IMG/VR virus record: IMGVR_UViG_3300005613_000167
Span: 1 to 39,869 of that record
Source: a virus
DNA: 39,869 nucleotides
Direction: 5' to 3' (one strand)
Shown here: one piece after another, positions 1 to 39,869 of the stretch
Layout: the number at the start of each line of letters is the position of its first letter
Numbering within the stretch: the first letter of the stretch is position 1
Program-made: the position numbers and the translations under genes
The notes under the pieces: model-generated
Databases searched by the model: none
What the model was told of the DNA's origin: nothing
What the model saw: only the letters and a program-made list of their open reading frames with translations

Positions 1-395
1 AAGGCACCGTCCGCCTTCACGGTGGCGGCCTCAGCGGGCCCGATGGCCAGAACGGCGGCCCCGATGTCCGCAATGTAGTACACCGTCGACGGGGCGACAT
101 CGGCCAGCGTGAGGACCGAACGCGCGTACTCGGGCAGCGTCATGCCCTTGCGAGTGTGGTTCCCCAATTGGGCACACTCCGCCAGCGCCTCCCCAGCCTT
201 CCGCAGGGCCTTCCCGGCGGACACGGCCAGAGTGACCATGTTCCGCTCGGCGGCTTGCTGGGCAGGGCTGAGGCTCAGGTTCTCGGCGGCCTTCGGCGCG
301 GTGGCCTTCGGCGCGTCCTTCCGCTTGGCCTTCGGCATGGCCGGGGCAGCGTCAACAGCGGCGATCAAGGAAGCGACATTCTTGCGAATCGACAT
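1..395 (-). CDS. Lys/Ala-rich putative DNA-binding protein, N-terminal part (runs off the window)
   Basis: The ATG at 395 follows GGAG with 9 nt spacing and opens a frame that stays open to base 1 (131 codons, strong G/C in third positions). The protein begins MSIRKNVASL, has a Lys/Ala/Pro-rich stretch at residues 19 to 36 (AKRKDAPKATAPKAA), then a predicted helical region with a possible helix-turn-helix around LADVAPSTVYYI. The basic Ala/Lys/Pro tail resembles histone H1-like bacterial and phage proteins, so nucleic-acid binding is an inference only. It has its own sigma70-like promoter (465..493) and a terminator directly upstream (515..540), so it looks like a separate transcription unit. 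Its continuation is probably the fragment at 39579..39869 if the genome is circular, although the direct joint is out of frame by one base. Confidence 0.7.
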   Translation of the reverse strand, partial: MSIRKNVASLIAAVDAAPAMPKAKRKDAPKATAPKAAENLSLSPAQQAAERNMVTLAVSAGKALRKAGEALAECAQLGNHTRKGMTLPEYARSVLTLADVAPSTVYYIADIGAAVLAIGPAEAATVKADGA

Positions 396-464
396 TGAAG
401 TGTCTCCAATCAGGTGCCCGGTTCAGGTCCGGCCAACGCTGGCCGATCCCTGATCCGTTCACGG

Positions 465-493
465 AGTCTAGGGCATGGTCCGGCGCAGGTCAA
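465..493 (-). promoter_or_regulatory. sigma70-like promoter for the Lys/Ala-rich gene
   Basis: On the minus strand TTGACC (488..493) and TAGACT (465..470) are separated by 17 nt. The box lies about 70 nt upstream of the ATG at 395 and just after a poly-U terminator, so it would restart transcription for this gene alone. It differs from the early promoters, which all have a 16-nt spacer. Confidence 0.45.
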
Positions 494-514
494 GGCCATG
501 AGGCGGGAATTCTG

Positions 515-540
515 AAAAAAAAACGGCAAGGCACACGCCG
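515..540 (-). terminator. Rho-independent terminator at the end of the late region
   Basis: On the minus strand a short CGGC/GCCG stem (524..527 with 537..540, 9-nt loop) is followed by nine uninterrupted T (515..523). The stem is short but the U tract is perfect. It would stop leftward late transcription before the Lys/Ala-rich gene. Confidence 0.5.
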
Positions 541-549
541 AGGGCCCCA

Positions 550-565
550 TTCTAGAATTCTAGAA
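550..565. repeat. TTCTAGA inverted repeat, fully palindromic copy
   Basis: TTCTAGAATTCTAGAA has the same 7-bp arms as the early-gene repeats but a central AT instead of AC/GT, which makes the whole 16 bp a palindrome. It has no gene directly behind it and sits next to a terminator (515..540). Confidence 0.85.
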
Positions 566-582
566 TCGGCCCATGGCATTGC

Positions 583-657
583 ATTGCGTTGCCCTTATGC
601 GTTGCCCATCGTATGCAATGGGCGGCTATGCATTGGCGCGGGCTATGCAATGGGGGC
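583..657. repeat. Tandem array of about 16-bp iterated repeats
   Basis: The core TATGC recurs at 596, 612, 627 and 644, each followed by (A/G)(T/A)TG and a G/C run, giving a period of 15 to 17 bp. GCGTTGCCC also occurs twice (586..594 and 599..607). A related TATGCATAACGC stands alone at 39502 near the other end. Together these resemble iterons or the short repeat arrays that flank the T7 terminal repeat. Confidence 0.65.
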
Positions 658-660
658 CCG

Positions 661-895
661 GGACAGCGACCGCGGCGTGACCACGGGTGGCACGGGGGGT
701 AGCGGCAGGCTGGCGTTCAATTAAACCTTCTCAGATTTTTCTACCAAAACTACGGGGTCGCCTCTGTGTGGGATTCCCTCTACCCACATTGCCTCAACTT
801 AGGGGGCATCTTGTTATTAGCCCAACCGACCTAGGAGTGGGGGCGAGATATTAGATCAACAGGGCGACCAACCCGGGGTTTGGCTTCTAAGGGCC
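661..895. other. Non-coding stretch
   Basis: No credible gene is visible on either strand here. The segment 720..860 is less GC-rich than its surroundings. CCCTAGGAT is directly repeated at 894..902 and 904..912, at the end of the neighbouring gene. No clear promoter was found. Confidence 0.5.
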
Positions 896-1264
896 CTAGG
901 ATGCCCTAGGATCGATTCTAGCCGCTCGGATGGCCTCGGAGTCATCTTCGTCGCCCGGATCGCTCTCAGAGGATTCTACGGGCTCCGGCGGAAAGGCGGC
1001 CTGCTTGAGGGCTGGAGTCTGCCCCACGATCTGGGTCAAGGAGACCTCCAGAGTCCTGATCTGAGACTCAGACAACCCTAGATCATGTACTTCATTCACC
1101 ATTTCTAGTATTTCGTGTAAGAGAGTACTAGAGTATATACAGGGACTCAAGTCTCTACAAATATGTATACGGGGAAAAGGGTGAAAAAAGAACTCCCCAA
1201 ACTCACCTTCAGGCATCTCACAGGTTATCACAGGAATCTTGTAAGGAAACCAATTGATAACCAT
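896..1264 (-). CDS. Hypothetical protein with HExxE motif
   Basis: 122 residues, with no family I can name firmly. The middle contains LLHEILEMVNEVHDLGLS, an HExxE that resembles the metal-binding helix of small ImmA/IrrE-like or other phage metallopeptidase-type proteins, but the usual second histidine of HExxH is absent, so activity is doubtful. The C-terminus (from about residue 92) is acidic and low in complexity (ESSESDPGDEDDSEA). The DNA of the central part is AT-rich and CTAG-rich, unlike the late genes. It is the last minus-strand gene before the 500-bp non-coding end and follows the HNH gene by 8 bp. Confidence 0.65.
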   Translation of the reverse strand: MVINWFPYKIPVITCEMPEGEFGEFFFHPFPRIHICRDLSPCIYSSTLLHEILEMVNEVHDLGLSESQIRTLEVSLTQIVGQTPALKQAAFPPEPVESSESDPGDEDDSEAIRAARIDPRAS

Positions 1265-1272
1265 AGCAACAC

Positions 1273-1500
1273 CTACTTCTTTGCTCGGTTTACGGACTTA
1301 GGGACAATCCTTAGGTTAACTGGACGGTTGTCCCTTGGATTTCCGTTCTTGTGGTCGATGTCCTTGCCATCACCCTTTCGGACCCTGCCCTGCTTTTCCA
1401 TCTTGCGGCGGATCTTGTTTCGGGAAGCCCGGTCCTTACGGTACTCAGCGGTTCCGTGGTACTTACGGTATTCCTCTTTGTAATCCCGAGCCTTAGCCAT
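1273..1500 (-). CDS. HNH endonuclease-like small protein
   Basis: 75 residues, very basic. The C-terminal half has IDHKNGNPRDNRPVNLR followed by SVNRAKK, which matches the core of phage HNH endonucleases (DH, then N...NLR, then a final N in place of H). The N-terminal half is a Lys/Arg-rich helix (YKEEYRKYHG) that probably contacts DNA. No AP2 or NUMOD domain is present, so it is a minimal HNH protein, possibly a free-standing homing enzyme or a packaging-associated HNH nuclease; its place near the terminase genes allows either. The ATG overlaps the stop of the 39-residue gene upstream as TAATG. Confidence 0.75.
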   Translation of the reverse strand: MAKARDYKEEYRKYHGTAEYRKDRASRNKIRRKMEKQGRVRKGDGKDIDHKNGNPRDNRPVNLRIVPKSVNRAKK

Positions 1501-1619
1501 TACTTGCCCTTTTTGATCTTCATCTTGTTGTAAGTGGCATTAGCGATTGCATATGCCCGCTGTTCCGGCATACCTTCTCGCTTCAGGGCCTTGACAATCT
1601 TTTCGACCTTCTTAGGCAT
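1500..1619 (-). CDS. 39-residue conserved small phage protein
   Basis: A short frame, 39 residues, beginning MPKKVEKIVKALKREGMP and continuing EQRAYAIANATYNKMK. The pattern of a basic helix followed by AYAIAN is common in tiny phage proteins of unknown role. Its start overlaps the end of the upstream gene by 8 bp and its stop shares a base with the start of the HNH gene (TAATG), so translation is likely coupled through all three. Function unknown. Confidence 0.75.
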   Translation of the reverse strand: MPKKVEKIVKALKREGMPEQRAYAIANATYNKMKIKKGK

Positions 1620-1899
1620 TTCGTCGGGTCCTTGGGATTTTTGTCCAGTTAGTGCGAATCAGCGGACCTTCCTTGCCCAGACGATCCAGTCGGCTTTGGG
1701 GCATATACTGGTAAGGATTTGTTCCTTGTCCGCCCGAGTATTCCCATGCCGCGGCCTGACTTCGACGCTGTTCCTGCTCCACGGCGGTCAAAGGCTTCTG
1801 CTTAAGAACACGGAGTTGATATCCGTAGTCGGGCTCAGGAGTCGAAGAGGCTTGCGTTTGAGGCCGCCGCTGAACGGCAGAAGAACGAGAACCGCACAT
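1612..1899 (-). CDS. Hypothetical protein, Gln/Arg-rich
   Basis: 95 residues beginning MCGSRSSAVQ, then a low-complexity Pro/Gln-rich part and the conserved-looking GGQGTNPYQYMPQSRLDRLG. AAAGG lies 7 nt before the ATG. The opening MCGS and the disordered character recall the small protein at 24619..24819. No domain recognised; a minor structural protein is possible from its late position. Confidence 0.65.
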   Translation of the reverse strand: MCGSRSSAVQRRPQTQASSTPEPDYGYQLRVLKQKPLTAVEQEQRRSQAAAWEYSGGQGTNPYQYMPQSRLDRLGKEGPLIRTNWTKIPRTRRNA

Positions 1900-1950
1900 A
1901 ATTTGACCTTTAATCGACAGGTTATTAGGACTTGTTGATGTGTAAAACCA

Positions 1951-1974
1951 TAGAACTTGGAAGTTAAAGTTCTA
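1951..1974 (-). terminator. Weak hairpin between late genes
   Basis: TAGAACTT and AAGTTCTA form an 8-bp stem with an 8-nt loop, followed on the minus strand by ATGGTTTT. It lies in the 107-bp gap between two small genes that otherwise holds no gene. It could be a weak terminator or an mRNA processing hairpin. Confidence 0.35.
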
Positions 1975-2006
1975 CATTTATACACAACTGTAGCACATTC
2001 GATCCG

Positions 2007-2246
2007 TCACCAAGCACGACAAGACCAGTACCGAGCCTTGGTCTTAGGGCCCGGATTGTCGCAGTTGTGGCGGGCCCGGAAGTTCTTACGACGACCCGGC
2101 TCATTCTTTCGGATCTTCATGTTGGGGTCGCCAAAGCGGACAATCTTGGTCTTGTCGCCATCCTTGACACACACCGCAGACTTCTTTGGCCCGCCCGGGG
2201 TACGCCACGGCTTATTGATTTGGCGGTTCTTGCAGGGGCTTGCCAT
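2007..2246 (-). CDS. Conserved small basic phage protein
   Basis: 79 residues, basic, Cys-containing (positions 5, 26, 62 and 77). The block VRFGDPNMKIRKNEPGRRKN and then ARHNCDNPGPKTKARYWSC is a pattern seen in marine podoviruses and other phages near the terminase gene. Four Cys and a His could bind zinc, which is an inference. The ATG follows the stop of the upstream gene within 2 bp. Confidence 0.8.
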   Translation of the reverse strand: MASPCKNRQINKPWRTPGGPKKSAVCVKDGDKTKIVRFGDPNMKIRKNEPGRRKNFRARHNCDNPGPKTKARYWSCRAW

Positions 2247-2247
2247 C

Positions 2248-2430
2248 TTAGTCTCGCATTGTTTCTAGGATTTCATCTGGCACGGACTCCCTGAGCAAGC
2301 GCATGGCCTTTGCAAGGGCCTTGGCCTCTTTCAGGGTTTCTTTGCTCCTTAGATGCTCTTCGTACCGAATAACGGCAAGGCAGGCGTTGTGGACAATCTG
2401 CATGGCCCACTCGTCGTAATCTACATCCAT
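2248..2430 (-). CDS. Hypothetical protein downstream of terminase
   Basis: 60 residues, helical, charged, no recognisable domain (MDVDYDEWAMQIVHNACLAV...). It starts 10 bp inside the end of the large terminase gene, with GGGGG before the ATG, so coupled translation is likely. Nothing further can be said. Confidence 0.65.
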   Translation of the reverse strand: MDVDYDEWAMQIVHNACLAVIRYEEHLRSKETLKEAKALAKAMRLLRESVPDEILETMRD

Positions 2431-4073
2431 GTCAGCCCCCTTGAAGACTTACGGCCCACAGAGTGTTCCATAAACCGATCCAACTCATGTTGCAACATCT
2501 CTTCCCGACGACTTGCCATCTTCCGATTGACATCCTGAGCCATCTGTTCCACCCAGAACCCTACGGCCATGCTGAGAACATCCAGACGGTCGTCGTAGGC
2601 CAAGGCACCCTTAGTACGGGTGATTCGGCTCATTTGCCACATCAGGCTGTATTGCAGCGACTTTTCTGTGGCGTACTGCTTGGTTGATTCGTAGTCATCC
2701 CTGATCACCCCAGAGTCAATAACCAGCCTGTGCTGATTCATGACGGGCTCTAGGGTGTCCACAATGCGGCGTTCCTTCTGGATATTGTGCCGCACATCCT
2801 CAATAGTGCAGGGGTAAATCTTCGTCAGGTATGGCTTCAGCAGTTCCGAGAACATACCGTCACCGAAGTTAGACTCGCAGATGATCCGGTTTACCTTGTG
2901 GTTCTTAGCAAGGGTTACCAGCCGCGTCATCGTGGCTTCGTCATAACCGCCCTTTAGGCCCCCTGCGGCGGTCACATACAGGAACCCGTTTAACATCTTG
3001 ACGATGGCGTATGCGGTTTCGTTGTCGCCACGACCGCTGGGGTCAATCGCCATCACCCCGCCCTCATACGGGATCCACTTGCCTTGGATGTCCATGGGGC
3101 CGTAGTAACGGTCGCCATTGAATCCCACACAGGGGATGTCCTTGACAATGTTGCTGATGTTGGCAGCCCAGATGGGCTTCTCTGGTGCGTTCTCGGGATT
3201 CAGGCCCAGAACAATCAGGTCAGCCAACTTGAGCGGGTACCTATCGGCATCGCTCAGGGTGCTGTCCAGCATGAACTGGAGAGCAAACCCGGTACGCCCA
3301 TAGGAGGCTTCGCGCTCCATCAGATCAATGGCGTTAAACCGCCTAGGATCCGTGGGCTCTCCATCTACCCCTGTAGCCAGCATCGGAGCCAACTTGGCCC
3401 CAAAAGCCGTCTTAAGGCGATTGTCGGGGTACCTAGCGGGCCAGATCCGGGTGTCATACCCCTTTTCGTGCAGCCCGTGGTAAATCGATTGCTCGGTCTG
3501 GGGGGTACCCAGATACAGGATCTCGCCCCCGGGCTTAAGCACGGCCTCAAACTCGGCAATAGCACTTAGCAACTTTTCCCTCATAAGGAAGGTGGCTGAG
3601 TTATTCAGACTTTCTACATCGTCCGCAATAATCAGGTCACCGCGGCTTCCCGTGATCTGGCTGGTGATTCCCTTAGAAACCACGCTGGGAGCCTGAGAGG
3701 CGGGCGCAGGGCCCACATCAAAGGCCACCTTGGAGTTACGCTGCTCATCCCTAGGCTTGAGATGCTGGCAGATCGGAATCTCGTTAATCAGCCGTAGGGT
3801 AAAAGTGCTGAAGTCGTCGGCCCGTTGCTTAGAGGCCGAGACCACCAAGACATTTAACTTTGGGTTGTGCAGCAGCCTAAAAACGACATAAGCACTAGTA
3901 AGCCAACTCTTGCCCACCCCACGGAACGCCTGTACCACCCGCCGCTTAGGCCCCTTTTGGAGGTACTGAGCGATGTCAAGTTGCACCGGAGTCGGCTCCG
4001 GCAACCCAAGGTGATCCCACGCGAGGTAGACAAAGTTCCGAAAGTCTTGAAGTTTTCTTTCAAGTTCGTTCAC
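2421..4073 (-). CDS. terL: Terminase large subunit (T7 gp19-like DNA packaging motor)
   Basis: 550 residues, close to the T7 gp19 length. The ATPase half has Walker A FRGVGKSW (residues 50 to 57) and Walker B LIIADDVES (147 to 155), then the coupling motif LYLGTPQTE (187 to 194). The nuclease half has the expected acidic residues: D343 in MAIDPSGRGD, E400 in ICESNFGDG and the D494/D495/D498 cluster in YDDRLDVL. It powers DNA into the prohead through the portal and cuts the concatemer. The start is GTG, overlapping the small-subunit stop as GTGA. Downstream genes are small late genes of unknown role. Confidence 0.97.
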   Translation of the reverse strand: MNELERKLQDFRNFVYLAWDHLGLPEPTPVQLDIAQYLQKGPKRRVVQAFRGVGKSWLTSAYVVFRLLHNPKLNVLVVSASKQRADDFSTFTLRLINEIPICQHLKPRDEQRNSKVAFDVGPAPASQAPSVVSKGITSQITGSRGDLIIADDVESLNNSATFLMREKLLSAIAEFEAVLKPGGEILYLGTPQTEQSIYHGLHEKGYDTRIWPARYPDNRLKTAFGAKLAPMLATGVDGEPTDPRRFNAIDLMEREASYGRTGFALQFMLDSTLSDADRYPLKLADLIVLGLNPENAPEKPIWAANISNIVKDIPCVGFNGDRYYGPMDIQGKWIPYEGGVMAIDPSGRGDNETAYAIVKMLNGFLYVTAAGGLKGGYDEATMTRLVTLAKNHKVNRIICESNFGDGMFSELLKPYLTKIYPCTIEDVRHNIQKERRIVDTLEPVMNQHRLVIDSGVIRDDYESTKQYATEKSLQYSLMWQMSRITRTKGALAYDDRLDVLSMAVGFWVEQMAQDVNRKMASRREEMLQHELDRFMEHSVGRKSSRGLTWM

Positions 4074-4273
4074 GCAGCCTCTTCATCAAAGGGCATGATC
4101 TTGGCTAGATTCAACATCGGCTGGCTGGCTTCGGGCGCACAGTCAATGCCGTTGTCCTTAAGGAACTGACGGGCGACATTGAGTTCTGTGGCCGAAGCCG
4201 AGCCGTCTTGGATCTTTCGCAGCAGTTCGCCCGCAAGGGCGTTATGGATCTGCTCTAGGACTTGCTTGTTCAC
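4070..4273 (-). CDS. terS: Terminase small subunit (T7 gp18-like)
   Basis: 67 residues, beginning MNKQVLEQIHNALAGELLRK with a second helix ATELNVARQFLKDNGID. Position directly before the large subunit and the sequence pattern match small DNA-maturation subunits of T7-like phages, which recognise the concatemer junction. The start is GTG and overlaps the upstream stop (GTGA). It is somewhat shorter than T7 gp18. Confidence 0.85.
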   Translation of the reverse strand: MNKQVLEQIHNALAGELLRKIQDGSASATELNVARQFLKDNGIDCAPEASQPMLNLAKIMPFDEEAA

Positions 4274-4572
4274 GCGAATACTCTGTAAGGAATGCTGGGC
4301 AGAGGCGCAAAGACTGGTAAGAAGGCGATTTGTTCCTCGGTCAACTCAATCGTCGTCCGCAGGTTCGCGTGGTACTCGGGGTGCCCCGGCTTGACGATGT
4401 TGCCGTCGATGTCGTACTGCGAGGGAATTGGGCCGATGAAATCGACATACGCGCCGGGTACGGGCAGTAGAGCCAGTTCGCCCTCGCCCATGTCCTGCTC
4501 AACAAGGATGCCTGCGGCCTCCAGAGCATCTTCCATCTGGGCTTCTGTATCGGTTCGGAGGAGGTAGTCCAT
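4270..4572 (-). CDS. Tail-fibre-associated conserved phage protein
   Basis: 100 residues. The C-terminal pattern HANLRTTIELTEEQIAFLPVF and the ending PSIPYRVFA fit a family of small phage proteins commonly encoded next to tail fibre genes. A role in tail tip or fibre assembly is inferred from that association and from its place between a probable receptor-binding protein and terminase. No catalytic motif is visible. Confidence 0.7.
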   Translation of the reverse strand: MDYLLRTDTEAQMEDALEAAGILVEQDMGEGELALLPVPGAYVDFIGPIPSQYDIDGNIVKPGHPEYHANLRTTIELTEEQIAFLPVFAPLPSIPYRVFA

Positions 4573-4573
4573 G

Positions 4574-6397
4574 TCAGGTGGTCAAAGCGATGATTTGCGC
4601 GTTGGGAAGTGCAACAGGCCAGAACTTGACCCGGCGCACACAAGCGTTCAGCCAATCACGGTCTGCCTGTGTCCCCGTAGTGCTGCTCGCACCGATACTC
4701 AACATAGTCGGGGTAAGCGTTCCGCTTCCTGCACCAGTCGTACCCTGCAAGCCGTTTGCAAAGTTGGTTGCATCGTTGCCGTCAAACCAACGCGCTGCCT
4801 GCTTGCTCACCAAAGGAATTGTTGACGGGAAGCCGCCGGGGAAGATCGCTCCACCAGTCGGCCATAGCAAAGTCGTTGGCCACAAGTTGCCTTGCGTTGC
4901 GTACACGATCCATGCCGCACCGGACGAATAGCGTGTGCCTACAGCCGCATGATCGTGAACGAGGCTTCCCGATTGGCTGCGCGGTCGCTCTAGTTCTGCG
5001 TACAACACGCCTTCGGTCGCTCCCGCAAACCAAGACGAGAAGTTCGCCCCGGTCATTACGCAGGAGTCCCCCAACCTCTGCACCGTGCTCGCCCCGGTCG
5101 GAATGTACGAGGATGCGCCTGATCCAGTTTCTACCTGTGCGCCCCACACCAAGAAGGTAGAGCCATCACCAAGATAGGAAACACGCCCGTAGTTCCCGGT
5201 CGGCGTGTCGATAGATCCGAAGTCCATCGGCACCAAGAAGCAGAAGTTGAGCGATGAAGCCAGCGTTACCGTCAGCGTTACCCGCGTCCACCCGGATGGA
5301 TACGGGGTGACTGTTGCGCTTGCACTTGTTGCCGTTCCAACCGTTGTTGCTGCCTGCTGAATGGCCCCGGTGGTTGCGTTCACCGTCACATATCCAAAGT
5401 CACCCGATCCCGATGAAACCACCAACCGGATGTATCGGGTGCTTCCGGTGCCTCCCTTGATCCACACCGATCCCGTATGCGTTCCCGCTGGGCTGCTGAT
5501 TGCTTGGTAAATGGATCGCTGCGCGGATGTGGTCGGTTCCGTGAACAGGTTTCCCGTGTTCGTGCCGTCCGGTGCGGTGCCTCCGGTTGCGGAGGTTGCC
5601 GCGTATGCGGTTTGAAGCGTCCAGTAGGTCGCGTTTGTGGTGTCGTTGGAACTACGGCAAAGGCTCGTCGCCGTCCCCTCAATGAGCAGCCCCTTTGGTG
5701 CCAGCGTGTCCGGGTCGTAGTCGAAACGGGGAGCGTGGTACGGAACATCCAGCAGAGCCGGGTTGTAGTCCCGCATTGTGCTGCCGGGTTCCAACTGCGC
5801 CCCAAACACATGGAAGGTCGCGGTGTCCGGCGTTCCCTTGAACAACAGACGCAACTCAATGCCGTCCGATGCCGTGGTAGCAACAAACGAAAGCGAGTAC
5901 CGTTGCCATGCCGTGGTGAGCGTTGGGGTATACGCGCCCGCCGCAGCCGCGCCGCGCCCTAGGCGGATGTTGTTCACAGTCCCCGAGTCGGCCCGCATCC
6001 AAATCGACAGGGTGTATGGAAGTCCCTGACTGACCGACACGGTTCGGCTGATTACCACCGCCGCCGAAATCGCATTGAACACCAACTTGACCGCGCCCGT
6101 GCCGCCAAACGGATCGGTTTGACCGCCAGTACGAGTCACCGCGGTGCCAAATGCATTCCAATACGCATTGTCGTCTTGGCTTTGGCTGCGCGTCATCATG
6201 TTCGCAGCAGCCCACTCCACCAACCCGCTGTTGTTAATGAATGTAGCCGTACTTGCCCGGGTAAATGTCAAACGCGGATCAAGGTGTCCCGTAGTGAAAT
6301 CGAGCGAAAGCGTGGAGCCATCATCAATAATTCCAGAAAATGGAATAAGAGTGGTTCTGCGGCCACTTCGTGAAGCAACAATTTTAGTCAACGCCAT
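4574..6397 (-). CDS. Probable receptor-binding tail protein with carbohydrate-binding-like beta domains
   Basis: 607 residues, Thr/Ser/Gly-rich and beta-rich. Two regions look like CBM_4_9-type jelly rolls: about residues 70 to 210 (ending FGAQLEPGSTMRDYNP) and about 240 to 430 (ending VWGAQVETGSGASSY). The phrase RASTATFINNSGLVEWA and the repeated FGAQLE/WGAQVE strands are typical of such phage proteins. The last 150 residues (GVLYAELERP... to NAQIIALTT) look like a LamG/concanavalin-type lectin fold. No tailspike depolymerase triad is evident. AGGAG precedes the ATG. It probably binds a surface glycan, in addition to the T7-type fibre at 6994..8700. Confidence 0.75.
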   Translation of the reverse strand: MALTKIVASRSGRRTTLIPFSGIIDDGSTLSLDFTTGHLDPRLTFTRASTATFINNSGLVEWAAANMMTRSQSQDDNAYWNAFGTAVTRTGGQTDPFGGTGAVKLVFNAISAAVVISRTVSVSQGLPYTLSIWMRADSGTVNNIRLGRGAAAAGAYTPTLTTAWQRYSLSFVATTASDGIELRLLFKGTPDTATFHVFGAQLEPGSTMRDYNPALLDVPYHAPRFDYDPDTLAPKGLLIEGTATSLCRSSNDTTNATYWTLQTAYAATSATGGTAPDGTNTGNLFTEPTTSAQRSIYQAISSPAGTHTGSVWIKGGTGSTRYIRLVVSSGSGDFGYVTVNATTGAIQQAATTVGTATSASATVTPYPSGWTRVTLTVTLASSLNFCFLVPMDFGSIDTPTGNYGRVSYLGDGSTFLVWGAQVETGSGASSYIPTGASTVQRLGDSCVMTGANFSSWFAGATEGVLYAELERPRSQSGSLVHDHAAVGTRYSSGAAWIVYATQGNLWPTTLLWPTGGAIFPGGFPSTIPLVSKQAARWFDGNDATNFANGLQGTTGAGSGTLTPTMLSIGASSTTGTQADRDWLNACVRRVKFWPVALPNAQIIALTT

Positions 6398-6417
6398 TGA
6401 AGCGGCTCCTAGTTTAA

Positions 6418-6756
6418 TTACTCAATGACCCAAGCATTGTACACCAGTCCGCCGCCATTTACCACACGAATTCGGATATCCGGCATCAGGGGGACAACTC
6501 GGCACCAAGAGTTTAAAGAGCCTCCAATATAAGTTGCATCTGCGGGGCTCATGGTTTCAATGTCAACCCAAGTCGTGCCGCCATCGGGGGAGCCCTGAAG
6601 GTAAACACGCACAGTACTTCCCGCCGCCAGACGAGAACCGCTATGCGTCACGGTGACCGTCCCATAGTGGTCTGGAGCCATGTCGGGCTGGAAGACGCTG
6701 GAGTCCGTGGGGGTCGTAGAAATGGTCTGAGCATTGAGCAGGCGAAGAATTGCCAT
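6418..6756 (-). CDS. Hypothetical beta-rich structural protein
   Basis: 112 residues, beta-rich, with TVRVYLQGSPDGGTTWVDIE, a pattern often found in small phage structural domains of discoidin or Ig-like fold. AAAGG precedes the ATG. It lies between the two tail-fibre-type proteins and is probably a virion or tail accessory protein. No named family assigned. Confidence 0.7.
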   Translation of the reverse strand: MAILRLLNAQTISTTPTDSSVFQPDMAPDHYGTVTVTHSGSRLAAGSTVRVYLQGSPDGGTTWVDIETMSPADATYIGGSLNSWCRVVPLMPDIRIRVVNGGGLVYNAWVIE

Positions 6757-6765
6757 GTTGTTCCT

Positions 6766-6984
6766 TTAGACAAAAGCCTTTGCGGCGAGGTTGAGAAGGA
6801 CAGAAACTCCTGCACCAATCGCAGCAGCCATGCCCATAGTAAACGACTTAGAATGCTCAAGTTCCCGAAGCCGTTCTTCGTGGTTCTTGATTTGATCTTC
6901 CTGAATGCGCTGCATCTGAATAAGGGTATCCACCTTGCCCTCCAGACGGCCAATAGCCAACATCATTTCAGAGTCGTGGTGCAT
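6766..6984 (-). CDS. XhlA/holin-like coiled-coil membrane protein
   Basis: 72 residues: a charged coiled coil (about residues 9 to 45, LEGKVDTLIQMQRIQEDQIK...) and one C-terminal membrane segment (about 48 to 70, FTMGMAAAIGAGVSVLLNLA). This layout is that of XhlA-type haemolysin/holin accessory proteins. Its location just after the tail fibre equals that of the T7 gp17.5 holin. A lysis role is therefore likely but not proven. AAGG precedes the ATG. Confidence 0.7.
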   Translation of the reverse strand: MHHDSEMMLAIGRLEGKVDTLIQMQRIQEDQIKNHEERLRELEHSKSFTMGMAAAIGAGVSVLLNLAAKAFV

Positions 6985-6993
6985 GGTGGGGCC

Positions 6994-8700
6994 TTAAGTA
7001 AGACGGATGGCAAACATCTGCCAAAGAACTTCAGACCCGGCCACGCCGCTTGCGGTCAAAGACGGAGGAGTGCTGCCGCCCCATCCCTGTCCTCCCTGCC
7101 AGTTACGGAAGTAGAACGAGGCCCCAGCAGCCAGCGTCACAATGGTCGGATCTGGGTTATTTCCAGACGGCCACAAGTAATAATCATCTGGATTAGAAAT
7201 CTGAGAAATGCCCGCCACATTCCAGTCCGTGCGGCTGAACAGCACAATCAACTTGATGGTGGTACCGCCAGCGTTCCTAAGTCGGAAGTAGTTACTGCCG
7301 GAGTTTTGCTGGAAGCCGTCTTGTGAATAATCAATCCACGACAGCGTCCGCAGGGGCAGCAGATTGACCCGGAGTTCTACCTGAACCGTGCTGGAAGACA
7401 CCACATCCGGGGTAGCCGGGTTTTCTTCAGGATTCCACTTGGTGAGGTACGCCAGCAGGCTCGGATCCAACTTTGGTTCCGTAACGGCACCATCAATAAT
7501 TTTGCCCGTGCCTACCGCGTTTGCGGCAAGTTTTGAGTTTGTGACTGAGGTGTCAACAATCCGGTTTTCAGTTACCGAATTGAGGGCCAGTTGGAGTGTG
7601 CCGATGGTTCGCTCAGCAATTCGGTCAGCAGTCACCGCTTGTAGCGCGAGTTCTGCGGTTCCCACCACATTCTTTGTCGCCAGCGTCCCGAGACCCAGCG
7701 TGGTTCGGGCTTCGGTTGCGGAATTGTCGTCAAGCAGTTGCCGCGTGTAGTCGCTGTAAGTGATCAGGGTAGGGGTCTGCTTTCCAGAACCATCGTCCAC
7801 CCCCGTAGTCCCAATAAGTCGCCAGAGAGACTGTGAGGCAATGCGATTTAGACTGACGGCCCCGAGATCAATCTTAGCGTTGGTCACCGCAGAATTAGCC
7901 AACTTGGGCGTAGTGACCGCACCGTCCGCCAACTTAGCCGTGGTCACCGTACCGTCATCAATAATGGAGGTACTGGCAATCAGGTTCCGAGCAACGCCAA
8001 AGTTACGCACAGAGATTGCGCCAGTCTTGGCGGTATCAAAGATGATGCTGTTTGAGGTGATCGTGTAGGTGGCCGGATCTTGGATGGCCCCGCCAAACTC
8101 CACAATAAACATTTCCGAGGAAGTGTTCAGGGGGGCCGGATTAGTGAGCGGATAAGTGGTCACGCCCGTTCCGGTAATGTTCCACACTTGCGGCACCGTC
8201 ACCGTTCCGCCGAACAGGGTAGCCGTAGTGAACTGGGCCATGCTAACGGCATCGCTAGAGTCCAGACCATCGGCCATATTGCTCAGACGCTTGCTCTTAG
8301 CATCCCAGCGGGTGCGGTCGTCGGTCAGGTTAATCGTGTCCCCAGCGGCATCTTCGCTCTCCTGCGAGATATGCACCAGCCCTTCCACAGCCCGGTCCAG
8401 CGCAGCCGCAGTCAGCACAGATCCGTCATCAAAGTCAACAATCTGATCCTTGAAGTTGGCAATCGTATTGGGCGTTTCCCGGCGGAGCAGGATTACCGTG
8501 TTTGCTGCCGGGGGGACGACCGTGAACTCCACCTTGTTAACGCCGCTTTCGACAATCAGTTGGTACCCGGTCGTCTGCAAAACGCCGTCCAAATAGACCT
8601 TAATGAAGCCGTCATTTAGCCAGCCATCAATACCGGAAAGGCTGAACTTCGTGTCGGTGCCGTTGGCGGTGTAAGTAACGAAACTGGTGGGATTGCTCAT
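6994..8700 (-). CDS. Tail fibre protein (T7 gp17-like N-terminus)
   Basis: 568 residues. Residues 1 to 150 match the tail-attachment domain of T7 gp17-type fibres (SFVTYTANGTDTKF..., then FKDQIVDFDDGSVLTAAALD). Residues 245 to 290 and 345 to 412 contain many degenerate repeats of the type AVTxxKLAxxAV, which would form a trimeric shaft. The last 150 residues are beta-rich and probably form the receptor-binding head. The ATG follows AAGGAAAC. The fibre binds the host surface and is the main candidate for host range. Confidence 0.93.
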   Translation of the reverse strand: MSNPTSFVTYTANGTDTKFSLSGIDGWLNDGFIKVYLDGVLQTTGYQLIVESGVNKVEFTVVPPAANTVILLRRETPNTIANFKDQIVDFDDGSVLTAAALDRAVEGLVHISQESEDAAGDTINLTDDRTRWDAKSKRLSNMADGLDSSDAVSMAQFTTATLFGGTVTVPQVWNITGTGVTTYPLTNPAPLNTSSEMFIVEFGGAIQDPATYTITSNSIIFDTAKTGAISVRNFGVARNLIASTSIIDDGTVTTAKLADGAVTTPKLANSAVTNAKIDLGAVSLNRIASQSLWRLIGTTGVDDGSGKQTPTLITYSDYTRQLLDDNSATEARTTLGLGTLATKNVVGTAELALQAVTADRIAERTIGTLQLALNSVTENRIVDTSVTNSKLAANAVGTGKIIDGAVTEPKLDPSLLAYLTKWNPEENPATPDVVSSSTVQVELRVNLLPLRTLSWIDYSQDGFQQNSGSNYFRLRNAGGTTIKLIVLFSRTDWNVAGISQISNPDDYYLWPSGNNPDPTIVTLAAGASFYFRNWQGGQGWGGSTPPSLTASGVAGSEVLWQMFAIRLT

Positions 8701-8711
8701 GAAATGTTTCC

Positions 8712-11700
8712 TTAGAATCGGTCTCTGTTCCGGGGCTGCGTAGTGGGCAGATTGTATTCGTCAGTAATTTCTTGTTCCGTAATGTTCAGCCATTGCTTAA
8801 TAATGGGAACATTTTGTCCGGGCAGCACCAAACGGCCCTTATGGAGGGTTCCTTGGGTGATGTCCCGCTCAATATCTAGACCAAACGCCTCGCCAACTGT
8901 GGCCCCGTACAGGTCTTTTCCGAGTCCCGTAATGCGCCTACCCATAGCCAGCGCGGGGAAGCCGTAGTACTCAAGGCCGCTGAAACGGTACGGAGAGAAA
9001 ATGGGATCCTTTTGCAGCAGGGTCTGGCTGGTAAAGTCGCCAAGGGCGGAGACCGCAAAGAACTCGGACGGGCCTGTAAAGGCACCACGAACAAAGCCAG
9101 TAGTGTCCAGCAGGCTTTCAAGTTCCTCAGCCTTTTCGTAGTCCCCGGCAGCCAAATAAGACTCGTAGTCAGCCCTGTTACGGGCCCATTGGACTACACC
9201 TGCAAGCAGAGCGGTAGCCGTGATTTCCTTGGCAACCTTGGCGGCAGCACCCTTGGATCCGCTCTGAACACGGGAGGTGTTTTGCAGCAGGAAGTTGTCC
9301 ACGCCCTTCAGATTAAAGGTGCGGAACTGGGTAAGCAGGCGGCCCCAGAAGGAGAACATTCCCTTATGGAAATCGCCCCGGGTGGGCATATCCTGAACGC
9401 GGGTACGAACTGCGCGATCAATCATGGTGGTGATTAGATCCATTTCCACCGCATCCAGAGCCCGATCATTCAGGCCCACCAGACGCTCACCGAGGAATGC
9501 GCGGTTTTCCGTTTTTCCGTTCTTTGCAACAAACTCCAGAACTCGGTCATAGTCGGCAGGATTCAGGCCCAGCGTCCGCAGGGTGGCATCGTCCATCCGC
9601 TTGGCCGCATCCCTAGACGCATCCCACAGATGCTGCATCATTGATGCCGCGGTCAACTGCTGGGTCAGGCTGGTCATGGGGGCCAGCAGAGAAATGTCCG
9701 CCATTATGTTGGCCGCCGTATCCAGTCCACGGCTGACGGCTCCAGCGTAATAGTCGGCAGTCAACTCGCCCCGCTCAAGGCCCCGTTGAATGGTTCGACG
9801 CAGGCGGTCGGTAGATGGTCCAAACCACAGGTCAAGAGCCCCAGAGAAGTTCCGCACATCGCGGCTTGGGTTCTTCCAGTTGGACAGCATCTCCAGAACA
9901 ATCGGCAACTGCTTAACGGTGTTTCGAAGACCCACGGTACCGACAATGCGCGACAACTCGGACATCTGGGCAAGACCGAAGCCACCACCCGTAGTCAAAT
10001 ACCCGTAAGGCATTGCAATACCGAGGATCTTGTCCGACAGGGCGGTGCGTCCATGGTGGATCGGCTCAAAGCGCAGGGCGGCCAAGACCTCTCGCAGGCC
10101 GGACTCATGCTCTGGATTCAGTTGTCCGCCAAGGCTCTTGGCCGTGTCGAACATCTCATCGACCGAAGACACCTCCAAAACTTCCTGAATAGTCGTTCCA
10201 TCAGGCAGCGTTCGCACAGGCCCCTTAACGCCGCGGGCTGCAAGTTCCCCATTGAAGGCGTTCAACAGGGTTTTTTCGTTTGAGGCCCCGATCACCGAAG
10301 TCATGTACTTGCGGATAACAAAAGACAAATCATCATTGGTGAGATCAGCCAGACTTAGGCTGGACTTCCCGATTCCAAGAAAGTCATCGCTTCCCGTAGA
10401 AATAACCGAGCCTTCGTCAAGGATGATTCGGCTTCGGCCAAACGGGGTCTTGCTTCCAGCCTTGGCCTTTAGCGGGCCAGACAGGTTTACGATTGCGTCA
10501 AAGAGTTCCTGTTCCTGTGCAGTAAGGAGTGCGTTTTCGCGCCCCTGAGCAATAGCAATAAGACGCTGAGAGAAAACCAGAGCAGCCTCGTCCAGATCAC
10601 CATCGAAGGTTTCCTCCACGCCATTCATTACCACCTTTCGACCGTTCCGTTCCCAAGACGACTTGATCAAGTCCTTGAGAGCCTTTGCTCCTTGGGGGGT
10701 GGAAGCCAGCCGCCGAATCCGATCCCAACGATAGATCCGGGGGAAGTAGTTGACCGTGGCCGACTTCGTAAAGCCAGCCAAACCCGACTGATGTGCAAAG
10801 TCGTGAACCTTGTTGAAAATCTTTCGGAGAACCTGAGCGGTTTCGTTCACGGCTTCCACAGGATCATCAAAGGATCCTGAGCGCAACTGGGCAACTACGC
10901 GGGCATTAAAGTCCTTCCGCAGTTCCCGGTTCTTGAACATGGACACAATAGTTTCAGACAAACCTGCCTCTGAAACATTGTTCTGTCCGTTGCCCACCGC
11001 AAAGCGAATCCAGCCGTTGCGATACGAGACCGCAAACTCCGTAAGGCTTTGGTACAGGAACTTAGACCCGCGCTCAAACACGGTAAAGGGCTGGGCTGCC
11101 GTCCCAAAGTCACGACGAGCATTGAACGCCAAGAACCCGATCAGGCGGCCCCAGCCGTTCTTGTTTTCGTAACTGGTTGCCCGGGCGGCCTGATTGCCAA
11201 GAGCCTGCCAGCCGGGAATAAAGGTGCGGTGAGCAGGCACATCCGAAGCGTCCGCTGCAAGGCCCCCCGTGGTAGGCGTTGCTGGGCCACCAGTAGGAGA
11301 AACCGCGGCACGACCAGCAGCCCCAGCCGCCGGAGCCGGATTCATCTGGTTCAGCAGGGTAGCCGGGATGCTGATTTCACCGCCTTCCTTGACCCGCTTA
11401 TTGATGATCTGGATTACTTGAGCCCGACGAGCGTTGGTGTCCAGAACCGAGGCCCCCTTACGATTGATTCGCTTGGGAGGGTTCTGAGAGACCGCTCGGA
11501 GTTCGTCAATGACCTCACCAACGGTGGTGCGGTTAACGCGGCCTCCGCGCTTCTTGATCTCAGTAAGAACCTTGAAGATCAATGAAGGCGGCTCATCTGC
11601 GCCACGCTCAATAGGCCCGTGGCGAATCCGGTCATACACCGAATCAACCATGTCTTCCCGGGCGCGAACATCCAGCAGGCTGCGGTCAATGCCCTGAATA

Positions 11701-13385
11701 CGGGCTCGCTCATTGATGGGGCGCAACTTAGCAGCCACCTCTGGCGGCACACCAACCTCCGCAATTACTTCCTCCCAGAAGTCCTTATTGAAGGCCATTC
11801 CGCTCAGGCGGCGACCCTCAGTACGGACAAGGGCCCGAGCAATGCCGCCAAAGACGCTCTCGTTCAACTTGACCCCGGCCAGAGACAACTCCCAAGCCGC
11901 GGCCTTAATTGCAGACCGAGTGCCCGTAACAGGGCCCATAGGCGGCCTCGTTTGGGGCTTAGGCAAGTCCTTAAGGACGATGACTTCGGTTGCCCCCCGC
12001 TTGCCGGGGAGTTCCAGAGTGGCAAAGCCCAACTTCTTGGCCCGTTCAATAGCGGCCTCTTGAGAGGCGTTACGAGGCAGGCCGAGTTTGTTCTTAATTT
12101 CAGTCCAGTTCTTGCCCTCAAGGGGAGGGGTAACGGTAGAAAGTTCGATTCGACGGGGGGCTGCGGCTCCTTCGGCAAGCGCGGGCGGGGTGGTAGTCCA
12201 CACCATTTCCCCGGTATCGGCCCGACGAGACTGATACAGAGTTCGGGTAGGCCCTTCGCCAAAGGCGTACACCCCGGCAGCCCGCTCCAATTCCACGGGC
12301 TCAATCACGCCAAGACTCATTTCACGGGTTCCGGGCGCAAACAGATCCACATTGCGTGGGCTGCGCTGCCAGTCAACCCACAGGTCGTCAGCAACCTGTT
12401 GAGCCTCGTACTCAAATGATCCCGAGCCGGGGCGGAACAGCATATTGTCTGCCGCCGCCATGTTGTCAAACCGGAAGCCGTCCGTGTACTCCACGGTGTA
12501 ACCGCCCGGAAGTTTGGTTCGCCTAGTAGCCCGGAATTCGCGGGCAGTCGCTTCCACGGCTTCACGGACGAACGCCTTACCAAACAAGGCTCCGCCCAGT
12601 AGTCCAGCAACGCCGCCAGAAATCGTTAGGTCACGGACGACTTCGGTGGCCGAAGGGTCATAGGCGGGATCGATGCCGTTCCTGACGGCCTGATACATCA
12701 CTTCTTCGCCCACACCCAGCGCAGCGTATCGCCCAGTCAATCCCATGCGGCCAACAGCGTTTGTCGCCTCAGCCACGGCACGGCCCAATTCAACCGTCCG
12801 GGTGGTGCTTAAAGCCTGTGCGGTGACCCGTCCAGCCATAACCTCCGTTCCCATTCCAGTAAGCACCAAGGGCTCTGCCAGCATCCCCACCGTGGTCATG
12901 AAGCCAATATCGGCTCCCAAGCCCAGCGCAAGGCCACCCATGGACCCAAACTGCTGCATCTCCGGCTGGGCCGTCTGGATAAACCGCAGCCGCCGCTCGT
13001 ACTCCGGGAAGGAACTGGAAGACAGAACCCACGGGATTTCGTCTGCTGGGATGTTCTGGAGATCCTCAGCAATCGCTTCAGGATTGTTCCGCAGGAAGAA
13101 CGAGGGGTGGTCCTTGGAGGCATCGACTTCGCTCTTGCGTTGGGTAAGGTTCAACGGAACATCATCATCAAACAGACCAAACCCGAAGTCCACCAGCCGA
13201 GTCATCGCCGCGCCAGTCAAGGTATTCCGGGCACCAACGATGGTTTCCGCAAACGGGCCATCAAAGAACTCCTGCCGCCCAGCATCCATGTATGGAGTCT
13301 GGAGAGCCTGCTGCTCAAAGTACCGCCGCTCCGAGGGCGTAAAGGAGTTAACCGGAGAGGGGATAATTTGCTTAATCTGTTCCAA
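8712..13385 (-). CDS. Large internal virion protein (T7 gp16-like ejection protein)
   Basis: 1557 residues, the largest protein, last in the series of internal virion proteins and directly before the tail fibre, as T7 gp16. It has Gly-rich hydrophobic stretches (GSMGGLALGLGADIGF near residue 150; SGGVAGLLGGALFGKAF near 260) that could enter the envelope, and long helical segments. I see no lytic transglycosylase (SLT) motif at the N-terminus, unlike T7 gp16. It likely forms part of the trans-envelope channel for DNA ejection. The start codon is TTG, 7 nt after AAGGA. Confidence 0.88.
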   Translation of the reverse strand: MEQIKQIIPSPVNSFTPSERRYFEQQALQTPYMDAGRQEFFDGPFAETIVGARNTLTGAAMTRLVDFGFGLFDDDVPLNLTQRKSEVDASKDHPSFFLRNNPEAIAEDLQNIPADEIPWVLSSSSFPEYERRLRFIQTAQPEMQQFGSMGGLALGLGADIGFMTTVGMLAEPLVLTGMGTEVMAGRVTAQALSTTRTVELGRAVAEATNAVGRMGLTGRYAALGVGEEVMYQAVRNGIDPAYDPSATEVVRDLTISGGVAGLLGGALFGKAFVREAVEATAREFRATRRTKLPGGYTVEYTDGFRFDNMAAADNMLFRPGSGSFEYEAQQVADDLWVDWQRSPRNVDLFAPGTREMSLGVIEPVELERAAGVYAFGEGPTRTLYQSRRADTGEMVWTTTPPALAEGAAAPRRIELSTVTPPLEGKNWTEIKNKLGLPRNASQEAAIERAKKLGFATLELPGKRGATEVIVLKDLPKPQTRPPMGPVTGTRSAIKAAAWELSLAGVKLNESVFGGIARALVRTEGRRLSGMAFNKDFWEEVIAEVGVPPEVAAKLRPINERARIQGIDRSLLDVRAREDMVDSVYDRIRHGPIERGADEPPSLIFKVLTEIKKRGGRVNRTTVGEVIDELRAVSQNPPKRINRKGASVLDTNARRAQVIQIINKRVKEGGEISIPATLLNQMNPAPAAGAAGRAAVSPTGGPATPTTGGLAADASDVPAHRTFIPGWQALGNQAARATSYENKNGWGRLIGFLAFNARRDFGTAAQPFTVFERGSKFLYQSLTEFAVSYRNGWIRFAVGNGQNNVSEAGLSETIVSMFKNRELRKDFNARVVAQLRSGSFDDPVEAVNETAQVLRKIFNKVHDFAHQSGLAGFTKSATVNYFPRIYRWDRIRRLASTPQGAKALKDLIKSSWERNGRKVVMNGVEETFDGDLDEAALVFSQRLIAIAQGRENALLTAQEQELFDAIVNLSGPLKAKAGSKTPFGRSRIILDEGSVISTGSDDFLGIGKSSLSLADLTNDDLSFVIRKYMTSVIGASNEKTLLNAFNGELAARGVKGPVRTLPDGTTIQEVLEVSSVDEMFDTAKSLGGQLNPEHESGLREVLAALRFEPIHHGRTALSDKILGIAMPYGYLTTGGGFGLAQMSELSRIVGTVGLRNTVKQLPIVLEMLSNWKNPSRDVRNFSGALDLWFGPSTDRLRRTIQRGLERGELTADYYAGAVSRGLDTAANIMADISLLAPMTSLTQQLTAASMMQHLWDASRDAAKRMDDATLRTLGLNPADYDRVLEFVAKNGKTENRAFLGERLVGLNDRALDAVEMDLITTMIDRAVRTRVQDMPTRGDFHKGMFSFWGRLLTQFRTFNLKGVDNFLLQNTSRVQSGSKGAAAKVAKEITATALLAGVVQWARNRADYESYLAAGDYEKAEELESLLDTTGFVRGAFTGPSEFFAVSALGDFTSQTLLQKDPIFSPYRFSGLEYYGFPALAMGRRITGLGKDLYGATVGEAFGLDIERDITQGTLHKGRLVLPGQNVPIIKQWLNITEQEITDEYNLPTTQPRNRDRF

Positions 13386-13394
13386 GAGAAATCC

Positions 13395-15956
13395 TTAGAA
13401 GAGCGGACGGCGAACCGTGTCGTCGGCAAAGATGGGTTGTGCCGCAGAGGGCAGGACGGAGTCGCGCTGAATCGGAGGCTTTGGCTTCCGACTGCGGCGG
13501 CTTTCTCCAAACCGAATGATGTCCTCAACCCCGAAACGAAGATCCTTGAGCATGACCGGGGTCTCGTCAAGAATTTGACCTTCCCTGTTGGTCGCATACA
13601 TGATCGGGTTGCCGTTGATGTCCTCAGCCTGAACCGTAAGGGTTGCCTGAAGGCCGGGGAACCGTTCATCAAGGTACCGGGTGATCAAGAAAGTGTCCAC
13701 CGATTGAGGAAGATCCTTACGCGGAATGGCGGAGCCCCGAACAAAGATGTGTTCGTCCTTGAATCGCTTGTCCGCATTCTTCAATGCTTCCCGATGATTC
13801 ATGAACTGGCTCAGACCGTTGCGGTAGTACATGGCAAACTTGGCCGACCCGTAGATTGCGGCATCTGGGTTTTCCAAATATCGGCTTCGCAAATTAGAGA
13901 ATGCCCGCATCATGTCCTGTCCGTCATTACCAGCAATGTCGGCATGATCAAAGGGATTGCCACCAGCAAGGAAATTAATTCCAGCGTTCTGCCCCCAAGT
14001 CTTCCGCAGGATCACATCGCTGTAGACAGACCGAAGATCCTTGGTGCCACCCTGCATCGCAGCGTAGGCGTACTCCACGGCTTCCTTGACCGCCGTACCG
14101 TAAGGACCGGAAGGCCACAGCGGCTTGTCCTCAATGCCGTTCTGTCGCAGATACGAGTAAGCGTAGAACATATCCTCAAGAGCGGAGATGTCCCCACCAC
14201 CGTTGATCTGTTCTGGGCTAATAGACCGGACAAAGTTCCGGGTCAGGTCGGACAAAGTGGTCTGGTTGTCAAAGGAGAAGCCGAGATCCAATTCTGCCAC
14301 AAGCAACTTAATGTGGGCTTCTTGCTTCCGCTTTGCAACATCGGGCGGATCGTTTGGCGCGGGGCGAAGAGAACCGCCGAACTGTCGTGCCCGCTCTTCA
14401 CGAACGGCGGCCAGACGGGTCTGCAACCGCTCAAACTCCATGCTGCGAAGAGCCGTGGCCTTGTCGCTGTCCGGGGCCACGCCCACAGAAACAAGGCGGT
14501 CGTCAAACACCATACGGAGTTCCCCGGTGGCTGGCATCGTTCCAGACCCCGTGACGAATTCGTCCATATCCCGGGCAAAGGATGTTTCAGTAGTTCTGTT
14601 ATAGAACTCTAGACTCTGCATGGCCCGGTAGGCTTCTCGGGTCTCGCTGCCAGCCTCAAGATCCGAAAACAACTGGGCTTGCATTGTCCGTGCCTGCGGC
14701 TCCGTAATGACCCCCTTTTCTACAAGGCCGCGGATTCGGCCATCAATCTGATCCTTTGCATTAAGCATAAAGGCAGCCTCGTCCATTTCGGGAGGCGGTG
14801 TGCCCATGGAAAGGTTCCGACCCAGAAGGTACAGGCTGTTCACGCTTTCCGTGTTGGCCTGCTCAATGAGTTCAGCCTGCCGCTTCTCAACGGTCTTCAG
14901 AAACCAGCCCTTCTTGGACTCATATTCAGCCGGGGTCACTCGTCCCGCAAACCGAGCATCAAACTCCAGCAGGGCCTCTTCGCGGCTCAATTGGCCTCCA
15001 GCGACAAGATCGGCATTGCTCTCGGCCCATTCAAACATTTCATTAGAAAGTTGAACGGTCAGGCGTTGGGCGTTGGCTTGGATCTTCCCATCATTCAGGG
15101 CCAACTGCGCTTGTACATACTCTGTATCTACCAACTTTCCAGTACCCGACTTCAGGCTGTACAGGATGTCTCGGGCTTCCTGCCAGTTTTCAGTCTGGGA
15201 CATGATCTGAATCAGGTTGTCCGCAACCGCCTGATTGATCTTTGTGGGGTTCGCGCCGCTTTGAATGTAGTTGTCAATTTCCTCTTGCAGGACGGCAACC
15301 GCAGCCTTTGCCACAATCGGGTCGCGGCTGAGGACATCCTGAACGCCCTTGGCAACGCTTGCCGAAACGCCAATGGCAATCTTCTCTTCCCGAGCCTTGA
15401 TCACATTGGATTCATGCTGGAGAGCCATGGATCCGATGTAAGGGTTGAATGAGTCAAAGAACGCCCGCGACATATAGGCGGCATCCCCAAACTGCTCTGA
15501 AACATTCTGTGCGTACTGAGCAGCAAGCGCGTTAAAGCCGTCAGAACTCTCCAAGAACTTGGGGTCTTCTTCCTTGCGCTGTTCGTACAGGGCGGAGAAG
15601 TGGGCCCGAGCCTGCATACCCTCCAAGGCTCCGCTGGCCTGTTGGGCCCCGACAGCAAACCAAGGATTTTCCGTGGGCTTGATCTGCCCAGAGCGCACCA
15701 ACTCCGCATAAGACTTGCGGCTCTGATTAATCAGGTCGGCTCCCGCAGCCAACTCTTCTTCATTCTGCTGCCGCCGCAATCCACCAGCAAACTGCGCTGC
15801 CGTCACCGACAGGTTGCTGAAGGCTTGGCTAAACTGCAAAGCAAGATTAACCGTCTGCTGGTCAAACAATTCAACCCCAGCAATTGCAGACTGGGGCTGC
15901 ACAAAAGTGCTGACAGGGCTTGCCGTAACTTCTAGAGAGGGTCGCTGCTTTGCCAT
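13395..15956 (-). CDS. Internal virion protein (T7 gp15-like)
   Basis: 853 residues, mostly helical, Gln/Ala/Glu-rich, no enzymatic motif. Size, position between the gp14- and gp16-like genes and the helical repeat character match T7 gp15, which forms the periplasmic tube of the ejection apparatus. AAGG is followed by the ATG after 7 nt. The N-terminal part (about residues 35 to 180) carries long amphipathic helices. Confidence 0.87.
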   Translation of the reverse strand: MAKQRPSLEVTASPVSTFVQPQSAIAGVELFDQQTVNLALQFSQAFSNLSVTAAQFAGGLRRQQNEEELAAGADLINQSRKSYAELVRSGQIKPTENPWFAVGAQQASGALEGMQARAHFSALYEQRKEEDPKFLESSDGFNALAAQYAQNVSEQFGDAAYMSRAFFDSFNPYIGSMALQHESNVIKAREEKIAIGVSASVAKGVQDVLSRDPIVAKAAVAVLQEEIDNYIQSGANPTKINQAVADNLIQIMSQTENWQEARDILYSLKSGTGKLVDTEYVQAQLALNDGKIQANAQRLTVQLSNEMFEWAESNADLVAGGQLSREEALLEFDARFAGRVTPAEYESKKGWFLKTVEKRQAELIEQANTESVNSLYLLGRNLSMGTPPPEMDEAAFMLNAKDQIDGRIRGLVEKGVITEPQARTMQAQLFSDLEAGSETREAYRAMQSLEFYNRTTETSFARDMDEFVTGSGTMPATGELRMVFDDRLVSVGVAPDSDKATALRSMEFERLQTRLAAVREERARQFGGSLRPAPNDPPDVAKRKQEAHIKLLVAELDLGFSFDNQTTLSDLTRNFVRSISPEQINGGGDISALEDMFYAYSYLRQNGIEDKPLWPSGPYGTAVKEAVEYAYAAMQGGTKDLRSVYSDVILRKTWGQNAGINFLAGGNPFDHADIAGNDGQDMMRAFSNLRSRYLENPDAAIYGSAKFAMYYRNGLSQFMNHREALKNADKRFKDEHIFVRGSAIPRKDLPQSVDTFLITRYLDERFPGLQATLTVQAEDINGNPIMYATNREGQILDETPVMLKDLRFGVEDIIRFGESRRSRKPKPPIQRDSVLPSAAQPIFADDTVRRPLF

Positions 15957-15965
15957 TGAATTACC

Positions 15966-16652
15966 TTAGAAAGACCGCAGGAAGCGGACGGCATTCCATG
16001 AGGAGGGGTCAATCGGATTAAAGAAGTTGCTCTGACCGCTGGTGCCGGGATTAGCCGTGGGCCCAACTCCATTAGGAGTCTGGAACGAGTTCAAGGCCGT
16101 TGCCACGCTGATACCAGTTGCTGCGCCGTTCAGCAGGCTTGTAAACGGACTGACCGTTTGGCTGGGCGGGAGCGGGTTGGGGTAGCCGCTGTTAATTGCA
16201 GACTGGCCCCGAGCATAAATGGCCTGCGCCTCCATGTTGGCCTGCGTGGTTGCCGACCGGATATTCCGCGCCGCGACAGACTCATACTCGGCAACTTCCC
16301 GAGCAAACTGGGCATGGAGAAGATCGACGGAGCGTCCTTCGATTCCAGCACCAGCCTGCATTGCTGCGGCTGACCCGGAGGCTTCACGAACATTCCGGGC
16401 AATGCCCTGAAGTTCGTTCTGCGTTGCGGCCCGCTGCTCAAGGTTGCGCCGAGCCAGCATCTCCGTCTGCATCAACACATCTTGACGGACTGCCGCCGCA
16501 TTCTGCTCATACTGCTTATTTTGCGCGATCCCAAGACGGCGGTTATAGGAGTTTTGGGCGCGGGCCGCCTGATTCTGTGAGGCAATATTTGCCGCGCTAG
16601 AAGCGGCTGCAATGGCAGTAGATGCAACAATTGCTTCAATTATTCCGCACAT
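15966..16652 (-). CDS. Internal virion protein B (T7 gp14-like)
   Basis: 228 residues, with an N-terminal hydrophobic Ala-rich segment (IIEAIVASTAIAAASSAANI, from residue 4) and Gln/Asn/Ala-rich coiled-coil character (NQAARAQNSYNRRLG; RATTQAN type repeats). This is the standard build of T7 gp14, which inserts in the outer membrane during ejection. It starts 13 bp inside the previous gene. AAGGA precedes the ATG. Confidence 0.87.
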   Translation of the reverse strand: MCGIIEAIVASTAIAAASSAANIASQNQAARAQNSYNRRLGIAQNKQYEQNAAAVRQDVLMQTEMLARRNLEQRAATQNELQGIARNVREASGSAAAMQAGAGIEGRSVDLLHAQFAREVAEYESVAARNIRSATTQANMEAQAIYARGQSAINSGYPNPLPPSQTVSPFTSLLNGAATGISVATALNSFQTPNGVGPTANPGTSGQSNFFNPIDPSSWNAVRFLRSF

Positions 16653-17110
16653 GACTTAGTCCTTACAAACTCTACAAAGGGAAGTTTTAAATGCCCGTAT
16701 TCAGGGAGTACTCGTACAAATTTAAAGCCCAGCCACTTAAGCCAAGCAATGTGTACGGTATTGCGTCGATCCACAAGGTTCGTCAGAATAGGGGCTTTGC
16801 TTTGAAGGTAATCGACCCATTCCCGCGACTGCCTTAAGAAACTCCAGCGGTGCTTCAGCAACTCCGTCGAACCAAGCATCCAGACATAAGACACATTGTC
16901 TTGAGGTGCTGCGACATAGCCGAACATCGCTAAAGGCTTGCCTTCAGGGCAGACCACAGTAAAGCATTCTGTGGAATAAGTAAAGCCCTTAATCAAGGCT
17001 TTGTGCGGCGTGTCCTTTGACCCGGCGTAGACTTCGTCCCGGTCTTCCGGGCGCATAGTCTGGGCCAGCCAAGGAATGTCCTGACGAATGCTGGAGCGTA
17101 CTTTAATCAT
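16640..17110 (-). CDS. GNAT-fold internal virion protein A-like
   Basis: 156 residues with the pattern VSYVWMLGSTELLKHRWSFL and then NLVDRRNTVHIAWLKWLGF, which marks a family of acetyltransferase-fold (GNAT) proteins found in T7-like phages between tail tube B and the gp14 homologue. The family's catalytic role is unproven; it is often annotated as internal virion protein A. The start overlaps the tail tube B stop as ATGA. Confidence 0.82.
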   Translation of the reverse strand: MIKVRSSIRQDIPWLAQTMRPEDRDEVYAGSKDTPHKALIKGFTYSTECFTVVCPEGKPLAMFGYVAAPQDNVSYVWMLGSTELLKHRWSFLRQSREWVDYLQSKAPILTNLVDRRNTVHIAWLKWLGFKFVRVLPEYGHLKLPFVEFVRTKSCAE

Positions 17111-19893
17111 CCGAAGCGTTGTGCGCGGTCATCATACGATGCTTCAATGTCTCCGCTGAGAATCTTGCAGGGCATTGGAGAATCGTTAATGATTCGGATA
17201 ACCGTGTTTTCGTTTCTGGAGTAGATGGGACAACGGAAGGCTCCAGACGAGATGTTAGCGTTGTCCAGCAGCGAGGTCCCAAGAACTTCCCCGGTAAAGG
17301 GGTATTCGTAAGTATCCTCGTTACGAACCTGAGCCGTAACCCGGAAATACCCGGTATCGGCATATTGCAGCGTCAGGTACCGCAACTGGAGCCGCCCAGT
17401 CAGCAATGCGGCGTTGACCGTTCCAGCCCGAGAGGCCACGCCGCTGCGGAGATACGGGGTTGAGAACTCGTACTCCATGATGTAATTGGTGCCCACCCAA
17501 ACAGCGGTGTTGGAGTAGTCGCCAATGACATTGACCGTGCCCTGAGCCGCCGTGGCAATGTTGTATGAGGTGCCCCCGGCAAGCGAAAGAACAAGGCCAT
17601 TCACGGCCACCACCTTGGTCTTGCCCGCAGCATACGACATTGGCCTAGGCAGGGTAAAGGTGGTCAGCCCGGTGGTGCTGTTGTAGGTTCCGCTTCCCGC
17701 TGCAAGGTAGGCCCGCTGATCCAGATTGGTTACCCATGTCTGGTTGGTGGTGGCTACATCATTAATGCCGACCCCCATGCGGATCTTTTCAATCGTGATG
17801 AAGCCTGTGGTGCTGTTTCTGGTTCGCAGCATGACCACATACATATCAGACTCCACAAAGCCTGCCCACATTGGGCGGGCAAAGGCATAAGCCTCTGGAT
17901 TGGAATCCTGAAAGGTGAACCGGAACCATGCCGACTGTAGCCGCGTTCCGTTCTGATCGAAATAGCGGTAACAGTAGATTTCGTCCCCGGCAACCACGGC
18001 AGCCAGATTGTCGTGTGTGGACGCGGTGATGTGCCGGGGGGTGCTTGCAATGTACCGAGAGACATTGTTCGTGATGTCGTTTGCCAGATAGGACCCGTCC
18101 AGAGCGGGCTGGGGCACCAACTCACGAACTCCGGTAAACCCGCCATTGGCGAAGGTAAAGAACACGGAGGTGGCCGAAGGAATCGGGCGAACCGTTGCGG
18201 CTTGGCTGTCAAAGTCGGCCACGGAAATAATGGCAATCTGCTTGGGGCTGAGGATCTGGCCCCCGCGAAGAACCATCTGATTCGTGGGCGTAAACAGAAT
18301 CAAGTCCCGGTTAAACGGAACGGCAGCCACAATCTTTCCTACCCGGGGGCTGGACGAAGCGACATCAATGGGGTCTGAGTCCAGCAAATCCAGCGTGGTG
18401 GTTCGGAAGAAGTTGAAGAACTCCGACACCTCGCTGAAGATGATGTTTTCCCCCGCCATGATCCCCAGCCTGTTCTGGTAGAAGACCATGTCTTGCAGCC
18501 GCTCCCCGACAAAGGTGGGGAAGGGGTTCGTCAAGTCGTCACCAACCAGCCGATCAAACCACTTGAGACCGCTGTAGGAGGCCCCAACGGCGGCTCCCGT
18601 TCCATTCAGGCCATCCCCCTTCTTCAGGTAGAAGGTGCCGTCAGATTGTCGAATGATCAGCAACGGCATGGTGGCGTAGTCAAACTTGTACTTCAGGCCG
18701 GGTGCCACGGTCTCTTCCCAGATCCCCCGGGAGAAAGTGCCGTTGTCGGCCTTAAACTTCACCCAGTAGTCGTCGTAAGGAGATTCGGGAGTCCCGACCA
18801 CCTTGACCATGTAGCCGTGGGGCGCACTAGGCGGCAAGTCTTCAAATCGCTGGACGGTGTCCTTGATGTAGGCCATACCGTCCCCACCAAAGTCGTCTTC
18901 GACGACCACGGTGAAGTCTGCGCTGCCCTTGATGTAAATGACGCTGTCCTCGTACTCGCTTGCCGTGTAGGGGCTGGTGGCCTTGATACCGCCGGGAGGC
19001 CCAATGTAGCCACTAGCAGCGTTTTCCCACAGAGCCCGGGCCACTCGGTCTGTACCGATTTCGCCCTGCACGGAGGACTGAATCGTGACCTGAAAGTTGT
19101 TCGCTCCGCCAATATCACCCGAGTTGGCTGAAAGAACCGTGTTGACTTGCTCCGACTCCCAGCCAATAGCGTCTTCGACAATGACAATTTTAGTCACCTT
19201 GCCGCCGGAGCCCACAGTAATTTGAGCCTTGGGGTAGGTCGTCGCTTTGACTCCTGAAACATAAGTCAAAAGGACATTGCTGTAAGTGTTGGGAGTTCCG
19301 CTGCTTCCCTCGTTGGTGATCTGAACCGAGCGGCTAATGTGGGTAAAGACCGTGGTCGTTCCCCCGCTGGTCAGTTTGATGATGTGTTCGCGGTTGTAGT
19401 TACTCTGCTTAATCCACACCAGTCCAGCACGGTTGTAATCGGAAGGAATTCCAGTCACCGTGTCCGCGGCTGCGGCAATTGGGTTGGTAGCGTTGGAAAT
19501 AAAGGTCACATCGCCAATCGTCAAAGCCTTGCGCTTGCCCGAAGTGGCCGACCCCAGCGACACCCCCGAGTCCACCAGAAGCGTCTTTCGGTTTCCCGCC
19601 AAGTCGTAGATATCGGCGGTGCCACTTTCCTGAACAACGAGTAGATACTTTTCAGTTTCGTCCCGCTCAATCAGGTGAACAAACAAAGATTCCGTCTTGT
19701 TGATGTTCCTGAGCGTTCCCCCGCTGTCCGCTACCACAGCAATCCGCTCAGTTGGCGGTCGCTTCAGCAGTCCCTCAATAGGCGAAGGCACAGCATTGTC
19801 CACCTTTTCAGCCTCGTTGGCCTGCCGGATGGACGGGGGCTGCTGGTTAACGCCGCCGATGAGGTTGGGGATGGGGGAGGTGATCAGGGGCAT
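17107..19893 (-). CDS. Tail tubular protein B (T7 gp12-like nozzle)
   Basis: 928 residues from the ATG at 19893, which shares a base with the tail tube A stop (TAATG). A start 42 bp upstream is possible but lies inside that gene. The N-terminus, MPLITSPIPNLIGGVNQQ followed by IEGLLKRPP, is the signature of gp12-type nozzle proteins. The rest is a beta-propeller-like, Thr/Gly/Ser-rich protein. It forms the tail nozzle below tail tube A and carries the fibres with it. Confidence 0.95.
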   Translation of the reverse strand: MPLITSPIPNLIGGVNQQPPSIRQANEAEKVDNAVPSPIEGLLKRPPTERIAVVADSGGTLRNINKTESLFVHLIERDETEKYLLVVQESGTADIYDLAGNRKTLLVDSGVSLGSATSGKRKALTIGDVTFISNATNPIAAAADTVTGIPSDYNRAGLVWIKQSNYNREHIIKLTSGGTTTVFTHISRSVQITNEGSSGTPNTYSNVLLTYVSGVKATTYPKAQITVGSGGKVTKIVIVEDAIGWESEQVNTVLSANSGDIGGANNFQVTIQSSVQGEIGTDRVARALWENAASGYIGPPGGIKATSPYTASEYEDSVIYIKGSADFTVVVEDDFGGDGMAYIKDTVQRFEDLPPSAPHGYMVKVVGTPESPYDDYWVKFKADNGTFSRGIWEETVAPGLKYKFDYATMPLLIIRQSDGTFYLKKGDGLNGTGAAVGASYSGLKWFDRLVGDDLTNPFPTFVGERLQDMVFYQNRLGIMAGENIIFSEVSEFFNFFRTTTLDLLDSDPIDVASSSPRVGKIVAAVPFNRDLILFTPTNQMVLRGGQILSPKQIAIISVADFDSQAATVRPIPSATSVFFTFANGGFTGVRELVPQPALDGSYLANDITNNVSRYIASTPRHITASTHDNLAAVVAGDEIYCYRYFDQNGTRLQSAWFRFTFQDSNPEAYAFARPMWAGFVESDMYVVMLRTRNSTTGFITIEKIRMGVGINDVATTNQTWVTNLDQRAYLAAGSGTYNSTTGLTTFTLPRPMSYAAGKTKVVAVNGLVLSLAGGTSYNIATAAQGTVNVIGDYSNTAVWVGTNYIMEYEFSTPYLRSGVASRAGTVNAALLTGRLQLRYLTLQYADTGYFRVTAQVRNEDTYEYPFTGEVLGTSLLDNANISSGAFRCPIYSRNENTVIRIINDSPMPCKILSGDIEASYDDRAQRFG

Positions 19894-20489
19894 TAATTGA
19901 CTCGGTAAGACCCACGACGAATGAAGGTGCGCCACACATCGGAGTTATCGAAAATGGTGAAATCACCGATCTCGTTCTCGTACTCATTCATCATAGCGAG
20001 TGCGGCGACTTCATCCCGGAGCGTGAACCCGTGGTGCTTCTCGGAGCCGACCATGCGATCTTGAAAGATCCGGGCAGCCCGGACGGTGATGTACCGCTTG
20101 GCCGTTTCGGGCATCTCGTCAAAGTCCATCAGGTAAACCTGAATCACCTTGATGGGACCGGGAAAGACATATGAATTGGTCTTCCGGTTGTACAGGCGGT
20201 TTCCCCGGACAACCACATCGTACTCGTACTCCATGCGGTCCATGTCAACACGAACAATCTTGTCGCTGAGGTAGATGAACCCCGTGTTGCTGTCTGGGGT
20301 CAGCGTCAGATTTTCGTCGGTGTTGAAGTGCCAGCCGTAGGTCAGAACCTCCCGGGAAACCTCGTCAAGGATGTTCTGGGCAATCAGCGAGTCCGCCCGC
20401 TGGGCCGATAGGGAGTTAACCGGGGGCTCCCCAACGGCAGACAGCATGGTGTTTACCGCTTGGATTCTGGTGGTCTTTGTCAACGACAT
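19893..20489 (-). CDS. Tail tubular protein A (T7 gp11-like adaptor)
   Basis: 198 residues, matching gp11 size. MSLTKTTRIQAVNTMLSAVGEPPVN and the SREVLTYGWHFNTDE block are typical of the gp11/gp4-type adaptor ring between portal and nozzle. The first gene after the capsid-distal terminator (20503..20547). Confidence 0.95.
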   Translation of the reverse strand: MSLTKTTRIQAVNTMLSAVGEPPVNSLSAQRADSLIAQNILDEVSREVLTYGWHFNTDENLTLTPDSNTGFIYLSDKIVRVDMDRMEYEYDVVVRGNRLYNRKTNSYVFPGPIKVIQVYLMDFDEMPETAKRYITVRAARIFQDRMVGSEKHHGFTLRDEVAALAMMNEYENEIGDFTIFDNSDVWRTFIRRGSYRVN

Positions 20490-20502
20490 AGGGAAACCTC
20501 AA

Positions 20503-20547
20503 ACAAAAGAGGGGGTGGAACCCAACTAAGGGAACCACCCCCTCTTT
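20503..20547 (-). terminator. Strong terminator after the capsid gene (T7 Tphi position)
   Basis: A long stem: AAAGAGGGGGTGG pairs with CCACCCCCTCTTT across an inner CCC...GGG pair, with A-A internal mismatches, and a U-rich tract follows on the minus strand. It stands directly after the major capsid stop, the place of the T7 late terminator, and would set a high capsid to tail transcript ratio. The symmetry means it could work in both directions. Confidence 0.85.
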
Positions 20548-20569
20548 AACTCAGGGGTGAGAGAACGGA

Positions 20570-21673
20570 TCAGCCCGTGCCGACCAGTTCGTAGCAGCAC
20601 TCCTCGCGGAGGACATTGTGACCCATGGCGTACTTAGCCAGCATCAGGGTGCCAAGCCGCTCCATGATGTACTCCGACTCAAGCGAGAGATCCATCAACT
20701 TGACCGTGGCAATGCCTTCACGCTGGAAGACGATGCCGCGGGTCGTGCTGAAGTTGGCCTGACCGTAGCCCACGCCGCCCGCACCGAAGACATCGTTCTT
20801 CACGCCGCCATCGCTGTGGATGTTGGCCGAGGTCTCATTGGTGGTCGGGATGTGGTTGCTCTTCACGATCTGGATGCCAGCCACCCGCATGATCATGCCG
20901 CCAGCCACCGAGCCGTTGCCCTCATTGCCGTAATCACGGTTGATGGCCTCCTGATTCTCGTTGACCAACTTGTAGTACTGCGCCGGGGGAAGAACGCAGA
21001 AGCGATCCTCAGCAGGCACATTGGCCTCGTCCATCTTCTGAGCAGCGACGAACAGGCCGTCGATCAACTTCTCGCCCGTGGTGGTGGATCCGACCGGGAT
21101 CTGGGCACCAAGGAAGGTTGCATCAGAGCCACCGAAACGGTCAGTCGCGGTGCGGGCACCAGCGATAGCCGTGCGGATCAGGTTCTTGTCGGCGGTGTAA
21201 GCCAGAGCCCGACCGATTTCGGTGCTGTAGATCGAACGCACATCGTAGTGGTTCTTCATCTCGTCCAGATCGGCCACGAAGACCGAGGACACCAGCACAT
21301 CGTCGATGAAGACGACCTTCTCAGCGTGCTTGAAACGGTTCAGGTACTTGGAATCAGCCGAGTTGCCCGAGTCAAACGAGGTGGTCGGAGAACCAGCCGA
21401 AGTGCCTGCGGCAAACAGGTTGGTGCCCGAAGCCTCGCTCAGGACGGACTCGCCCGGAGTGTGGTACTTGGCATCAGCCACGCCCGTGACGGGGAACTGA
21501 GCAGACTTGCCGCTCTGGATCGTCCGCACACGGTGGAGCGGCATCATCACATTGTACTTCTCAAAGGTGGTGATGATTTCGCCGGAGAAAACCTTGAGGA
21601 AGAGGGCATCGACATCCCCCGCCAGATTGACCTGACCAAGACGGGACGGGCCCGTGTAGTTGTAACTAGCCAT
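20570..21673 (-). CDS. Major capsid protein (T7 gp10-like)
   Basis: 367 residues of the T7 HK97-fold capsid family: MASYNYTGPSRLGQVNLAGD at the start, the LFLKVFSGEIITTFEKYNVM helix, and the ENQEAINRDYGN segment. It follows the scaffold and lysis cassette, and is flanked by a hairpin upstream (21797..21826) and a strong terminator downstream (20503..20547). AGGA lies before the ATG. No frameshift product like T7 10B is evident. Confidence 0.96.
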   Translation of the reverse strand: MASYNYTGPSRLGQVNLAGDVDALFLKVFSGEIITTFEKYNVMMPLHRVRTIQSGKSAQFPVTGVADAKYHTPGESVLSEASGTNLFAAGTSAGSPTTSFDSGNSADSKYLNRFKHAEKVVFIDDVLVSSVFVADLDEMKNHYDVRSIYSTEIGRALAYTADKNLIRTAIAGARTATDRFGGSDATFLGAQIPVGSTTTGEKLIDGLFVAAQKMDEANVPAEDRFCVLPPAQYYKLVNENQEAINRDYGNEGNGSVAGGMIMRVAGIQIVKSNHIPTTNETSANIHSDGGVKNDVFGAGGVGYGQANFSTTRGIVFQREGIATVKLMDLSLESEYIMERLGTLMLAKYAMGHNVLREECCYELVGTG

Positions 21674-21796
21674 TTCGTTTTAATTCCTAATTGGGTGTGT
21701 TGTAAGATGCATTTATGTCTTTTTCTTACGGTTATCCCTCGCAAGGGGCCAGCAATACTGGAGACACCTCCCGGCCATCTCTACCGGGAAAGTAAA

Positions 21797-21826
21797 GGAA
21801 CCCCACAGATTTCTCTGGGGGGTTCC
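21797..21826 (-). terminator. Hairpin in the 184-bp gap before the capsid gene
   Basis: GGAACCCC (21797..21804) pairs with GGGGTTCC (21819..21826), extended by an AGA/TCT pair. Only TTT follows on the minus strand, so it may be a weak terminator or an RNase-type processing hairpin ahead of the capsid mRNA. The remaining gap (21674..21796) holds no gene and no promoter I could define. Confidence 0.55.
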
Positions 21827-21857
21827 GAGGGCCTACGCGAATCAGGTGAGACTGGGC

Positions 21858-22094
21858 TCACGGCGCAGCCGGAGGTTCTTCTGGAACATCAGCGGCCCAC
21901 CAACCAGCCGGAATCTCAACTCTGTTTGCAGACTTGATCTTTGTGCCGTCTTGTTGAACGACAAATACATGGGCCTTTACGGGTTCAGCCAGTTGGACTG
22001 GAGTCCCCGGGGGTACGAGAAGCACGGTGGTTCCGCACCCGGTCATGAAACCGAGAACGGACACCGCCAGCAGTCGGATCGGCTGTTTTGGCAT
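21858..22094 (-). CDS. Small lipoprotein, o-spanin-like candidate
   Basis: 78 residues from the ATG at 22094, which has AAGGA 5 nt upstream. A signal peptide (PIRLLAVSVLGFMTGC) ends in a lipobox-like FMTGC, so Cys19 should be lipidated and the protein anchored in the outer or inner membrane. The mature part is short, with Pro-rich ends (PPGTPVQLAEP; PEEPPAAP). It overlaps the preceding small gene in another frame, as Rz1-type outer spanins do with Rz. The partner lacks a clear Rz form, so the spanin role is tentative. Confidence 0.65.
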   Translation of the reverse strand: MPKQPIRLLAVSVLGFMTGCGTTVLLVPPGTPVQLAEPVKAHVFVVQQDGTKIKSANRVEIPAGWWAADVPEEPPAAP

Positions 22095-22167
22095 TCGTAT
22101 CCTTAGATACCAATCCTTCAAGAAACTTGAGGATTGCGGTGACAATTTCACCGACCCACCCCCACAT
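21985..22167 (-). CDS. Small amphipathic protein overlapping the lipoprotein gene
   Basis: 60 residues from the ATG at 22167, which overlaps the stop of the holin-like gene (ATGA) and follows GGAGAAGAAG. The N-terminus (WGWVGEIVTAILKFLEGLVS) is a strongly amphipathic or membrane-surface helix; the C-terminus is polar and basic. About 110 bp overlap the lipoprotein gene in a different frame. It could be an inner spanin partner, an accessory holin, or only its first 24 residues may matter. Confidence 0.5.
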   Translation of the reverse strand: MWGWVGEIVTAILKFLEGLVSKDTNAKTADPTAGGVRSRFHDRVRNHRASRTPGDSSPTG

Positions 22168-22361
22168 CACTTCTTCTCCGAAGCGTCCTTAGCCATGATC
22201 AGGCCGATGCCTGCGGTGATGGCGGCAATGGTCGTGCCCATGTCAAAGGTGGTAGCCGCATCGCCATCAAGGATTGCCACAAGGGCCGTGCCAGCGGCGG
22301 TAAGAATGGTGGCAATACCCAGAACGGTGGTCTTCACATTGTGAGGCAACTTGTTAATCAC
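22167..22361 (-). CDS. Holin-like small membrane protein with two membrane segments
   Basis: 64 residues with two predicted membrane helices, about 12 to 30 (TVLGIATILTAAGTALVAIL) and 41 to 56 (MGTTIAAITAGIGLIMA), and a charged C-terminus (KDASEKK). Class II holin size and layout. The start is GTG with GGAG before it, overlapping the scaffold stop. It is an unusual lysis position, between scaffold and capsid. Confidence 0.65.
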   Translation of the reverse strand: MINKLPHNVKTTVLGIATILTAAGTALVAILDGDAATTFDMGTTIAAITAGIGLIMAKDASEKK

Positions 22362-23089
22362 GATGAAACTCCAAGGGCGTTAGAGAGAGCAACGCGCTGT
22401 TCCACATCCTTGCGGTATGCGGGATCCTTGGCGTAACGGGGATCCTTCATGGCGGCCACGATTTCAGCCACGCTACGGTACGCACCGCCGCTAGGCCCAG
22501 CCACCTCGCCCTGAATCAGGCGGCCCTGTGAACCGTTTTCCTTCTGGTAACGCGCCTTTAGCCCTTCAACGGCCATCCGAACGGCGTGGGGATTCCGGCC
22601 ATCGATGATGTTGTTGAAGGCATCAATCTCGGCTTCAGGCAGGGCTCCCGCAGCCCACTCAATCATGCCCTGATAAGCCTCCGGCCCGCCAGCCATCTGC
22701 ATAACAGCGTTGGTCTCGGCATCCAACATGGAACGCTGGCCTTCAATGTAGGAGCGCACCATGGTCTCGGGCAGACCGTAGGTATTCACGATCTCCTTGA
22801 CCGATTCCTCGCTGATGTCGCCGTTGGCGTAGAACTCCTGCGAGTACTTCTCAAGGCCAGCAAAGTCGGCCTTGTTCTCTGGATTGCTGATCCGCTTTTC
22901 CAGTTCGCTGTACGCCTTAGCCAGTTCAGTCGGATCCTTGAACTTTTCCGGGAGCCATTCAGGACGCTCCACGATGGGCTGGGGCTCTTCCGGCGGAGGC
23001 GCACCTTCCAATGCCTGCTTCATGGCATCGACTTCGCCATTGGACTCTGCGGTATCTCGGACGATGGTGACTTGCTGGTGGTTACTCAT
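22358..23089 (-). CDS. Scaffolding protein (T7 gp9-like)
   Basis: 243 residues, charged and helical, with an acidic Pro/Glu-rich N-terminal third (GAPPPEEPQPIVERPEWLPEKF) as usual for gp9-type scaffolds. It lies between portal and capsid. It directs prohead assembly and leaves before packaging. The start overlaps the portal stop (ATGA), so the two are translationally coupled. Confidence 0.88.
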   Translation of the reverse strand: MSNHQQVTIVRDTAESNGEVDAMKQALEGAPPPEEPQPIVERPEWLPEKFKDPTELAKAYSELEKRISNPENKADFAGLEKYSQEFYANGDISEESVKEIVNTYGLPETMVRSYIEGQRSMLDAETNAVMQMAGGPEAYQGMIEWAAGALPEAEIDAFNNIIDGRNPHAVRMAVEGLKARYQKENGSQGRLIQGEVAGPSGGAYRSVAEIVAAMKDPRYAKDPAYRKDVEQRVALSNALGVSS

Positions 23090-24615
23090 TGCTGTTGATT
23101 CATCTGCTCAATCATTGTTCCCGTGGTCTTGGCGGCTTGGGGTCCAGCCATAGCAAGCATCTGCTGCTGCATTGCCATCTGCTGTTCCTGAGCAATCTGC
23201 TCTTCCGTCTTCACAAGACCAGCCGTGTCAATCCCGAGCGCGGCTGCACGGCGATTCAGGTATTCCCGGAAATCAATATACTGCTGAATGCCGCCGGGGC
23301 CGAGAATTTGAGCAATTCCTTGGAGATAAATATCCAAACGATTCAGGTCGTTGCCCCGGCCCAGAGCGTCGATTCCGGTGACGATGGTGGGGGTGACATA
23401 CCGCTTATCGATCTTCGGCATCTTCTTGGCCTTGGTCAGGCGGTCGATGATGCGGTTAACCAGCGGCAACTGGAATTCCTGCGACAAAAGGCTGTAGATC
23501 CCGCCCAGTTGGCGTTCGATGGACTGGGTCACCAGCCGGATCTCTTCAGCCGTCACACGCTCCGCGTTGCGGATGGAGGCTTCAGTCAGCAGGAAAGCGT
23601 AAGAAAGCCGCTCGTTGATCGTGTTGATCGTCTGAAGGGCCACGCCCATGTCGGCGGCCTTGGCGACCTGTAGAACCGTCACATCTTGGGCGTTGCCCTC
23701 AATAATGGCTCCATTTGGGCTCTGGGCGATCTTCCGGGCCCGGGTGCTTCCCGTGGGGTTGACCAAGAACAAGACCTTGGCAGAAGCCGCAGCACCTTCG
23801 ACAATGCTCTTGGAGAGGCTGTCCAGCGAGACCAGATCCCCGTAGTACTGCTCCACATAAGAGCGACCGTAGTCTTCCCCGTCAACCCGATGCATCCGCA
23901 GGGCTAGGAAGGGGCTGCGCTCTGCGGGGTAGGTTGCGTAGGAATCGGGAATGATGTTGCCACCAATCTCTTGGTAGACCTCTACCTTGTTGTCGGGGAG
24001 GGTGTGGCAACAGGTGTACAGTTCGACCGTGTCTTCGTGAGCGCACAGACAGTCCTTAGCCATGGATGCCACCTCTGGCGGCAACATGGCCGGAGAGACA
24101 TTCTCCTTGATGACGATCTTGCGGACATTGCCCATCGGGTCGCGCTTCACGACATAACGGTCCAGCCGCAGCACCCGCATGGGCCCCTCGTCGGGGAAGT
24201 ACAGAAGCACATTTCCGCAAACAATGAGTTGCTTTAGAGCCTCAAACAGGGCGACCCGGATGCTCTGGGCTTCGATCTCCTTCATCACCGTCCGTTCCAT
24301 GTCGGACAGGCTCTGCTCCGCCTCGCTGCGGGCCCGGGGGGACATCGAATCTAGGTTGCGGGCTGCCGCAGGATCGATGATGAACCGGAAGAAGGGGGCG
24401 TTCGGGGGCAGAAGGGACAACAGCAGGGCCGACGACAGGTTATTAACGCCTCGCGCTCCTACCGCCTGCCAAGGTGCAGGGAACTTCTCAGCGGTACGGT
24501 CGCCCTCGTCAGTCAGGAGGTGCGGCAGGGTCAGTCTGGCGCAATCCCGGGCCCGTTCAAGGAACGAGAACCGCCGGGTTTCCAGCCGCAGATACAGGGC
24601 CTTACCGCTTTCCAT
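23086..24615 (-). CDS. Portal (head-tail connector, T7 gp8-like)
   Basis: 509 residues, close to T7 gp8. Recognisable parts are LRLETRRFSFLERARDCARLTLP at the N-terminus, DEGDRTAEKFPAPWQAVGARG, and the long SFAFLLTEASIRNAERVTAEEI type helix around residue 345. The C-terminus is Gln/Met-rich (EQQMAMQQQMLAM), also common. It forms the dodecameric ring for DNA passage. Confidence 0.96.
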   Translation of the reverse strand: MESGKALYLRLETRRFSFLERARDCARLTLPHLLTDEGDRTAEKFPAPWQAVGARGVNNLSSALLLSLLPPNAPFFRFIIDPAAARNLDSMSPRARSEAEQSLSDMERTVMKEIEAQSIRVALFEALKQLIVCGNVLLYFPDEGPMRVLRLDRYVVKRDPMGNVRKIVIKENVSPAMLPPEVASMAKDCLCAHEDTVELYTCCHTLPDNKVEVYQEIGGNIIPDSYATYPAERSPFLALRMHRVDGEDYGRSYVEQYYGDLVSLDSLSKSIVEGAAASAKVLFLVNPTGSTRARKIAQSPNGAIIEGNAQDVTVLQVAKAADMGVALQTINTINERLSYAFLLTEASIRNAERVTAEEIRLVTQSIERQLGGIYSLLSQEFQLPLVNRIIDRLTKAKKMPKIDKRYVTPTIVTGIDALGRGNDLNRLDIYLQGIAQILGPGGIQQYIDFREYLNRRAAALGIDTAGLVKTEEQIAQEQQMAMQQQMLAMAGPQAAKTTGTMIEQMNQQQ

Positions 24616-24618
24616 GAT

Positions 24619-24819
24619 TTAGACTCCGCCCATCGGGATGACAAGGCTGCGCTTACCGCGACGAGCCAAGGTCGGGTTTTCTCCAACAATGCCCTTTTCC
24701 CGGGGACGACCGGGGCCAGCCTGAAGCGTGGTCGGTGCGATCAAATTAGGAATCTTGGGGGCAGGCGGGAGTTCAACCGTTGCGGGGGGTGGGGGCATTC
24801 TTCCGGCTCGGCTACACAT
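24619..24819 (-). CDS. Small Pro-rich conserved phage protein
   Basis: 66 residues from the ATG at 24819 (a TTG 18 bp upstream is also open). It begins MCSRAGRMPPPPATVELPP and ends with a basic LARRGKRSLVIP. Short Pro-rich proteins of this kind occur just before the portal in related marine podoviruses. GAGGA precedes the ATG and the start overlaps the upstream gene by 8 bp. Function unknown, probably a virion protein. Confidence 0.7.
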   Translation of the reverse strand: MCSRAGRMPPPPATVELPPAPKIPNLIAPTTLQAGPGRPREKGIVGENPTLARRGKRSLVIPMGGV

Positions 24820-25021
24820 TTTCGTTTTGTTCCTCAAAAAGGCTGATTAGGTATTTAACCACCGACCGTTGTCCAGCCCGGTGGTAAATAGTGGGTAGAT
24901 CGTCGCCCAGTTCCGCACACCGTTCCGGGAAGTTCTGGTCAAGAAAAGAAAGCAATTCCGGGCTGATCCGCGGGATCGGCATTAAAGGCAAAGTTTCCTT
25001 AGATAAACGGGTATTAGCCAT
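24812..25021 (-). CDS. Hypothetical protein
   Basis: 69 residues, beginning MANTRLSKETLPLMPIPRIS. Helical, acidic, containing FLDQNFPERC and KYLISLFEEQ. The start overlaps the preceding gene by 8 bp, so it belongs to the same operon. A small gene between the exonuclease and portal genes is usual in T7-like marine phages. No function can be assigned. Confidence 0.7.
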   Translation of the reverse strand: MANTRLSKETLPLMPIPRISPELLSFLDQNFPERCAELGDDLPTIYHRAGQRSVVKYLISLFEEQNENV

Positions 25022-25349
25022 TGTTCTTTTGACTTTGCGTATAGGCGTAGAGGATTACCGCGTAATTGATGATGTCCAGCACCGTATCGCGGAGAGCCTC
25101 GTCCTTGACCTTGAACTCCCCGGTCGTGACAAAGGTCGAAAGACGGGACATCTTGTCGGTCAGGCGCACAAGAATTCCCGCCTCCGTCTTGCAAATGCCC
25201 ATAGCCTCGCACCGGGTGAAGTTCAGGAAGGGGTGGGTGTCATCCTTGCCGCCCGAGTAGTCGTGGTTCTTGCGCTCAGAAAGAGTCCGGGCCTCGTCCG
25301 TCAATTCCTTGTGAATGGCGAGAAGGCGAGTGCGATTCATGGCTTCCAT
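25014..25349 (-). CDS. DUF1599-like (nucleotide modification-associated domain) protein
   Basis: 111 residues. The pattern ERKNHDYSGGKDD, then KMSRLSTF, and DTVLDIINYAVILYAYTQ fits the DUF1599 family of phage proteins, related to all-alpha NTP pyrophosphohydrolases and named for association with nucleotide modification. A role in the nucleotide pool is plausible beside the exonuclease and ThyX. GGAGG with 7-nt spacing supports the ATG at 25349. Confidence 0.7.
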   Translation of the reverse strand: MEAMNRTRLLAIHKELTDEARTLSERKNHDYSGGKDDTHPFLNFTRCEAMGICKTEAGILVRLTDKMSRLSTFVTTGEFKVKDEALRDTVLDIINYAVILYAYTQSQKNNG

Positions 25350-26086
25350 AGGGTGACCTCCTTAGTGTCCCAGTTGTATTCGCCGTGGCGCAGAATGCGG
25401 GCACAGCGGGCTTGCGTCAAAGCATACTCTTCGTTGAAGCCCGCATTGGCATAGGCTTCCCGAACTTCATCCCAAGTCCCAGACTTCAGGATCCTCGCGG
25501 CGGTGACCGGGCCAACCCCTTCCAAGCCGGGGTAGCCGTCAGTCTTGTCTCCGGTCAGCGTCTGCATCAGCCAGTTACGGTCGGCCTCTTCTACCGTGAT
25601 GACGCGGGGCTGATCGTCTTTGTCGGGGTTCCAGATGGTGCCGGGGATGCAGTTCAGATCCTTGTCGGACGAAATAAGAATGGTGCTTCCGTAGGTGCCC
25701 TGTGTTTGCAGGATGCCGATGATGTCGTCGCCCTCCAATGGGGCTTCTTCTCGCACCTCGTACTTGTCGGCCAGCATGGCCTTTACGGGCTTGTACCCAC
25801 ACGGCTTACGACAAGCCTTACGATGGCTCTTGTAAGCCGGGTAAATCACCTTTCGGAAATTGTCCTTGCCGCTGAAGCCCAACACAACCGCGCCAGCCTT
25901 GAGCCGCTTTGTCCAGTTCGTGACGATGCCCTCGCACATAGCCAAGGCTTCGTTCACATTGCAGAAGGCCACATCGGTTTCATCATCGAATCGTCCAGCG
26001 TACTCACACGCCGAACAAACCGAATAGATCAGGATGTCGCCGTCGATCAACAGGGTCGGCTTCTTTGTCTTTCTCTTTTTGGACAT
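25337..26086 (-). CDS. 5'-3' exonuclease (T7 gp6-like, FEN family)
   Basis: 249 residues. The metal-binding acidic residues are visible: DGD (about residue 14 to 16), EGDDIIGIL, SSDKDLNCIPG, and TDGYPGLEGVGPVTAARIL, which is the helix-hairpin-helix DNA-binding part. It removes RNA primers and degrades host DNA, and its place after the polymerase matches T7 gp6. ATG overlaps the stop of the gene upstream. Confidence 0.93.
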   Translation of the reverse strand: MSKKRKTKKPTLLIDGDILIYSVCSACEYAGRFDDETDVAFCNVNEALAMCEGIVTNWTKRLKAGAVVLGFSGKDNFRKVIYPAYKSHRKACRKPCGYKPVKAMLADKYEVREEAPLEGDDIIGILQTQGTYGSTILISSDKDLNCIPGTIWNPDKDDQPRVITVEEADRNWLMQTLTGDKTDGYPGLEGVGPVTAARILKSGTWDEVREAYANAGFNEEYALTQARCARILRHGEYNWDTKEVTLWKP

Positions 26087-26295
26087 TACTCCTCATCCTC
26101 TTGGGCTTCGATAGCCCGGGTTAGCACTTCCACCAGCCCAAAGCCTCCATGCATGGTGGCCTTACAAGAAATGTGGTAAGTGTCGCCACCCTTCTTGTTC
26201 TTGATTTCGTACCCAATAAACAGCATCTCATCGAATCGCTTCTTGAGTTCGTGAAGCAGTTCGTCGGTGGTCATGTAGTCAATCGGTGTAGACAC
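26086..26295 (-). CDS. Hypothetical small protein between exonuclease and homing endonuclease
   Basis: 69 residues with a probable GTG start at 26295 (AGAGG, 7 nt upstream); an ATG at 26274 lacks a ribosome-binding site. Mixed alpha/beta: YHISCKATMHGGFGLVEVL then an acidic tail. The start overlaps the LAGLIDADG gene end by 17 bp and the stop overlaps the exonuclease start. Small proteins with the DELLxELKKRFDE motif occur in several T7-like phages; no function is assigned. Confidence 0.65.
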   Translation of the reverse strand: MSTPIDYMTTDELLHELKKRFDEMLFIGYEIKNKKGGDTYHISCKATMHGGFGLVEVLTRAIEAQEDEE

Positions 26296-26611
26296 TCTTG
26301 AGCCTCTTTAGTTCAGCAATGTGCTTGTTGCGGGTTTCTGGGCAGGCGGTGTAAGACGCGGCAAACAAGGCGACAATCTGGGGATACTTGACGATGCTGT
26401 ACTTGGACATCTGGGACAAAAAGTTGAGTGCCCGTTGTCCGTACAAGCACCACACATATATGCCCTCGCCTTTGACACGGACGGCACCGCCCCAACGCTT
26501 TTGCAGAGCAACCAGCATTCCTTGGTGCTTATTGGTGATCTCTACAGTAGGGGTTGATTTGTAACGAATGCAGCCTTCGCCATCCAACACTCCGGCCACA
26601 TAGGGAATCAA
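26279..26611 (-). CDS. LAGLIDADG homing endonuclease-like protein
   Basis: 110 residues from a TTG start at 26611 that overlaps the polymerase stop (TTGA) with GGCGGA upstream. A longer ATG frame from 26701 is open but lies inside the polymerase gene. The N-terminus LIPYVAGVLDGEGCIRY is a LAGLIDADG motif (VAGVLDGEG), followed by beta strands and KRWGGAVRV. There is only one motif, so a homodimer is expected if active. Free-standing homing endonucleases beside polymerase genes are common in T7-like phages. Confidence 0.75.
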   Translation of the reverse strand: MIPYVAGVLDGEGCIRYKSTPTVEITNKHQGMLVALQKRWGGAVRVKGEGIYVWCLYGQRALNFLSQMSKYSIVKYPQIVALFAASYTACPETRNKHIAELKRLKSVYTD

Positions 26612-28371
26612 TGCGTGTCCGCCCAACTGGCTCCTACGCGATACTCGCCGTCCAGACGACAACGGAACTCGTACTCTCTTCCGGCTTGTTGAATGGCCCA
26701 TACCGCAATCTTACCAACCTCTTCGGCGTATTCCGCAGGAGCCATGAATTGATATTCATCATGAACAGAGGCGACCTGTTCCACAGGGATGTTCTCGTCG
26801 CGGAACCGCTTCCACGCCAAGACACAAGCCTCCTTCATAACCACCGCTCCGGCAGACTGGAGCAGAGTGTTGAGGGCGGCGTGTTCTGAGCGGGGATACA
26901 GAGGACGAGCGTCCAACCCACGCAGGAAGTTGTTCGCCGCCAACGACATGGACACGGCCTCCTTGAGTTTCAGGTAGGCGGGAACCTTGGCCTCAAAGTT
27001 CTGCCTAGCCTTGCGGCCCCGCTCCTTGTTCCCACCAAGAACCATCCCCAACTTGTCATTGCCTGCTCCGTAGATCAGGGCATAGATGGCACCCTTGGCC
27101 TGATTGCGGGCCGTCTTGTGGTCAGGATTGCTCTTGTCTTGTGGGACATCCTTGATCAGGCCAAACGCCTTGGCGTTCTCCCAATGGATGTCTCCTTCCA
27201 GAATCACCTTGGCGTACTGGCCCTTGTCGTATCGACCTAGGTAGTGGGCAAGGCAGCGCAGTTCCAGTCCTGAAGCGTCTGCTCCGATCAGTTGCAGCCC
27301 CTTTGCTGGGATGAACAGGCGGCGGTACTCCGGGTCTGTGGGGACCTGAGCCATGTTGGGCCCACGGTGCGTACAACGCCCTGTGAGGGCCCCGTTGGTG
27401 TTCACCCGGCCATGCATCCGTCCGTCCTTACCGACCAGCCTGAGCCAAGCCTCGTCGCCGTCCGCCAACTGCCCGATGCGCTTCTGAACAGTCAGGTACC
27501 GGGCGAGTCGATGAGCCTCCGGGTAGTTGAGCGATTCCAGAATTGCTTCGTCAATTCGTGGCCGACCGTCTGGGGTGAACTCCTGCGGAACCCAGCCGTA
27601 ACGGTCCTTAAGCCGCGCAGCAATCTGCAATCGACTCCCGGGATTGAACGCCTCCACCTTGGGCTTGAGTGCCCGTCCCGTCTTCTCCGACTTGCGCTCC
27701 GTCACGATGGGAGGAAACTTCTTTTGAAGTTCCTGTTCGATCATCAGGTTCTCCTTCAGGAGATCGGCGTGAAGAGCCTCGGCGGCAGCCACATCGAACG
27801 GAAAGCCCGTGCGCTCCTGCTGCCTGATGATCTGGGCAAAGTCGTGTTCCAGTCGAATTGCGCGGGCAGGAGGCCCGGAGGGATGCTTCATCAGGGCGGC
27901 GTACAGAGCCATCGTGACGCGGACATCCTGCTTGCAGTACTCCAGCAGTTCCGCTGAAGTCTGGTCAAAAGATGGGGCCTCAGCCTTAGCCAAGCCCAGA
28001 CGGTAACCCCAAGCCTTCAGCGAATGGCTGCCAATCAACTCCTTGGGGAAGTCTCTGACCTGAAAGTCCTTGTCTCGCTGATCGGTGTGGAGAAGCCGCG
28101 AGATGACCAAGGTGTCCTCCGCACGGCTCCGATCAAACTTGACAGCAAACTTGGGGTACAGGCGTTCTAGAGCCGGAAGGTCAAAGGACAGGATGTTGTG
28201 GCCGACGACCTTGTCAGCCTCCAACAAGATCCGCAGACCCTCCTTGACCTCCACAATACGGGGGTCCTCACCGTCAACGCTGACGGCCATGCACAGGATC
28301 TCCTTGAGGTCCGTCAGTTCAAGCCAGTCGTTGATGGGGTTGGTTTCGATGTCGAAGTAAACGGTCTTCAT
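26608..28371 (-). CDS. DNA polymerase, family A (T7 gp5-like)
   Basis: 587 residues (T7 gp5 has 704). The proofreading domain has DIE at residues 7 to 9 (YFDIETNP), GHNILSFDLP (58 to 66) and CKQDV (146 to 150). The polymerase domain has motif A D364 (GADASGLE), motif B R422 to G437 (RNQAKGAIYALIYGAG) and motif C H537-D538-E539 (VHDEY). Y430 occupies the Pol I F762 / T7 Y526 place. It replicates the genome, in T7 with thioredoxin as processivity factor; the thumb insertion is not clearly identifiable here. A TTCTAGA inverted repeat and GGGAGAA precede the ATG. Confidence 0.97.
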   Translation of the reverse strand: MKTVYFDIETNPINDWLELTDLKEILCMAVSVDGEDPRIVEVKEGLRILLEADKVVGHNILSFDLPALERLYPKFAVKFDRSRAEDTLVISRLLHTDQRDKDFQVRDFPKELIGSHSLKAWGYRLGLAKAEAPSFDQTSAELLEYCKQDVRVTMALYAALMKHPSGPPARAIRLEHDFAQIIRQQERTGFPFDVAAAEALHADLLKENLMIEQELQKKFPPIVTERKSEKTGRALKPKVEAFNPGSRLQIAARLKDRYGWVPQEFTPDGRPRIDEAILESLNYPEAHRLARYLTVQKRIGQLADGDEAWLRLVGKDGRMHGRVNTNGALTGRCTHRGPNMAQVPTDPEYRRLFIPAKGLQLIGADASGLELRCLAHYLGRYDKGQYAKVILEGDIHWENAKAFGLIKDVPQDKSNPDHKTARNQAKGAIYALIYGAGNDKLGMVLGGNKERGRKARQNFEAKVPAYLKLKEAVSMSLAANNFLRGLDARPLYPRSEHAALNTLLQSAGAVVMKEACVLAWKRFRDENIPVEQVASVHDEYQFMAPAEYAEEVGKIAVWAIQQAGREYEFRCRLDGEYRVGASWADTH

Positions 28372-28383
28372 GGCGTTCTCCCG

Positions 28384-28399
28384 TTCTAGAGTTCTAGAG
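28384..28399. repeat. TTCTAGA inverted repeat before DNA polymerase
   Basis: TTCTAGAGTTCTAGAG on the plus strand: one arm base differs from the consensus (final G for A). It overlaps the stop codon of the helix-turn-helix gene and ends 12 nt before the polymerase ATG. It is the most distal gene-linked copy of the family. Confidence 0.8.
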
Positions 28400-28732
28400 C
28401 AAGTCGCTCAGAGTTAGGTTGCGACTGGCAAAGTAACGGCGCATCTTAGCAAGCGAGTTCTCAAATATGCGCTTGGCGCGTTCTCCCGTGATCTGATCTT
28501 CGGGGTTTCTGGCGTTGTACTGCCGAGCAATGTTCTCCCATGTGTTGGCCTCGTCTGTCGGCATCTTACCACGAAATCGGGGCGGGCGCGGCTCGTAGCC
28601 AAACCGGGCAATAGACGAAACGCTCTGCGGGCTAATGCCGTACCGTCTGGCAATCTCCACCTTCTTGATGGATGTCTTTGCCAAAGCCTGAACTTCTTTG
28701 ACCTGTTCGTCTGTAAGTTTTCTCTTACGCAT
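28394..28732 (-). CDS. Helix-turn-helix DNA-binding protein
   Basis: 112 residues, basic. Residues about 8 to 38 (VKEVQALAKTSIKKVEIARR then YGISPQSVSSI) form a classical helix-turn-helix of the resolvase/Trp-repressor-like type. The rest is Arg-rich and helical (RAKRIFENSLAKMRRYF). It could be a regulator that acts on phage operators; the TTCTAGA repeat that overlaps its own stop codon is one candidate target. HNH-linked HTH families are an alternative origin, but no HNH motif is present. Confidence 0.7.
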   Translation of the reverse strand: MRKRKLTDEQVKEVQALAKTSIKKVEIARRYGISPQSVSSIARFGYEPRPPRFRGKMPTDEANTWENIARQYNARNPEDQITGERAKRIFENSLAKMRRYFASRNLTLSDLL

Positions 28733-28904
28733 CTTTGATCCTGTCTAGACGATTGATCGCCCGCTGTAATCTGTCCATGGCCCGCACGAATTCCTGTCGC
28801 CGTTCAACAGACTTTCTTGCTTGAACAGAACGCCAAGTATCCGCCACTTCTCGGGAGGACTCAAGAATGCCAAGCACAACCCGCTTCATTGATCTAGTGA
28901 TCAT
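28725..28904 (-). CDS. Small basic helical protein
   Basis: 59 residues from the ATG at 28904, which overlaps the ThyX stop as ATGA. Sequence MITRSMKRVVLGILESSREV continues as an Arg-rich helix (ERRQEFVRAMDRLQRAINRL). Both start and end overlap neighbouring genes, so it is translationally coupled. Possible nucleic-acid binding from its charge only; no family recognised. Confidence 0.6.
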   Translation of the reverse strand: MITRSMKRVVLGILESSREVADTWRSVQARKSVERRQEFVRAMDRLQRAINRLDRIKDA

Positions 28905-29548
28905 CTTTCTAGATCCGTCATGGTGAGGGCCTGCCAAGAAACTGGAAACTTATTGAAGCAGTTCATGTCAATCTTGTGGGCCACTTCTTGAGTTTCCTTC
29001 TGGGCTTCTGGAGCAAGACGCTGAGTGACGACTCGGTGGAAGGCATAAAGAGAACCAGTCCAGATCCACTCGGTCATCATGCCTTGAGGAAGAACAGCCC
29101 TAGCCTGCTCCGGGCAAACACCGTCACGCAGCAACTGCTGGTAGGTTCGCAAAGCAACCCCGACCGCGTAGTTGAAATCGATGATTGAACGCTCGTTTTC
29201 AACACAAGAATCGGAACTGCCCTGCTTTACATTTTCCGCAGCCTGCCGTAAAGAATCTGGTCGCCAAGCCTCTGGCTCTACTGAAACATAACGGCGACTT
29301 ACCTCGTTCCACGCCAGTCCAACTTGATGCTTTGCCAACTGACGAGCAACAAAGATCGGGGCTTTGATGCGGAACGACAGACAGGTGTGGGCAAACGGAG
29401 ACCAATGCTTGTGCTTCGCCAAGTAGTTGATCAACTTTTTGTTTGCTTCTGGCGAGTAATTAGAGGCTGCCTTGTCGAAAGACACGCGGGCAGCGTTCAC
29501 TACCGAGTCGTCGGTCCCCATCCAATCCAACAAAAAAACTTCACTCAT
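28901..29548 (-). CDS. thyX: Flavin-dependent thymidylate synthase
   Basis: 215 residues. It fits ThyX: SPFAHTCLSFRIKAPIFVARQL, then the region of the family's RHRx7S motif, here KHQVGLAWNEVSRRY (about residues 73 to 87), and the ending QVLPQGMMTEWIWTGSL-type block (residues 153 to 167). It converts dUMP to dTMP using FAD and folate, supporting phage DNA synthesis. The first Arg of the motif is replaced by Lys, as in several phage ThyX proteins. It lies between primase-helicase and polymerase, overlapping the genes on both sides. Confidence 0.92.
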   Translation of the reverse strand: MSEVFLLDWMGTDDSVVNAARVSFDKAASNYSPEANKKLINYLAKHKHWSPFAHTCLSFRIKAPIFVARQLAKHQVGLAWNEVSRRYVSVEPEAWRPDSLRQAAENVKQGSSDSCVENERSIIDFNYAVGVALRTYQQLLRDGVCPEQARAVLPQGMMTEWIWTGSLYAFHRVVTQRLAPEAQKETQEVAHKIDMNCFNKFPVSWQALTMTDLER

Positions 29549-29853
29549 CGCGCCTCCTTGAAGCAGTCCCAGCCGCGCTCAGCGGCTTCCATGCGAGGTG
29601 TCTTATCGTCGCGAGGTGAAAGCATTGCTTCCGCGACGCACACCTCCCGCCTCGCCTCGTCGCGCTCATGGATCGCAAGTGACAGCCGTTCCGTAAGCGC
29701 ACCAGCCTCATTCCCGTGCGATTCATGCGATGCGGTCAGTTCCTCGCGGAGGCGTTCGATCTCGTCGGCGGCCTCGCGGTTCATCAGTTCCACGCTGCGG
29801 TCGTTGTGAAGCACGGCGCGGAGCCGGGTCACGATGTCGTGGTCAGATTTCAT
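29545..29853 (-). CDS. Ea22-like small phage protein
   Basis: 102 residues from the ATG at 29853, which overlaps the end of the helicase gene. It begins MKSDHDIVTRLRAVLHNDRS and has the EAADEIERLREEL block that marks the Ea22-like family, followed by coiled coil. Members are accessory proteins with unknown function, often near replication genes. A longer start at 29907 would lie within the helicase gene. Confidence 0.7.
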   Translation of the reverse strand: MKSDHDIVTRLRAVLHNDRSVELMNREAADEIERLREELTASHESHGNEAGALTERLSLAIHERDEARREVCVAEAMLSPRDDKTPRMEAAERGWDCFKEAR

Positions 29854-31432
29854 CGTTGGTCTCCATTTCAATTTCGTGCAAGCGTCCGGTTTCCTTGTGG
29901 TATCCAAGCATTCCAGCGATGCCCGTGTCTCCGGTGAAACGGTTCTTCAACACACGCAGCACCAACTCATTTGGGTTTTCGCCCTGCTGATTGCGCTCCA
30001 AGCCAATGACTGCATCAGCCAATTGGGCAATGGAGTGAGAGCCGCGCAACTGGGCAAGAGAGGTGGAGGCACCTTCTTCGTGGCCGCGGTCCCCATCCGG
30101 TCTTCGGAGATGGCTAACAACGAACATGGCCGCCTGTGTCTCCTCAACAAGAGAACGCAGAGAAGTCATGGCGTTGTCGATCAGTCGCCGCTCGTCGCCA
30201 TCACCAAGACCAGACACCACGATGCTCAGGTGGTCTAGAAAGATGTACTCGCAGCCGCACGACTTGATCATGTACCGGGTTCGGGCAAGCAAGTTCTCTG
30301 GATCGACTGATCCGAAGTGGTCGAAAAGTACAACCTTCGCAACGGTCGCATCGAACGCCTCTCGCTTCTGGTCGCTGCTGATGCCACGATCTGCCCAAAA
30401 GTAAGGGGGTGCGTTGAGGTGGATACCCATGAGATTTCTGCCAGTTCGCTTGACAGATTCTTCAAGCATGAGCAGTCCGACCTTCTTGCCGGATCGAATG
30501 AGATGGCAGACCATCTCCCGGCATACCGAAGACTTGCCGATGCCCGTGCCCGATGTGAGCACCACAAGTTCACCCTTACGGATGCCAAGCAACTTTTCGT
30601 TAAGGGCCGTCCAAGGGTAGGGTGTGGAATCGTTGGGATCGTCTTCGTTGACGGTATCCCAAAGATCACCTCCAAGTACCACGCCATCCGGCCTGTAAGC
30701 CTTCGCACCATAGACAGCATCGATGACTCGCTTTCCTTCTCCGGCAGTATGGGCCTCGTTGGCATCCTTGTGCCCGGGGATCGTGGCAATCTTGGCCTTG
30801 CCGGGAGTCAGGAGCATGGCACACTCCTTGGCCGCAGCACGACCGGGCTCGTCGTCATCAAACATGATCACGACCGTATCGAACTTTTCCAGCCATTCCA
30901 GATTGTTCTGGAAAGACTTGAGGGCTCCGGCAGCACCTGAAGGAACAGACACAACAGGCCACTTGTTCCCAAACAGTTGGCTGACGGTCAGCGCATCAAT
31001 CTCGCCTTCGGTCACGGTGACCATGCGCCCACCGTCACGCCACAAGTGCTGGCCGTAGAAGGGCGCACCCTTGAACTCGCCAAGGGTCACGAAGTCCTTG
31101 GAGGCAAAGCGCAACTTCTGGGCAACGACCTCGCCGTCACGAATGTACTGAGCAACTTGGACGGGCTGGCCGTTGAATTCCCCAAGACCGTAGCCCCAGA
31201 AGCGACAGGTGTCCTCTGAGATGTCCCGCTTCTTCAGGGGACCGTATTCGATGGGAATCAAATCTGTCCGTTTAAGAAGGACAGACGGCAAAGGCTCTCC
31301 GGTACCAGTTTCGTAGTACTTGCAGCCGAAGCAGTAACCGTGTCCATCCGTGTAACGGGCCAGATTGTCCTTGCTGCCGCAACTCGGGCAAGGCTCATGC
31401 TGGACGAACTCCGACTCTTTGTGGTTGTTCAT
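29843..31432 (-). CDS. DNA primase-helicase (T7 gp4-like)
   Basis: 529 residues from the ATG at 31432 (GGAG, 8-nt spacing). A four-Cys zinc finger (C15, C18, C34, C37) reads the template, then a Toprim primase (TEGEID 141 to 146; MFDDDEPGR 190 to 198), and a RecA-type helicase with Walker A TSGTGIGKS (293 to 301), Walker B YIFLDH and the C-terminal RVLKNRFTGDTG arginine-finger region. It unwinds the fork and makes primers for the polymerase. The T7 gp4 length is 566. It overlaps the RusA gene by 38 bp. Confidence 0.96.
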   Translation of the reverse strand: MNNHKESEFVQHEPCPSCGSKDNLARYTDGHGYCFGCKYYETGTGEPLPSVLLKRTDLIPIEYGPLKKRDISEDTCRFWGYGLGEFNGQPVQVAQYIRDGEVVAQKLRFASKDFVTLGEFKGAPFYGQHLWRDGGRMVTVTEGEIDALTVSQLFGNKWPVVSVPSGAAGALKSFQNNLEWLEKFDTVVIMFDDDEPGRAAAKECAMLLTPGKAKIATIPGHKDANEAHTAGEGKRVIDAVYGAKAYRPDGVVLGGDLWDTVNEDDPNDSTPYPWTALNEKLLGIRKGELVVLTSGTGIGKSSVCREMVCHLIRSGKKVGLLMLEESVKRTGRNLMGIHLNAPPYFWADRGISSDQKREAFDATVAKVVLFDHFGSVDPENLLARTRYMIKSCGCEYIFLDHLSIVVSGLGDGDERRLIDNAMTSLRSLVEETQAAMFVVSHLRRPDGDRGHEEGASTSLAQLRGSHSIAQLADAVIGLERNQQGENPNELVLRVLKNRFTGDTGIAGMLGYHKETGRLHEIEMETNDEI

Positions 31433-31799
31433 AGTTCTCGCTCCACTCAATCTCAATTCGTGGCTCAGTACTGTAGCACTTCTCCGCTACCAGCCACATG
31501 ATTTGTGAGTCGTCGTGCCACGCCCATCCATTGAGCGAATCCAAGATCGACTTCACATGATTATCGATGTCGCCCACGGGCCAGAAATTCGCTGGCTTCT
31601 TAGGCGACTTACAAAAGAAACAAACCTTTACCATCAGCGGCCCACCGAGAGGGCAGCCCTTGGGCTTCTTTATAGCGTCAAGGGCTGCCCTTGCTTCTCG
31701 GCGGAACTTCTCATAGGTCTTGCCATAGTACGCGAACCCTCGGCGCGAGATTCTCGGCCTAGATGCGGGTACTGGGTCAACCTTGAGAACGATCTTCAT
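31395..31799 (-). CDS. RusA-family Holliday-junction resolvase
   Basis: 134 residues. The motif GDIDNHVKSILDSLNG (about residues 76 to 91) holds the two Asp of RusA-type resolvases, with DDSQIMWL after it; the N-terminus VDPVPASRPRIS is also typical. It would cut branched replication intermediates before packaging. In T7 this job is done by the unrelated endonuclease I (gp3) at the same place in the map, so this is a non-homologous replacement. The ATG overlaps the SSB stop as ATGA. Confidence 0.85.
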   Translation of the reverse strand: MKIVLKVDPVPASRPRISRRGFAYYGKTYEKFRREARAALDAIKKPKGCPLGGPLMVKVCFFCKSPKKPANFWPVGDIDNHVKSILDSLNGWAWHDDSQIMWLVAEKCYSTEPRIEIEWSENYEQPQRVGVRPA

Positions 31800-32407
31800 C
31801 AGAAGTCGTTGTCGTCGCCGCCTGAAGAGTCCTCGGTCGCAGCCTGAGCCACGAAGCCCTTGGGGTCAGCCGTGAACCCGTAGGCATCGAAGCGGTCACC
31901 GGGGGTGTACTCCTTGAGGTCAAGGATCTGCACGGCCTTCATCCGCAGGGAAACGCCTGCGCCGACCATGGCCGTGAAGAACGGAACAACCTCAAAGGAC
32001 ACCTTGATCTCGCTGCCCGATCCGACATTGGGCGGAGCCTGAATGGCAACTCCCATGGAGTCGAACAGCATGGGCTTCTGGGTCCACGACTTCTCGTCGT
32101 TACCCGCCTTGGCCTTCAACTTGAACTTGATGCGGATCCGGCCCTCATCGGTCTCCTTGATGGGGAGGTCGGCCCGCTTCAACTTCTTGTTGCCGCGCTT
32201 CTCGCACTCGGCCTTGTACGCAGCATCCGCCGCCTGCTTCAGGGAGGAGATGAACGCCGCTGCATCCTTGCTCTCGGGGTTCAACTCCAGATCCACGCTG
32301 TACACGCCGTCCTTGTCGAACTTGGTGTCTGGCGTGGTGAGCCGGGGGTAAATGGCCGTGCCCCGGGGACTCGTCAGGCGAACGAACTTGTTCTTTGCCG
32401 CACTCAT
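31799..32407 (-). CDS. Single-stranded DNA-binding protein (T7 gp2.5-like)
   Basis: 202 residues from the ATG at 32407, preceded by GGAG with 8-nt spacing; a start at 32464 would lie upstream of the inverted repeat and inside the RNA polymerase gene. Sequence MSAAKNKFVRLTSPRGTAIY and the VSFEVVPFFTAM block fit the gp2.5/DUF2815 group. The acidic C-terminus (SSGGDDNDF) ends in Phe, as in T7 gp2.5, where it contacts the polymerase and helicase. A TTCTAGA inverted repeat is 15 nt upstream. Confidence 0.93.
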   Translation of the reverse strand: MSAAKNKFVRLTSPRGTAIYPRLTTPDTKFDKDGVYSVDLELNPESKDAAAFISSLKQAADAAYKAECEKRGNKKLKRADLPIKETDEGRIRIKFKLKAKAGNDEKSWTQKPMLFDSMGVAIQAPPNVGSGSEIKVSFEVVPFFTAMVGAGVSLRMKAVQILDLKEYTPGDRFDAYGFTADPKGFVAQAATEDSSGGDDNDF

Positions 32408-32422
32408 GTGGTGTCTCCTTCT

Positions 32423-32438
32423 TTCTAGAGTTCTAGAA
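32423..32438. repeat. TTCTAGA inverted repeat before SSB
   Basis: Perfect TTCTAGAGTTCTAGAA (plus strand). It abuts the RNA polymerase stop codon at 32439 and ends 15 nt before the SSB start codon. Confidence 0.9.
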
Positions 32439-34832
32439 TCAGTTGAAGTAGTAGTCTGATTCACGAACCTTGGTGATGTCCAGAGAACCGTACTCTGGAA
32501 CTTCAGGTATGGTACCAGAACTTCCCAGATAGGTCAAGGCCCCCTCACGGAACTCCCTGAGAAGATCCCGCGAGAAGATGTCAACCGTGGCCTCACGGAC
32601 GCAGGAAGACACCTTCATGTAGTCTCCAGACAGGCACAGGATCTGGTCGTGGACGGAGCCAAGATGGTTCACCCCGTTGGCCGCACACATATTCACGGTG
32701 TGTCCCAACAGCCCACCAAAGCCGTCTAGCGAGTGAATGTAGTTGGCTGGGCCCCCGTTCATAGCCTTGCGCTTGGACTGAACACCGTTCTCTTGTCGAA
32801 TCGACAGCACCTTGGCCTTGGCCCCGATGCGGGTAGACACGGTGACTAGGTCGTAATTCTCGTACCGCATTCGCACCGGGAAACCCAGAGGAGTCATCCA
32901 CATCGGCGTGACATCGTTGTCAATCAGGGTGGAAACGCATTGACGAATAAACGCCATACCACGCTGGGCTGACCCGACGACATCACCGATTGATTCCCAG
33001 ATCGTCTTGCCCAACAGGGCGACTGGCGCATACATCTCCAGACCAAACGGATTGTGGCCGTGCTTGCGGATGCGGTCTTCAAGCCACTCCCGGGTATAGC
33101 CAATACAAGAGTGCAGGGTCAGACCGTAAGGCAGCGTCATGGTTTGCCGCTTGGTCGTGCTGCGATCAACGCCCAAAGCCAACAACTGCTTGGCTAGGGG
33201 ATCAGACGAACTGGCTAGTTTGTTGGTCACCTTGTTGGCAACAAACTGGTACGGATCAGAGGGGGCAGCAGCGGGTAGGACATTTGTCGCCGTGGCTGCC
33301 ACCGGATCTCGCAGCAACATGGAATAAATCTGAAGACCCTGAGTAGTGGCATCCATGGCAATCGGCAGGCTGCTGACAAACCCAGATCCATGCTTCCACA
33401 GTCCAGCCAGTTCACGACACGCGGCCACAAAAGCAAAAGGCTCGTCCGCCTCCGTCCACATCCGATTCGACCACGGGTCAACAGCAATCTGCTGAATTGC
33501 CTTCCTGTTTTCCTCAACCCACTTCAACCGCACAGCCATCGGCTGCTTGTCCATTCCAAACTTGTTGGCAACTTGGATGTACAGCGGGAACTGGTCCGCA
33601 TCAGTCTTCAGAACTTTGCCGTCTGCGAACCGCAGCAAAGCCTTTGCATACGACGAACCCTGCGGATTCAAGAACAACGGCAGCGGGTATCCCCGGCCAC
33701 GGAAATCCAACTGATGGGGGAACCACAGCCTGCTGTGCCCAGCCATCTTGTCGGCCACAAACAGGGTCTTCAGGATCAGCAGACGCTGCGACTCAAAGGA
33801 CTCATTTAAGAAATGAATCTTTGCGGCAGCCTTGCGCCAACTGCGGCGGGCTTCGTCGTTGTCGTCGATATCTTGAGGCTTGGTTGGAAGAGGCTCGTCT
33901 TTGCTTGGAGGAAGACCATCGATGGTCAGGCCCTCTTTCCAACACTCTTTGACCAACTCCAGCGACTGGCGGTCAATCGACCACGGCGTATTCTGGACAA
34001 AGTTAACGGCCTTGTAGACCGCCGGGGGTAGAGAGGTGGCTAGCGACTCCTGATACGCCTTGGATCGGCTCTTGACCAACGGACGAGGCTTCCACTCAAG
34101 AGAGCCATAGCCGCCAACCCAAGGATTGTTCCACTCCAGCGGCTTCTCCACCATGGGGAGGAACATCGGCTCAAGAGATTCGTGGTATTCGTGACATTCT
34201 TTGATCCACTTGCGAATATCCGCAGATGGCTGAATCACGCAATATTTGCGGCCCCGGGCATTCAACTTGGTGACGATCTGAATGATCTGGGTGCGCTCGG
34301 CCAGCATTTCTACCAGCAGCAACCCAACAGCAAGAGCGTCAGCCTTGGCCCACCGCTTAGTGACAAGATCAACGGCCTTGGCGGCATCACGGGCAAATCG
34401 ACGCTTGACCTTCTGCCCCACCTTCTTGAATGTCTTCTTCTGAATCGTGCGAAGAAACTCGGGCTGAGTGTCCGCCAACTCGTTCAAAAGAATTTCATCT
34501 TCGACTGCACGGCCCACAGCGATGCAAGTTCCAGTCAACATTCGTTCGGTTGACAGGGCATCGATGACCACCTTGGCCGCGATGACAGCGATTTTTTCGT
34601 GTGATAGTGAATTGACAAACGCGAGGCACCGATGACGACGACCGGGACCAGACGAGGACTTTGCAATCCAAAGTTCCAGCCCCTTGGCAAGTTCGGTCGT
34701 GCAGCGATTGAGCAGCATCCGACCGGGAACGGTGTTGCTTTCCGCTCCCAGTTCGTGGGCCTTGGCCTTTCGGTTGGCGTACCGCTGCCTCCCGAGTTCC
34801 ACCATCTCCTGATCTAGTTTGCTTTGTCGCAT
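32439..34832 (-). CDS. Single-subunit DNA-dependent RNA polymerase (T7 gp1-like)
   Basis: 797 residues (T7 has 883). Landmarks: DFRGRGYPLP (376 to 385) matches T7 DWRGRVY; catalytic D494 in PIAMDATTQGLQ; K561 R562 and Y569 G570 in TTKRQTMTLPYG (T7 K631 and Y639); IHSLDG (699 to 704); and H728 D729 in SVHDQI (T7 H811 D812). The C-terminus DYYFN resembles the essential FAFA foot. It transcribes the middle and late genes. The first ATG follows the inverted repeat with no Shine-Dalgarno; AGGAG lies just before residue Met10, so the true start is uncertain. Confidence 0.96.
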   Translation of the reverse strand: MRQSKLDQEMVELGRQRYANRKAKAHELGAESNTVPGRMLLNRCTTELAKGLELWIAKSSSGPGRRHRCLAFVNSLSHEKIAVIAAKVVIDALSTERMLTGTCIAVGRAVEDEILLNELADTQPEFLRTIQKKTFKKVGQKVKRRFARDAAKAVDLVTKRWAKADALAVGLLLVEMLAERTQIIQIVTKLNARGRKYCVIQPSADIRKWIKECHEYHESLEPMFLPMVEKPLEWNNPWVGGYGSLEWKPRPLVKSRSKAYQESLATSLPPAVYKAVNFVQNTPWSIDRQSLELVKECWKEGLTIDGLPPSKDEPLPTKPQDIDDNDEARRSWRKAAAKIHFLNESFESQRLLILKTLFVADKMAGHSRLWFPHQLDFRGRGYPLPLFLNPQGSSYAKALLRFADGKVLKTDADQFPLYIQVANKFGMDKQPMAVRLKWVEENRKAIQQIAVDPWSNRMWTEADEPFAFVAACRELAGLWKHGSGFVSSLPIAMDATTQGLQIYSMLLRDPVAATATNVLPAAAPSDPYQFVANKVTNKLASSSDPLAKQLLALGVDRSTTKRQTMTLPYGLTLHSCIGYTREWLEDRIRKHGHNPFGLEMYAPVALLGKTIWESIGDVVGSAQRGMAFIRQCVSTLIDNDVTPMWMTPLGFPVRMRYENYDLVTVSTRIGAKAKVLSIRQENGVQSKRKAMNGGPANYIHSLDGFGGLLGHTVNMCAANGVNHLGSVHDQILCLSGDYMKVSSCVREATVDIFSRDLLREFREGALTYLGSSGTIPEVPEYGSLDITKVRESDYYFN
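32509..32537 (-). promoter_or_regulatory. Possible sigma70-like promoter inside the end of the RNA polymerase gene
   Basis: TTGACC (532..537), 17 nt, then TACCAT (509..514), with the TTCTGG just before the -10 that the early promoters also carry. It is within coding sequence, so selection for protein could explain it, but it would drive SSB and the replication genes. Confidence 0.35.
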
Positions 34833-34833
34833 T

Positions 34834-34849
34834 TTCTAGAACTCTAGAA
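34834..34849. repeat. TTCTAGA inverted repeat abutting the RNA polymerase start, opposite orientation
   Basis: On the plus strand this copy reads TTCTAGAACTCTAGAA, so its centre is AC where all the other gene-linked copies have GT. Only 1 nt separates it from the RNA polymerase ATG, leaving no room for a Shine-Dalgarno sequence. A TATCAT (34853..34858, minus) just upstream could place a transcription start in or near the repeat. Confidence 0.85.
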
Positions 34850-34879
34850 TGAATGATACGGCACCAAACCGTAGGAAAT

Positions 34880-34913
34880 AAAAAACCCCCTGTATCCATT
34901 TGGATACAAGGGG
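34880..34913 (-). terminator. Early-block terminator just upstream of the RNA polymerase gene
   Basis: On the minus strand CCCCTTGTATCC pairs with GGATACAGGGG (4-nt loop, one bulged base) and six T follow. It closes the early block, 45 bp after the stop at 34958 and about 47 nt before the RNA polymerase ATG. The rest of the gap 34850..34957 has no gene. Confidence 0.88.
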
Positions 34914-34957
34914 CGAGAGAGGAGAACGCCGGGGAGAACTCGGCGTTGTCCACTATA

Positions 34958-35677
34958 TCACGCGATTGCGTAGTACTGGCGCAGAGCCTTGTCAAACGAC
35001 AGAATGCGCTGCGGACGCTCCACGGGGTTCATCTCCTTGGCAAGGTGCGTGTAGGCGGCCTGAAGGTTCCAGAGGCACAGCCGGGAGGTCTGGTAGTCGA
35101 AGGACGGGGTGATGGACTCCTCGTAGAAGTCGGTCGCCTTGGACTTGGGCAGGATTCCATGACGAGCCAACCGCATTGTGAAGTGCGCCAAAGAGGTTTC
35201 GTCCGTCGAAAAATCCATCAGGATTTCCTCACGCTTGTAGAACTGATTGACCTCGCTCTCAAAGTCACGCACGGCGGCGTTGATCAAGGACGGCAGCCGA
35301 TCCCAAACATGGGTCGTGTGCTTGGTGGACAGCACATGGTCGGAGATCACCAAGCCGTTGGTGCAAGCGAAGACATGGCCGCCGAAGATCAGGCGGTTTG
35401 CCATGGTCTTGTCGTAGGAGTTCATGACTCCCACCGTCCACTTGAGCCGGGGATCCTCTTGGAGGTTCGGGATGCCGATGTCCATGGTGCTGATGAACAG
35501 CGGACGCTTACGGTGAACCTGATGAGACTCGCTCTTGACGATGTACCCGGCCTTTTCAAAGGTGTCGGCTACAGTACGGACCAAGGTGTGCTGCGGAACC
35601 GGGGTGTAGGTGTCGGTGGAGGCCGGAACCGGGATCTTGGTGAGGTCAGCCAGAGTGCGGTAAGTGTTACGAGCCAT
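34958..35677 (-). CDS. DUF932-like phage protein
   Basis: 239 residues from the ATG at 35677 (GGAGAA upstream). The pattern TVGVMNSYDKTMANRLIFGG followed by HVFACTNGLVISDHVLSTKHT resembles DUF932-type phage and plasmid proteins of unknown biochemistry. It is soluble, with no catalytic motif recognised. It is the last gene of the early block, with an inverted repeat before it and a terminator after it. Family assignment is moderate; function unknown. Confidence 0.75.
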   Translation of the reverse strand: MARNTYRTLADLTKIPVPASTDTYTPVPQHTLVRTVADTFEKAGYIVKSESHQVHRKRPLFISTMDIGIPNLQEDPRLKWTVGVMNSYDKTMANRLIFGGHVFACTNGLVISDHVLSTKHTTHVWDRLPSLINAAVRDFESEVNQFYKREEILMDFSTDETSLAHFTMRLARHGILPKSKATDFYEESITPSFDYQTSRLCLWNLQAAYTHLAKEMNPVERPQRILSFDKALRQYYAIA

Positions 35678-35689
35678 TGTGAGTTCTCC

Positions 35690-35705
35690 TTCTAGAGTTC
35701 TAGAA
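35690..35705. repeat. TTCTAGA inverted repeat before the DUF932-like gene
   Basis: Perfect TTCTAGAGTTCTAGAA. It abuts the stop codon at 35706 and ends 12 nt before the ATG at 35677. Confidence 0.9.
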
Positions 35706-35909
35706 TTACTGAGCCCTACGCTTGGGCTTGGCCTTGAGGCACGAATCAATGAACAGGGTTTCGGCTTCCGTAAGCCACGACTTGTGACGATCTACGCGCC
35801 ACAGTACCAATGACGCAAAGTTAAAGGCGTTTTCGTGATCGCCAGACAGGTGGTACTGGTATGTCTGGTCGATGCCGTTAGAGATGAGGAAACGATCCGC
35901 TTTCTCCAT
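35706..35909 (-). CDS. Hypothetical early protein, possibly leaderless
   Basis: 67 residues, MEKADRFLISNGIDQTYQYH, ending in a basic KAKPKRRAQ. No family recognised. The -10 box of the nearest promoter (35916..35921) places transcription start about at the A of this ATG, so the mRNA would have no leader. No internal Met offers an alternative start. It is the only early gene with no inverted repeat in front. Confidence 0.65.
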   Translation of the reverse strand: MEKADRFLISNGIDQTYQYHLSGDHENAFNFASLVLWRVDRHKSWLTEAETLFIDSCLKAKPKRRAQ

Positions 35910-35915
35910 GTCCGT

Positions 35916-35943
35916 ATGTTACCAGAGATTACGAATCTGTCAA
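35916..35943 (-). promoter_or_regulatory. Early sigma70 promoter 4, extended -10
   Basis: TTGACA (35938..35943), 16-nt spacer ending TCTCTGG, then TAACAT (35916..35921). The TGG before the -10 gives an extended -10. It overlaps the end of the upstream coding sequence (stop at 35929) and would serve the genes at 35909 and 35677. Confidence 0.8.
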
Positions 35944-36180
35944 TGGGGACACCTCAATGTGGCCTGCGCGAGACATCTGCTCGTCAGTCCACACGGACAG
36001 TTGGTAGACCTTGCCTTCCGGCGTGGCGAACATCAAGCAAGTCAGGTATTCGCCCGCGTTGTCGTTGTCTTCTGCGATGCCAATGCCGATGACTTGGGCA
36101 CCACGAAGCATACGAACGCTGTTAAACGCCCTAGTTGCGCCGGGAGGTGTTTGCTCGTTAGGAAGTTCTCCAACCCACAT
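35929..36180 (-). CDS. Hypothetical early protein
   Basis: 83 residues, MWVGELPNEQTPPGATRAFN..., with beta-rich centre (GEYLTCLMFATPEGKVYQLS). No domain recognised. GGAG with an inverted repeat 10 nt upstream of the ATG. Its last codons encode part of promoter 4. Confidence 0.65.
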   Translation of the reverse strand: MWVGELPNEQTPPGATRAFNSVRMLRGAQVIGIGIAEDNDNAGEYLTCLMFATPEGKVYQLSVWTDEQMSRAGHIEVSPLTDS

Positions 36181-36190
36181 AACGGTCTCC

Positions 36191-36206
36191 TTCTAGAGTT
36201 CTAGAA
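36191..36206. repeat. TTCTAGA inverted repeat before the gene at 36180
   Basis: Perfect TTCTAGAGTTCTAGAA, 10 nt upstream of the ATG. It is separated from the previous stop (36266) by about 60 bp, unlike the copies that touch a stop codon. Confidence 0.9.
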
Positions 36207-36265
36207 CAAGTAAAGCGCGTGATTGGGTAAGCCACGGTATACGCGCCCCACCGTGGGATTGGAGT

Positions 36266-36745
36266 TTAGGCGCGGGCCAAGTGATCCGTGATCACCCGGC
36301 AGAGACTGACCATGAACGCATCCCGCAGTTCGGGGTCCTGCTTAAAGGAACGCACAATGGATGCAGCGATCTTGTCGTGGTCGATGCACTCGCTCCAGTC
36401 GATGCCCGCATTGTCAAGGTGCTGGGCCACATCCGCCGCGTCGATGTTGTCCGAAACAATCCGGGCAATCTCATCCATATCGACATTCTCTGCAATGTCC
36501 CGGTCGCTGATGTTCTGGGCGACCTCCGAAGCGACCTCGGAGACATCCATTCTGTCTGCGATGTCGCTAGCGTCAAACTCTGCGGCAAGATCCGAAACAT
36601 CCATGCAAGAGGCGATTTCGCGGTAGTCGTCTGCGGTGAGCAGCGGCTTGGCCGGAGCAAACAAGTCCCCAACCTTGAGTTCTCCGATGATCTGAGTCTT
36701 GATGCCGTCGATAAGGCTCGGCGGAAGGGTGACGACGATGTCCAT
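36266..36745 (-). CDS. Acidic protein with degenerate DxSDIA repeats
   Basis: 159 residues with 34 Asp/Glu against 13 Lys/Arg (net about -21). Between residues 48 and 120, short acidic units recur (MDVSDLA, FDASDIA, MDVSEVA, SDRDIA, VDMDEIA, IDAADVA), spaced mostly 9 or 13 residues. The ends are ordinary (VVTLPPSLIDGIKTQIIGE; SLCRVITDHLARA). CAAGGAGAACACA precedes the ATG. A charged, early, repetitive protein could be a DNA mimic or protein binder, which is speculative. No catalytic motif seen. Confidence 0.8.
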   Translation of the reverse strand: MDIVVTLPPSLIDGIKTQIIGELKVGDLFAPAKPLLTADDYREIASCMDVSDLAAEFDASDIADRMDVSEVASEVAQNISDRDIAENVDMDEIARIVSDNIDAADVAQHLDNAGIDWSECIDHDKIAASIVRSFKQDPELRDAFMVSLCRVITDHLARA

Positions 36746-36758
36746 TGTGTTCTCCTTG

Positions 36759-36774
36759 TTCTAGAGTTCTAGAA
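36759..36774. repeat. TTCTAGA inverted repeat before the acidic protein gene
   Basis: Perfect TTCTAGAGTTCTAGAA, 13 nt before the ATG at 36745 and downstream of promoter 3, so within the mRNA leader. Confidence 0.9.
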
Positions 36775-36816
36775 CTGTTCTCTTGCTGTGTGAAGGAACG
36801 CCCCTCACACTTCAGT

Positions 36817-36844
36817 ATCCTACCACAGAATTCGATTGTGTCAA
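36817..36844 (-). promoter_or_regulatory. Early sigma70 promoter 3, extended -10
   Basis: TTGACA (36839..36844), 16-nt spacer ending TCTGTGG, TAGGAT (36817..36822). It lies just after the stop at 36850 and drives the acidic-protein gene; the inverted repeat at 36759..36774 lies in its transcript. Confidence 0.8.
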
Positions 36845-36849
36845 TGCCC

Positions 36850-37308
36850 TCACAGGTTGACATCAATCCGGGCGGCGATCTCCTCAAACGACAGGTCAAG
36901 TTTGTCGTTAGCGGCGGTGAGCGAACGATTGAACCGGGTGATTTCGGTTCCCGCAATCTCTTCCACCTCCTTAAGGGCCTCGTCGTCATCCAGAATGTCT
37001 GGATCAACGCAGGAAAGCCCCGCCCAATCCACGACTTCTTGAGGCGGGAAGAAAGAGGAGTTCAGCCACGCCGAGCCGTCACGATAACGGAATGAGAGGT
37101 CGCCCCACTCGTTTCGGGAAACCCAAGATCCCCGCCCAGTTTCTTTGATATACAGTTCACACAGGACACCCAAAGCGCAATGGCAGGCGGAGTTATCCAT
37201 CGTCGCCTCGGTCTTCAACATACCATTTCCCTTGGTGTATTCACCTCCACGAAGTGCGGCAACCCACAGGGACTTGATCTCGGCCTTCATTCGATGTGCA
37301 ATCTTCAT
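36850..37308 (-). CDS. Conserved hypothetical early phage protein (CALGVLCEL family)
   Basis: 152 residues. The sequence SLWVAALRGGEYTKGNGML, then CHCALGVLCELYIKETG and VVDWAGL matches a widespread, unnamed family of phage and plasmid proteins with the same ALRSGxYxQGxGxL...CCLGVLC arrangement. Function unknown. AGAGAG precedes the ATG, and the leader also contains a two-codon ATGCCATGA mini-frame that overlaps the start. Confidence 0.8.
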   Translation of the reverse strand: MKIAHRMKAEIKSLWVAALRGGEYTKGNGMLKTEATMDNSACHCALGVLCELYIKETGRGSWVSRNEWGDLSFRYRDGSAWLNSSFFPPQEVVDWAGLSCVDPDILDDDEALKEVEEIAGTEITRFNRSLTAANDKLDLSFEEIAARIDVNL

Positions 37309-37324
37309 GGCATTCTCTCTTTCT

Positions 37325-37340
37325 TTCTAGAGTTCTAGAA
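37325..37340. repeat. TTCTAGA inverted repeat, extended leader copy 1
   Basis: Perfect TTCTAGAGTTCTAGAA. It abuts the GP88 stop codon (37341) and is followed on the minus strand by the shared leader AGAAAGAGAGAATGCC, 16 nt, and the ATG at 37308. Confidence 0.9.
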
Positions 37341-38132
37341 TCAACCAGCGTGAACGACGAAAGGTGAGGGCTTGATGTTGCCCTTGGCCCGCAGGCCGAC
37401 GATAACACCACCGACAGGGTCCTTGAACCGGACATCGGACAGGTCGCCATCGATGACGGCCCAGCCTTCGTGCTTGTTGGGCAGGGCGCGGTCTCGCTTG
37501 GTGTTGAACACCATGGCGACATTGCCTCCGGCATTGAGGTACTGGCGGCACTCGTCCCAGTTGTGACCGGAGTACGACAGCGTCAGGTGAACAGGGCTGT
37601 GCCTGTTGAGGGAGTGGAGGGCTCGGGTGAATGACTTGGTGTAGTCGTAGTTCAACGACCCCCAAGCGTAGACTTCTGGAGCCACCTTCTCCCATGGGAT
37701 GTCGGATAGGACATTGGAGCGGAAAGCCCAGTTGCCTTGACCGTACTTGCGGTTGGCCGCAGCCAGTTCGTCGTACAGGTGGCGAAAGAACAGGATGGGC
37801 TGTTCCATCAGGAAACGGGTCTTGTTGATCCGTGCCTGCTGAACATTGGAGAACCGGGATCGGCCAGCGGTAACCCCAAGGCAAGCGGCCTCGCATTCTG
37901 GGGACCGCCAAGGGCACAACTGGTAGCCAGACATCCCGGCAGGGGCAAGGGTCAGGCCGAAGATCGGCATGGAGCCCTTGGACAACTTGGTGTTGGCCCC
38001 GGGAGGAGTCAGCAGGGCGCGAGATCGTTCATATACGACCTTTTCTTGCCGCTCATTGAGAGCATGAATGGCGGCACGGCTGACAACAGACCAACGAGGA
38101 GACAGGGCAGAGTTGTTCAGGACTTCCAACAT
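37341..38132 (-). CDS. GP88-family protein
   Basis: 263 residues. The block GSMPIFGLTLAPAG then QLCPWRSPECEAACLG and AGRSRF, with the following KTRFLMEQP, fits the phage GP88 family. Its three Cys (CPWRSPECEAAC) suggest a metal or iron-sulphur site. Function is not known; it is the largest early gene. The leader is AGAAAGAGAGAACGCC before the ATG. Confidence 0.8.
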   Translation of the reverse strand: MLEVLNNSALSPRWSVVSRAAIHALNERQEKVVYERSRALLTPPGANTKLSKGSMPIFGLTLAPAGMSGYQLCPWRSPECEAACLGVTAGRSRFSNVQQARINKTRFLMEQPILFFRHLYDELAAANRKYGQGNWAFRSNVLSDIPWEKVAPEVYAWGSLNYDYTKSFTRALHSLNRHSPVHLTLSYSGHNWDECRQYLNAGGNVAMVFNTKRDRALPNKHEGWAVIDGDLSDVRFKDPVGGVIVGLRAKGNIKPSPFVVHAG

Positions 38133-38148
38133 GGCGTTCTCTCTTTCT

Positions 38149-38164
38149 TTCTAGAGTTCTAGAA
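38149..38164. repeat. TTCTAGA inverted repeat, extended leader copy 2
   Basis: Perfect TTCTAGAGTTCTAGAA, 16 nt before the GP88 ATG and downstream of promoter 2, so within its leader. Confidence 0.9.
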
Positions 38165-38202
38165 CGAGGTGGTGAAGAGTGGTCGATCACTCAACACCAC
38201 AG

Positions 38203-38230
38203 ATGTTACCAGAGAAACAGAACTTGTCAA
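38203..38230 (-). promoter_or_regulatory. Early sigma70 promoter 2, extended -10
   Basis: TTGACA (38225..38230), 16-nt spacer ending TCTCTGG, TAACAT (38203..38208). The TGA stop of the upstream gene (38227..38229) is inside the -35 box. It drives the GP88 gene. Confidence 0.82.
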
Positions 38231-38649
38231 CTGGGCAACGGATCTCCCGCCTTGGCGGCCAGTCGAACAGCATCGACACACGCCTTGAAGGAGTTCTCGC
38301 TGATGGTGCCGTTCTCTTTGGCAAGCAGCAGGACATGGGTGATCAGCCCAGAGCAGATCCACATATCCCGGAGGGCTTGGGCCTCTTGCGGGCTCTTGAT
38401 CTTGAGACCAGCGGCCTCCGCAAGGATCTGGGCCACTTGCACCGGGGAGCAATGGGGATGGCTCTGCCCATGGCCGAGAACAGCGGAGGTGACTGACGAG
38501 TTCACCAGAACCTCTACGGTCTGCCCCACTTCGGCAGCAGCCTCCACTCCCCAAGCCATCCTGACCGAGGTCTGGTCATCGAAGATGAAGTTGAACGAGT
38601 AGGGGTTCATGAGGAACTTGCGAGGAGTCGGAACGGAAGAAGCGTACAT
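38227..38649 (-). CDS. Hypothetical early protein
   Basis: 140 residues from the ATG at 38649; the in-frame ATG at 38655 has GAGAG only 1 nt away, whereas 38649 has the 7-nt spacing of the two sister leaders. The first part (NPYSFNFIFDDQTSVRMAWG) is beta-like; the rest is helical (VAQILAEAAGLKIKSPQEAQ). No family recognised. Confidence 0.7.
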   Translation of the reverse strand: MYASSVPTPRKFLMNPYSFNFIFDDQTSVRMAWGVEAAAEVGQTVEVLVNSSVTSAVLGHGQSHPHCSPVQVAQILAEAAGLKIKSPQEAQALRDMWICSGLITHVLLLAKENGTISENSFKACVDAVRLAAKAGDPLPS

Positions 38650-38666
38650 TGGCATTCTCTCTTTCT

Positions 38667-38682
38667 TTCTAGAGTTCTAGAA
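38667..38682. repeat. TTCTAGA inverted repeat, extended leader copy 3
   Basis: Perfect TTCTAGAGTTCTAGAA. It abuts the stop codon at 38683 and is followed by the AGAAAGAGAGAATGCC leader shared with copies at 37325 and (one base different) 38149. Confidence 0.9.
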
Positions 38683-38958
38683 TCAGATGACCACATGGAC
38701 ATTCAGGTAGTCGGCCTTGAACTGGCCCAGAACCTTGGCGATGGCGTTACGGACCCCGGTGGCGGAGCGTTCCTCAATCACGGCAGCAGCCAAGCCGATG
38801 CCCAGAAGACGAACGAAGTCCAAGGACATCGATTCAAGGTGGGCCTTGGCCGGATCCGACAGAGTCTCAACCCAGTCCCGAATCTGGGACGACTCAAGGA
38901 CATACCCGTCATCTTGCAGCAGGTCGCAGAAGCGGTGCAAACGCTGGATGTTGTTCAT
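38683..38958 (-). CDS. Hypothetical first early protein
   Basis: 91 residues, MNNIQRLHRFCDLLQDDGYV, helical, no motif. First gene behind promoter 1, so it should be among the earliest expressed. Host takeover or defence inhibition is a common role for such first genes, but nothing in the sequence proves it. GGGAGAA precedes the ATG. Confidence 0.7.
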   Translation of the reverse strand: MNNIQRLHRFCDLLQDDGYVLESSQIRDWVETLSDPAKAHLESMSLDFVRLLGIGLAAAVIEERSATGVRNAIAKVLGQFKADYLNVHVVI

Positions 38959-38971
38959 CGGTGTTCTCCCA

Positions 38972-38987
38972 ATCTAGAGTTCTAGAA
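38972..38987. repeat. TTCTAGA inverted repeat, one mismatch, before the first early gene
   Basis: ATCTAGAGTTCTAGAA on the plus strand (first base differs from consensus). It lies 13 nt before the ATG at 38958 and downstream of promoter 1. Confidence 0.85.
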
Positions 38988-39029
38988 TCAGTCCCAGCCG
39001 CCTTGGCCGGATCCCTGACTCACAACAGT

Positions 39030-39057
39030 AGGTTACCACAGATTCCGTTCTTGTCAA
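39030..39057 (-). promoter_or_regulatory. Early sigma70 promoter 1, extended -10
   Basis: TTGACA (39052..39057), 16-nt spacer ending TCTGTGG, TAACCT (39030..39035). The first promoter of the early block, 72 nt before the ATG at 38958. Confidence 0.8.
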
Positions 39058-39094
39058 TGCCCCTACAGAAAGAACAGAAGTCGTCTACGCTTTG

Positions 39095-39217
39095 GTGTAC
39101 TGTAGTATACCTAAAGGTTCCTCTAAGTATTTATACCTAAGTAGTCTTTCTTCTATACCTGTATTAGATACTTATATAAGGAATCTAGGGTAGAGACTCT
39201 AGTAGAAACTATAGTAA
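39095..39217. other. AT-rich, CTAG-dense non-coding block
   Basis: No gene in 39058..39524. This part is far richer in A/T than the rest of the window, with repeated TATACCTAA-type words and CTAG-containing words (CTAGGG, CTAGTAG). On the minus strand TACTATAG (39209..39216) resembles the T7 promoter core. A replication origin or an easily melted early control region are both possible. Confidence 0.5.
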
Positions 39218-39233
39218 ATCTAGAGTTCTAGAA
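39218..39233. repeat. TTCTAGA inverted repeat in the non-coding control region, one mismatch
   Basis: ATCTAGAGTTCTAGAA on the plus strand, between the AT-rich block and the 31-bp repeats; no gene begins near it. Confidence 0.85.
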
Positions 39234-39243
39234 AAGACACACA

Positions 39244-39282
39244 CGACTAGCGTCCCAGCGGGATAGTGAATGTGATAGTGAA
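39244..39282 (-). repeat. 31-bp direct repeat, copy 2, with a doubled TTCACTAT core
   Basis: 39244..39274 matches 39359..39389 at 28 of 31 positions. On the minus strand it contains TTCACTATCCCGCTGGGACG, and a second TTCACTATCAC at 39272..39282. The core resembles CTCACTATAGGG of the T7 promoter, so these are candidate phage RNA polymerase promoters. Confidence 0.6.
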
Positions 39283-39358
39283 GTCTGGTTTGGTAGGTCT
39301 TTTGAAGGTGATGATCGGGGATGAAGTCTGGATTCTGTTCTAGACTCAACGACATGGA

Positions 39359-39389
39359 CGACCAGCGTCCCAGCGTGATAGTGAATATG
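39359..39389 (-). repeat. 31-bp direct repeat, copy 1
   Basis: On the minus strand TTCACTATCACGCTGGGACG. It is 85 bp from copy 2, in the same orientation. Promoter-like, as described for copy 2. Confidence 0.6.
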
Positions 39390-39442
39390 GCCGGTTTTGG
39401 GTGGGGTTTTGGATGGGTCTGGCGGTCCCGGGCGAATGTCGG

Positions 39443-39460
39443 CGTGTCCGGGATAGTGAA
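39443..39460 (-). repeat. Partial TTCACTATCCCG repeat
   Basis: The minus strand reads TTCACTATCCCGGACACG, sharing the core with the 31-bp repeats but not their outer part. Confidence 0.5.
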
Positions 39461-39479
39461 CCCGCGCCCCGCGAATCGA

Positions 39480-39495
39480 TTCTAGAGTTCTAGAA
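39480..39495. repeat. TTCTAGA inverted repeat beside the terminator
   Basis: Perfect TTCTAGAGTTCTAGAA between the control region and the terminator at 39525..39560; a TATGCATAACGC word like the left-end iterons follows at 39502. Confidence 0.9.
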
Positions 39496-39524
39496 CGCGC
39501 CTATGCATAACGCTGGGTGTAAAC

Positions 39525-39560
39525 AAAAAAAAACCCCGGCCCCCAAATTGGGGACCGGGG
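39525..39560 (-). terminator. Strong Rho-independent terminator after the Lys/Ala-rich gene
   Basis: CCCCGG pairs with CCGGGG, with an inner CCCC/GGGG pair around a 5-nt loop (one mismatch between them), followed on the minus strand by nine T. It comes directly after the stop at 39579. Confidence 0.92.
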
Positions 39561-39578
39561 CGGAGCGAGTGGTAAACC

Positions 39579-39869
39579 TTACGCTACCTTCGCGGCCTTC
39601 GCGGCGACACGCTTAACGCGGTCCATGGCCGCCTGCAGCAAGCCCAGCACGGCGGCATCCGATGCGGCCTTGCCTCCGGCGTACTTCCGGGCTTTGTTGG
39701 CAAGGGCAGCGGCGGCCTTCGCCGGGTCCATGACGCCCAACATGGTCTCACCACCGTTCCGAACCTTGCGCACCGCGTCAATGGTTACCTTCCCTTCGCC
39801 AGCCTTGAGGGCCGCAGCGTAGACCGTCCGCATGGCCTCAGCGTCCCCACGGCCAGCGGAAGCGATCTC
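39579..39869 (-). CDS. Lys/Ala-rich putative DNA-binding protein, C-terminal part (enters from the window edge)
   Basis: 96 codons plus stop, open to the right edge in the frame beginning GAG ATC GCT. The sequence is Ala/Lys-rich (VTIDAVRKVRNGG; AAAALANKARKYAGGKAASD; MDRVKRVAAKAAKVA at the end), as expected for a histone-like or DNA-condensing tail. It is followed by a strong terminator. It is probably the C-terminal half of the gene that starts at 395, giving a protein of about 228 residues, if the ends join. A separate gene cannot be excluded. Confidence 0.75.
   Translation of the reverse strand, partial: EIASAGRGDAEAMRTVYAAALKAGEGKVTIDAVRKVRNGGETMLGVMDPAKAAAALANKARKYAGGKAASDAAVLGLLQAAMDRVKRVAAKAAKVA

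Follow-up and report, generated by a model that had tools for sequence, protein, structure and literature searches.

Thirteen copies of a short inverted repeat, most of them at gene starts, lie in an uncultured T7-like phage contig of 39,869 nt (the whole stretch analysed, hereafter 'the window'). We asked what reads these repeats: a DNA-binding protein, the machinery acting on the messenger RNA, or recombination between gene modules. T7-like phages are thought to time expression by a swap of RNA polymerases and not by arrays of repressor sites.

The repeats in the window and across the clade

The first-pass annotation had described 13 copies of a 16-bp repeat with 7-bp arms and a 2-bp centre, and all of them were recovered. 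They are given here with the phage RNA polymerase (RNAP) gene.

550..565, minus strand: site TTCTAGA-AT-TCTAGAA, preceding the split gene R
28384..28399, minus strand: site before the DNA polymerase gene (pol); its TAG is the stop codon of the HTH gene
32423..32438, minus strand: site between the RNAP stop and the SSB start; abuts the stop codon
32439..34832, minus strand: T7-type RNA polymerase
34834..34849, minus strand: site immediately 5' of the RNAP ATG, past a terminator; centre reversed (AGTT)
35690..35705, minus strand: site before the DUF932 gene; abuts a stop codon
36191..36206, minus strand: site before gene 35929..36180
36759..36774, minus strand: site before gene 36266..36745, with a sigma70-like promoter further upstream at about 36814..36844 (by eye)
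37325..37340, minus strand: site before gene 36850..37308; abuts a stop codon
38149..38164, minus strand: site before the GP88-family gene, with a sigma70-like promoter further upstream at about 38203..38230 (by eye)
38667..38682, minus strand: site before gene 38227..38650; abuts a stop codon
38972..38987, minus strand: site before gene 38683..38958, with a sigma70-like promoter further upstream at about 39030..39057 (by eye)
39218..39233, minus strand: site with a TTCACTATC run (phage-promoter-like words) on one side and the first early host-type promoter on the other; no adjoining gene start
39480..39495, minus strand: site past the terminator that follows the split gene R

A scan of both strands with up to three mismatches gave 28 matches against 0.20 expected and a maximum of two in 100 shuffles, which bears out the claim that the density is not due to chance; two of the 28 (14599 and 26240) are stray single-strand matches. 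CTAG itself is under-represented in the window (80 seen, 151 expected). As had also been claimed, ten copies precede start codons, those of pol, SSB, RNAP, the DUF932 and GP88 proteins and five small genes, all of the early/replication category, and four copies abut a stop codon exactly.

The 16-mer did not hold up as the unit. Between phages the outer bases and the centre vary, and what is conserved is TCTAG-N3/4-CTAGA, of which we found 210 perfect copies in 58 loci, all from one uncultured T7-like clade, with about a dozen copies typical of a genome. The spacer in perfect copies is 3 (150 copies) or 4 (60 copies); spacers of 0–2 do not occur, a spacer of 5 occurs three times, and control arms gave no peak at 3 or 4. 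Both spacers coexist in single genomes (L064, L030), however, which is odd for a rigid dimer. Throughout the clade the sites precede early and replication genes and rarely late ones, and most structural gene borders have none. The exception, in several relatives, is a site ahead of a tail gene; the centre of this site is GATC in several genomes independently of the rest of the array.

The motif was present at the same places in close relatives, and the earlier claim was not refuted on this point. In L005, whose RNAP is 98% identical to that of the window, the nine shared copies are unchanged: substitutions number 0/144 in the repeats, 114/835 at other intergenic bases and 492/8483 in coding sequence (repeats versus other intergenic bases, Fisher p = 8e-9). 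There are also sister phages without sites. Megablast against named phage records returned no close relatives, the nearest RNAP matches being about 35%, and the four early regions of named phages that we read held no site. Searches of the open-licence literature returned no description of such repeats, or of such control, in T7-like phages.

Gene R and the centre of the site

The copies at 550 and 39480 flank an undescribed gene, R, which is split by the contig ends. Since about one base is missing between its two frames, which do not join up directly, we take the split to be an assembly end. The features considered in this section are as follows.

3..395, minus strand: N-terminal part of gene R (131 aa), the candidate for the site-binding regulator; contains the stretch DVAPSTVYYIADIG, HTH-like by eye
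39579..39869, minus strand: C-terminal part of gene R, 96 aa, cut by the contig end
39521..39560, minus strand: intrinsic-terminator-like hairpin and T-run after gene R (by eye)
28394..28732, minus strand: HTH protein, 112 aa, universal in the clade and not specific to site-bearing phages

R is the first early gene, encodes about 200–290 aa and is usually flanked by sites. It is present in every site-bearing phage whose sequence includes the left end, and loci retrieved through R alone all bear sites; it is absent from the entire siteless sister contig G010, and the early regions of CRP-125, Pasto, HTVC168P and LUZ100 lack it as well. A site lies on each side of R in L099, L100, L103 and L111–L113 (the upstream copy in L099 is a half-variant), and the usual flanking by two sites makes autoregulation of R probable, although in L010, L028 and L060 its near upstream region lacks an intact site. 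R gave no match in Pfam, PHROG or NCBIfam (best hint Cro, E = 0.12); a search of solved structures with its profile yielded nothing useful, and no alignment with the HTH family was obtained.

The centre of the site changes with R. Phages G003 and G004 are 88.4% identical in nucleotide sequence over 36.5 kb; the 11 early sites of G003 all have the centre TCA, whereas the 15 sites of G004 all have GATC, and R, at 35% identity, is the least similar of the genes with a detectable match. L111–L113 carry an R of the G003 type, and their centres are only TCA or its reverse, TGA. R type and centre thus change together, but the independent lineages are few, and between G003 and G004 further small early genes have been replaced too; both points count against a reading specific to R. 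Since the centre changes along with a fast-changing R, the site looks like the landing site of the R protein. Judged by its distribution and this coupling, R is the best and likeliest candidate for the binder. We consider it probable that the repeats form an operator array with a co-evolving regulator, R, resembling the stoperators of other phages.

That the array is bound by a different protein is unlikely, and three candidates were weighed. The HTH protein, whose binding the first-pass annotation had proposed to test, occurs in every clade member whose sequence covers the region, and its gene ends in a site. It does not track the sites, however, being found in siteless sister phages as well, and across the switch of the whole array from TCA to GATC it keeps 82% identity and its recognition-helix letters; we therefore rejected it as the factor that specifies the centre. 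Its predicted structure (pLDDT 85) had no significant match in the PDB. The acidic repeat family (36266..36745 in the window) is, like R, confined to site-bearing phages, which counts against R as the sole candidate; it occurs in 16 clustered site-bearing loci and is missing from L057 and L058. With a pI of about 4.2, this protein is unlike a DNA binder; its structural model is of low confidence, and it is possibly a partner or a DNA mimic. As for a host factor, the single phage-holding MAG (2.7 Mb), in which the link between phage and host is weak, shows no array: beyond the phage contig it has a single copy of the motif, whereas the reversed control gives 12 matches.

Half-sites, spacing to gene starts and the RNA alternative

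Of the 210 perfect copies, 187 are no more than 60 nt ahead of a start, which we count for the operator reading. Several observations might instead suggest an element of the mRNA, a leader hairpin or cut site just 5' of the Shine-Dalgarno sequence that sets translation or stability. The typical distance to the start, 11–22 nt, is kept in longer leaders and in leaders without a preceding stop; there is no site before overlapping genes or before a probably leaderless gene. This placement is finer than a roadblock would need, which counts against the operator reading. RNA of the intact site is predicted to form a stem of 5–6 bp (-3 to -4.7 kcal/mol), and the outer base pair covaries, with 99 of 136 pairs Watson-Crick against 68 expected.

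The variants of the core nevertheless behave as half-sites of a dyad. CTATA, CTGTA, CTGCA and TTAGA each occur in mirror form on the left or the right arm, none is compensated by the opposite arm, and the predicted hairpin is weakened or abolished, most variant sequences no longer folding. G-U pairs are not enriched at the outer position (2 seen, 2.4 expected). The orientation of the centre is biased in some phages (the window 11:1, G003 11:0, L046 7:0) and mixed within others (L010, L049, L061, L042, L100). Five phages (L012, L060, L028, L055, L077) have a perfect site inside the pol coding sequence, distant from any start and made of the rare codons CTA and AGA; the site at the pol start is missing in L028 and L055 and half-degenerate in L012 and L060, which we take as site turnover. 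The uncompensated mirror variants and the rare-codon site in pol point to a dyad DNA-binding site rather than an RNA hairpin. On the strength of the variants we rejected the hairpin as the main explanation, and we regard an mRNA element, the processing or stability hairpin suggested earlier, as quite improbable.

The TAG of the left arm serves as the preceding stop codon in 66 copies, and 43 abut a stop. As a translational stop cassette, with TAG in two frames, the repeat would do equally well with spacers of 0, 1 or 6, yet these are absent, and this candidate was rejected.

Recombination joints, also proposed earlier, in which the repeats would give homology for exchange of early cassettes and be homogenized by gene conversion, are very improbable: copies do lie at module borders, and the array is homogeneous within a genome and changes in concert between close relatives, and recombination between copies may be a by-product, but 13–16 bp is short for homologous exchange, most structural borders lack a site, and the one-sided variants, fixed spacer and rare-codon copy in pol are the behaviour of binding sites. 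The operator was thus the one option of the first-pass annotation to survive.

A putative operator array and its counterparts

As operators, the repeats would be double-stranded sites in which a centre of 3–4 bp separates two CTAGA half-sites, one on each strand. R would bind them as a dimer or in an otherwise two-fold form, and binding would repress transcription. With the array spanning the early and replication genes, every gene or transcription unit would have bound protein in its leader or intergenic gap; in most phages, protein bound ahead of the phage RNAP gene would sit at about +1 of the promoter there. Accumulated R would then block or slow transcription of these genes by host RNAP, much as the repressors of cluster A mycobacteriophages act at their stoperators, and this block may set the early-to-late switch or exclude related phages. 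If this is true, an operator array with a co-evolving R would be a second layer of control for a large T7-like group, and pairs such as G003 and G004 would be natural experiments in which a regulator and a dozen or more sites change specificity together.

No PF00589 integrase was found in 11 contigs, some of them fragments, and R is therefore unlikely to be a classical lysogeny repressor. More tentatively, these lytic phages may possess an immunity-type system, in which a fast-diversifying R and matching genome-wide dyad stoperators switch specificity wholesale from one close relative to another. Without lysogeny, such a system would serve to turn off the early and replication genes during infection and to keep out co-infecting phages that share its specificity.

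Cluster A mycobacteriophages (L5, TipsytheTRex) have operators and stoperators served by an immunity repressor; a monomer reads these asymmetric sites, which keep to one orientation (PMC9283540, PMC6550527). The clade shares with them many sites, on the scale of 13 bp, in the short intergenic spaces of lytic/early genes and at promoters, and a consensus particular to each phage. The cluster A consensus shifts with the phage-encoded repressor; here the centre changes with the type of R, the candidate regulator, in a small number of lineages. Unlike the asymmetric cluster A sites, those described here are dyads, of mixed orientation in many genomes, and the hosts, the regulator sequence and the life style differ, in phages with a T7-like RNAP and no integrase found.

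The first-pass annotation had named the start-associated sequences (SAS) of cluster K as the closest parallel. SAS and ESAS lie just upstream of start codons of non-structural genes only, the ESAS, which are inverted repeats, depart from symmetry in ways that do not favour RNA pairing, the consensus varies by subcluster, and the function is open (PMC3203893, PMC12699233). The likeness is mainly one of position, with repeats confined to non-structural genes and just 5' of their starts, and cluster A stoperators fit better. The cluster K SAS is GGGATAGGAGCCC-like and asymmetric, contains AGGAG, overlaps the Shine-Dalgarno sequence and lies 3–7 bp from the start, unlike TCTAG-N3/4-CTAGA at 11–22 nt; the ESAS differ too, with arms of 17 bp and spacers mostly of 4–13 bp, and neither is related in sequence to the repeats of the clade. 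An operator function here would nonetheless bear on the open function of the cluster K repeats, a comparable arrangement in an unrelated group.

The E. coli TrpR operator likewise has CTAG half-sites, 4 bp apart; no TrpR homologue was identified, and here the spacer of 3 is the commoner.

Form and conservation of the repeat

All 13 copies of the repeat claimed by the first-pass annotation are present where it had placed them, in a number far above chance. The adjoining genes are encoded on the minus strand. Ten of the sites stand upstream of gene starts, none precedes a gene overlapping the one before it, and the structural region of the window has none but the copy at 550, which goes with the split left-end gene, R. 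The phage is T7-like, encoding a T7-type RNA polymerase (RNAP), Gp2.5-like SSB, primase-helicase, DNA polymerase, head-tail connector, tail tubular protein and terminase. No near relative was found in the named phage collection; its RNAP is ∼35% identical to those of Pelagibacter phages, and its primase ∼52% identical to those of Roseobacter and Rhizobium phages.

In the related locus L005 (RNAP 98% identical to the window's), all nine shared sites are unchanged in every letter, and the other intergenic bases differ at 13.7%. Nearly all of the 67 loci gathered by a primase search carry a CTAG–CTAG family of their own.

Examples of site families in relatives; further ones exist among the loci
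GTCTAG-ACT-CTAGAC
TCTAG-GATC-CTAGA
TTCTAG-TCA-CTAGAA
GTCTAG-GGT-CTAGAC
GTCTAG-GAA-CTAGAC

When perfect arms were pooled over the loci, spacers of 3 (n = 150), 4 (n = 60) and 5 bases (n = 3) were found and spacers of 0–2 were not; other arms, used as a control, gave no peak at 3 or 4. A start codon follows within 60 nt for 187 of the 210 perfect sites with spacer 3 or 4. Near-complete contigs (39–40 kb) carry 6–15 sites each, placed in the early and replication part and, in several, with one extra upstream of the tail tubular gene.

Structural-region sites directly before the tail tubular gene
L018:15613
L030:13972
L041:13653
L061:15495
L072:9893
G003:6458

The centre of this extra site is GATC in most of these six genomes, even where the remaining array has another, and its AGGA could double as a Shine-Dalgarno sequence. 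Sites were absent from the sister group L056–L059 (RNAP 66% identical) and from the early regions of CRP-125, Pasto, HTVC168P and LUZ100. We conclude that the repeats are real, conserved and unusual. Centre orientation is biased in the window, G003 and L046 and mixed in other genomes, so the sites may have some polarity or a history of copying. Two loci (L035, L063) have a few spacer-5 sites, TCTAG-GACTC-CTAGA, with each arm one base pair longer, and three overlapping tandem sites (TCTAGAG repeats) lie past gene R at L100:5056-5082.

DNA dyad or RNA hairpin

Half-damaged sites were searched without presupposing which change occurs. Four half-site changes were prominent, all at spacer 3 and each with its mirror image on the opposite side (CTATA/TATAG, CTGTA/TACAG, CTGCA/TGCAG and TTAGA/TCTAA). 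The variant half is paired with an intact one in all cases but L015, which has two different variant halves; no symmetrical pair of variant halves was found among these sites. Because compensation or G–U pairs would be expected of an RNA stem, the uncompensated variants disfavour the hairpin that had been offered beside an operator, while their mirror pattern is just what a two-fold protein on double-stranded DNA would produce. The predicted hairpin of the intact site (−3 to −4.7 kcal/mol) is gone in most variants and weakens to −1.1 in the TCTAA variant. The outer base pair of the site covaries, which the DNA and RNA models both allow.

Five DNA polymerase genes contain a perfect site (L012:5987, L060:15044, L028:12362, L055:4123 and L077:10584), reading GGT CTA GA(C/T) TCT AGA CCG, in which CTA and AGA are rare codons; other phages spell the same or a similar peptide differently. 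L028 and L055 lack the site at the polymerase start, and in L012/L060 that site is half damaged, so the internal copy looks like binding-site turnover far from any start codon. We are therefore largely confident that the sites act at the DNA level as dyads.

A candidate regulator

On the primase tree, spacer class switches several times, in places between near-identical phages. The contigs G003 and G004 are 88.4% identical in nucleotides across 36.5 kb, yet early sites in G003 all have the centre TCA (n = 11) and sites in G004 all GATC (n = 15). When all their genes were compared, R, the first early gene, was the least conserved of those with a detectable match (35% identity); a few small early genes are missing altogether from one contig or the other. 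R lies between two sites, upstream of a terminator.

Gene R in the window
3-395 and 39579-39869, minus strand: R, interrupted at the two contig ends, with site 550 on one side and site 39480 on the other

About one base is missing where R is split across positions 1 and 39869, giving the record the look of a genome that was not fully closed or is permuted.

Family members occur in the window, L010/L096, L013, L060, L028, L049/L084, L099, L100, L103 and L111-L113. Loci fetched with R as sole query all bear sites, and R is absent from the whole of the siteless contig G010. The 112-aa HTH protein (28394..28732), earlier put forward for a binding test, is not tied to the sites, being found in G010's group. 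R types with ST/AT-x-YY in an HTH-like stretch, read by eye, mostly accompany inner A centres (AACT, ACT, AAT), with ACA and mixed centres in L013/L060; the L049 type accompanies GGT/ACC, the G003 type (with L111-L113) TCA and the G004 type GATC. R type appears to fit site centre, though independent lineages are few. R matched no Pfam, PHROG or NCBIfam family; G003 R gave a weak Cro hint (E = 0.12). From these sequence comparisons, R is rather probably the protein that binds the sites.

Possible action of the array

Three early sigma70-like promoters of the window have a site ∼40 bp downstream of their −10 box, and further sites fill gaps between early and replication genes. In most phages a site lies just downstream of an extended −10 promoter that follows a terminator ahead of the RNAP gene (promoters in both cases read by eye). 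The sites would form an operator array: R, made first, would then bind it and hinder host RNAP, perhaps leaving phage RNAP in charge. A transcription roadblock has about an even chance of being their action, and the array may serve to repress genes, to time their expression and to exclude other phages. At the left end, four TTCACTATC words resembling phage promoters are grouped between sites 39480 and 39218 (39248..39466, minus strand) and are likely phage RNAP promoters; the only other copy lies inside the RNAP gene. The mRNA of a small gene without a repeat (35706..35909, minus strand), whose ATG lies ∼6 nt past a TAACAT −10 box (TTGACA at ∼35943), is probably leaderless.

The start-associated sequences of cluster K, earlier named as the parallel, do resemble the sites in position (SAS/ESAS; PMC3203893); their authors considered the inverted repeats more likely DNA–protein sites, as departures did not support RNA pairing (PMC3203893). 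Closer in working are cluster A stoperators, many intergenic sites with a consensus particular to each phage and a matched repressor (PMC9283540, PMC6550527). Stoperators, however, are asymmetric and orientation-bound, whereas these sites are dyads of mixed orientation in many genomes. A search of 11 contigs, some of them fragments, turned up no integrase, making a classical lysogeny role unlikely; since asymmetry with fixed orientation is lacking and a temperate life appears to be, we do not count the array as a stoperator member.

An acidic helical repeat protein of variable length (36266..36745, minus strand; pI ∼4.2, 'IDxSDVAxx' units) belongs to a family found only in site-bearing phages, and may mimic DNA or work together with the array. 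L077, a contig of the site-bearing clade, lies inside a 2.7 Mb MAG, Proteobacteria bacterium C1_MAG_00031, a weak hint of its host.

Follow-up and report, generated by a model that had tools for sequence, protein, structure and literature searches.

Background

Phages of the T7 type are usually treated as running a simple timed cascade, and we know of no repressor in T7 itself, whose RNase III sites lie between the early genes and around the RNA polymerase (RNAP) gene. Among T7-like phages the nearest idea to the control described below is the MarR control of RNAP proposed for LUZ100, in which the RNAP gene lies behind a terminator and sites for a MarR-like repressor are proposed to flank the RNAP promoter (PMC10134795). 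Further afield, the Cluster A mycobacteriophages (L5, Bxb1) carry many short phage-specific sites, mostly off promoters, and the sites and the repressor co-diverge (PMC6550527). In Cluster K, repeats named SAS and ESAS stand directly before many start codons (PMC3203893), and the inverted-repeat consensus of ESAS differs between subclusters (PMC12699233).

The window analysed here, meaning the whole 39,869-nt stretch of IMG/VR record IMGVR_UViG_3300005613_000167, encodes a PHROG-matched RNAP, a gp2.5 SSB, a primase/helicase, a DNA polymerase, a head-tail adaptor and a terminase, and thus belongs with the T7-like (Autographiviridae-type) phages. Its RNAP is about 35%, and at most 36%, identical to those of named phages, and no close named phage was found by window DNA or by the small protein p67 introduced below. 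A profile scan of viral contigs supplied around 35 relatives with RNAPs 63-98% identical. In this clade motif A of the RNAP reads DATTQG and motif C HDQ, where aligned named phages mostly have DGSCxG and HDS, a change common to the relatives whose motif could be read.

The RNA polymerase gene start

The features at the start of the RNAP gene are as follows.

32439..34832, minus strand: RNAP gene, T7-type single-subunit, 797 aa, start ATG at 34832; PHROG 414 (E=1e-207), Pfam RNA_pol; N-terminus conserved
34834..34849, unstranded: putative operator of the RNAP gene (gene strand TTCTAG-AGTT-CTAGAA), over the predicted transcription start and 1 nt from the ATG; relatives alike
34853..34858, minus strand: predicted -10 box TATCAT of the RNAP promoter, 5/6 match, 3 nt before the operator
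34879..34914, minus strand: intrinsic terminator, 13-bp stem (34914..34885) and T-run, at the boundary of early genes and RNAP gene; present in every relative examined

Read on the gene (minus) strand, the order is the terminator GCCCCTTGTATCC-AAAT-GGATACAGGGGGT with its T-run, then ATTTCCTACGGTTTGGTGCCG, TATCAT, TCA, TTCTAGAGTTCTAGAA (34849..34834), a single A and the ATG at 34832. A preliminary description of this DNA had placed a repeat 1 nt from the RNAP ATG, a strong terminator some 47 nt upstream and no Shine-Dalgarno (SD) sequence, and all three points hold. About 47 nt separate the end of the T-run from the ATG, the predicted folding energy of the hairpin is -23.5 kcal/mol (z = -6.5), and nothing more SD-like than a GAG, spaced 9 nt from the ATG, precedes the gene. 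Within the repeat, two codons 5' of the ATG, there is a TAG in frame with the gene. In the sister contig L005 (RNAP 98% identical) this layout is the same in every detail.

The RNAP copy of the repeat had also been described as flipped, with AC at its centre where other gene-linked copies have GT. The difference is real, since, among the 12 copies whose centre is asymmetric, AGTT on the gene strand is peculiar to the RNAP copy and the other 11 have AACT there, but AC and GT are merely the centre of a hyphenated palindrome, TTCTAG-N4-CTAGAA. The flip in the window carries little meaning, because both centre orientations occur within single genomes of relatives. That the flip aids translation through AGAG in the window or AGGA in L043 at the predicted 5' end is kept as no more than a minor idea, since L044 and L050 have no such sequence.

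In every relative read, a strong terminator is followed by 20-50 nt and then by the RNAP ATG, and nearly all of those examined have a -10-like box before the ATG. The suggestion that TATCAT is a transcription signal is borne out, as probably a -10 box: relatives have TATAAT, TATACT, TATGAT or TATGCT in the same place, and a box matching in at least 5/6 positions is found in 9/15 genomes as compared to 3.7 expected from shuffles. Two arrangements occur. The box lies 2-3 nt before the palindrome in eight genomes (the window, L043, L044, L045, L050, L051, L061 and L151; just a 4/6 match in L045 and L050), and in nine others (L052-L056, L059, L062, L067 and L167) the ATG follows 6-7 nt after a box that matches at 4/6 to 6/6 positions, the spacing expected for a leaderless mRNA.

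An SD of 4 nt or more is absent at RNAP in 12/16 genomes while SSB (18/19), DUF932 (14/16) and DNA polymerase (13/14) nearly always have one, which argues that the missing SD at RNAP is a family trait and that Met1 is the likely start. Met1 is favoured over Met10 because the N-terminus is conserved, MRQ(S/D)KLD from residue 1 being kept through synonymous changes, and because the ATG falls 6-7 nt past the -10 box in the nine relatives named above.

Phage-specific palindromes

The dyad element has 13 copies in the window, ten of them just before gene starts. A search allowing up to 3 mismatches returned 15 matches (10 exact) as compared to 0.77 expected. Besides the copy at the RNAP gene, the putative operators, all unstranded, are these.

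35690..35705: between the p67 stop codon and the DUF932 gene
36191..36206: before an 83 aa gene (35929..36180)
36759..36774: 5' leader of a 159 aa gene, downstream of a sigma70-like promoter at 36844..36817
37325..37340: between the Gp88-family gene and a 152 aa gene, in the order stop, operator, SD, ATG
38149..38164: 5' leader of the Gp88-family gene, downstream of a promoter at 38230..38203
38667..38682: between a 91 aa and a 142 aa gene
38972..38987: 1 mismatch, leader of the 91 aa gene, downstream of a promoter-like sequence at 39057..39030
32423..32438: directly 3' of the RNAP gene, before the SSB gene; position conserved in relatives
28384..28399: 1 mismatch, ahead of the DNA polymerase gene and partly within the end of a 112 aa helix-turn-helix (HTH) gene; position conserved in relatives
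39218..39233: 1 mismatch, noncoding leader region left of the early genes
39480..39495: noncoding leader region, after a terminator
550..565: fully symmetric TTCTAGAATTCTAGAA, noncoding DNA near the window end

When viral contigs were searched for exact matches to the 16-mer, 33 stretches came up, and multiple copies of the exact element occurred only in L005. The noncoding leader also holds, at 39259..39460 on the minus strand and inside an imperfect repeat, four copies of a second motif, TTCACTATC, a possible phage promoter or origin; its recurrence before late genes was looked for and not found. In the gaps of the structural genes (1..24615, minus strand) no obvious repeated promoter motif was seen.

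Each relative has a palindrome of its own. The classes include GTCTAG-GAA-CTAGAC, GTCTAG-ACT-CTAGAC, GTCTAG-TCG-CTAGAC and GTCTAG-GATC-CTAGAC, and single genomes carry, for instance, GTCTAA-GAC-TTAGAC (L054), TTATAG-AGT-CTATAA (L053) or ATCCCA-AATT-TGGGAT (L062); in L056 spacers are mixed within one genome. Among early genes the sites lie in the gap that separates a stop codon from the next SD; others lie at RNAP, in the RNAP-SSB gap and before DNA polymerase. Over 128 sites, outer-base mismatches are of the A-C type in 11 cases and of the G-U type in 5, and that A-C is not the rarer argues against RNA pairing. The whole element precedes the -10 box of the RNAP promoter in L055 and L056, and is absent for that reason from the predicted RNAP mRNA. 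Taken together, the centres found both ways, the mismatch table and the position in L055 and L056 argue that the element behaves as a DNA operator, and the earlier suggestion of an operator is supported to that extent.

One pair of relatives is especially informative. L053 and L054 differ in all their operators, although their RNAPs are 99% and their SSBs 99.5% identical and across the terminator their DNA is the same. Since phages with 99% identical RNAPs thus have unrelated operators, the polymerase cannot be the binder. The feedback control of polymerase that had been suggested probably does not run through the polymerase itself; the partner that co-varies with the operators is a separate small protein, p67.

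A small protein that follows operator class

Two further features are needed here.

35706..35909, minus strand: p67, 67 aa, leading candidate regulator for operator binding; in relatives it co-varies with operator class
35916..35943, minus strand: predicted p67 promoter, TTGACA-16-TAACAT with TGG before the -10 box, ending 6 nt before the ATG (leaderless) and containing no operator

The p67 mRNA is predicted to be leaderless in most relatives; in L061 and L151 the p67 gene overlaps the preceding gene. Between L053 and L054 p67 is 33% identical, an outlier among the early-region orthologs compared; beyond the early region, at the left end of L053, a 70 aa gene likewise scores low (39%).

In a permutation test with RNAP identity as control, p67 identity follows operator class (effect 0.455, p = 0.0005, with L046 kept in beside its near relative L045), and with two genomes added (17 genomes) and DUF932 or RNAP as control p = 0.0002. 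Across the tests the effect is 0.39-0.46 and p = 0.0002-0.0005, with relatedness controlled in each test only by the identity of a single gene, RNAP or DUF932, and with operator classes assigned by eye from operator tables. None of the other families tested in this way, the HTH protein included, tracked operator class significantly at 0.05. All genomes with ACT-type operators have p67 of one subclade, and two contigs that were not used to form this rule, L158 and L167, have both the ACT-associated p67 and ACT-type operators, as expected. In L059 and L060 neither a p67 homolog at the corresponding position nor a palindrome of this kind was detected. With RNAP at 66%, the same terminator and a leaderless RNAP promoter (TATACT), these two offer a natural comparison without the operator system.

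Counting against p67 as the binder, L061 and L151 have p67 proteins that are 94% identical, yet operator spacers of 4 and 3 bp; all four changes between the two proteins lie in residues 12-20, helix 1. The predicted fold of p67 has three helices (pLDDT 79). No PDB structure matched it at E below 0.001, there being a weak TPR-like resemblance, and its sequence gave nothing informative against Pfam, PHROG and PDB, with no Pfam match; as modelled, p67 is without a recognisable DNA-binding fold.

Proposed control circuit and its alternatives

We consider it fairly likely that host RNAP drives the polymerase gene from a promoter of its own behind the terminator, and that p67 binds the operators and shuts down both the early genes and the polymerase promoter. 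The 16-bp element would thus be a dyad-symmetric DNA operator for a phage regulator, most likely p67, whose binding, repression and timing we infer from sequence. p67 would be made at once by host RNAP from its strong, leaderless and operator-free promoter (35943..35916). The polymerase gene, which the terminator would seal off from the early genes, would be transcribed by host RNAP from its own weak promoter with the -10 box TATCAT, giving an mRNA with a leader of roughly 12-15 nt and no proper SD (in many relatives no leader at all) that would be translated from Met1. Once enough p67 had accumulated to fill the 13 or so operators, the early genes and the polymerase promoter would be silenced. 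At RNAP the bound regulator would block initiation, because the operator covers the start site; in the intergenic gaps it might act as a roadblock, of which the gene-gap operators alone are no proof.

There are several other ways to read these repeats. The operator might serve another phage protein, for instance the 112 aa HTH protein (28394..28732). Of the proteins scanned this one has the clearest claim to bind DNA (Pfam HTH_7); it occurs in 22 related loci, and its gene adjoins an operator copy and ends in it. We think this role unlikely and have set the HTH protein aside as the binder, since operator class is not reflected in its divergence (effect -0.03 to 0.01, p 0.4-0.7); it is moreover present in L059 and L060, where the element was not found. 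L053 and L054 are no test of this protein, as the L054 record stops before its gene. The HTH protein is in itself clade-wide and fast-evolving, with its operator copy at the gene end, before the DNA polymerase gene. A somewhat smaller chance attaches to the element forming, at the start of every mRNA, an RNA hairpin that acts in stability, processing or translational control like the RNase III sites of T7. Most early genes do have the element in their leader, immediately ahead of the SD, and its arms can pair, but the hairpin is short (about -4.3 kcal/mol), its outer pairs show no preference for G-U over A-C, its centres flip freely among copies in relatives, and in L055 and L056 it lies upstream of the predicted RNAP start and so outside that mRNA. 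Least credible of all is that the element is a promoter of the phage's own RNAP, with the flipped copy at the RNAP gene firing the other way. The copies at 28384 and 38972 have an AACTC core followed by GGGAGA and so superficially look like T7 promoters. The element is, however, palindromic and used in both orientations, no good copy of it precedes the structural genes, and we reject this reading because the 99% identical polymerases of L053 and L054 have unrelated elements.

The remaining alternative concerns the polymerase gene rather than the repeats, and we rate it about as improbable as the RNA hairpin: RNAP might be expressed by read-through from the early genes alone, with translation from Met1 or Met10 and the promoter-like box a matter of chance. 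The RNAP promoter of the window indeed matches poorly at -35, and in the related phage LUZ100 read-through of the terminator has been proposed to start RNAP expression (PMC10134795). Plain read-through from the early block, which the preliminary description had set against its own reading, is nonetheless unlikely because so strong a terminator is kept in every relative examined; against it also stand the consistent positions of the -10 boxes and an RNAP N-terminus conserved from Met1.

Implications

If the proposed circuit of p67 and its operators is correct, the whole clade seems to carry a repressor-like control on the polymerase gene and most early genes, in which a 67 aa protein with no annotated function co-varies with phage-specific operators. 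Such control might limit the polymerase, end early expression or exclude related phages. The joint variation of p67 and an element particular to each phage suggests a rapidly diversifying repressor-and-operator control, and the replacement of all operators between the near-identical L053 and L054 shows that many dispersed sites can change together. For inverted repeats at gene starts such as ESAS, which have no known binder, the circuit also provides a model that can be tested.

Searches of 20 related records (some incomplete) for a tyrosine integrase or serine recombinase gave no match, and a scan of 84,980 species genomes gave one relative, a 13-kb contig in a MAG; these results are consistent with a lytic phage and are no proof of it. 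L167 (JAIXOQ010000009.1; RNAP 78% identical), in a MAG labelled Proteobacteria, could be a mis-binned free phage contig. We speculate, and hold it to be a doubtful idea, that this is a strictly lytic T7-like group with an immunity-type system: p67 would repress the polymerase and early genes at its roughly 13 operators, protein and operator would switch in step, and a phage that entered a cell first would thereby exclude relatives sharing its operator class. If true, this would represent superinfection immunity without lysogeny, diversified by frequency-dependent selection, and p67 would be a previously undescribed small-protein family.

Comparison with described systems

Like the stoperators of Cluster A, the elements described here are many and phage-specific, and their sequence diverges together with that of a phage protein, p67 in this case. 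In the temperate Cluster A phages an HTH repressor binds asymmetric 13-bp sites that mostly face one way, as compared to the 15-16 bp dyads with a centre in either orientation found here, with a 67 aa candidate binder outside known DNA-binding families and no integrase found. The likeness to SAS and ESAS of Cluster K lies in repeats placed right before gene starts with a consensus that varies by group. SAS is a conserved asymmetric 13-mer, GGGATAGGAGCCC, and ESAS has arms of 17 bp, and for both function and binder are unknown; the SAS 13-mer with 17-bp inverted repeats was not found in the window, where the recurrent intergenic motif is TTCTAGAACTCTAGAA, and here a co-varying gene has been identified. 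T7 RNase III sites are similarly placed between early genes and around the RNAP gene, but the present element is much shorter, differs in sequence from phage to phage and behaves like DNA. With the MarR-controlled temperate T7-like phages (LUZ100, Pasto, HTVC019P) our locus shares the terminator before RNAP. At its predicted start site lies an operator-like dyad that may serve as a repressor site. Those phages have an integrase and a MarR-like gene, whereas no integrase was found here and p67 matches no MarR family, and in the phages described here the sites also precede most early genes.
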